Source of the DNA: Nitrosospira sp. 56-18
GTDB taxonomy: Bacteria; Pseudomonadota; Gammaproteobacteria; Burkholderiales; Nitrosomonadaceae
DNA length: 35,984 nucleotides
NCBI GenBank assembly: GCA_001899235.1
Contig: MKVR01000014.1
Coordinates: 122,361-158,344, forward strand
Direction: 5' to 3'
Shown: positions 1 to 35,984 of the stretch, in pieces
Numbering within the stretch: the first letter of the stretch is position 1
How the letters are laid out: the number at the start of each line of letters is the position of its first letter
Notes under the pieces: generated by a model
What the model saw: only the letters and a program-made list of their open reading frames with translations
Databases searched by the model: none
What the model was told of the DNA's origin: nothing
Position numbers and translations under genes: made by a program

Positions 1-333
1 ATGATCGAACATATCGACGCGGTAAACGCAATCGATTCCATTCTTTCGGTCCCCGGCATCGATGCATATATTATCGGACCTTACGATCTATCGGGCTCCA
101 TGGGGCGGCCGGGCGAACTCGATTATCCCGAGGTTCAATCCGCCATAGAACATGTGCGGGAAGCCGGGCGGCGCCTGCAAAAAGCCGGCGGCATCCATGT
201 AGTCGAGCCGGACATGGATCGGCTTCGGCAAAGCATCGATGCGGGCTTTACATTCCTGGGCTACGGTCTGGACATACGCATACTCGACACCCTGTGCCGC
301 AGCCATATGCAACATATAAGGGCATCACTATGA
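1..333 (+). CDS. HpcH/HpaI-type aldolase, C-terminal part (cut by window start)
   Basis: This is the C-terminal 110 residues of a class II pyruvate aldolase of the HpcH/HpaI family, which joins or splits pyruvate and an aldehyde to interconvert 2-oxo-3-deoxy acids. Visible signature: a VPGIDAYIIGPYDLS segment (residues about 17-31), matching the family's VPGVDxxxIGPxDLS region, followed by the family's C-terminal helices. The family is about 250 residues long, so the gene begins outside the window. The ATG at base 1 falls inside the barrel and is not the start. The stop overlaps the next gene's ATG in an ATGA, so the two are translationally coupled. Substrate cannot be told; a surface-sugar role is inferred only from the neighbours. 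Confidence 0.85.
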   Translation: MIEHIDAVNAIDSILSVPGIDAYIIGPYDLSGSMGRPGELDYPEVQSAIEHVREAGRRLQKAGGIHVVEPDMDRLRQSIDAGFTFLGYGLDIRILDTLCRSHMQHIRASL

Positions 334-1268
334 GCAACCTCGCCATCTCCACTTCATCGTTCGACATCGACGGCAACCCTCCTCTCAAGCATTTATTGAG
401 TGAAGGAATGCATATCGTCAAAAACAGCCATGGACGCAAGCTGACGGAAGACGAGACAATCGCGCTGCTGGGCAGCGATACCGTCGGAATGATTGCAGGC
501 ATCGAGCCTTTGACGGAGCGGGTATTCGCAGGCGCCAGAGGTTTGAAAGTCGTGTCTCGTTGCGGAAGCGGCCTTGACAGTGTGGATCTCGCAGCGGCGA
601 AGCGCTATGGAATCAGCGTCTTCAATACGCCGGAAGCGCCCGCGCAGGCGGTTGCGGAACTGGCCATGTGCATGATACTGGCAGCACTAAGGCGCATCTG
701 CGAGATCGATCGCCTGCTGCGGGCTGGCGAATGGCCGCGCATTCAGGGAGGACTGCTTGCAGCACAGACCGTGGGCATAGTCGGCCTGGGGCGGGTCGGC
801 AAGAGGGTCGCGGCGTTGTGCCAGGCTTTCGGCGCGCAGGTCGTCGCACACGATTCCTATGTTGAGCAATCATTGCCTGGCGTAAAGTTGACCACTTTGC
901 CGGTGCTTCTGGCAGAGGCCAGTGTTGTCAGCCTTCATCTCACCTATGATGCGCAGACACATCATTTGCTGAACGCGGAAGCTTTCTCGCGGATGAAGCC
1001 TGGCGCGGTCGTAGTCAATACGGCCCGAGGAGGACTCATCGACGAAGCTGCTTTGGCCGAAGCATTGAACACTGGGCGCCTGGGAGCTGCCGCGCTGGAC
1101 GTATTCGAACAGGAACCTTACCACGGTCCGCTGCTCCAATGCGACAAAGCCATCCTCACCTCGCATGTCGGCTCTCTTGCCAGGGAATCCCGCCAACGCA
1201 TGGAAATCGAAGCTGCGGAAAACCTGCGGCGAGGACTGGTTAGCGCGGGTTTGATCAAGGAAGATTAA
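330..1268 (+). CDS. D-isomer 2-hydroxyacid dehydrogenase (phosphoglycerate dehydrogenase-like)
   Basis: A 312-residue NAD-dependent oxidoreductase of the D-2-hydroxyacid dehydrogenase family, which reduces a 2-oxo acid or oxidises a D-2-hydroxy acid. The Rossmann motif GLGRVG lies in the middle. The catalytic set is complete: Arg in NTARGG, Glu in EQEP and His in SHVGS. The sequence resembles SerA but lacks an ACT domain, so it is the short form. The start at 330 (ATGA overlap with the aldolase stop) is preferred over an in-frame ATG at 294, which would overlap the aldolase by 40 bases. Following an HpaI-type aldolase, it could act on a 2-oxo-3-deoxy acid made there; that pairing is inference. 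Serine synthesis is the alternative. Confidence 0.85.
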   Translation: MSNLAISTSSFDIDGNPPLKHLLSEGMHIVKNSHGRKLTEDETIALLGSDTVGMIAGIEPLTERVFAGARGLKVVSRCGSGLDSVDLAAAKRYGISVFNTPEAPAQAVAELAMCMILAALRRICEIDRLLRAGEWPRIQGGLLAAQTVGIVGLGRVGKRVAALCQAFGAQVVAHDSYVEQSLPGVKLTTLPVLLAEASVVSLHLTYDAQTHHLLNAEAFSRMKPGAVVVNTARGGLIDEAALAEALNTGRLGAAALDVFEQEPYHGPLLQCDKAILTSHVGSLARESRQRMEIEAAENLRRGLVSAGLIKED

Positions 1269-1383
1269 ATCCAAATCCGGCGGTTGACTGCTCATTTCCA
1301 GTTTAGAGCTATGATCCACAAAGACTTCCCACGATACTTGGCATTCACCTATATGGTGAGTTCGCTACTGGATTTAGGCTAAA
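1265..1383. repeat. Dispersed repeat, copy 1 (short form)
   Basis: A 119-base copy of a repeat found four times here. It begins with CCAAATCCGG near 1271 and ends with GGATTTAGG at 1370-1378, which are approximate inverted copies of one another. The interior contains the shared block around ATGATCCACAAAGACTT (1310-1326) and GTGAGTTCGCTAC (1356-1368). Unlike copy 3 it has no internal hairpin. It starts inside the stop codon of the dehydrogenase gene and ends five bases before the epimerase ATG, so it fills the whole gap and separates the two genes of an otherwise tight cassette. Confidence 0.8.
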
Positions 1384-1387
1384 AACC

Positions 1388-2317
1388 ATGCTTAATGAGA
1401 CTGCGATAGTGTTTGGGGCGAGCGGCTTTCTTGGCAGTCATGTGGCCGACGCCCTGTCCATCGCCGGCTATCGGGTACGCCTGTTCGATCGCATTGCCTC
1501 TCCCTACAGGCGCGACGACCAGGAAATGATCATTGGCGACATCATGGATCTTTCCCAGGTGATCGAAGCGGCGAAAGGCACCAACGCGGTCTACAATTTC
1601 GCCGCCATCGCCGATATCGACGAAGCCCATGACAAACCGCTGGCGACAGCCACCGTCAACGTACTGGGCAACATGCATGCGCTGGAGGCTGCCCGTATAG
1701 CAGGGGTTCGGCGCTTCGTCTTCGCCAGCACGATTTACGTCTATTCTGAATCGGGCTCCTTTTATCGCGCAAGCAAACAGGCAGCGGAGCGCTTTATAGA
1801 AACTTATCATGAACGCTATGGGCTCGATTACAGCATCCTGCGCTACGGCTCGCTTTATGGCCGGCGCGCAGATGCGCGCAATGGCATCTACCGGATGCTG
1901 CATGAAGCGGTGGAGCGCCATTCGATAACTTATCATGGAACCGGCGAGGCAATCAGAGAGTATATCCATGTAGAAGATGCGGCACGCATGAGCGTACAAA
2001 TACTGGCACCCGAGTTCGCAAATCGCCATCTTATTTTGACCGGCCAGGAAAGACTGCGTATCAGGGAAGTAATGACCATGATCTCCGAGATAATGCCCTG
2101 GCATGTCGATCTCCATTTCGACGAAGCCAATGCGGTGCATCACTACGAAATAACCCCTTATGCGTTTCAACCGCGTATCGGCCACAAACTGGTACTGAAC
2201 GAGCATGTGGATCTGGGGCAGGGACTGCTGGACTGCTTGCGCGATATTCATCAAAAGATACATCACTCCAGCAAGGATGATGAAACTGCTCCCCTGGCAT
2301 CGGACAACAAGGCATGA
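1388..2317 (+). CDS. NAD-dependent epimerase/dehydratase (extended SDR)
   Basis: A 309-residue extended short-chain dehydrogenase of the kind that epimerises or dehydrates nucleotide sugars. The N-terminal nucleotide-binding motif GASGFLG is at residues 10-16, the catalytic Ser/Thr at 114-115 and the YxxxK pair at Tyr126/Lys130. Length and layout are normal for the family. It follows repeat copy 1 and its stop overlaps the next ATG (ATGA at 2314), so it is coupled to the HAD phosphatase. The substrate is not readable; a nucleotide sugar for a surface glycan fits the neighbours. A ceramide reductase of the CerR type belongs to the same superfamily and cannot be excluded by sequence reading alone, though nothing specific supports it. 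Confidence 0.85.
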   Translation: MLNETAIVFGASGFLGSHVADALSIAGYRVRLFDRIASPYRRDDQEMIIGDIMDLSQVIEAAKGTNAVYNFAAIADIDEAHDKPLATATVNVLGNMHALEAARIAGVRRFVFASTIYVYSESGSFYRASKQAAERFIETYHERYGLDYSILRYGSLYGRRADARNGIYRMLHEAVERHSITYHGTGEAIREYIHVEDAARMSVQILAPEFANRHLILTGQERLRIREVMTMISEIMPWHVDLHFDEANAVHHYEITPYAFQPRIGHKLVLNEHVDLGQGLLDCLRDIHQKIHHSSKDDETAPLASDNKA

Positions 2318-2952
2318 AGACGCGGAAGTGGCAAGCCATCATTTTCGATTTCGATGGCGTGGTGGTGGAATCAGGGGATATCAAAACCCAGGCCTTTGCC
2401 AATCTCTATCAGGCCTATGGGGAAGCAGTCATGGCTGAGGTGGCCCGCTATCACCGGCTGCACGGAGGCATGTCCCGCTACGATAAATTTCATTACTTCC
2501 AGAAACACATCCTGATGAAGCCGCCGCTGACCCGCGAAGAAGAACGGGAGCTGGACCGGCGTTTCTCGGAACTGGTGATGGAAGCGGTCATTGCCAGCGA
2601 GGCTGTGCCGGGTGCTGCCGAATTGATCCGGAAGGAATTCTCGAGAATTCCCCTATTTGTCGCTTCCGGTACGCCGGAACCGGAACTGAACATGATCGTC
2701 CAGCGCCGGGGGCTTGCGGCCTACTTCACTGCGGTACGCGGATCACCGACGCCAAAGCATACTCTCATCGCAGATATTTTGGCCACCCATGGACTCCCGC
2801 CAGATCAGGTGCTGATGATAGGCGATGCACTTATCGACCTGCACAGCGCACGGCTTAACAAAGTGGCGTTCGTGGGCCGCGTGCGCCACGGCGATAGCAA
2901 TCCTTTCCCGGAAGATGTGGATGTCGTGCCCGATCTGATTCCGCTGGCCTGA
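2314..2952 (+). CDS. HAD-superfamily phosphatase (beta-phosphoglucomutase/Gph-like)
   Basis: A 212-residue haloacid dehalogenase-type hydrolase. Motif I is FDFDGVV (nucleophile Asp12, acid/base Asp14), motif II is the SGT following FVA, motif III is the Lys in PTPKH and motif IV is IGDALID. A helical cap lies between motifs I and II, as in subfamily IA phosphatases and mutases. It overlaps the epimerase by four bases and closes the cassette. A role dephosphorylating a sugar phosphate made by the upstream enzymes is plausible but inferred. Confidence 0.85.
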   Translation: MKTRKWQAIIFDFDGVVVESGDIKTQAFANLYQAYGEAVMAEVARYHRLHGGMSRYDKFHYFQKHILMKPPLTREEERELDRRFSELVMEAVIASEAVPGAAELIRKEFSRIPLFVASGTPEPELNMIVQRRGLAAYFTAVRGSPTPKHTLIADILATHGLPPDQVLMIGDALIDLHSARLNKVAFVGRVRHGDSNPFPEDVDVVPDLIPLA

Positions 2953-3049
2953 CAACCTCCACCGACACCTCCTCGTATCCGAAAATCCCGAAGCAATCCC
3001 GGATCGCCTGTCAATTTCAGGATATCAGGCCCGACATCGAGCTGGCATT

Positions 3050-3086
3050 CCGTAACTCCCCGTAACACCCGTAACTCCCGTGACAC
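3050..3086. repeat. Short tandem repeat, four 9-10 base units
   Basis: Four consecutive imperfect units of the form CCGTAACTC / CCCGTAACAC / CCGTAACTC / CCGTGACAC occupy the intergenic region between two convergent genes. No protein-coding signal was seen in 2953-3126. It may be slippage-derived, or part of a termination region for the two converging transcripts. Confidence 0.6.
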
Positions 3087-3126
3087 GAGGGAATGTTGGC
3101 GCTGCCTGATGATTACCCGATAGCGA

Positions 3127-4455
3127 TCATATCATCCATGCCGGAGAGCGATGCTTGGCCTCGATGGTTCGTTTCAGGTTGAACGCCAGAAGTTTCCCGA
3201 GCCGCTCATTCCCCACCGGACCGCTGCCAATGCGCTGGATGATGTCCAGGTCCGGCGCCTTATTGATTTCGATCAGGCATGGTCCGTTATCGAGCAATGC
3301 GACATCCCAGCCGATCACCACCTGATCGGAAAAGGCGCTGCCATGGGCATAACATACGAGGTCTAGCAGCTCCTGCCAGCGTGGGAGTCTGCGATGCACT
3401 ATCTGCACGCCCGTTTCGGGGTGCTGCTCGTACCACCCGTCCACCGTAGATCCCCAGGCTCCGCGGGCTGCCCTTCCCAGTTCGCCGGTATGAATGTCGA
3501 CATTGGCTGCGATCCCCCCCGCATGGTAGTTATCGACAACGACGGCGCTGCTTCGCGCCATGCGAAAAACCGCATTGGTGATTTCGAAATTCCCTTGCTC
3601 ATTCCGGCAGCTCATCACCCGGACCGTTGCCAGAGTGCCATTGCCAAGATCAGCGATCTCCCTGTGATTCACAAGTCGCGGCTGCACCAGGAAAACTCTG
3701 CGCTCCGACGCCTGGCGCAAGTCTTCCAGCACCTCTTCCGGGGTAGCGAGTTTTCCATCGTTGCGACGATATTGTCCCGAACCCAGATAGTCCCAGCGGG
3801 TGATATTTCTGCCGCCCTGGCCATTCAGTGGCTTCACGAAAAGATCGACTTCCGGCAAACCGGGCCCGCTCCAGTCTGCCGGGATGATCTCTCCATTCGC
3901 GGCACGCAGAAGGATGGGCGCGGTCGCAATGCCAAATTTGCGGCAGCGGGACATGAAGCATGCCTTGTCCTTGATGCAGGCGGTGGTACGCTCGGCAGGG
4001 ATGGGAAGTCCACCGTTATAATCGCGCAGATAACGATAGAGCCCGCATTTCATTTCGAAGCGGTTCATGTATTCCGAAGCATGTAGCCGCTTGTCATCGT
4101 CGTGAAGTTCGAAAATATAATACCAGGGAGGCAGGATCGCGCACCGAAGCGCGACCTCGATCTGCTCCCGGGCTTGCCTGATAATCCCCTTCCCGGTCCG
4201 CTTCTTTATCGCCGGGCCATTGACCGCGGTGAACACTGCTGTCAGCGCCACGGTTACCAGTGGCGCAAGCGGCAGCGCCAGACATATTATGATGCGTTCC
4301 CGAAGCCTGACCTCGTCCCAGATCTCATGCTGGAAGCATCGGTGGACGAATGTCGCTGCCGAGCTGTCATCACGCAGGCGGGAAAATGTCCACATCGCTC
4401 CACTCAATTCGCGTGTAATCCTGTCAATACCCCAATCGAATACGATCTTCTTCAT
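3127..4455 (-). CDS. Sugar-transfer-associated ATP-grasp protein
   Basis: A 442-residue protein of the ATP-grasp fold related to alpha-L-glutamate ligases (the family associated with polysaccharide loci, PF14397 type). A hydrophobic segment near residues 52-77 (CLALPLAPLVTVALTAVF) suggests membrane attachment. The ATP-grasp core follows: VDLFVKPLNGQGGRN supplies the nucleotide-binding Lys and Gly-rich loop, and the C-terminal CLIEINKAPDLD carries the metal-binding Glu and Asn. The start at 4455 has GGAGG just upstream (4459-4463); an in-frame TTG at 4479 has nothing comparable. It would ligate a carboxylate to an amine or hydroxyl with ATP. Partners are unknown, and a glycan decoration role is inferred from context. 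Confidence 0.75.
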   Translation of the reverse strand: MKKIVFDWGIDRITRELSGAMWTFSRLRDDSSAATFVHRCFQHEIWDEVRLRERIIICLALPLAPLVTVALTAVFTAVNGPAIKKRTGKGIIRQAREQIEVALRCAILPPWYYIFELHDDDKRLHASEYMNRFEMKCGLYRYLRDYNGGLPIPAERTTACIKDKACFMSRCRKFGIATAPILLRAANGEIIPADWSGPGLPEVDLFVKPLNGQGGRNITRWDYLGSGQYRRNDGKLATPEEVLEDLRQASERRVFLVQPRLVNHREIADLGNGTLATVRVMSCRNEQGNFEITNAVFRMARSSAVVVDNYHAGGIAANVDIHTGELGRAARGAWGSTVDGWYEQHPETGVQIVHRRLPRWQELLDLVCYAHGSAFSDQVVIGWDVALLDNGPCLIEINKAPDLDIIQRIGSGPVGNERLGKLLAFNLKRTIEAKHRSPAWMI

Positions 4456-4876
4456 GATCCTCCAAAATCCACGGCACAAATGTCCTGTCTGTCATATATG
4501 GATATATACGGATACTGCGGCAGCCGTCAGCAGACAGGTGACAACGAAAAGCTATGCAATTTGTTCATTATCTCTTTTGGAGATTTCCACCGCGCAGCGC
4601 CAGAATAGCCGACAATATGCTCTTTGACCAGAGAGCGACGACGTCAAGGTGAACCCCAAGCCAGCATTGCCGCTGCTGAATCACCCGTACCGGCACCCAC
4701 TTCGGACTGATGGTTCATCCTCGTTCAGGAGCAAAATACTGAACTCGTGGTTTGGAATTCATGATAATCGGATGACTTGATTTTTACGTTAGCTTTTAAT
4801 CAAGTTTATGTGAACTTTTGACCAGATTTTAACCAGGTCCGAACACATCCAAGCAAAAAACTTTCAGGAATCATCT
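4456..4876. other. Intergenic region between divergent genes
   Basis: About 420 bases between the ATP-grasp gene (-) and the fusion glycosyltransferase (+). The last 150 bases before 4877 are clearly AT-richer than the surroundings (for example 4778-4835) and presumably hold the promoter of the glycosyltransferase gene. I could not find a hexamer pair with good spacing. Overlapping open frames here (4102-4608 and 4220-4627) have no recognisable protein character. Confidence 0.4.
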
Positions 4877-7480
4877 TTGATAAAATTTTCTGTAGTCATT
4901 CCTGCGCTCGATGATGCCGCCCGCATCGATTCATTACTGACTTCCCTGAGCACACTGGATTTACCGGATGTACCGCAAGGTACCTTTGAAGTGATTCTTG
5001 TCGGCTGCCCCCTGGATGACGCCTCTGAAAATATGGGCAGATGGCGAGGGCAGGAGAATGTCCAGCTCGTCGAATCCACGTCCATGCCCGACCTGGCAGA
5101 TTCGATTCTGGCTGGCGCGGCAGTGGCCCGAAGCAATGTCATCGTGGTAATGGATGCCAGCCTGGCCTGTCCGCCAGAGCAACTGCCCGCAATTGCCGGG
5201 CCGGTGCTGGACGGCAATTACGATGTCGCCGTAGGCAGCCGCAGTGCCGCGGGTAACCGTATCGAGGGTGGACCGGCGCATCTGCAATGGCTGGCGCCTA
5301 TCAACGCCTGGATTACAGGCTTCATCGGCGATGCCGATGGCGCACCTTCCGGATTTTTCGCTTTTCGCCGCGAACTGGCGTCGACCATTGCCGTGCATGC
5401 ACGGGGACACTGGATGCTGCCTGCATGGCCGAAGGCGGGACAGGGAAAACTTAAAGTGGCAAAAGTGCCAATCCGTTTTCGCAATCCGGTGCCAGTTGCC
5501 TCCAAATCATCGTTTTCCCATCCACGGAGCGGCTTGCAGCGGTTAGCGATGCCGGCTGGCGATTCTGCGGCGCCCGGTACGGACAACCGATTTTTAATGA
5601 CCGGATGGTTCGGTGTGATTGCCGACGCAGTGTTATTCCAGCTATTCATGAGCGCTGGAGCCGGAATCGCGTTGGCGCATATGGCGAGCTTTTTTGCTGC
5701 CGCCACGCTGAATCATGCGCTTAAAGCAAAATATCCGCTCCTGCAGCGCCCCGGTCCATCGGGACCACGCCAATTCGCCCGCCTGTTGATGGTCGGCGCC
5801 ATTGCCTTGCTGACGCGCGGTGGAATTCTAGCCTTGCTGGTCTATGATTGGCAGTTATCCCCCTTTCTTGCCATTCTCCCGGCCATTGCCGTGTCCACGG
5901 CGATCAGCTATCTGGGATACGTCTTCTATGTTTCCCGGCCCGAACTGGACGCGCTCGCCCCGGAGGCGCGATGGCGGCTCGCCTCGCTGGGAATCGTGGC
6001 CTTTGTCGTGCTGCTGCGCCTGATCTATATGGGCGCAGGGCAATTGATCCCGGACGAGGCCTATTACTGGAACTACGCCCAGCACATGGATTGGAGTTTT
6101 TATGACCATCCTCCCATGGTTGCATGGCTGATCTGGCTGGGTACAGCGGTCTTTGGCAATACCGAGTTCGGCGTACGCATCGGCGCGTTCCTCAGCGGCC
6201 TGGTGACGATGGGATATCTTTACGCTCTGGCGCGGAACCTGTATGACAAACCCACCGGAATGCGCACTGTGCTGCTGCTGGCGATATTGCCGTTCAGCTT
6301 CGCTACCGGCCTGCTGATGACGGCGGATGCACCGCTGATCGCTGCCTGGGCCGCCACTCTCTATTATATGGAACGAGCGCTGATAGCAGATCGCAGCTCG
6401 GCCTGGCTGGGGATGGGAATCGCGTTCGGCCTGGGTATCCTGTCCAAGTACACACTGGGCCTGCTGGGACTCGCAGCGCTTTTGTTCGTCATACTGGATC
6501 CGAAGGCCAGACGCTGGCTTCGCCGGCCTCACCCCTATCTGGCAGCGGGGCTTGCCCTGTTGCTGTTCTCGCCGGTCATCATCTGGAACATGGAGCACCA
6601 GTGGGCGTCGATCACGTTCCAGTCATCGCGGATCAAGGGGGTCGGCGACGATCAGTTCTCGACACACCTGCTATTCGCAAACCTGCTGTTGCTGCTGACT
6701 CCCGTGGGTTTGCTCGCCGCCGCATCGGCTTTGCTGTCAGAGGCCGGTAACGATGACAGCGAGTTGGCGCGCAGGCGCCGCCTGTTCGTAAGAATATTCA
6801 CCGGGGTGCCGCTGGCGGTTTTTTTTGTACTCAGCATGTTCGATTCCTTGCGCTTCCATTGGACCGCGCCGCTATGGCTTGCCGTACTGCCATCGATAGC
6901 CTGGATGATGAAATCATCAACAGGCAGCGCCGGCAGTGCAACAAGCCGTTTACTGCCTGCATGGAAGCCGACCATTGCCATTTGCGTATTGGCCTATGCA
7001 TTCGCCCTTCATTATGTAGTGCTGGGAATACCCGGCATCCCCTATCCGGTGTTCATGAAACAGCACTATTTCTGGCGTGAAGCAACGGACGAGGTTAAAA
7101 AAATTGTCAAGGAGGTATACCGCCAGTCTGGACAGAAACCGCTGGTAGTAGGCATGAGCAAATGGCCGATTGCAAGCAGCCTGACCTTCTATGACCGAAA
7201 TGGCGTGATGGACATTCGCTCGCGCAATATGTTTGGCGACAGCGGCGCCATGTATCAATTCTGGTATCCATCGGAACCCCCCGTCACTCGGCCGATCATA
7301 TTGATCGGGAACAAGGAGATAGATCTTGAATGCGACCGATGGGGCAACGATATCGCGCAAATGCTCGATCGGCCCGCACCGGTGCAAAGCCATCTGGTAT
7401 TGCGCGAGGATAAGCCGCTGCGATGGATTTACTACCGCACCGCAAAGGGGTATCGCGGCATAATCCATCGTAGCTGTTGA
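4877..7480 (+). CDS. GT2-GtrA-GT83 fusion glycosyltransferase (TTG start)
   Basis: An 867-residue membrane enzyme with three parts. Residues 1 to about 220 form a GT2/dolichol-phosphate-mannose-synthase-like domain beginning FSVVIPALDDAARID. Residues about 245-355 are GtrA-like, with four hydrophobic helices. From about 365 onward comes a multi-spanning ArnT/PMT-type (GT83) domain with the loop IPDEAYYWNYAQHMDW and the following DHPPMVAW, the family's lipid-phosphate-sugar transferase signature. The GT2 part has MDASLACPPE where relatives have a DxD-type MDADLSHPPE, so metal binding may be weakened. The start is TTG, with AGGA at 4866-4869. The logical role is to make a polyprenyl-phosphate sugar, flip it and transfer the sugar to LPS or another acceptor in the periplasm. 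Confidence 0.8.
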   Translation: MIKFSVVIPALDDAARIDSLLTSLSTLDLPDVPQGTFEVILVGCPLDDASENMGRWRGQENVQLVESTSMPDLADSILAGAAVARSNVIVVMDASLACPPEQLPAIAGPVLDGNYDVAVGSRSAAGNRIEGGPAHLQWLAPINAWITGFIGDADGAPSGFFAFRRELASTIAVHARGHWMLPAWPKAGQGKLKVAKVPIRFRNPVPVASKSSFSHPRSGLQRLAMPAGDSAAPGTDNRFLMTGWFGVIADAVLFQLFMSAGAGIALAHMASFFAAATLNHALKAKYPLLQRPGPSGPRQFARLLMVGAIALLTRGGILALLVYDWQLSPFLAILPAIAVSTAISYLGYVFYVSRPELDALAPEARWRLASLGIVAFVVLLRLIYMGAGQLIPDEAYYWNYAQHMDWSFYDHPPMVAWLIWLGTAVFGNTEFGVRIGAFLSGLVTMGYLYALARNLYDKPTGMRTVLLLAILPFSFATGLLMTADAPLIAAWAATLYYMERALIADRSSAWLGMGIAFGLGILSKYTLGLLGLAALLFVILDPKARRWLRRPHPYLAAGLALLLFSPVIIWNMEHQWASITFQSSRIKGVGDDQFSTHLLFANLLLLLTPVGLLAAASALLSEAGNDDSELARRRRLFVRIFTGVPLAVFFVLSMFDSLRFHWTAPLWLAVLPSIAWMMKSSTGSAGSATSRLLPAWKPTIAICVLAYAFALHYVVLGIPGIPYPVFMKQHYFWREATDEVKKIVKEVYRQSGQKPLVVGMSKWPIASSLTFYDRNGVMDIRSRNMFGDSGAMYQFWYPSEPPVTRPIILIGNKEIDLECDRWGNDIAQMLDRPAPVQSHLVLREDKPLRWIYYRTAKGYRGIIHRSC

Positions 7481-7624
7481 ATGGCAGATTTGATCGCCAC
7501 TCTTCGCTGCCGGAGCTTCTTCCGGGAGGGAGCGGGAGAGAATCCCGTCATTCAGCCCGCATGCCGCAGCGGTGCCGAATGTCAGGGCCGTGACAGGATG
7601 ATACGGTTTATCGGCTTTACCCGG

Positions 7625-8578
7625 TCAAACCAGAGCCTCGCCGGTCAACCTCTCCAGAATGCGCAGCGACGAATGCGACGGATCGTTCATGGCTTCCACC
7701 GGCAGGTAGAATGTCTGATCCAGGCTGTGCTGCCCTGACATCGCGCCGTGCAACACCAGATCGGTGATGGCAATCCAGCTCGAACCGGGCGGGAACTCGA
7801 CAACCTTATGCGGCGCCGTGCGCTGGTACTCCTTGTCGCGCATGCCGAGGGCCCTTAGCGCCGCGATGTACTGATCATACTTGGTCTTGGTGCCATCCAC
7901 GATGCCCAGCCTGGCCAAAATGGAGGAAAGCCAGCTGGGCTTGCTGAGGCGCACCGAAGGCAGAAAGCGGCGCACGAAGGGCTCGAATGGTTCGCCAAGT
8001 TGCCAGACACGCGGCCGGCTGACGGGATGGATATTGGAGAATATGCGCAGCATCGCGCGTCCCTGCGTGGGATATCCATAGCTGGAATCGATATGGAGCG
8101 ACTGGGTATTGCTGCGTGCAAAAGGCCGATAAGTGACTCGTTTGCGATCCAGCTTATCCTGATAACTGGGGAATAACTGGAGGATGACACTCTCGGCCCA
8201 TTCGCCGTAGCGGGACATCATGGCCTGGATATCAGGACGTGCTGTGTCTTTGACCTGCGCCCGCATCATCTTCCCGCGCACCTGCGCATAATGGTATTTC
8301 TTGATGCGGCCCCGCGCCGGGTCGAAAATGATCGTCGGGCGCCCGTCTTCGACATCGGGCTCCCGGCTCAGGATCTTCGCGGTGTCCGACACCAGCTCCC
8401 GCTCCCGCTCGGATAGCTCGAATCCGCTTCTGGGCAGATAAATGACACCACCATCCTCCAGCGTCTCGATGGCCATGCGCCGCAGCTCCGGCGCCGATAA
8501 ATCGGCGCCCGACTCGATTGTCAGCACCTTCGCGGTTTCACCTTTTTCACGCACGGAAATTTGTTCATCACCTGCCAT
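7625..8578 (-). CDS. kdoO: Kdo hydroxylase (Fe(II)/2-oxoglutarate dioxygenase)
   Basis: A 317-residue protein matching the Kdo 3-hydroxylase family (PF11004), which converts Kdo to Ko in the LPS inner core, a change known in Burkholderia and Yersinia. The iron-binding HxD lies in SLHIDSSYGYP (His162, Asp164). A later His in VLHGAMSGQHS is a likely third ligand. Family-typical stretches such as IKKYHYAQVRGKMMR are present. The start at 8578 is chosen because GAGGG sits 7 bases upstream; an ATG at 8596 lacks a ribosome site. The gene stands alone, convergent with the fusion glycosyltransferase. Together the two suggest local specialisation for LPS core modification. Confidence 0.85.
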   Translation of the reverse strand: MAGDEQISVREKGETAKVLTIESGADLSAPELRRMAIETLEDGGVIYLPRSGFELSERERELVSDTAKILSREPDVEDGRPTIIFDPARGRIKKYHYAQVRGKMMRAQVKDTARPDIQAMMSRYGEWAESVILQLFPSYQDKLDRKRVTYRPFARSNTQSLHIDSSYGYPTQGRAMLRIFSNIHPVSRPRVWQLGEPFEPFVRRFLPSVRLSKPSWLSSILARLGIVDGTKTKYDQYIAALRALGMRDKEYQRTAPHKVVEFPPGSSWIAITDLVLHGAMSGQHSLDQTFYLPVEAMNDPSHSSLRILERLTGEALV

Positions 8579-8629
8579 GATATGCCCTCGATCCATCGAA
8601 GCTTGAAAAGTTGCTGCAAGATACCCAAA

Positions 8630-8871
8630 TCACATCATCAGAGCCATTTCCGGATCTGGCTGCAAATGAGCATCGACTCTTAAATTAAAAACTCCTGTCC
8701 CAGGAGGCCTGCCGCAAAAAGCGTTTTTCCCTTGCCTGAGACACTCGATCCGGCCGGGCGGCTTACCGTAACAAAAAGCGTGAAGACCGATCTCATTATA
8801 GTACTCCACCACCCATTGGTATTCTGCCACTCGTCAATCTTGCGCACGATATTTTCCAAAAACGAGGGCAA
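8630..8871 (-). pseudogene. Possible remnant of a transposase/integrase C-terminus
   Basis: Two overlapping minus-strand frames together resemble the tail of an rve/DDE transposase. One frame carries ENIVRKIDEWQ; the other, shifted, carries VVEYYNEIGLHAFCYGKPP, reminiscent of the 'W..YN..RPH..LGY.PP' ending of IS3/IS481-type transposases. Neither frame has a plausible start or the catalytic residues. The key Arg-Pro-His is Gly-Leu-His. This is weak evidence and could be chance. If correct, it is a frameshifted, truncated relic. Confidence 0.25.
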
Positions 8872-8930
8872 TGTCAGGAAAAATTGAACAGGGCCTGGAT
8901 GCGCCCGGCGAGGATTTGTTCAGCTTTTCC

Positions 8931-8959
8931 TTGATGTAATCACGAAAAGAATTTATGAT
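8931..8959 (+). promoter_or_regulatory. Candidate sigma-70 promoter
   Basis: TTGATG at 8931-8936 and TATGAT at 8954-8959 are separated by exactly 17 bases, with 4/6 and 5/6 matches to consensus. It points toward the nucleotidyltransferase starting at 9165, which would have a leader of about 200 bases. It lies in a long gene-free stretch (8579-9164) where a promoter for the sugar cluster is expected. Confidence 0.45.
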
Positions 8960-9153
8960 CCCCCCGCTATTTTACTGGCAAAATTCCATGGATGGGTTAT
9001 CTTGTGGAGACAGGAGAGGCTATTGAACAAATTGTGCTGCCTTGAACCCCATTCAATCCTTTATCCCCACGCCGCCACTTCTGCTTGCGTGGAGTCGGAC
9101 AGGCGCCACTGATTGAATGCGAACGCAACCCACGGAATGAAGCACGAGACGAG

Positions 9154-9157
9154 AGGA
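9154..9157 (+). promoter_or_regulatory. Ribosome-binding site that fixes an ATC start
   Basis: AGGA at 9154-9157, within GAGAGGAAA, sits seven bases before the ATC at 9165. No ATG, GTG, TTG or CTG in the correct frame lies between the in-frame stop at 9138 and the conserved nucleotide-binding loop. The spacing is ideal for initiation at ATC. Confidence 0.55.
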
Positions 9158-9164
9158 AACTGCT

Positions 9165-9971
9165 ATCAAAGCTATCATCCTTAGCGCTGGCCGCGGCAAG
9201 CGATTGCAGTCTTTAACCGAGAATATCCCGAAATGCCTCTTACCCATCTCAGGCAAGACCATTATAGAATGGCAGATCGATACCTTGCTCGCGGTAGGGA
9301 TCGAGCATTTCACCATCGTTACCGGCTTTCAGTCCGTTTCGGTTGAGGCGTTGCTGCGCCGGCGCTACGCCAACCGCGCGCACATCGATACCATCTTCAA
9401 TCCCTTCTTCGAAGTTTCGGATAATCTGGCGAGCTGCTGGCTTGCGCGATCCGTCATGAGCAGTGAGTTTCTGCTCTTGAATGGAGACACGGTATTCGAT
9501 GAGGAGGTGCCAAGGCAGCTGTTGAGCTTCTGCTCTGCGCCCATTACTCTCAGTATGAGTTATAAACCCGTCTACGACGAGGACGACATGAAGGTCCAGT
9601 TGGATGCGCGAGGATGGGTCAAGCATGTCAGCAAGAATTTAAGGCACGATCAAGTCGATTGCGAATCTATCGGCCTGCTCGCATTCCGCGAGCATGGGCC
9701 TCAACTGTTCCGCAGCGCGGTCGAAGAGGCATTGCGGGATCAGGCCAGACTGAAATCCTGGTATCTGTCAGTCATCGATGAGCTGGCAGGCAGGGAGCTG
9801 GTCGATGCGTGCGCCATTCCCCACCACTTGTGGTGCGAAGTTGATTTTCCGCCGGATATCCCGATAGCCGAAACGTTCCTGAAAGAAAGATATCAGGACG
9901 AGCTCGTACAGAAGTATCTCTTCGTAACCGAATCTGCCGAAACCGATCAGGCTAGCGGCGTCGAACGCTAG
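9165..9971 (+). CDS. Sugar/choline-phosphate nucleotidyltransferase, apparent ATC start
   Basis: A 268-residue nucleotidyltransferase of the GlmU/LicC-like NTP-transferase family. Starting at ATC 9165 the protein reads (M)KAIILSAGRGKRL, the family's standard N-terminus, with the nucleotide loop at residues 8-14 and the conserved Lys23 in PKCLLPI. LLNGDTVF supplies the metal-binding Asp. DNLASCWLAR resembles LicC-type CTP:phosphocholine cytidylyltransferases. The first conventional start in frame is TTG at 9204, which would delete the nucleotide-binding loop, so it cannot give a working enzyme. A true ATC start or an ATG-to-ATC change are the alternatives. It opens the nonulosonic acid-type cluster and probably activates a sugar- or alcohol-phosphate. 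Confidence 0.75.
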   Translation: MKAIILSAGRGKRLQSLTENIPKCLLPISGKTIIEWQIDTLLAVGIEHFTIVTGFQSVSVEALLRRRYANRAHIDTIFNPFFEVSDNLASCWLARSVMSSEFLLLNGDTVFDEEVPRQLLSFCSAPITLSMSYKPVYDEDDMKVQLDARGWVKHVSKNLRHDQVDCESIGLLAFREHGPQLFRSAVEEALRDQARLKSWYLSVIDELAGRELVDACAIPHHLWCEVDFPPDIPIAETFLKERYQDELVQKYLFVTESAETDQASGVER

Positions 9972-10041
9972 CTCAAGCATGCGCTCATCCTATGCTCCAC
10001 TCATGCCCGAACGGCAGAAAACCCAAACCGGCGCCGATCAT

Positions 10042-10077
10042 ATGCACGGGAAGAAGACAGGCCTTGCCGCCGTGCAT
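10042..10077. other. Perfect 8-base inverted repeat (possible hairpin)
   Basis: ATGCACGG at 10042-10049 is repeated inverted as CCGTGCAT at 10070-10077, with a 20-base loop. It lies in the 235-base gap between two same-strand genes. There is no T-run after it, so it is not a standard intrinsic terminator. It could be an operator or an RNA-stabilising stem, or chance. Confidence 0.35.
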
Positions 10078-10206
10078 GCAAGGCGCGCCTTCACGGAAAA
10101 TTGAACACGCTCCGCGACGTAAGCTCCGGAAAAAAACCTGGGCAAGGCACTCTTATCCCGCCATTCGTTCTCTTTCAGGCATGATGCGGTATCGTTGGGC
10201 GCGGCA

Positions 10207-10923
10207 ATGCTGATCTATTCCCTTATCCCGGCGCGTGGAGGCTCGAAAGGCGTTCCCCATAAAAATATTCGCCTGTTGCGGGGCATACCCCTCATTGTGC
10301 ATTCCATTGATGTTTCGCTTGAATGCCCGTCCATTCAGAGGACTTTTGTCAGCACCGATTCCGAGCGCATTGCCGATATCGCGAAGAATGCCGGTGCCGA
10401 AATCCCTTTTTTGAGACCGCGCGAGCTGGCCCAGGATGACACGCGGGATTTGCCGGTTTTTCAACATTTCCTGGATTGGCTGTTGCAAAACGCTCTTCCA
10501 TTCCCCGATGCTGTCTTGCAGCTTCGCCCCACTTCTCCCTGCCGAAGCGTATCCAAGATTGAAGAAGCAGTGGAATTGCTGAAAAGAAATCCTGAGGCCG
10601 ACTCGGTTCGGGGTGTCGTCGAGCCCGAGCAAAATCCGTACAAAATGTGGCGCATGGAAGAGGATGGGTTCATGCGGCCACTATTGACCATTCCTGGCAT
10701 CCGGGAGCCATACAATGAACCCCGGCAGAACCTGCCGAGGGTTTTCTGGCAAACGGGCTATCTGGACCTGATTCGTACCCGAACCATTCTGGAAAACAAT
10801 TCGCTTACCGGAACACGTGTTTTACCCCTGCCCATCGACAGCACGGAGGCCATCGATATCGATGACGAATCTTCATTTCAACTGGCGGAATGGATACTGA
10901 CAAAGCGGGGCGGCAACCCGTGA
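10207..10923 (+). CDS. CMP-nonulosonate (acylneuraminate) cytidylyltransferase, NeuA-like
   Basis: A 238-residue cytidylyltransferase that would couple CMP to a sialic-acid-like 2-oxo sugar. The CTP-binding signature PARGGSK is intact at residues 8-14, followed by the expected PHKN at 17-20. LRPTSPCR and STEAIDIDD are the other typical family blocks. ATG 10207 is preferred to TTG 10195 because it places the beta strand directly before the loop; neither has a strong ribosome site. Its stop overlaps the GTG of the next gene. With the NeuB-like gene at 12736 it would form the last two steps of CMP-nonulosonate synthesis. Specificity (Neu5Ac, legionaminic, other) is not readable. Confidence 0.85.
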   Translation: MLIYSLIPARGGSKGVPHKNIRLLRGIPLIVHSIDVSLECPSIQRTFVSTDSERIADIAKNAGAEIPFLRPRELAQDDTRDLPVFQHFLDWLLQNALPFPDAVLQLRPTSPCRSVSKIEEAVELLKRNPEADSVRGVVEPEQNPYKMWRMEEDGFMRPLLTIPGIREPYNEPRQNLPRVFWQTGYLDLIRTRTILENNSLTGTRVLPLPIDSTEAIDIDDESSFQLAEWILTKRGGNP

Positions 10924-11906
10924 AAGCGCTGGTGGTAGGCCTGGGATCAATCGGAGTCCGGCATGTCAATAATCTGCATGCCCTCGGGGTTCGTGAGCTC
11001 GGCGTGGTAAGAACCCGGAATCATCCTCCTCCCGGAAAAATTGCTGCAAGAGAACTCGCTGTTTTCCATGATCTGGATCTGGCCCTTGCTCAAAAATTTG
11101 ATCTCGTAGTGGTGGCCAATCCGACATCGCTGCATTTGGAAACACTCGTCAAAGCCCTCGACGCCGGCGCCCATGTTTATGTCGAAAAACCTGTCGCTCA
11201 CGTGGAGGAGTGCCTGGCCGAACTCAAACCCCGCCTGATACCCGGCGGACCAAAGGTTCTGGTGGGATGCCAGCTCCGCATGCATCCGGGGTTGATGAAA
11301 ATAGGTGAATGGATCAACCAGAATAGACTTGGGAAGATCTACTCGGTGCAGGTGGATCTGGGAGAATACCTCCCTGGCTGGCACCCGTGGGAGGACTATC
11401 GGCAGAGCTACGCCGCGCTGGCCGATCAGGGCGGGGGTGTCATTCTGACGCTTATCCATGAGCTGGATTATCTACAGTGGCTTTTTGGAAAACCTGAAAG
11501 CGTCTATGCGATCGGCGGCCATCGAACTTCGCTTGAAATCACGGCGGAGGATACGGCGCTCATTACTTTTGAAACCCGGCAGGGTGTCGGTATTCAACTC
11601 CGGATGGATTACTGGAGAAAGCCGCCTGTCCGGCGCATGAGCATAGTCGCCGAAAAAGCGCTCGTCGACTGGGATTATTACGCTCGCGCTGCCACCCTGA
11701 AGCAGGATGGACAGATCCTGGACGAGATGAAACTGCCTCCGACCTGGGACCGGAACGAGTTGTTCATATCGATGATGCGGGAGTTTCTCGAGAATCTCTC
11801 CGGAGAATCCGCTCCGCGGGTTACTTTGCAAGATGGCATCGATACGCTTGTAACGGCTCTGGCGGCAAAGAAATCCATCGAAACCGGCCAGGTGATACGC
11901 ATATGA
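10920..11906 (+). CDS. Gfo/Idh/MocA-family oxidoreductase
   Basis: A 328-residue NAD(P)-dependent sugar oxidoreductase. The Rossmann motif GLGSIG is at residues 7-12 and the family's EKP motif at 89-91 (VYVEKPVAH). A C-terminal Gfo/Idh domain follows, with LGEYLPGWHPWEDY and LIHELDY. GTG at 10920 overlaps the preceding stop as GTGA and puts the Rossmann strand at residue 3. An in-frame ATG at 10890 would add ten unlikely residues. It is coupled to both neighbours and probably oxidises or reduces a sugar precursor of the nonulosonic acid. Similar genes accompany NeuA/NeuB pairs in flagellin- and O-antigen-glycosylation loci. Confidence 0.8.
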   Translation: MKALVVGLGSIGVRHVNNLHALGVRELGVVRTRNHPPPGKIAARELAVFHDLDLALAQKFDLVVVANPTSLHLETLVKALDAGAHVYVEKPVAHVEECLAELKPRLIPGGPKVLVGCQLRMHPGLMKIGEWINQNRLGKIYSVQVDLGEYLPGWHPWEDYRQSYAALADQGGGVILTLIHELDYLQWLFGKPESVYAIGGHRTSLEITAEDTALITFETRQGVGIQLRMDYWRKPPVRRMSIVAEKALVDWDYYARAATLKQDGQILDEMKLPPTWDRNELFISMMREFLENLSGESAPRVTLQDGIDTLVTALAAKKSIETGQVIRI

Positions 11907-12739
11907 GCCAAGCCTACCAAGGCACTCCCTTTGACCTCACGGGCCGTGTCGTGCTCATCAGCGGCGCTGCTGGCCTTCTAGGCAGGGAATTTGCGCTTGC
12001 TGCCGCATCGGCCGGGGCACACCTTGTGCTGGGGGACGTGAACAGGAAACAGCTCGAATCGCTGTCGAGTGAAATCACCTCCCTCCATCCACTCGCAAAA
12101 ACGTTGATCCAGATCCTGGACGTAACCGATGCGAATTCCTGCCGATCCATTGCCGAGCTATGCGAAATGCAGTTCGGACGGATCGACGCCGTCATCCATA
12201 GCGCCGCGATTGATCCGAAATTTGAAGGATCTTCCGATACCGCCGGCTTTTCAAGATTCACCGAATTCCCGCTGGAGCTCTGGCAGTCATCCATCGACGT
12301 CAACCTGACCGGCGCCTTTCTGCTCTCGCAGGCGACATGCAGAGTAATGGAAAAAGCCGGAAAGGGATCCATTGTTTTTCTGGGATCCAACTACGGACTG
12401 GTGGGACCCGATCAGCGCATCTACCGGAAAGCGGGCCAGGAACGCCAGACCTACAAGCCCGCTGTTTATTCCGCCTGCAAATCCGGCCTTCTCGGATTGA
12501 CGAAATTCCTGGCGGCCTATTACATGAATACATCCATCCGGGTCAACCTGCTCACCCCCAGTGGTGTCCGGAATCAGCATGATGAGGAATTTGTTCAAAA
12601 TTACTCGTCCCGGACTATCCTGGGGCGAATGTCGAAAAAAAATGAATACCAAGGAGCAGTCATTTTTCTAGTCTCGGATGCCTCAAGTTACATGACGGGG
12701 GCGAATCTTGTTATTGATGGAGGATGGACAGCATTATGA
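11903..12739 (+). CDS. Short-chain dehydrogenase/reductase (PtmA-like)
   Basis: A 278-residue classical SDR. The cofactor motif GAAGLLG occupies residues 21-27, Ser162 lies in LGSNYG and the catalytic Tyr189/Lys193 in VYSACKSG. The C-terminus YMTGANLVIDGGWTAL is typical of the fold. It overlaps the oxidoreductase by four bases and the NeuB-like gene by four bases. Its style, with LISGAAGLLG and the VGPD insertion before the active Tyr, resembles SDRs called PtmA in flagellin-modification clusters, which act in amino-sugar supply for legionaminic acid. That link is by resemblance and context only. Confidence 0.8.
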   Translation: MSQAYQGTPFDLTGRVVLISGAAGLLGREFALAAASAGAHLVLGDVNRKQLESLSSEITSLHPLAKTLIQILDVTDANSCRSIAELCEMQFGRIDAVIHSAAIDPKFEGSSDTAGFSRFTEFPLELWQSSIDVNLTGAFLLSQATCRVMEKAGKGSIVFLGSNYGLVGPDQRIYRKAGQERQTYKPAVYSACKSGLLGLTKFLAAYYMNTSIRVNLLTPSGVRNQHDEEFVQNYSSRTILGRMSKKNEYQGAVIFLVSDASSYMTGANLVIDGGWTAL

Positions 12740-13629
12740 GTTTACGTTACCAAAAACCTGTTGTCGTCGCCGAAGTGGGATGCAATCACAAAGGTGATTT
12801 TGAAATTGCCAAGACATTCATCAGGACGGCGAAGGAGTTTTGCGACGTGGACATCGTCAAGTTTCAGAAACGGACCGTCAATGAGCTCCTCACCCAGCAG
12901 GAATACGAATCCCCTCACCCCAACCCCATGCATTCCTACGGCAAGACCTACGGCGAGCACCGGGAAGTCCTGGAGTTTAATCTTGAGCAGCATCGGGAAC
13001 TCAAGCGCTATTGCGATGAACTGGGGATTGGCTATGGCTGCTCGGTCTGGGATATTACGGCAGCCAAGGAAATTTTGTCACTGGAGCCCGCCTACCTGAA
13101 AATTCCATCCGCAACCAACACAAACTTCGATCTTTTGAACTATGTTTGCGATCATTACGCCGGCGAAGTCCATATTTCCGTGGGAATGACGACCAACCAG
13201 GAAGAAAATGCCATTGTGGCCCTGTTCGAGGAGAAAGGTCGCGCCAGGAGCCTGATTCTGTACTCGTGCACCTCCGGCTACCCTGTTCCTCCGGAGGATG
13301 TTTGCCTGCTGGAAATCCGGAGGCTGATCAAGAGCTACCAGTCCAGCATCGGCGGAATCGGATTTTCCGGCCATCACAATGGAATTTGTATTGACGTTGC
13401 TGCTTATACGTTGGGCGCGCAGATCGTCGAGAGGCATTTCACCCTCGATCGCACTTGGAAGGGAACCGACCACTCAGCCTCGCTGGAGCCCGACGGATTG
13501 CGAAAGCTGGCGCGCGACCTGCGGAATGTTCACAAGGCGCTGAGATACAAGGAGCAGGAGATTCTGGAAATCGAATCCGCCCAACGAAAAAAGCTAAAAT
13601 GGAAAAGCGGCCCCGAGCACAAGCAATAA
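12736..13629 (+). CDS. NeuB-like nonulosonate synthase lacking the SAF domain
   Basis: A 297-residue protein of the sialic acid synthase family, which condenses phosphoenolpyruvate with an N-acetylhexosamine-type sugar to give a nine-carbon 2-oxo acid. Family landmarks: VVAEVGCNHKGD at the N-terminus, DIVKFQKRT, YLKIPSATNTN, SVGMTTNQEE, and ERHFTLDRTWKGTDHSASLEPDG near the end. The usual synthases run to about 340-350 residues with a C-terminal antifreeze-like (SAF) domain; this one stops directly after the barrel. The start at 12736 overlaps the SDR stop (ATGA), with GGAGG at 12719-12723. An ATG at 12724 has no spacing from that site. Confidence 0.8.
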   Translation: MSLRYQKPVVVAEVGCNHKGDFEIAKTFIRTAKEFCDVDIVKFQKRTVNELLTQQEYESPHPNPMHSYGKTYGEHREVLEFNLEQHRELKRYCDELGIGYGCSVWDITAAKEILSLEPAYLKIPSATNTNFDLLNYVCDHYAGEVHISVGMTTNQEENAIVALFEEKGRARSLILYSCTSGYPVPPEDVCLLEIRRLIKSYQSSIGGIGFSGHHNGICIDVAAYTLGAQIVERHFTLDRTWKGTDHSASLEPDGLRKLARDLRNVHKALRYKEQEILEIESAQRKKLKWKSGPEHKQ

Positions 13630-13688
13630 TGGAAAAACAGGCCCACGATCATAAAAATTGATGAGCGCAAAATCTCACGGAGTTCTGG

Positions 13689-14150
13689 ATGAGTGTTAAA
13701 TCAGATGGAGATACGCTGATTTTTAACGCAACGATGCGAAAGTTCGGCGCGCCTCAGACTATCATTCACAGATATCGATACTGGAGTGTCATGCTGCGCC
13801 CTGTCCAGGTAACGCTTGGCTCGGTAATCCTGGCGGCGCATGAACCGGCCCATGCGTTTTCCCAGCTCGGCAAAGCAAGCTTTACCGAATTGCACGAAGT
13901 CACAGCACAACTGGAGCCTGCCTTGGCAAAAGCATTCGATTATGACAAATTGAATTACCTGATGCTGATGATGGTTGATCCCGATGTGCACTTCCATGTC
14001 ATCCCTCGTTACGCTGCGCCGCGGTATTTTAATGGCGGGGAATATGTAGATGCCGGCTGGCCCGGGCCGCCCGACTTCAGCCGGCCAAACGAAGCAGGTG
14101 CCGAAGCAAACCACCATATCATGGATCGCATTATTTCCTGCTGGGCATGA
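13689..14150 (+). CDS. HIT-family nucleotide hydrolase/transferase
   Basis: A 153-residue histidine-triad protein. The active-site region reads PDVHFHVIPRY (His101, His103). The first His of the triad is Asp99, a substitution worth noting. RYWSVMLRPVQVTLGSVIL is the usual N-terminal strand region. These proteins split or transfer nucleotide monophosphates from dinucleotides or nucleotide-sugar-like compounds. GGAG lies about six bases upstream of the ATG. It follows the NeuB-like gene by 59 bases and may act on nucleotide by-products of the sugar cluster, which is inference. Confidence 0.75.
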   Translation: MSVKSDGDTLIFNATMRKFGAPQTIIHRYRYWSVMLRPVQVTLGSVILAAHEPAHAFSQLGKASFTELHEVTAQLEPALAKAFDYDKLNYLMLMMVDPDVHFHVIPRYAAPRYFNGGEYVDAGWPGPPDFSRPNEAGAEANHHIMDRIISCWA

Positions 14151-14223
14151 GCCAGACGAAGCGCCAGGCATCACAAGGAAAAGAGAAGAATCTCAGGAAT
14201 GAAGACTGCGGTCGCCGCGCCTG

Positions 14224-14415
14224 ATGCCAAACACACGAATGCCGGGGTCATCGGAGCACCTCCCGTTCCCGGAGGGCCAATGCGCCGATATTTACCTGAA
14301 TGAGCCGGCTTTTTCGCAACGCCTCGCTATGATGTATTCCACAAATAAATCCTCGGGCATGTCAGCCGTGGAAACTCGACAGTTTACAACTGGATATTCT
14401 CCGGCGAAACAATAG
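14224..14415 (+). CDS. Possible small ORF, unknown
   Basis: A 63-codon frame whose stop TAG directly abuts the ATG of the phosphoglycerate-mutase-like gene, which itself has no clear ribosome site. Coupling is therefore conceivable. The peptide has no recognised motif, no membrane segment and no strong ribosome site of its own. It is equally likely to be a chance frame. Confidence 0.25.
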   Translation: MPNTRMPGSSEHLPFPEGQCADIYLNEPAFSQRLAMMYSTNKSSGMSAVETRQFTTGYSPAKQ

Positions 14416-15135
14416 ATGATCCAACTTGTCCTGTTACGGCACGGGGAAAGCACTTCGAACCGGGATAAGAATTTTACCGGCTGGAATGATGTAGCGTTAA
14501 GTCAGCGGGGCGAACAGGAAGCGACGCACGCCGGCCTTCTGCTCAAGGAGGCAGGATATCGCTTTGATCTGTGTTTTACTTCCGAACTCAGACGCGCCAA
14601 GGAAACCCTGCGTATCGTATTGTCGACGATGCAGGCCGGCGAAATGGAAATAAGGCAGAATTGGCATCTGAACGAACGTCACTATGGCGCGCTCGAAGGA
14701 ATAAGCCGATTGAGCGCAGTAAGGAAATTCGGCATCTGGTCGATTATCGGCACTCAATTGAGCTTTAATGGCTGTCCCCCTCCGCTCGACCCCACTGATT
14801 CGCGTTTTCCCGGAAATCAATCACGTTATTCGGAGATCGACAGGAAAGAATTGCCGCTTTCCGAAAGCATGAACCAGACACTCCTGAGAGTGGTGCCTTA
14901 CTGGAAGAAAGCGATCCTGCCTGAGATCCGGGATGGAAAGCGGCTTCTCATCGTCTCTCACCAGCATGTTCTACGCACGCTGATGATGGAACTGGACGGT
15001 TTTTCCGCCATCCATCTGATGACCTTGTCCATTTCTACCGGCCGCCCATTGGTGTATGAACTCGACGACGAGCTGAAGCCTGTCCGGCACTACTATATTG
15101 ACCGCCGGGTGGAAAGCCACACCTATTCCTCATGA
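14416..15135 (+). CDS. Histidine phosphatase, phosphoglycerate mutase (GpmA)-like
   Basis: A 239-residue member of the histidine phosphatase superfamily, closest in layout to cofactor-dependent phosphoglycerate mutase. RHG with the phospho-accepting His9 starts it. [10 protein letters not shown] and [11 protein letters not shown] are mutase hallmarks, and [11 protein letters not shown] ends it. The second catalytic His is in [10 protein letters not shown], where GpmA has AHGNSLR, so the Gly after the His is Gln. Such divergence suggests a paralogue with a changed substrate rather than the glycolytic enzyme. Its place in the sugar cluster hints at a sugar- or glycerate-phosphate substrate. Confidence 0.75.
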
Positions 15136-15137
15136 TA

Positions 15138-15259
15138 TGAACCTGAATCCGGCATCTGACCACTCATTTCCAGTATAGAGCTATGAGCCACAAAGACTTT
15201 CCGCGGTACTCGACGTTCATCTGCATGGTGAGTTCGCTACAGGGTGGATTTAGGATGAA
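15138..15259. repeat. Dispersed repeat, copy 2 (short form)
   Basis: About 122 bases closely similar to copy 1. The left end ACCTGAATCCGGC lies at 15141-15153, the shared interior around CCACAAAGACTTTCC follows from 15188, and the right end GGATTTAGG at 15246-15254 merges into an ATG at 15255. It lacks the long internal hairpin of copy 3 but keeps the ACAGGG that starts the hairpin arm. It lies directly in front of a decayed SixA-like gene. Confidence 0.8.
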
Positions 15260-15640
15260 GCCCTGCCTTCTCCTCTGGAGACATGCGGAAGCAATGAGAA
15301 ATATTGCAGACGATAGAGGTTCAAAACCCTTCTTCGTCCAATGCATGGGCAAGACAAGGCGGAGGAGTTGGGTGCCGAACTGAATCCCGAAATGTTCCTG
15401 CAACAATTTTCCCTATGCGGATGATGCCTTACCCAGTAAAGCGAGATGGCGCACCACGGTCTGCGGCGCGCGGCCAGCGCGCCAGCGATATCCCGCTTCC
15501 GTCAATTCCGCATGCTGTATGAAAGGCATTGCCCGGACAGGCAATTTCCATCGTTGCGCTTGGCCTGCTTCCGGCAACCCTCCGTTTCACGCCGGGCAAC
15601 TGCTGAATGGTCTCGGCAAAAACTGTGAGCAACCGGATGG
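15255..15640 (+). pseudogene. Decayed SixA-like phosphohistidine phosphatase
   Basis: The first 13 residues read MKPCLLLWRHAEA, the unmistakable start of SixA-type histidine phosphatases. After DD the frame breaks. The second frame continues with GQDKAEELGAELNPE (about 15350-15390), matching the 'rGxxQAexlgxxL' helix of the family, and then stops. No intact downstream part with the second catalytic His could be read. The remaining bases to about 15640 hold only short frames. It is a frameshifted relic; its ATG is joined directly to repeat copy 2. Confidence 0.45.
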
Positions 15641-15647
15641 CAAATAG

Positions 15648-17009
15648 ATGAACCTTTCCATGAAAGCGCTTTTTTTTCTACGTCACTACAACGACATAGA
15701 TCATATCACGCCGGTCATCTCCAAGTGGATCGAGACCGGGCATAGTTGCGATATCGTATTGATCGGCAAGCATAGGCTTCTTAGCGATTACCGGATCGAA
15801 TTTCTCAAAAAGCTGGATGGGGTGCGGATTGCCCATATTCGGGATCTGATTCCAGCGCGTGAATTCTTGAAATGGCGGCTGCAAACAATTCTGCTGGCCA
15901 CCAGCTTGCAGCGTCTTTTCATCGGTCCGCTGGTTCGCGCGGCGATCCGGTACTACGACGCCGAACGGCGGGAAACCGTGTGGCGGAGCACCGCCGACCG
16001 CATACTGCAAAGAAGCTTCAAGGAAGGCGACAAAGGCGTCGTGGTATTTGACTGGCTGACGAAAAACTCGCCCATCTGCATCGAATGGATTGAACAGGTC
16101 GTGTCCAGAGCCCACGCCATGGAGCTGGGTACCGTGTCATTGCCGCATGGGGATAGCCCGCATTCGACTCAACTGATAAGGCATCGGGAGTGGAATCTTG
16201 CTCCTGATGCTTCTTTTTCCGCCGCATGCATATTTGATAAGCTGGTCGTACCCAATGATCTATGCGCAAGGCGTTTTCGGCCGTTTCTTGACGATCGGTC
16301 CATAGCGGTGCTGGGCTCGCCGCGCTACTGCGATGAATGGTTGGCCAAATTGGCTACATTCGCGCCTGCCTCCTCGCTCAGCCGCTCAGGCAGGCAGTTC
16401 AGGGTCGTGATGTTTTTACGAAAAAATGACTTCACGATATTCTGGGAAGAAGTCACTGAAGTGGTATGCCTGATTGCTGCCTTCCCTGACACCATGCTTG
16501 TGATCAAGCCACATACACGCGGCGGATGGCGGCAATCCCTTACCGGAAACGCCGCAGTGCGCCGCCTGCGAAACGTGATCATCGCAGCAGACGATATTCA
16601 TTCTATTCATCTCATGAATTGGGCCGACCTCATCATCGACCTGGCCACCTCGGTAGTATTCGAAGCGGTCAAGGCCAAAAAACCCGTGCTGGCGGCGGAT
16701 TACCTTCACGCCGGCCGCTCTGCATTGGCCCATTATATGCCTGAGACAGAATTGAAATGCCGCGACGACGTATACCGCAGAATCAAGAGCCTTGTTTCAG
16801 GCAGCGATGGCACGTTCTACGTGGAGCATCACCGGGAACGCTTTATCAAGGAAATGCTGCATCCCGCCGGACCGGACGTGCTGCCTCTCTATGTATCATT
16901 GCTCGAAGCTCAGGCGCGGGCTGGAGCCCAACCAAGCCCGCATTACCATCCCTCCAATGATTTCTCCATGGACACCCAAAGGGATCAATGCCTGTCGAAT
17001 CAGTTATAG
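15648..17009 (+). CDS. Putative GT-B-type glycosyltransferase / surface polysaccharide protein
   Basis: A 453-residue protein I recognise only by overall form. The N-terminal half is a Rossmann-like domain beginning MKALFFLRHYNDIDHI. The C-terminal half has VVMFLRKNDFTIFWEE, TMLVIKPHTRGG and a region DLIIDLATSVVFEAVKAKKP, which looks like the nucleotide/acceptor-binding end of GT-B enzymes, related to CDP-glycerol- or capsule-type transferases. An internal ATG at 15660 is a possible alternative start. It overlaps the PLD-like gene by 22 bases. Within a nonulosonic-acid cluster it is the best candidate for the transferase that uses the CMP-sugar, but no known sialyltransferase motif was recognised. 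Confidence 0.6.
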   Translation: MNLSMKALFFLRHYNDIDHITPVISKWIETGHSCDIVLIGKHRLLSDYRIEFLKKLDGVRIAHIRDLIPAREFLKWRLQTILLATSLQRLFIGPLVRAAIRYYDAERRETVWRSTADRILQRSFKEGDKGVVVFDWLTKNSPICIEWIEQVVSRAHAMELGTVSLPHGDSPHSTQLIRHREWNLAPDASFSAACIFDKLVVPNDLCARRFRPFLDDRSIAVLGSPRYCDEWLAKLATFAPASSLSRSGRQFRVVMFLRKNDFTIFWEEVTEVVCLIAAFPDTMLVIKPHTRGGWRQSLTGNAAVRRLRNVIIAADDIHSIHLMNWADLIIDLATSVVFEAVKAKKPVLAADYLHAGRSALAHYMPETELKCRDDVYRRIKSLVSGSDGTFYVEHHRERFIKEMLHPAGPDVLPLYVSLLEAQARAGAQPSPHYHPSNDFSMDTQRDQCLSNQL

Positions 17010-18097
17010 GAAATTCGTCTTCCTTCGAGATATATTTCGGTGGACCCGATCAGCCGGCCGGTTACCTGCGCGATATTCTGGCACAGCACATCGCGGCAGT
17101 CCCGCCAGGAGGATCAATCGATTGGGTGACCTACTATTTTCGCGACGTAAGATTGGCCCAGGGCATTGTTCAGGCCCACAAGCGCGGAGTCAATGTCACG
17201 GTGACTCTGGCTGGCAAACCGCGTGTCCCTGAAGCCAATGATGCCGTCATTGCGTTGCTGTCCGGACATGATGGCCTGGGAAACAGGATGCGTGTGATTA
17301 CTCTGCCGGGAATACCCGCACCGCGCGGAAAATCATGGAAGCCGCAGTTGCACGAGAAACTCTACTGCTTTTCCCACCCCACCCCGATTGCTTTCGTCGG
17401 ATCTTTCAATCCCTCTGGAAACATGCCTCATGAGGAACGGGATATCTTGAGAGAGATAGGCGATCAGGACCGGGGCCATAACGTGCTCGTCGGAATAACG
17501 GATCCGCTCCTGGTTGCGCAATTGGTAAAACATGCCCGCCGATTGCATCGAACACCGCCTGGACCACTTTATCGATTCTCGGCCGAGGCAAACCGGGAAA
17601 TCAAAAACGGAGAAACCGCTATGTACTTCTGGCCACGCATGGGCCCTCACCCGATAATACGATTCATGAATCAGATCAGCGACAGCGCACGCCTCCGCAT
17701 CGTTGCATCCCATATCAGAGCGGAAAGCGCCATAAAGGTCATGGCTGGATTAGCCCAAAGAGGCGTAGAGACGCATATACTGGGAGACTCGACATCAAGG
17801 CGAGTAACCGAAAAGGTGGAAAGGCGGCTTTCCCGTACCGAAATTCGGTTCAAGCGGGTCAAGGACCCTGATGGTCTACCGATGCATCTCAAGTTCGTAC
17901 TGATCGATGACGGCCGCAAGGCATGGTCCATCTTCGGGAGCTTCAACTGGACAAAGCCATCGTTCTGGCTGAACTACGAAATTGCCGTGATATCAAGCAA
18001 CCCTTTGCTTTTCAAGGCTTTCTCCGACCGGTGGGATGCACTGGAAAATAGCATCCCTTCGACGGCTACACAGGCGGCACGGAATACGCCAGATTGA
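16988..18097 (+). CDS. Phospholipase D-like (HKD) protein
   Basis: A 369-residue protein with two PLD half-sites. The second is complete in HLKFVLIDD (HxKx4D) followed by GSFNWTKPS. The first, HEKLYCFS followed by GSFNPSG, lacks the Asp. Both half-sites carry the typical downstream GSFN. There is no signal peptide. It overlaps the upstream putative transferase by 22 bases and is overlapped by the small ORF downstream, so it belongs to the transcription unit. PLD-type enzymes act on phosphodiesters or transfer phosphatidyl groups; a role in attaching a phospho-linked glycan or trimming lipid carriers is speculation. Confidence 0.75.
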   Translation: MPVESVIGNSSSFEIYFGGPDQPAGYLRDILAQHIAAVPPGGSIDWVTYYFRDVRLAQGIVQAHKRGVNVTVTLAGKPRVPEANDAVIALLSGHDGLGNRMRVITLPGIPAPRGKSWKPQLHEKLYCFSHPTPIAFVGSFNPSGNMPHEERDILREIGDQDRGHNVLVGITDPLLVAQLVKHARRLHRTPPGPLYRFSAEANREIKNGETAMYFWPRMGPHPIIRFMNQISDSARLRIVASHIRAESAIKVMAGLAQRGVETHILGDSTSRRVTEKVERRLSRTEIRFKRVKDPDGLPMHLKFVLIDDGRKAWSIFGSFNWTKPSFWLNYEIAVISSNPLLFKAFSDRWDALENSIPSTATQAARNTPD

Positions 18098-18111
18098 ATC
18101 TATTTGTCATT

Positions 18112-18327
18112 ATGACGAAATTGCCCGATAATCTGCTGGCTTCTCCATTGCATGATTTTGCCGGAAGAGGCCTGCGCATCGATATCGGGAGACTCGCCGA
18201 AAGGCTTGATCCAAGCATCAGGGATGCGCAGTTTTTCCGTTGCGCACATGGCATTTTTGTTTTTCAGCCAGCGGGAATCGAAGCTGAACAGGACCCCAAA
18301 CCCGGCCAGGAGATTCAGTTCGAATAA
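18112..18327 (+). CDS. Small hypothetical protein, coupled to both neighbours
   Basis: A 71-residue frame that fills the only gap between the PLD-like gene and the cytidylyltransferase-KdsC gene. Its stop TAA shares a base with the downstream ATG (TAATG at 18325-18329). A TTG at 18094 would overlap the upstream stop as TTGA, an alternative start. No membrane segment or known motif was found; the tail is acidic. The exact packing argues for a real coupled gene, and the lack of a recognised family argues for caution. Confidence 0.5.
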   Translation: MTKLPDNLLASPLHDFAGRGLRIDIGRLAERLDPSIRDAQFFRCAHGIFVFQPAGIEAEQDPKPGQEIQFE

Positions 18328-19460
18328 TGCGATGGGTAGCCTATGTGCCCTTGTGCGGCGGTTCCCAATTAATCGCCCCAGAAAAAGTGCGCTACGTAGG
18401 CGGACGGCCGTTATTCGCATGGAGCCTGGAGCAAGCCATTTCGTCAAAATGCTTTGACGAAGTGTATGTAGCCGTGGATTCGCCAGAAATCAGCAGGGAA
18501 GTGTCGAGCGAATTCTCGTCGGCAGTAACAGTTCTGAATCACCCTTCCCCATACCCGCAAGTAAGCACGGAAACCGCCCTGCTCGAGTTTCAGCAACGAG
18601 TCGCCCCTTTCGATGTCGTTTGCCTGATTCATGCCACATTTCCACTGACCAGCACAGATGATTTCCGGGCAGCTAAAAGCAGTTTTCTCGCGGAAGACCT
18701 GGACTCGCTTGTCACCGTCACGAAATCGACGCGCTTCGTCTGGACCATGGCGGGTGCACCCGCCATTCATCATCTGGCAACACCGCCCCAGCCTCGCGAA
18801 GCGTACTCATATTTCATGGAAAATAAAGCGTTTTACCTGACTCGGGGCATGTTGCTTAAAAATTATGGCTGCCATGTAGGTGGCCGGACCGGAATTTATG
18901 AAATGCCGGCCGGCGCCGAAATGGATACAGGAACAGGCTGGCTCGCTCTGGAGCGGCTCTTGTTGAAGCGGCTATCCAAAACCAGCGCGAATGCTTCCCG
19001 GATTAAAGCGCTGGTGCTTGATGTAGACGGAACGATGACAGATGGCGGTATGTATTATGGCCCTGCTGGTGAAGCTCTGAAAAAATTCAATACCCGCGAT
19101 GCCCATGGCCTGCAATTGCTGCGAGAGAACGGAATCAGGATCGGGGTCATTAGCACTGAGAAGAGTCCCGCTGTGGAAGCGAGGATGAAAAAACTGAACA
19201 TCGACGAATACCATCCAGGGGTACGAAATAAGCTTCCTCTTCTTCTGGAGCTGGCAAGGCGATGGAACATCGCTTTGGGAGATATGGCATATATCGGCGA
19301 TGACCTCGGCGATCTGGAATGCCTGAACCGGGTGGGTGTTGCTTTTTGTCCCGCTGATTCCGTTCCCGAAATCCTGGAACACGTCCATTATGTATGCAAA
19401 GGCCGAGGGGGTCATGGCGCAGTGCGTGAAGTTTGCGATCTTATTCTAAAAAAGTGCTGA
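18327..19460 (+). CDS. Cytidylyltransferase-KdsC fusion (NeuA-like + HAD phosphatase)
   Basis: A 377-residue two-domain protein. Residues 1 to about 220 are a CMP-nonulosonate cytidylyltransferase fold, but the CTP loop reads PLCGGSQLIAPEK instead of PARGGSKGxxxKN, losing the Arg and first Lys. The following VGGRPLFAWSLEQA and AEMDTGTGW blocks are retained. Residues about 225-377 are a KdsC-type HAD phosphatase: LDVDGTMTDGG (Asp232, Asp234), ISTEKS, and GDDLGDLECL. The arrangement parallels the phosphatase-fused CMP-sialate synthetases of animals and some bacteria. It could dephosphorylate a nonulosonate-9-phosphate made by the NeuB-like enzyme. Its cytidylyltransferase half may be weak or structural, since an intact NeuA-like enzyme is encoded at 10207. 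Confidence 0.8.
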   Translation: MRWVAYVPLCGGSQLIAPEKVRYVGGRPLFAWSLEQAISSKCFDEVYVAVDSPEISREVSSEFSSAVTVLNHPSPYPQVSTETALLEFQQRVAPFDVVCLIHATFPLTSTDDFRAAKSSFLAEDLDSLVTVTKSTRFVWTMAGAPAIHHLATPPQPREAYSYFMENKAFYLTRGMLLKNYGCHVGGRTGIYEMPAGAEMDTGTGWLALERLLLKRLSKTSANASRIKALVLDVDGTMTDGGMYYGPAGEALKKFNTRDAHGLQLLRENGIRIGVISTEKSPAVEARMKKLNIDEYHPGVRNKLPLLLELARRWNIALGDMAYIGDDLGDLECLNRVGVAFCPADSVPEILEHVHYVCKGRGGHGAVREVCDLILKKC

Positions 19461-19478
19461 AACAGTCTTCCCCAACTG

Positions 19479-20462
19479 TCAGCGCAACAATCCGCGCCGC
19501 AACAATTTCCAGAAAACCTTATAACCCCATAGAACCGGATGGCGCCGCAACATCGGAGAAACCTCGACGTGAACGCCGGTGTGGCGCTCTATCTTCCATA
19601 CAGCATAACTGATGCCGTCCTGGAACGTGAAGGCCGCCTTTGCCAGCCGAAGAATAGACAGAATGCGTCCCTGCCAGCGCCGCAATTTCCAGTGGCGCAA
19701 TGAACGAAGCCGAGTATCAGCGCCAATTTCGCATCGATAGTTGCCATTCGCCAAAGCGATGAGCCTGCCCTCGAACACGCGTCCAGCACATGCATACGCG
19801 GTCAGTCTCGCATAATCGTCCAGGTTGAGTTGCGCAAGAAGGCGCGCGCGCGTTTCCCGTTCAGGCCGCAATTCCGCGGCATAGGTAAGGCTCAGTCCTC
19901 TTGACCAGATCTCTTCGACCGTTACCTCTCCCGATTCAAAAGCGGAAACGACCTGATCCAGAAATGTGGTAACTGCATGGGCAAGCGAGAAGTGTATGCG
20001 CTGGCGCACGATTTCGTCGCGCACGTAAAGCAAACGCACCGGTTGAGCAAACCGGGCCCAGAGATAGGGATGGAACCACCGCCGAGTTCCACGCTCGAAA
20101 TCCTCGGTCGAGACAACCGCATATTTTGCGCGTAATGTTTTCTCCTGAGCGGATATCTCGAGATAGAAGACATTTGGCGGTAGCCACGCATTCAAAGAGG
20201 CGAGATGGCGCTGCCGGTAAGCACTATGGTAGCTGTTCACCACGACATAGAAATCCGCGATCCCATCCGCAATTTCGCGGGCGCGCAGACAGGAGCCGTA
20301 AAGGAGAACAGCGTCCAGCGAAACGCCAAAACGCGCTCTCAATTCTTCGACAAAAAAGGAAAAATCAGCAGCTACCGGCAGGGAACTGAGATGTGCCATC
20401 TCGGCGACGAGACCATGGGGTAGCTCTTTATCGAGAACCGCTGGACTGCCTGTCATTGCCAT
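19479..20462 (-). CDS. Tam41-like nucleotidyltransferase (candidate CDP-lipid synthase)
   Basis: A 327-residue nucleotidyltransferase-fold protein. YGSCLR (residues 55-60) and the acidic Asp67/Asp70 in DGIADFYVVV form the catalytic strand. KYAVVS (113-118) and ARFAQPV (136-142), followed by SLTYAAELRPE, match the order of KYGVVS, GRLxKPV and SYxGDxR in Tam41/Mmp37, the CTP:phosphatidate cytidylyltransferase. There is no membrane helix. It is the last gene of the lipid operon, three bases after the lipid kinase, whose phosphorylated product would be its natural substrate. The family match is by eye. A toxin-type or antibiotic nucleotidyltransferase is less likely given the context and length. 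Confidence 0.6.
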   Translation of the reverse strand: MAMTGSPAVLDKELPHGLVAEMAHLSSLPVAADFSFFVEELRARFGVSLDAVLLYGSCLRAREIADGIADFYVVVNSYHSAYRQRHLASLNAWLPPNVFYLEISAQEKTLRAKYAVVSTEDFERGTRRWFHPYLWARFAQPVRLLYVRDEIVRQRIHFSLAHAVTTFLDQVVSAFESGEVTVEEIWSRGLSLTYAAELRPERETRARLLAQLNLDDYARLTAYACAGRVFEGRLIALANGNYRCEIGADTRLRSLRHWKLRRWQGRILSILRLAKAAFTFQDGISYAVWKIERHTGVHVEVSPMLRRHPVLWGYKVFWKLLRRGLLR

Positions 20463-20465
20463 GAC

Positions 20466-21464
20466 TTATTCAGGCGTCTTCAGCGCCATAAAAGTGATGG
20501 GGCCTGCCGCCGAGATGCGCAATGGGCCGCTGTCGCTTGCAGCCTTGTAGGATTCGCCGTCAACGATATACTCGTCATCCATGAGCACTTCCAGCACGTG
20601 GGTATTGCAGCTGAAATAACCATCCCGTTCTTTAAGGATCTGGCCGCGCCCCCTCAATACCGACAACAGTGAATGCCAGGGATTTTTTCGATACTGTTCG
20701 ACAAATGTAATATGCAGCGGCCCCTGTTCCCGCCCCCAGTATGGGCGCATATCAAACAGCAAGCGATCCAGGGAGCTGGCAAAAAAAAAGGTGTAGGTTC
20801 CGCTTCGAACCTTATTGCCGGGCTTGGCAATCGACATATTGACCGGCGCCCATGCCCCATTGCGACGCCCGAAAACCACGCCTGCAAGATAACCAAGGGT
20901 AATGAGAGCTGAATATATTTCCCCTGTAATTCCCAATTTTTTTATCCTGCTTTGGGAGAATATCACAGCCCGGGCTATAAGTCCTGCGCCGAGAAACATC
21001 CCATACACCTTTTCCGCCCCGGCCTGTTCAACGCAAAGCACATGTCTTTGCAGTACTGAAGGCGCCGTGTGTTCCAGCAGATATTCCTTCAGGCGATAAA
21101 GGATGAGCTCCGGCTTGTCATGCATTCCAAGATCCATTGCCGTCATGTTGGTCGTCCCTCCGGGAACGATCGTGAGCATGGGCCAGCGTTCTGGTGGCTG
21201 CATGGCAAACAGGTGACATAGCGTTCCCTGCACCGTGCCGTCGCCCCCAACGATGATCAGCAAATCGATGTCGACAACCAGAAATGTCTCTAACGATTCC
21301 TTGATCTCGGACGCGTTCGTGACTTCCATGCAGATTACGCCTGGAATGCCGAAAGCAGCCCGTCTCACACTATTCCTGCGCTTTCGGATACGTCCGCTGA
21401 GAGGATTTAAAAGCACTCCGATTCTCGCAACTCCAGACCGCAATCTGTTGATTCTCTGCTCCAA
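20466..21464 (-). CDS. Lipid kinase of the diacylglycerol kinase family (possible ceramide kinase)
   Basis: A 332-residue DAGK-catalytic-domain kinase: NPLSG at residues 20-24, GGDGT at 73-77 and PGGTTNMTAMDLG shortly after. It would phosphorylate the hydroxyl of a lipid (diacylglycerol, sphingoid base or ceramide). The start is TTG 21464 with AAGG (21472-21475) seven bases upstream, ten bases after the CDP-alcohol transferase gene. Flanking genes for a Tam41-like and a CDP-alcohol transferase place it in a headgroup pathway. In Caulobacter a DAGK-type enzyme phosphorylates ceramide; whether this one does is inferred from the YghO-like acyltransferase at the head of the operon. Confidence 0.75.
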   Translation of the reverse strand: MEQRINRLRSGVARIGVLLNPLSGRIRKRRNSVRRAAFGIPGVICMEVTNASEIKESLETFLVVDIDLLIIVGGDGTVQGTLCHLFAMQPPERWPMLTIVPGGTTNMTAMDLGMHDKPELILYRLKEYLLEHTAPSVLQRHVLCVEQAGAEKVYGMFLGAGLIARAVIFSQSRIKKLGITGEIYSALITLGYLAGVVFGRRNGAWAPVNMSIAKPGNKVRSGTYTFFFASSLDRLLFDMRPYWGREQGPLHITFVEQYRKNPWHSLLSVLRGRGQILKERDGYFSCNTHVLEVLMDDEYIVDGESYKAASDSGPLRISAAGPITFMALKTPE

Positions 21465-21474
21465 CTAAAAACCT

Positions 21475-22686
21475 TTATAAACTTTTATAAATTTTCAATG
21501 GGGTAAAAATCCGGGCAACAAACTTTCCGTCATTCTCACCCGGCACGATGTCCTCGAACCAGGAACGTAACGGCCCATGGGACCGGCGCATCTGCCAGGC
21601 CATCATTACCCGGACGAAAAGAAACAGGGTTGAAAGAAGATGCCAGACGATTACCGCCCACAGTCCGGCGTCCGGCCTGCCCATAAGCCACCCGGCCGTC
21701 AACAGTATCAGGTTGGGATTACGTCGCGCAGTGATCAGCCGATTGAAGGAATCGAGCGGGCGCCATATGAAAATATCGAATGATGCAATCCAGAACTGAA
21801 AAACCCCTTCACATAACCGGCCACCAATGTAACCGATAAGTATCAGTGAAAACAAGATGGTCAAGTCGGCTACCTGGACCGATTCGGGTATCAGCCCGAT
21901 AGCCCAGGCCATATACCAGAGCGGGGGATGAATGATATCCAGACCATGATCCAGCGCATCCCCAACGCGGCTGGACGTTACCGTAACGCGAGCCAGTTTC
22001 CCGTCCACGGTATCGAAAAAGGTCATCAGCCACGCCATTATCAGCCCTGCGCCGAAATAGGCGTGCCCAAAACCGATTCCGGCTGCCAGGGTAAGCACCA
22101 GGCTAAGCAAGGTAACCTGGTTGGGGCTCAAGCCCCAGCGTACACAAAGACGCGTAACCCAAAAGGCGGGCATGGGCCAGAGCCATTTGGTGACCAGATC
22201 GGTTACACCTTTGTAGGATCGCACGAATAACTCTGACTCGAGCTGCGAGCGGTTGCATTTGCTGATAGGCAACACGTAAGGCTTGTCTCTTTTCTTGAGA
22301 TTTCGCTGCAGGCCCAGTACATCGAGATCCTCCGTGGTATAGCGCGGCGGAATGGAGTAGTTCTTCTCTTCTGCCCCGTTTTTCAGATACCCCAGCGCGG
22401 AGGTCGCATCGATAATGGAAACCCGCATCGCCGCAGGCTGGCCTTCATTCGTAACAAGCGTCAGGTATGTTTTCGCGCTGATCAGCGTTGCCAGTACTCT
22501 GTCATCAAACAAATAATCTGCCCGCAATAGCAGTACCGCTGCCTGACCCGGGATTTGGGCGATCTTGTCCACCAGCTTGGCCTGCGCCCGCGACGCCACC
22601 ATGCGCCGGAGACGCTCGCGGCCGCTCAACCCCCAGATATCGATTTCACTGTCGCCAATGATATAAACATAAATTGTGATGGGCAT
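21475..22686 (-). CDS. CDP-alcohol phosphotransferase with degenerate nucleotidyltransferase N-domain
   Basis: A 403-residue protein in two parts. Residues 1 to about 125 look like a decayed NTP transferase (IYVYIIGDSEIDIWGL...RERLRR and LLLRADYLFDD). Residues about 150-390 are a multi-spanning CDP-alcohol phosphotransferase with an exact D-x2-DG-x2-AR-x8-G-x3-D-x3-D motif from Asp225 to Asp250. The layout recalls the IPCT-DIPPS type fusion. The start at 22686 is chosen because the protein reads MPITIYVY there; a GTG at 22779 would overlap the upstream permease gene. It joins the phosphorylated or CDP-activated lipid and headgroup, with its active site on the cytoplasmic face of the inner membrane. 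Confidence 0.8.
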   Translation of the reverse strand: MPITIYVYIIGDSEIDIWGLSGRERLRRMVASRAQAKLVDKIAQIPGQAAVLLLRADYLFDDRVLATLISAKTYLTLVTNEGQPAAMRVSIIDATSALGYLKNGAEEKNYSIPPRYTTEDLDVLGLQRNLKKRDKPYVLPISKCNRSQLESELFVRSYKGVTDLVTKWLWPMPAFWVTRLCVRWGLSPNQVTLLSLVLTLAAGIGFGHAYFGAGLIMAWLMTFFDTVDGKLARVTVTSSRVGDALDHGLDIIHPPLWYMAWAIGLIPESVQVADLTILFSLILIGYIGGRLCEGVFQFWIASFDIFIWRPLDSFNRLITARRNPNLILLTAGWLMGRPDAGLWAVIVWHLLSTLFLFVRVMMAWQMRRSHGPLRSWFEDIVPGENDGKFVARIFTPLKIYKSL

Positions 22687-22768
22687 GGAGTCTTCTTTTA
22701 TACTTATATGCGGGCTCGAATTCGCGCCGGATATCAAATTTGGGTCATTGAGTAGCGATGTTCGCCAT

Positions 22769-23833
22769 CTAAAATACACGTCGCAGCCAGACGTTTGCGA
22801 GAGCTATCAGTATTGCGCCAGGAAGTAGTGCCGTCAGCGCGGGATTCAGATGCCACAATAATCCGAGATTCGAAAAAACCTGATCGAGCAAGTATACGGA
22901 AATACCCAGCATGGCTGCGAGCACAAGCCGATTCCCCAGTCCCGTCCGTACCGACCCAAAAACAAAAGGGATCGAGAGCAGCAGCATGGCAATGGTGGTC
23001 AGAACCACGCCGGCCTTTCGCCACAAGGCTAGGGCATAAGCCTCCGCCTCCTGCCCGGTGGCGCGCAAAAAGCGCACATGCAGAAACAATTCGACGGGTG
23101 AAAGACTATCCGGCTCCTTGGTCAGCGTGGAAATATCATCCGGGTTCAGGAAAGACTTCCATTTCAGGGAATCCGCAGTGACCGACTCGATGCGGTTCTC
23201 CGAAAATGTCCGGGTCGTGACTTCGCTCAGCTCCCACATATCGCCGTCAATGAAATCGGCATGCTTGGCGCGGATATGAGCCAGTAGGAAACCATCCTTG
23301 TCAAAATTCATTATCTCGATATCCGCTGCTCTTCCAGCATGCAGCATTTCGCCGATGCGCAATATGTTCCTTTCATCCCGCGTCCAGATTCCGAGATTCT
23401 TGCCAAGCGAAGCGCTCTTGTCGAGAGCGGCTGCCTTCCAGGAAATCGCTTTTTGCTGAAGTTGCGGAGCGATGAACTGTTCCAGCAAGGCGATAAACAA
23501 CAGGAGGATCAGTCCCATTCCCAGCGGGGCCATGCTGATTCTGATGGGGGACATGCCGGCCGCTCGCAGCGCGGTCAATTCGGAGGCAATCGCCAGCCGG
23601 CCAAGGGCAATGACGTTGCCCAGCAGCGCAACAAAAGGCGCAAGCTGGATAAAGCGGCGCGGCAGCAGGAATGCCATATGCAGGAATGCGTCCTGTACCT
23701 GAAAAGTGCCCTTCCCGACGGCATCCAGTTGCTCCAGCAGATCGAGAAACCCGAACAATGGCAGCAAGACGGCGGCTGCGATTGCCAGGCCGATCGCAAC
23801 CTGCAATGCCAGGTAACGATCAACCGTTATCAT
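22769..23833 (-). CDS. LptG/LptF-family permease (YjgP/YjgQ)
   Basis: A 354-residue membrane protein of the LPS-transport permease family. An N-terminal pair of hydrophobic stretches starts at MITVDRYLALQVAIG and LLPLFGFLDLLEQLDAVGKG. A large periplasmic jellyroll-like middle follows (about residues 150-270), then C-terminal helices ending LLPGAILIALANVWLRRVF. The start at 23833 overlaps the upstream NTP transferase by 14 bases; an open extension to 23983 has no LptG character. A single LptG-like gene with no LptF neighbour inside a lipid operon suggests export of the lipid made here rather than LPS. That is inference from position. Confidence 0.8.
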   Translation of the reverse strand: MITVDRYLALQVAIGLAIAAAVLLPLFGFLDLLEQLDAVGKGTFQVQDAFLHMAFLLPRRFIQLAPFVALLGNVIALGRLAIASELTALRAAGMSPIRISMAPLGMGLILLLFIALLEQFIAPQLQQKAISWKAAALDKSASLGKNLGIWTRDERNILRIGEMLHAGRAADIEIMNFDKDGFLLAHIRAKHADFIDGDMWELSEVTTRTFSENRIESVTADSLKWKSFLNPDDISTLTKEPDSLSPVELFLHVRFLRATGQEAEAYALALWRKAGVVLTTIAMLLLSIPFVFGSVRTGLGNRLVLAAMLGISVYLLDQVFSNLGLLWHLNPALTALLPGAILIALANVWLRRVF

Positions 23834-24671
23834 CGGAATGACGAAAATCGTTGCTGGAATTCGACTGTCGTTCAGCCAGGATGGATTCGACAAGCAACAG
23901 ATCGGCAACCTTGTCCACGTCGATTCCTGCCTGCGGATAGGGCAGGAACACCGGGGAAACCTTGATGCCCGTCCTTGCAGCAACGGTTTTCAATCCCCGG
24001 TCGACCGTCAGCAGGCCCGTCACGTAGAAAAGTACGGTAATCAGCCCGAAGACCTGTGCAATCAGTTGCCAGGGCCGTTTCCGCAATTCTTCCGCTCGCC
24101 GCCAGAACGAAACCAGTCCGCGGCCCCGAGGATTGAGGAAGGCGTACAAATTACATCCGCACACTTGCGCATCGCGCAATTTTATAACCGTCCTTCTTGC
24201 TCCCGGAAATGCCGCCGTGATATCGCCATACGCAACCGCTCCCACTGCCGCATCGCCTTCCTGCTTTTGCGACTCCGTAAGGAAATACTGAACGATCGCG
24301 GGCGTCAGCAACGCATGGTCGGCGGTTGTCAGCAAAACAGGCGCATCACGCTCGATTTTCGCAAGACAGCTATCAGCGCTGCGGCTTGGAGAATCGAGAT
24401 TCGGAAGCCAGGTGACGCGGCCGCTTGCAATACGGTCATCCAGTTCCGGGCATGTCTGTATCGCGTGCTTTGGCGGACCGCAAATAATGATGGATTTGAT
24501 CATGCCGCTCGCCTCCAGTGCATCGAGCACGCGGATGATCATCGGTATTCCACGAACGGGAGCAATCGCCTTGCAGGCCGAACCCGTTCTGGCGGCGACC
24601 GGATCGCCGGCAGCACGATCCGCGGCAAGGACTACGGCCGTAAATTGTCTTCTTTCATCCATCGGATTCAT
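23820..24671 (-). CDS. NTP transferase (MobA/GlmU-like), possible headgroup-activating cytidylyltransferase
   Basis: A 283-residue nucleotidyltransferase fold: TAVVLAADRAAGDPVAARTG with the following CKAIAPVRGIPMI (nucleotide loop and Lys), LLTTADHALLTP (catalytic Asp) and DVDKVADLLLVE at the end. It also has one hydrophobic segment, VFGLITVLFYVTGLLTV near residues 205-222, an unusual addition that may anchor it to the membrane. It starts nine bases after the acyltransferase gene and overlaps the permease gene. Together with the CDP-alcohol phosphotransferase it could supply a CDP-activated headgroup such as CDP-glycerate, as a phosphoglycerate cytidylyltransferase is reported to do in Caulobacter ceramide diphosphoglycerate synthesis. 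Confidence 0.65.
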   Translation of the reverse strand: MNPMDERRQFTAVVLAADRAAGDPVAARTGSACKAIAPVRGIPMIIRVLDALEASGMIKSIIICGPPKHAIQTCPELDDRIASGRVTWLPNLDSPSRSADSCLAKIERDAPVLLTTADHALLTPAIVQYFLTESQKQEGDAAVGAVAYGDITAAFPGARRTVIKLRDAQVCGCNLYAFLNPRGRGLVSFWRRAEELRKRPWQLIAQVFGLITVLFYVTGLLTVDRGLKTVAARTGIKVSPVFLPYPQAGIDVDKVADLLLVESILAERQSNSSNDFRHSDDNG

Positions 24672-24680
24672 GGTGGCTAT

Positions 24681-25823
24681 TCAGCTTCGATCATGCGCCA
24701 GTGTCTTTCCGTAGATCCGGTAACGCTTGTACTCCTTGCAGCCCATGTACTTGAGAATACTGCGCATGGGCTTGTTGTCCTCGAGTATCCAGGACAGTTC
24801 CAGCGCCTGTATTCCCCTGGAAATCGCCGCCTGCCGCGGGGCATCGATCACCATCAAGGCGAGCGCTATGCCAAGCGGCGTATTCTGAAACTGCCTGCGC
24901 ACCCCCATCAACGGGATCCTGCCTGTACGAACTCCCCTGGATTTGAGATGATGGATTAGCCCTATCCAGCCCAAAGGGAATAAATTTCCATTCAATCCGG
25001 CAAAAATTTCATTCAGGTTCGGCAATCCCGCCATGAAGGCCGCGGGAATACCATCGACCTCCGCGATCTGGACGAAATCGTCCGGAACAAGGAGGCGAAG
25101 GCTGGTGCCCAGTTCGGCAAACTCGGCCTCGGTGAAAGGCACAAAACCCCAGTTTTCCGACCATGCATCGTTGAATATATCACGCAGGGTTTCCATTTCT
25201 TCGCCGAATCTATCCCTCCTCAATTTCCGCAATACGATCTGCTTCGAAAACTTTTCTTTCAAGCTGACCATCAATTGGGGTGGCGAATCGTCCACCTTTA
25301 CCCAATAGGCAAGCATATCCTTCACCGGCCGATAGCCGTGCTGTTCCAGGAGGGGGCCATACCACGTCCGGGAATGGGGCATCATCACCATCGGCGGCGT
25401 ATCAAAACCTTCCACCAGAATGCCGCATTCCTGATTGATGGATAAATTGAACGGTCCCGTGACATGCATCGTACCGCGGGCGGCCAGCCAGTCTTCCGCG
25501 CTGGATAGAAGCGCATCCAGCACCTCTGCATCCTCTATCATTTCAAGCAGACCAAAATGGCCGGTGCGCGGACCATAACGGTCCCGATGGAGTTGATCAA
25601 CCTGAGCGCTGATCCTGCCTACTGGTTCGTTATTCCGATATGCGACCCACGCCTGCCATTCCGCATGCTTCAGAAATGGGTTGAATTTCGAAAAATGCAG
25701 GCGCCGCTCCAGCCGCAGCGGCGGAACCCATAGCGGATCATCGGCATATATGCGCCATGGAACATCGATAAATGTTCCCATCTCCCGCCAGCTGGCAACA
25801 GGACGGACGACTATCGGCCCCAT
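24681..25823 (-). CDS. GNAT-fold acyltransferase, YghO/bacterial ceramide synthase-like
   Basis: A 380-residue protein of the YghO family. Typical N-terminus IVVRPVASWREMGTFIDVPW with IYADDPLWVPPLRLE. Core block MHVTGPFNLSINQECGILVEGFDTPPMVMMPH is a hallmark of the family. The C-terminal part, with GIQALELSWILEDNKPMRSILKYMGCKEYKRYRIYGK, is a GNAT-like acyltransferase domain. The Caulobacter member acts as bacterial ceramide synthase, N-acylating a sphingoid base. ATG 25823 is chosen because family members begin about there; TTG 25862 is the other option. It is the first gene of the operon with the lipid kinase and phosphotransferase. Assignment as N-acyltransferase is by family resemblance and context. 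Confidence 0.65.
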   Translation of the reverse strand: MGPIVVRPVASWREMGTFIDVPWRIYADDPLWVPPLRLERRLHFSKFNPFLKHAEWQAWVAYRNNEPVGRISAQVDQLHRDRYGPRTGHFGLLEMIEDAEVLDALLSSAEDWLAARGTMHVTGPFNLSINQECGILVEGFDTPPMVMMPHSRTWYGPLLEQHGYRPVKDMLAYWVKVDDSPPQLMVSLKEKFSKQIVLRKLRRDRFGEEMETLRDIFNDAWSENWGFVPFTEAEFAELGTSLRLLVPDDFVQIAEVDGIPAAFMAGLPNLNEIFAGLNGNLFPLGWIGLIHHLKSRGVRTGRIPLMGVRRQFQNTPLGIALALMVIDAPRQAAISRGIQALELSWILEDNKPMRSILKYMGCKEYKRYRIYGKTLAHDRS

Positions 25824-26410
25824 GGATGGACCCGGTATTTTATTCTTGTACGAAACATGCAAATATTTACAAAATCAAATCATGATCAACAGGGAAACGG
25901 GATGCTATTCACTATGTCCCTCGGCTTTCCTGATCCTCTTCCGCCCTTTGCCGCCCTGCTCCACAAGCGAAGCATTGAAACTCGCGCAAAAACCATGTCA
26001 AATGCGCACTGGATTGAAATGGGGGATGTGCAGCACCCGCTTCCCTGGAGGAAGTGGGGCGCCTGCGCGGGACCGCCGGCAGATGCGTTAACCCGATACC
26101 TTGATGGCTACCTATGATATTATAATGGGATTTTTCTGCCCCGGTTCAGAATGGCAATGCGCGTCATGGAGGAAAGTGAGCCATTTTAACCGTCAAACGG
26201 ATAAAACGTAATGTATTCACCAGCGTAAAACAGACGGGTTTTTGTCGTTCCAAAGCGGCATAACTTGAAGCCGGGATGATCTGCGACCGCCCGCTTTGCC
26301 GGATAGTTCAAGTTTACGGGGACAAGTCGAGGGTCGGGGATATTGCAGAAAAGAGAAAGGTGATAGTCAAAATTTACCGTGGCAACACTTTAAACAGAGG
26401 TTGATTACTA
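25824..26410. other. Intergenic region between divergent genes, with an inverted repeat
   Basis: About 590 bases with no supported gene. A frame at 25857-26117 codes for nothing recognisable. It must contain the promoters of the minus-strand lipid operon and of the plus-strand small membrane protein, FabF and ACP genes. An 8-base inverted repeat, AACTTGAA (26262-26269) and TTCAAGTT (26307-26314), has a 37-base spacer and lies upstream of the plus-strand genes. It is a candidate operator or stem. No convincing -35/-10 pair was found. Confidence 0.4.
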
Positions 26411-26665
26411 ATGGAAAGTAGCGAAACCAACCTGATCATTTCCCTCGCGCTCATTCCGGTCGTCATCTGGCTGCAGGTCTGGGTGCGGAAGCGGCGCAGC
26501 CGGCGTCGCAACGAATCGGGCCAGCAGGAGTTCGACAGCTTGGGCGCAACACTCCTTTCCGCAATCATAGAGGGCGGAGCGGTAATTTCGAGTTTGATAC
26601 TCATCATCTGGATCATGGGAGGCATATTGCGATATCTATTCCCGGTCATATTCAATGCAAAATAA
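26411..26665 (+). CDS. Small two-helix membrane protein, unknown
   Basis: An 84-residue protein with a hydrophobic stretch at residues about 8-25 (IISLALIPVVIWLQVWV) and another at about 54-80 (VISSLILIIWIMGGILRYLF), separated by a strongly basic loop with RKRRSRRR. AGAGG about eleven bases upstream of the ATG supports translation. It stands alone, divergent from the lipid operon and ahead of FabF by 179 bases. No family was recognised. Inner-membrane location with the basic loop in the cytoplasm is likely. Confidence 0.5.
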   Translation: MESSETNLIISLALIPVVIWLQVWVRKRRSRRRNESGQQEFDSLGATLLSAIIEGGAVISSLILIIWIMGGILRYLFPVIFNAK

Positions 26666-26844
26666 GCATGAGTTCCCGAGGGACGATGTAGCTCTGCATC
26701 CTTTTACTTGATTGGTGATGGTTCCGCCGGCGAATCAATACGTACCGCAAAGCCTTGCTCCCTATCGGCTTCGGATACTGCTAAAATTGTAAAAGCTCTT
26801 TATCGAAGGCGGCTGCTAAGATCCATGATAAAACCCGATTGTGT

Positions 26845-28065
26845 ATGCGCGTAGTTGTCACTGGAATGGGGGTTGTTTCACCCATTGGAATAGGCACCGC
26901 CCAGTTCTGGGCAGCCGCCGTGAATGGAATCAGTGGCATAAAAAGAATCGAAGGCTTTGACGCTTCCGACCAGCGTTCGCAGGTTGCGGGCCAGGTTCCT
27001 TCCTTCAATCCTTCGGACTTTCTGTCCCCAAAGCTTCTTGATCAGATAGACAGGTTTGCCCAGCTGGCACTGCTTGCATCCAAGCTTGCACTGGAGGATG
27101 CCGGCGGACTCGACTCGTACGATCCCGGACGTGTCGCCGTCAGCATCGGATCGGGAATGGGGGGCTTCGGCACGTTTGAATCCTCAGCCATCCGTAAATT
27201 TAGAAATCAGCCGGTGCCCCCCTTCACCGTGCCCCGGACCATGGCAAACTCAGCCGCAGCCTGGGTTGCGATCAAGCACCGGTTTACAGGGGTGAACCTG
27301 ACATGCAGCACGGCCTGTTCTTCCGGAGCCAATGCGATAGGAATGGCGCTGGATCTTTTGCGATCAGGACGCGCCGATGTGGTAGTCGCCGGAGGCGCCG
27401 AAGCTTGCGTGTTGCCGCTGACCATGACGAGCTTCGAAATATTGCGTGCCTTGAGCACGGGTTTCAATACCGATCCTGAGCGCGCCTCCCGTCCATTTGC
27501 GAAGGGCCGCGACGGTTTTGTGATGTCGGAGGGAGCAGGCATACTCATCCTGGAAAGGGAAGAGAAGGCGAAACAGCGAGGAGCCAGGGGATATGCGCGC
27601 CTCGCGGGATTTGGACAGACATGCGATGCAGCGCATATCGTGATGCCAGACATGAACGGCCAGGTGGCAGCGATGCGGGGAGCCATCGTGGACGCCGGGC
27701 TGGAGCCGGAAGATATCGACCACATCAATGCCCACGCCACCTCGACACCCCTGGGCGACATCGTCGAAACCCGTGCTGTAAAGAATCTTTTTGGCGAACG
27801 GGCGAAAAACATTCCTATCAGCGCAACCAAGTCGCTGATTGGCCACTCCATCGGCGCCTCGGCCGCAATGAGCAGCATCGCCACGATCATGGCCTTGCAT
27901 ACGGGAACAGTACATCCCACCATCAATCTCGACGAGGCTGATCCGGAGTGCGATCTCGATTACACCCCTAATCAAGCGCAGCAGAAAAATCCCCGAACCG
28001 GGCTATGCAACGCATTCGGGTTCGGCGGAAATAATGCAAGCATCCTTTTCACAACTCTTGAGTGA
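26845..28065 (+). CDS. Beta-ketoacyl-ACP synthase II (FabF-type)
   Basis: A 406-residue condensing enzyme that elongates acyl chains on an acyl carrier protein. Catalytic Cys158 is in STACSSGANAIG, the first His in NAHATSTPLGD (His297) and the second His in KSLIGHSIGASAA (His334). The N-terminus MRVVVTGMGVVSPIG is standard. ATG 26845 is used rather than TTG 26839. The upstream ribosome site is poor. It is followed 15 bases later by its own ACP, the reverse of the usual acpP-fabF order of the fatty-acid cluster. This suggests a second, dedicated set, possibly supplying acyl chains for the lipid operon opposite. Confidence 0.85.
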   Translation: MRVVVTGMGVVSPIGIGTAQFWAAAVNGISGIKRIEGFDASDQRSQVAGQVPSFNPSDFLSPKLLDQIDRFAQLALLASKLALEDAGGLDSYDPGRVAVSIGSGMGGFGTFESSAIRKFRNQPVPPFTVPRTMANSAAAWVAIKHRFTGVNLTCSTACSSGANAIGMALDLLRSGRADVVVAGGAEACVLPLTMTSFEILRALSTGFNTDPERASRPFAKGRDGFVMSEGAGILILEREEKAKQRGARGYARLAGFGQTCDAAHIVMPDMNGQVAAMRGAIVDAGLEPEDIDHINAHATSTPLGDIVETRAVKNLFGERAKNIPISATKSLIGHSIGASAAMSSIATIMALHTGTVHPTINLDEADPECDLDYTPNQAQQKNPRTGLCNAFGFGGNNASILFTTLE

Positions 28066-28080
28066 AGGAATAAATCGGAT

Positions 28081-28335
28081 ATGGATAGAGCAGAGATTGA
28101 AACAAAAGTCATACAGTTCATCGCCACCAAGGTAGAGAACAGGGATGCGTCCACTATTAACAGCTCATCCAAATTCGAGGAGCTTGGCCTCGATTCCATG
28201 GATACCATCCAGCTCCTGTTTGACGCCGAGGATAGTTTCGGCATCAACTTTGATGGTGAAGAGGCAAAAGGATTTACGACTGTAGGGGATATTGTTTCTT
28301 ATATCGAAAAGCACCAGGCACAAGCTGCGTCGTAA
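28081..28335 (+). CDS. Acyl carrier protein (stand-alone)
   Basis: An 84-residue acidic four-helix carrier. The phosphopantetheine site is Ser39 in GLDSMDTIQLLFDAED. This differs from the AcpP consensus DSLDxVEL, notably Met for Leu and Gln for Glu. It follows FabF by 15 bases and so is co-expressed. A dedicated ACP is a known companion of bacterial sphingolipid genes, where it hands acyl groups to serine palmitoyltransferase or ceramide synthase. That role is inferred here. It converges with topB; 28336-28431 shows no strong terminator. Confidence 0.85.
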   Translation: MDRAEIETKVIQFIATKVENRDASTINSSSKFEELGLDSMDTIQLLFDAEDSFGINFDGEEAKGFTTVGDIVSYIEKHQAQAAS

Positions 28336-28431
28336 TAAGCGGGTGGAGCGCAGGCCAGAAAAAACAACACAGGAAACCGATATGAGGGCCACGAAAGCGC
28401 TGAACGAATCTTCGCGGGTGTCCAAAGTTTT

Positions 28432-30963
28432 TTAAGCGGTCTTCTTTCTGCCTGACGATTTTGGCCTGGCTTTTGTCCCGGTTTCGGTCGTTCCTGATCT
28501 CGCCTTGCTCTCCCTGACTACTTTCGCCTCGAACTCGAACTCCACCTTGCCATCTTTACCCATGACGAGATAAGCCGAAAAGGGCCTGCCTTTTTTGGAG
28601 ATGAACTTCGAAAGCAGATCAGTTTTGCCGGTTCGCAGAAGCTGGGCTACCTGCTCCCGTTCGAGAGCACGCGCGAGAATGATCTTTCCGATCCGGAAGT
28701 TGCAGCCGCGAGTCGGACCCACGGCTTTCTCGCATATATAACTCATGCCGTGATCATATATATTCCCTCCACAGCGGGGACACTTCCCGATTGCCGCCTG
28801 ACCAGAAAAATCGATTTCCTCTGCCCCTGCCTCATCGTTCTTGCCAAAATCAAATTTCATCTCAAGCGTATCGGTAAGCCTGACATTGGCATTGAAGAGG
28901 CGCCCTGTTTTACTACGAAATCCCTGGAGCGGCCCTACTTCCTTTTTAGTGATCAGCTGCTCCATTTCCGCCGTTTCAAATTGCCGTCCCGCCAGGATCT
29001 TCCATAATGCGAAATCACACTGCTGGCACTGAAATTTCTTGTATGTCTCCTGCATCACCCCGCCGCATTTAGGGCAGGGAGAGGCAAGGGTGGAAAAATC
29101 ACCGCTGATGGTTTCACCGCGATGGCTTTTCGCCTGCTCCACCATGTGGTTCGTCATTCCGGCAATTTCTTCCATGAATTTTCCACGCTCGAGCTTCCCC
29201 TGCTCTATCTGCCGCAGCTTGAACTCCCAGTCGCCGGTCAGTTCCGGGGAAGTCAATTCAGGCACATTCAGCCCTCGCAACAGCGTAATAAGAGAAAACG
29301 CCTTGGCTGTGGGGTGCAATTCCCGTCCAACCCGCTGCATGTAGTTTTCAAATACCAGTCCTTCGATAATCGCGGCCCGGGTGGCCGGAGTACCCAAACC
29401 CTTGGTACTCATTGCCTCGCGCAACTCTTCGTCTTCCACCATTTTTCCGGCACTTTCCATTGCGGAGAGAAGAGTGGCTTCATTGAACCGGGCTGGTGGC
29501 CTGGTCTGGCTGGACATCACCTTGATATCTTCGGCAAAAGCCGGCTCGCCGGCCGCCACTTTGATGAGATTGGTTTCATTCCCGCCTGTACCGGACTGGG
29601 CTTCCTTCCCATAGACCACCTGCCAGCCTGGGTTCACCATAACCCGGCCTTCGGTCTTGAATGGCTCATTCTCGACCCGGGTTATCCGGGTGGTTACCAA
29701 GAACTCGGCCGCTGGGTAGAAAATTCCCAGAAACCGTTTTGTCACCAGATCGTAAAGCTTGGCCTCAGCCTCGTTCAACCCCTTAGGCTCGAGCGAGGTC
29801 GGGATGATGGCGAAATGGTCCGAAATCTTTGCGTTGTTGAATATGCGCTTGTTCGGCTTCACCCACCCGGCTTCAAGTATCTCCTTCGCATGCTTTCCAT
29901 ATGAAGTCTTTCCCAGCGAGCCCAGTGTTTCCTTGACCGTCGCAATGTAATCCTCGGGGAGGGCGCGCGAGTCGGTGCGCGGATAAGTCAACACTTTATG
30001 CTTTTCATATAACGCCTGGGCCAGTCCCAGCGTTGCCTTGGCGGAAAACCCGAAACGGCCGTTTGCGTCTCGCTGCAAACTCGTCAGGTCATAAAGCAAC
30101 GGGCAGATTTCACTGGATGGCTTGCTCTCCTCGCTCACCACCCCGGTTTTATTTATGCACTTTGCGCGAATGCTTTCCGCACGGCTCTGATCCCATAACC
30201 TCTCGGGTCTCTGCTCGGCATCCTTTTTGTCTTTGGAAAATCGCTCGTCGAACCAGCGGCCCACGTATGTGCCAGCTTCGACCAAAAAGGTCGCATGCAC
30301 TTCCCAGTAATTTCTGGGAATAAACTTCTTAATAGCATCTTCCCGTTCGATGAGAATAGCCAGCGTGGGGGTCTGAACGCGCCCCACCGTAGTCTTGTGG
30401 AACCCGCCCTCCTGCGAATTGAAGGCGGTCATCGCGCGGGTGCCATTGATGCCGACCAGCCAATCCGCTTCGGAGCGGCTCACCGCCGCTTCTGCCAGCG
30501 GGTGAACGGCAGAAGCATCGAGCAGCTTCGCAAAACCCTCCCGAATCGAAGCAGGCGTCATCGATTGCAGCCATAATCGCTTTACCGGCTTGGCGGTACC
30601 AATATGGCGCACGATATAATGAAAAATCAACTCCCCCTCGCGTCCGGCATCGCACGCATTGATGAGCGCCTCCACGTCCTTGCGCTTGATAAGCCTCGCG
30701 AGAAGCTTCAGCCGTGATTCAGTTTTTTCGATAGGGTTGAGATCGAAGTGTGGTGGAATAACGGGCAAATTGGCGAAACTCCATTTTCCGCGCTTGACCT
30801 CATATTCTTCCGGTACCGCCAGCTCAAGCAAATGCCCGATCGCCGACGACAATACATACCGATCGCTCTCGAAGTAGTCGGTGTGCTTGTCGAACCCGCC
30901 CAGGGCTCGCGCGATATCGGAAGCGACAGAGGGCTTCTCGGTAATAATCAAGGTTTTACCCAT
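28432..30963 (-). CDS. topB: DNA topoisomerase III
   Basis: An 843-residue type IA topoisomerase that cuts and passes single DNA strands. Toprim motif: TEKPS with Glu9, then DAGREGE from Asp105. SRSEADWLVGIN and GRVQTPTLAIL are conserved. The catalytic Tyr327 lies in LTYPRTDSR. The C-terminus has Zn-ribbon-like motifs (CPKCGG...CQQCDF near 625, then CPRCGG...C) and a basic tail rich in Lys and Ser. It is longer than the E. coli form because of these added C-terminal units. AGGAG sits four bases before the ATG. It is a monocistronic minus-strand gene, convergent with the ACP gene. Confidence 0.93.
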   Translation of the reverse strand: MGKTLIITEKPSVASDIARALGGFDKHTDYFESDRYVLSSAIGHLLELAVPEEYEVKRGKWSFANLPVIPPHFDLNPIEKTESRLKLLARLIKRKDVEALINACDAGREGELIFHYIVRHIGTAKPVKRLWLQSMTPASIREGFAKLLDASAVHPLAEAAVSRSEADWLVGINGTRAMTAFNSQEGGFHKTTVGRVQTPTLAILIEREDAIKKFIPRNYWEVHATFLVEAGTYVGRWFDERFSKDKKDAEQRPERLWDQSRAESIRAKCINKTGVVSEESKPSSEICPLLYDLTSLQRDANGRFGFSAKATLGLAQALYEKHKVLTYPRTDSRALPEDYIATVKETLGSLGKTSYGKHAKEILEAGWVKPNKRIFNNAKISDHFAIIPTSLEPKGLNEAEAKLYDLVTKRFLGIFYPAAEFLVTTRITRVENEPFKTEGRVMVNPGWQVVYGKEAQSGTGGNETNLIKVAAGEPAFAEDIKVMSSQTRPPARFNEATLLSAMESAGKMVEDEELREAMSTKGLGTPATRAAIIEGLVFENYMQRVGRELHPTAKAFSLITLLRGLNVPELTSPELTGDWEFKLRQIEQGKLERGKFMEEIAGMTNHMVEQAKSHRGETISGDFSTLASPCPKCGGVMQETYKKFQCQQCDFALWKILAGRQFETAEMEQLITKKEVGPLQGFRSKTGRLFNANVRLTDTLEMKFDFGKNDEAGAEEIDFSGQAAIGKCPRCGGNIYDHGMSYICEKAVGPTRGCNFRIGKIILARALEREQVAQLLRTGKTDLLSKFISKKGRPFSAYLVMGKDGKVEFEFEAKVVRESKARSGTTETGTKARPKSSGRKKTA

Positions 30964-31191
30964 GAAACTCCTGTAAATTTCCGCAGTATCCGGAACCTTC
31001 CGTCATCGATGAAGACCAACGCCTTGCCCGATGAATCATGAGTTCCATGATCCTCTGAAGTTTCGGCGGAGCACGCATGCCCCAGCTGGAACAGTCTCTT
31101 TCCATCACCTTTCCGTTCTTATATCAACCGCCGCTTTCTGCATTTCAAAATCCGCCAACATGAGAAGCCCAAATACAGGATCGCCGGCCGG

Positions 31192-32283
31192 CTACCGCAG
31201 GCGCTGATAGCGCCCGCCTGGAAGACTGGCGATCACGCCATCGAGTTCTAACGACAATAGCATCGCCGATACCGTTTCAACCGTCAAGCCGGTGCCGGCG
31301 CACAAGGCATCGATATCGCTGATGTCATGCCCAAGATAATTCAGAAGCACCGATTCCTGAACGACAGGCTCCTTGGCGCCGTCACTTGCGCGTATGCTGC
31401 GAGCCGGACATTCATACCCGAACTCATCCAGGATATCCTCGATCGCTTCCACGAGCTTCGCCCCTTGCTTGATGAGCGCGTGGCATCCCTTGGAGAAAGG
31501 CGAGTGAATGGAGCCGGGAACAGCAAACACATCTCGCCCTTCCTCCAAAGCCTGGCGCGCAGTGATGAGTGAGCCGCTTTCCAGCGCGGCTTCCACTACC
31601 AGGCAACCACGGCTCATGCCGCTGATTATCCGGTTGCGGCGCGGGAAATTACTACCGATTGCGGGAGTACCCAAGGGAAACTCGGAAATCAATGCGCCAT
31701 GTTCAGCCAACAAGTGGGCAAGATTTCTGTTCCTGCCCGGATATACGATATCCAGTCCCGTTCCCACCACGCCTATACTGGCTGCGGTGCCGCGCAAACC
31801 GCCGCCATGAGCTGCCGCGTCCACCCCCAGCGCCATTCCGCTCACGACGCAAAATCCCGCGTTACTCGCAGCTTCGGCAAAAGCCTCTGCGTTTGCCAGG
31901 CCTTGGGGCGTGGCGTTGCGGCTTCCCACGATCGCGAGCATGGGAAAAGTCAGCAGCTCACGTCTGCCCTTGAGATAGAGAAGAGGCGGCGGATCAGCAA
32001 TGTTGAGCAGTAGTGGCGGGTAATCGGCATCGGCCAGCGTGACGATGGAGTTTGCCGGATTCTCGAGCCATTTAAGCGCTGCGGCCACTTGCTCCGCATC
32101 TGCCCCTCGCACCAGGCTGGCAGCCGCTTTCCGTTTTATCACACGCTCCAGCTCCGCGGCAGGAGCTGAAAGGATTTCAGCCGGGCTATCGAAAGCGCCC
32201 AGCAATTTTCTGATTGATTCATCTCCAAGACCATCAATCATCGAAAGAGCAAGCCAGGACTCGACGTCACTTGTCATTTTCAT
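31192..32283 (-). CDS. dprA: DNA processing protein DprA (Smf)
   Basis: A 363-residue DprA, which loads RecA on incoming single-stranded DNA during transformation. A helical N-terminal part (WLALSMIDGLGDESI) precedes the Rossmann-like core: AIVGSRNATPQG, VVSGMALGVDAAAH, GTGLDIVYPGRN, NFPRRNRIISGMS and LITARQALEEGRDVFAVPG. A C-terminal winged-helix-like part ends in GGRYQRL. The start is uncertain: ATG 32283 or GTG 32304, neither with a clear ribosome site. It is divergent from def, as commonly found in this group, with a repeat copy between them. Confidence 0.92.
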   Translation of the reverse strand: MKMTSDVESWLALSMIDGLGDESIRKLLGAFDSPAEILSAPAAELERVIKRKAAASLVRGADAEQVAAALKWLENPANSIVTLADADYPPLLLNIADPPPLLYLKGRRELLTFPMLAIVGSRNATPQGLANAEAFAEAASNAGFCVVSGMALGVDAAAHGGGLRGTAASIGVVGTGLDIVYPGRNRNLAHLLAEHGALISEFPLGTPAIGSNFPRRNRIISGMSRGCLVVEAALESGSLITARQALEEGRDVFAVPGSIHSPFSKGCHALIKQGAKLVEAIEDILDEFGYECPARSIRASDGAKEPVVQESVLLNYLGHDISDIDALCAGTGLTVETVSAMLLSLELDGVIASLPGGRYQRLR

Positions 32284-32470
32284 CTCGGTAGATTCGCCGG
32301 ACACGAAATGCCGGTTGAATTCGATAGCTAACCATTATCGGCCCGTCTCGTTCGAAACTGGATCAGGGCCTGTCAAGGAAGAGCCGAGCAAATCCTCGCT
32401 GGCGCGACGGCGTCTTTGCGGGATAGGGTGTGCGAAAGACGACGGCGCGGATGAAACAGATTGAGCAGGA

Positions 32471-32715
32471 TTGAACCCAAATCCGGCAACTGACCGCTCA
32501 TTTCCAAGTTAAAACCATGATCCACAAGGACTTTCCACGATACCTGGCGTTCACCTGTATAGTGAGTTCGCTACAGGGCGGATTGTGCGATTTTTGCGGC
32601 ACATGGCTGCGTTGCAACTCCCTGGAATGGAATGACCATTCCTCGTCGCAGCACCTTGCCCTGCACTCCAAAAACCGCACAATCCGCCCTGTCCAACTAC
32701 CGGATTTAGGTTGAA
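32471..32715. repeat. Dispersed repeat, copy 3 (long form with internal hairpin)
   Basis: A 245-base unit with imperfect 25-base ends (18 of 25 matching when one is inverted): the left end at 32471-32495 contains AAATCCGG and the right end at 32691-32715 contains CCGGATTT. Inside, 32573-32596 and 32669-32692 form a 24-base inverted repeat with one mismatch. Nested within are GCTGCG/CGCAGC (32606-32611, 32647-32652) and GGAATGG/CCATTCC (32624-32630, 32636-32642), giving a 120-base hairpin. No transposase is encoded. It occupies the middle of the 603-base dprA-def gap. The layout is that of a MITE-like element. Confidence 0.8.
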
Positions 32716-32767
32716 ACGTTGTGAATCCCGCTGAGGCGTCGAAAAGCCAGTCTTGGTTCAGATCAGA

Positions 32768-32773
32768 TATAAT
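32768..32773 (+). promoter_or_regulatory. Possible -10 element for def
   Basis: A perfect TATAAT lies 114 bases before the deformylase ATG, shortly after the right end of repeat copy 3. No good -35 hexamer lies 16-18 bases upstream, so this is only a candidate. A short inverted repeat, CCGTG-AAA-CACGG at 32799-32811, follows in the leader. Confidence 0.25.
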
Positions 32774-32886
32774 GGGGCTTGTCCATGATCCATAAACACC
32801 GTGAAACACGGATGCCGAGTCAACCAGGTTCCTCGTGATAAAGATTCTGCATTCAGTTCCTCAAATGTGCAAGTTTCCTCTTCCTT

Positions 32887-33390
32887 ATGGCACTCCTGAA
32901 GATATTGCTCTATCCAGACGAACGTCTGCATATCGTCGCGGACCCGGTATCGAAAGTTAACGAGGAAACCAGGCTCCTCGTGCGCGATATGGCGGAAACA
33001 ATGTATTCCGCACGTGGCATCGGCCTGGCAGCAACTCAGGTCGATGTGCATCAACGCGTGATCGTTATCGACGTTTCCGACACCCATGACACGCTGTACG
33101 TATTTATCAATCCCGAGATCGTCGCGAGGAGTGGCGAATCCGATTATGAAGAAGGCTGTCTGTCAGTCCCGGGAGTCTTCGGAAAAGTATCTCGTGCCCA
33201 TCAAATTACGGTCAACGCGCTCGATGCCGACGGTCAGCCGTTCACGCTCGATGCGGATGGAGTGCTGGCGGTATGCATTCAGCATGAAATGGATCATTTG
33301 CTGGGCAAGGTATTCGTCGAGTATTGGTCACAAATGAAGCAATCCCGCCTGCGCACAAAACTGAAAAAGCAGCGGCGCAAGGTGATGTGA
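32887..33390 (+). CDS. def: Peptide deformylase
   Basis: A 167-residue metalloenzyme that removes the N-terminal formyl group from new proteins. All three signature motifs are present: GIGLAATQ (residues about 45-52), EEGCLSVPG with the metal-binding Cys, and QHEMDHLLG with two metal-binding His and the catalytic Glu. The C-terminal tail is basic, as is usual. The ribosome site is weak. It begins the def-fmt-rsmB run, the common bacterial arrangement, but is separated from fmt by 120 bases that include repeat copy 4. Confidence 0.95.
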
Positions 33391-33439
33391 CACCGGCTGC
33401 GCAACCGCCGGCACGATAGATCTGGCTCGGGCGAAACCG

Positions 33440-33510
33440 CGTCGTCGCGCCTTGCCCTGCACTCCGGAAACCGCACACTCCATCCCGTCCCACTGCCGGA
33501 TTGAGGTTAA
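33440..33510. repeat. Dispersed repeat, copy 4 (right half only)
   Basis: Bases 33440-33510 match the right half of copy 3, including the CCTTGCCCTGCACTCC block and CCGCACA, and end in CCGGATTGAGGTTAA. The left half is missing or decayed beyond recognition (33391-33439). Its last bases contain GAGG four bases before the fmt ATG, so the repeat end appears to serve as the ribosome-binding site of fmt. Confidence 0.7.
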
Positions 33511-34476
33511 ATGAAGATCATTTTTGCAGGAACCCCGGCTTTTTCTGCAACTGCGCTGGAAGCCCTGAAAGCAGCCGGATACGACATCGCACTGGTGCTG
33601 ACTCAACCTGACCGGCCTGCCGGCCGGGGAATGAAAGCGATGCCGGGCGCAGTCAAGGTGCTGGCAAAGCAATATGGACTTCCACTATTGCAGCCGCACT
33701 CGCTCAATGGGGCAGAAGTAAATACGCAACTGGATGCCATTCATGCGGATGCGATGATAGTGGCAGCCTATGGGCTCATCCTTCCGTCAACTGTTCTGGC
33801 TCTCCCTCGCTATGGCTGCCTGAATATCCATGCGTCGCTTCTGCCGCGCTGGCGGGGCGCTGCCCCGATACAGCGCGCCATACTGGCTGGCGACCGGGAA
33901 ACGGGAATCACCATCATGCAGATGGATAAAGGCCTGGATACCGGCAATATGCTATTGCAGCGAAGCATTCGTATCGGCCGCGATGATACCGCTCAAATGC
34001 TGCATGACAAACTTTCGCTACTTGGAGCGGATTGCATAATTGAAACCTTGGTGCAACTGGAACAAGGGAATCTTTCACCGGTTCCTCAAAGCGAAGCCGG
34101 TGCAACTTATGCGCTCAAATTGAAAAAGGATGAAGCACGAATAAATTGGGAGCTGGGAGCGGAATTTATCCACCGCGCAGTACGGGCATTCAACCCCTGG
34201 CCAGGCGCCCATACGCTAATGGACGGCAATATATTAAAAATATGGCGCATACGCATCGGCACAGACACCGATGGCCTTAATCACCGGGCCCCGGGCGAAA
34301 TTGCCGCAATAGACTCCAACGGTATCACCGTGAGATGCGGCGAGGGAGCGGTCATACTCGAAGTAGTGCAGAAATCCGGTGGAAGAAAGATGAATGCGGC
34401 GGAATTTGTTGCAGGGCATCCGTTATATCCAGGCGACTTCTTTGAAAGCGGGAAATGGTCAAATCCCAGCTTGTAG
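33511..34476 (+). CDS. fmt: Methionyl-tRNA formyltransferase
   Basis: A 321-residue enzyme that formylates initiator Met-tRNA using 10-formyltetrahydrofolate. The N-terminus MKIIFAGTPAFSATAL, the QPDRPAGRGM loop and NIHASLLPRWRGAAPIQRAI, containing the catalytic Asn-His and the SLLP motif, are all typical. The C-terminal beta-barrel (from about residue 205) has RAFNPWPGA. The length is normal. The start is preceded by GAGG supplied by repeat copy 4. It overlaps rsmB by 22 bases. Confidence 0.95.
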   Translation: MKIIFAGTPAFSATALEALKAAGYDIALVLTQPDRPAGRGMKAMPGAVKVLAKQYGLPLLQPHSLNGAEVNTQLDAIHADAMIVAAYGLILPSTVLALPRYGCLNIHASLLPRWRGAAPIQRAILAGDRETGITIMQMDKGLDTGNMLLQRSIRIGRDDTAQMLHDKLSLLGADCIIETLVQLEQGNLSPVPQSEAGATYALKLKKDEARINWELGAEFIHRAVRAFNPWPGAHTLMDGNILKIWRIRIGTDTDGLNHRAPGEIAAIDSNGITVRCGEGAVILEVVQKSGGRKMNAAEFVAGHPLYPGDFFESGKWSNPSL

Positions 34477-35741
34477 CCGCCGACACCGTGAACCGGGTAT
34501 TGAGCGGCGCGAGCCTGACCTCCTCCTTGCAGAAAGTGTGGAACACGGAGAAAGATATTTCCGCGCAGCAAAGAGGTTCGATTCAGGATATCAGCTACGG
34601 CGTACTGCGCTTTTATGGTCAACTTGATGCGTTGCTGGGACTTCTCCTGAAAAAGCCTATCTGGAACGACACGCTTCGTTGCCTGCTATTGGTGGGCTTG
34701 TATCAGCTCATATACAGCAGAGCTTCCCCTTACGCGATAGTGGACAACGCAGTGTCTGCATCCCGGTATCTCGAGGAAAGCAGGAGCGCAGGCGGATTGG
34801 TGAATGCGATACTACGAAACTTCTTGCGCCAAAAGACGACTCTCCTGGAAAAAGCAGCCGAATCCGAAACCGCAAGATATTCTTACCCCAGCTGGTGGAT
34901 CAGGAAACTGCGAGCGCAGTATCCCGCTGATTATCAGACGATGCTGCTCGAGAGCAATCAGCGCCCCTCGATGACGCTGAGAGTCAATGCCCGCCAGACC
35001 ACCTCGTTGGAATATCAGGATTGCCTTAGCCGAAACGGCATTGCATCACGGGCGCGAAAGAATAATATACTCGAGCTGGAACAACCGGTCGCAGTTGAAA
35101 AACTGCCCGGTTTTGCGCAAGGCCTGGCCTCGGTGCAGGATGCCGGCGCCCAGCTGGCTGCGCCTTTGCTGGATGCGCGCGATGGGATGCGGGTCCTGGA
35201 CGCCTGCGCGGCACCAGGCGGAAAAAGCGCCCATTTATTGGAATTGGCGGACGTGGAATTGACTGCTGTCGATAATGACACGCTGCGGATAGATGGAATA
35301 ACGCAAAACCTCGCTCGATTGCATCTCCATGCTTATCGGGTTCTCCATGGCGATGCGGCACACTATGAGACATGGTGGGACGGCAAACCTTTTGATCGGA
35401 TCCTGGCTGACGTCCCCTGCTCCGCTTCAGGGGTTACACGCCGTCATCCGGATATCAAATGGTTGAGGCGCGAGGGCGATATTGTCCAGTTTGCGGTGAA
35501 GCAGGCGGCAATACTGCACGGACTGTGGCAGATGCTCAACCGCGGTGGCAAATTGCTTTACGCCACCTGTTCCGTATTTGCCGAAGAAAATAAACTGCAG
35601 GTAGGACATTTTTTGGGCCACCACCCGGATGCGCGGTTGCTGCCCATTTCACGAATTTCACAAACGAAACTGGTGGATGGCCAGCTGTTGCCGACTCCCC
35701 ACAACGATGGTTTCTACTATGCCTTGTTGCACAAGGTCTGA
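34455..35741 (+). CDS. rsmB: 16S rRNA (cytosine967-C5)-methyltransferase
   Basis: A 428-residue RsmB (Sun/Fmu). An N-terminal NusB-like helical domain (residues 1 to about 135, with VGLYQLIYSRASPYAIVDNAV) precedes a SAM-dependent methyltransferase core: LDACAAPGGKSAHLLEL binds SAM, DVPCSASG contains one active-site Cys and YATCSV the other. PHNDGFYYALL closes it. It methylates C967 of 16S rRNA. The ATG lies inside the end of fmt, and its own end overlaps the next gene by 23 bases, so the three are translated together. Confidence 0.95.
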   Translation: MVKSQLVAADTVNRVLSGASLTSSLQKVWNTEKDISAQQRGSIQDISYGVLRFYGQLDALLGLLLKKPIWNDTLRCLLLVGLYQLIYSRASPYAIVDNAVSASRYLEESRSAGGLVNAILRNFLRQKTTLLEKAAESETARYSYPSWWIRKLRAQYPADYQTMLLESNQRPSMTLRVNARQTTSLEYQDCLSRNGIASRARKNNILELEQPVAVEKLPGFAQGLASVQDAGAQLAAPLLDARDGMRVLDACAAPGGKSAHLLELADVELTAVDNDTLRIDGITQNLARLHLHAYRVLHGDAAHYETWWDGKPFDRILADVPCSASGVTRRHPDIKWLRREGDIVQFAVKQAAILHGLWQMLNRGGKLLYATCSVFAEENKLQVGHFLGHHPDARLLPISRISQTKLVDGQLLPTPHNDGFYYALLHKV

Positions 35742-35984
35742 GTTCTTTTCCCGCCTCTTGCGATTAGTCGTGCTGGCCTCCCTGTCGGGAGGCCCGTTAC
35801 TGGCGCGAACAGCCTATGCGGAAGGCCATATACAGCTAGATACCGTAACCATCGAAGCCTCCGACGAGGGTTATCAGTTCGATGCGGATTTCGAGATCAC
35901 GCTCAACTCCAAGGTGGAAAATGCCCTGGAAAGAGGGATCATTCTTTACTTCGTGACCGAGCTCAACCTGATGAGTTCGCGGCG
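35719..35984 (+). CDS. DUF4390 protein, N-terminal part (cut by window end)
   Basis: An 88-codon open frame beginning at ATG 35719 inside the end of rsmB and running to the window edge without a stop. Residues about 12-33 form a signal peptide (RLLRLVVLASLSGGPLLARTAYA), with cleavage likely after AYA. The mature part, EGHIQLDTVTIEASDEGYQFDADF followed by ITLNSKVENALERGI, matches the start of DUF4390 proteins, which sit after rsmB and before a nitrogen-type NtrY/NtrX pair in many betaproteobacteria. The function is unknown; it is presumably periplasmic. Confidence 0.75.
   Translation, partial: MPCCTRSEFFSRLLRLVVLASLSGGPLLARTAYAEGHIQLDTVTIEASDEGYQFDADFEITLNSKVENALERGIILYFVTELNLMSSR

What the first reader, a model, noticed from the sequence alone, without database searches (positions are those of the whole stretch)
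19479..25823. Compact six-gene operon that looks like a complete unusual-lipid pathway (sphingolipid/ceramide-phosphoglycerate type)
In transcription order: a YghO/bCerS-like N-acyltransferase, an NTP transferase with a membrane segment, an LptG-like permease, a CDP-alcohol phosphotransferase, a DAGK-type lipid kinase and a Tam41-like cytidylyltransferase. Spacings are 3-10 bases or overlaps, apart from 82 bases before the phosphotransferase ATG. Known: Caulobacter makes ceramide with a YghO-family ceramide synthase, phosphorylates it with a DAGK-type ceramide kinase, and needs a phosphoglycerate cytidylyltransferase for ceramide diphosphoglycerate. The set here supplies the analogous activities plus a transporter. 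Inference: this betaproteobacterium makes a phospho-sphingolipid or a related non-standard lipid.
Basis: partly seen in the sequence, partly recalled or inferred. Interest (0 to 1): 0.85.

Follow-up and report, generated by a model that had tools for sequence, protein, structure and literature searches.

The report
Sphingolipid operon in LPS-lacking ammonia oxidiser
The six genes are most of a known bacterial pathway for charged sphingolipids, and they sit in a family of ammonia-oxidising bacteria in which a key gene for ordinary lipopolysaccharide was not found, so sphingolipids may be what coats these cells instead.

Summary
Its genes match the Caulobacter ceramide-phosphoglycerate (CPG/CPG2) set: cerS, a CC_1153-type NTP transferase, LptG, cpgA, ceramide kinase, cpgC. 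It is not complete alone: aasR-cerR-acpR-spt and lptF lie on other contigs and cpgD 10 kb away in the window. Nitrosomonas eutropha orthologs were reported in 2024 (PMC11324152), so the gene set is known.

What goes further: LpxC, the committed lipid A enzyme, was found in 0 of 120 family genomes, while SPT is in 117, CpgC in 118 and LptD in 120; 108 have exactly two LptF/LptG-family genes. The copies sampled group with E. coli BL21's second, spt-linked pair; which way that pair moved is unresolved. Best reading: phosphosphingolipid replaces LPS and uses the Lpt bridge. Ceramide kinase and the Tam41-fold CpgC are one fused protein in 21 of 21 long frames read, favouring a CDP-ceramide intermediate. 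No lipid was measured; a Kdo-hydroxylase homolog in the window counts against.

The parts
24681..25823 (-). cerS (YghO/bCerS-type N-acyltransferase, CC_1154 type)
   Evidence: 49.6% identity over 375 aa to E. coli BL21 YghO; GNAT PF00583; first gene of the conserved operon
23820..24671 (-). MobA-like NTP transferase with a membrane segment (position and similarity of CC_1153)
   Evidence: PF12804 56.3 bits; PDB 2dpw TTHA0179 2.3e-15; 33-39% to the gene beside cerS in clusters of other classes L073, L075, L078, L086, L087
22769..23833 (-). lptG, the only LptG gene found in the genome; sister to the spt-linked second LptG of E. coli BL21
   Evidence: TIGR04408 320.7 bits, cut-off 240; only two PF03739 genes in the genome; groups with BL21 LptG2, support 100/98
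21475..22686 (-). cpgA: CDP-alcohol phosphotransferase with an N-terminal NTP-transferase-like domain
   Evidence: PF01066 34.3 bits; motif DTVDGKLARVTVTSSRVGDALDHGLD; Foldseek AF2299 3.4e-11 and IPCT-DIPPS 4mnd 1.7e-8 on a low-confidence model
20466..21464 (-). cerK (cpgB): DAGK-type ceramide kinase, TTG start
   Evidence: PF00781 47.5 bits; GGDGT motif; fused to cpgC in relatives
19479..20462 (-). cpgC: Tam41-fold cytidylyltransferase, proposed CDP-ceramide synthase
9147..9971 (+). cpgD ortholog: CTP:phosphoglycerate cytidylyltransferase (true start unclear)
   Evidence: 43% identical to Caulobacter-type CpgD in L086; best own-genome hit 6.0e-55, next 1.7e-8; equivalents of R16, K26, N90, D112, W201 conserved
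13689..14150 (+). HIT-like protein, homolog of the gene between cpgA and lptF2 in clusters of other classes (CC_1157 position)
   Evidence: 42% to L086:14250-14678, 46% in L087, 51% in L078; the L086 homolog passes PF01230 (23.7 against 21.5), the window protein has no Pfam match
14416..15135 (+). phosphoglycerate mutase homolog, candidate source of 2-phosphoglycerate for CpgD (inference)
   Evidence: TIGR01258 252.8 bits, cut-off 81.7; under the cut-offs of the specific mutase models (best PRK14115 262.9 against 305); cpgD, HIT gene and mutase lie next to each other in Nitrosospira sp. Nl5, L011

Best explanation
The operon makes and exports an anionic phosphosphingolipid of the ceramide-phosphoglycerate kind. 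AasR loads AcpR, Spt condenses the acyl chain with serine, and CerS and CerR finish dihydroceramide (functions by orthology). Ceramide kinase makes ceramide-1-phosphate; CpgC activates it with CTP to CDP-ceramide (inferred), from which the first phosphoglycerate is added. CpgD makes CDP-glycerate from 2-phosphoglycerate, possibly fed by the neighbouring mutase (inferred), and CpgA uses it for the second headgroup. LptF and LptG pass the lipid to the Lpt bridge and LptD (inferred). Since LpxC was not found in this family, this lipid probably takes the place of LPS in the outer leaflet.
Against: No lipid was measured. A Kdo-hydroxylase homolog (PF11004, 289 bits) lies at 7625-8596, odd in a cell without Kdo-lipid A. 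Only LpxC of the lipid A genes was searched, and the controls held no named betaproteobacterium. In Caulobacter CpgA is not needed for the first headgroup, so the enzyme using CDP-ceramide is unknown. cpgA was not found in the stretches read in 7 of 21 relatives; in one of these (G034) it lies elsewhere. The window's cpgD has no ATG, GTG or TTG in frame before its nucleotide motif. The trees do not say whether the family took over spt-linked permeases or handed its own to E. coli. The order of CerR and CerS is disputed.
Confidence: 0.8

Rival explanations
1. The cells make both LPS, by a lipid A route without a recognisable LpxC, and phosphosphingolipid; the single LptFG pair carries both.
For: Kdo-hydroxylase homolog in the window; NCBIfam calls both permeases LPS export equivalogs; LptD kept in 120 of 120; lone lpxK or lpxA reported in two species; a betaproteobacterial origin of the family's LptFG is not excluded.
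Against: LpxC not found in 120 of 120; eight of nine Kdo2-lipid A genes not found in N. europaea; LptF/LptG are sisters of the spt-linked copies.
Confidence: 0.15
2. The pathway stops at another headgroup (ceramide phosphate, phosphoglycerol or a sugar) rather than phosphoglycerate.
For: COG1213-type cytidylyltransferases vary in substrate (PMC12275187); nonulosonate-type genes lie around cpgD; cpgA missing from the stretches read in 7 of 21 relatives.
Against: Each of the eight published CpgD positions checked is identical or Thr-to-Ser in the window protein; a phosphoglycerate mutase homolog lies near cpgD in Nl5.
Confidence: 0.25
3. Ordinary LPS-linked genes merely resemble the sphingolipid set; no ceramide is made.
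For: First look alone: LptG in the operon and several generic fold families.
Against: SPT over its curated cut-off, the aasR-cerR-acpR-spt order, and SPT in 26 of the 27 CpgC genomes of the phylum sample.
Confidence: 0.03

Closest known systems
Caulobacter crescentus CPG2 cluster CC_1168-CC_1152 (CCNA_01210 and neighbours)
   Same: Counterparts of CC_1152-1157 and 1159-1165, judged by similarity to, or position in, unnamed clusters with the Caulobacter order (L086, L087) and, for CpgD, by published residues and primers; same ceramide operon order
   Different: Here spread over three contigs; one LptFG set instead of two; LpxC not found; LptF/LptG sister to the E. coli BL21 second copies, not to those of the other-class clusters; cerS, lptFG, cpgA, cerK, cpgC combined in one operon
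Nitrosomonas eutropha orthologs named in PMC11324152 (at least 13 of 17 genes, 3 regions) and PMC9386255 (Neut_0458-0461, Neut_1100)
   Same: Same family by inference; ceramide genes in one group and cerS apart
   Different: The passages read do not mention the missing LPS genes of this family or the kinase-CpgC fusion; the supplementary table was not seen
E. coli BL21(DE3) yghO / spt locus with lptF-lptG copies
   Same: CerS, AasR, CerR and Spt at 44-54% identity; its second LptF/LptG are the tree sisters of the family's
   Different: E. coli also has lptF-lptG elsewhere; no cpg gene is annotated among the 28 features of the stretch
Mitochondrial and bacterial Tam41 CDP-DAG synthases
   Different: About 16% identity; proposed substrate ceramide-1-phosphate rather than phosphatidate; Pfam score just under the cut-off

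Membership tests
Rhodobacterial ceramide pathway (aasR, cerR, acpR, spt, cerS) | All five genes present, spt with acpR, cerS in another unit | tested here: met
   C47: aasR 3789-5651, cerR 2870-3781, acpR 2584-2850, spt 1400-2587; cerS in the window; SPT over NF047599 cut-off
CPG2 pathway | Ceramide kinase, CpgC, CpgA, CpgD and CC_1153-type genes present | tested here: met
   Four in the operon, cpgD at 9147-9971
CPG2 pathway | CPG and CPG2 lipids in the cell | not testable with these tools
   Needs lipid mass spectrometry
CpgD | Active-site residues R16, K26, D112 and CTP contacts N90 and T93 of the published structure | tested here: met
   The L086 protein matches all eight positions checked; the window protein keeps R, K, N, G, D and W, with Ser for Thr88 and Thr93
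Tam41-type cytidylyltransferase | Tam41 fold | tested here: met
Tam41-type cytidylyltransferase | Pfam PF09139 gathering score | tested here: not met
   22.7 bits against 24; so it is described as working like Tam41, not filed as a member
LptF/LptG of Burkholderiales | One clade with the Burkholderiales copies, BL21's second copies left out | tested here: not met
   AU test p 0.011 (LptG, 22 rows) and 0.00033 (LptF, 23 rows), set after seeing a first tree
LptF/LptG of Burkholderiales | One clade with the Burkholderiales copies, BL21's second copies included | tested here: inconclusive
   LptF: recovered at 92/91, not starred; alternatives p 0.058 and 0.138. LptG: p 0.507, unresolved
LPS-producing Gram-negative | LpxC present | tested here: not met
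   0 of 120 family genomes, own genome included

The most novel reading that the evidence does not exclude
The whole family of betaproteobacterial ammonia oxidisers has no lipid A; its outer leaflet is built from CPG-type phosphosphingolipid, perhaps capped with Kdo- or nonulosonate-like sugars by the genes around cpgD, and the Lpt bridge (LptF, LptG, LptD) carries sphingolipid in place of LPS. CerK-CpgC makes CDP-ceramide, a ceramide counterpart of CDP-diacylglycerol.
Probability: 0.55. Interest if true: 0.8.

Novelty: new variant of a known kind. Interest (0 to 1): 0.65.

Why it matters
How sphingolipids cross to the outer membrane is stated as unknown in PMC11324152. In Caulobacter the question is clouded because LPS and a second Lpt set coexist. 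A family with LptD and, in 108 of 120 genomes, just two LptF/LptG-family genes, but no LpxC found, would be a natural test system for Lpt-driven sphingolipid export. It also bears on the cell surface of bacteria that drive nitrification. The fusion makes the unsolved CpgC step directly testable with one protein.

Tried and rejected
Own-genome search for LptF/LptG tested the idea of a dedicated second transporter: rejected, only two genes. My first reading of the trees, that the family kept sphingolipid-type permeases and lost LPS-type ones, was too strong. Family rows and BL21's second copies are sisters, but in the LptF tree that pair is sister to the Burkholderiales copies at 92/91, and in LptG the base is unresolved. 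So E. coli may have received its copies from this lineage. By identity the window LptG is no closer to BL21 LptG2 (31.1%) than to the best Burkholderiales row (34.2%). Long branches (EcLptG, EcLptG2, other-class rows) weaken all of this. The 48-row tree used 15 of 30 Burkholderiales LptG rows and all 16 family rows. The AU sets used 9 of 30 Burkholderiales, 6 of 16 family and 5 of 15 other-class rows (LptG), and 9 of 26, 7 of 17 and 5 of 15 (LptF). The groups were named after a first tree had been seen. The odds of the main reading were not changed by this, as it does not rest on the direction.

P0001 was first taken as a possible CpgD; its PDB match is TTHA0179 and the CpgD ortholog is another gene. 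The CpgA model has low confidence (pLDDT 59), so its N-domain match is only a lead. A promoter scan upstream of cerS found nothing above shuffles. Paper one search (LptG with CDP-alcohol genes) gave none; (Nitrosospira with ceramide) four papers whose titles and abstract starts do not bear on it. That nobody has linked missing LPS to sphingolipids in this family is only what searches did not show (of, 20 of 29 papers listed, 12 of 17). The Nitrosospira multiformis and Nitrosomonas europaea genome papers were not held.

The co-occurrence p of 1.6e-31 ignores relatedness. The CC_ and CCNA_ numbers were matched by the papers' shared gene functions.
Full report
Six minus-strand genes run from 25823 to 19479 with gaps of 9, -14, 82, 10 and 3 bases. 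Pfam supports each domain assignment; Tam41_Mmp37 falls just short of its cut-off at 22.7 against 24 bits. The LptG start taken here is the ATG at 23833, so LptG overlaps the NTP transferase by 14 bases.

One of 17 PF00155 matches is a serine palmitoyltransferase: NCBIfam NF047599 at 595.7 bits against a cut-off of 500, best PDB match serine palmitoyltransferase 2x8u at 5e-122 (organism Sphingomonas, recalled), with ketobutyrate ligases from 1.5e-67. It ends an operon aasR-cerR-acpR-spt on contig C47, the order of Caulobacter CC_1165-1162. AasR, CerR, AcpR and Spt are 47, 44, 50 (over 50 aa) and 54% identical to the E. coli BL21(DE3) proteins beside yghO, and the window's cerS is 49.6% identical to YghO over 375 aa. 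PMC9386255 (passages seen) lists the N. eutropha set Neut_0458-0461 and Neut_1100.

The headgroup genes match the Caulobacter CPG2 cluster. From PMC11324152 I read the first of nine parts, section 8 (first of two parts), sections 9 and 13 whole, and passages. There CC_1160 is the ceramide kinase, CC_1161 has a CDP-DAG synthase domain, CC_1159 is a CDP-alcohol transferase, CC_1153 and CC_1152 are nucleotidyltransferases, and CC_1156 and CC_1155 are among second copies of LPS transport genes. The same paper names orthologs of at least 13 of the 17 genes in N. eutropha, in three regions. The gene set itself is therefore not new.

CpgD is in the window but outside the finding. PMC12275187 (first two of four parts read) shows CCNA_01210 to be CTP:phosphoglycerate cytidylyltransferase; PMC13228409 (first of five parts read) gives its structure. 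In locus L086, whose gene order is that of Caulobacter, the protein at 18865-19626 begins MQPVKTL and ends EAEAV as the published cpgD primers encode, and carries R16, K26, T88, N90, T93, G111, D112 and W201 (residues). Its best match in the window's genome is 9147-9971, E 6.0e-55, next 1.7e-8, 43% identical, with Ser for both Thr and the other six kept. In Nitrosospira sp. Nl5 (L011) cpgD is followed by a HIT-like gene and a phosphoglycerate mutase homolog, convergent to the operon. In the window a nonulosonate-type set separates cpgD from these two. The HIT-like gene also lies between cpgA and lptF2 in L078, L086 and L087, which suggests that CC_1157, called probably unrelated in PMC11324152, belongs to the pathway. 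The mutase could supply the 2-phosphoglycerate that CpgD prefers; PMC12275187 considers a dedicated enzyme for that. This is inference.

Operon form. Named relatives (L011-L015) and unnamed ones show cerS, ntp, lptF, lptG in this order in 21 of 21 cases read. The window lacks lptF there. Its lptF is on contig C2 beside an MsbA-like ABC exporter; G034 has a second lptF beside the same exporter, 74% identical, while keeping the operon copy. cpgA was not found in the stretches read in 7 of 21 relatives; in G034, one of the seven, it lies near the second lptF.

Family-wide picture (120 genomes drawn from a larger group, 99 of good quality). CpgC 118, SPT at 1e-100 117, LptD 120, LpxC 0. PF03739 counts: exactly two in 108, three in 7, four in 1, one in 1, none in 3; the odd ones were not examined except G034. 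The LpxC search found E. coli, Caulobacter, Synechococcus and Bacteroides among its 14 controls. PMC3087551 (section 14 whole, other passages) found only lpxK in N. europaea, cites only lpxA for N. multiformis, and ascribes this to genome reduction.

Which LptFG? In a tree of 48 LptG rows the 16 family rows join E. coli BL21 LptG2, the copy next to spt, with support 100/98; the 15 Burkholderiales rows form their own group. LptF behaves alike (100/100). Holding family and Burkholderiales together without BL21's copy is rejected for LptG (p 0.011, 22 rows) and LptF (p 0.00033, 23 rows). The direction is open: in LptF the family-plus-BL21 pair is sister to Burkholderiales at 92/91, and rival placements are not rejected (p 0.058 and 0.138); in LptG it is unresolved (p 0.507 and 0.516). 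Either the family took over spt-linked permeases, or its own pair was rededicated and a relative of it reached E. coli with the spt locus. Both tie this LptFG type to sphingolipid genes.

Across the phylum, 398 genomes sampled: CpgC at 1e-8 in 27, SPT at 1e-80 in 36, both in 26. G463 has CpgC without an SPT at that cut-off, though an SPT-like frame (32%) lies beside it; ten have SPT without CpgC. The 27 fall in 11 family codes.

Against: no lipid data; a Kdo hydroxylase homolog (PF11004, 289 bits) in the window; only LpxC of the lipid A genes searched here; no named betaproteobacterial control. The conclusion that sphingolipid replaces LPS is therefore likely, not shown.

Noticed in passing
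7625-8596 (-): Kdo hydroxylase homolog (PF11004, 289 bits) in a genome where LpxC was not found; Kdo or a similar sugar may decorate something other than lipid A.
   Followed up: partly
9090-9204: No ATG, GTG or TTG in frame ahead of the conserved nucleotide motif of the cpgD ortholog: unusual start codon or a broken leader.
   Followed up: partly
10195-13629 (+): PseF-, oxidoreductase-, SDR- and NeuB-like genes (nonulosonate type) lie between cpgD and the HIT-like gene, which are neighbours in Nitrosospira sp. Nl5.
   Followed up: partly
18327-19460 (+): Fusion of a CMP-sugar-type cytidylyltransferase and a KdsC-like phosphatase, convergent to cpgC; kept next to cpgC in L098, L099 and L105.
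   Followed up: no
294-2952 (+): Phosphoglycerate dehydrogenase-like, SDR and HAD genes lie together near the operon in 9 of 21 relatives read, among them all 7 whose stretches lacked cpgA; role unknown.
   Followed up: no
L093: G034 has a second lptF (74% to the window genome's) beside an MsbA-like exporter, with cpgA and kdsC-like genes nearby: a split second lipid locus.
   Followed up: partly
L096:4880-6934: In G004 the ceramide kinase lies in a 684-aa frame about half of which matched none of the references.
   Followed up: no
L146:7844-9598: MsbA-like ABC exporter beside the lone lptF on contig C2; candidate ceramide-lipid flippase.
   Followed up: partly
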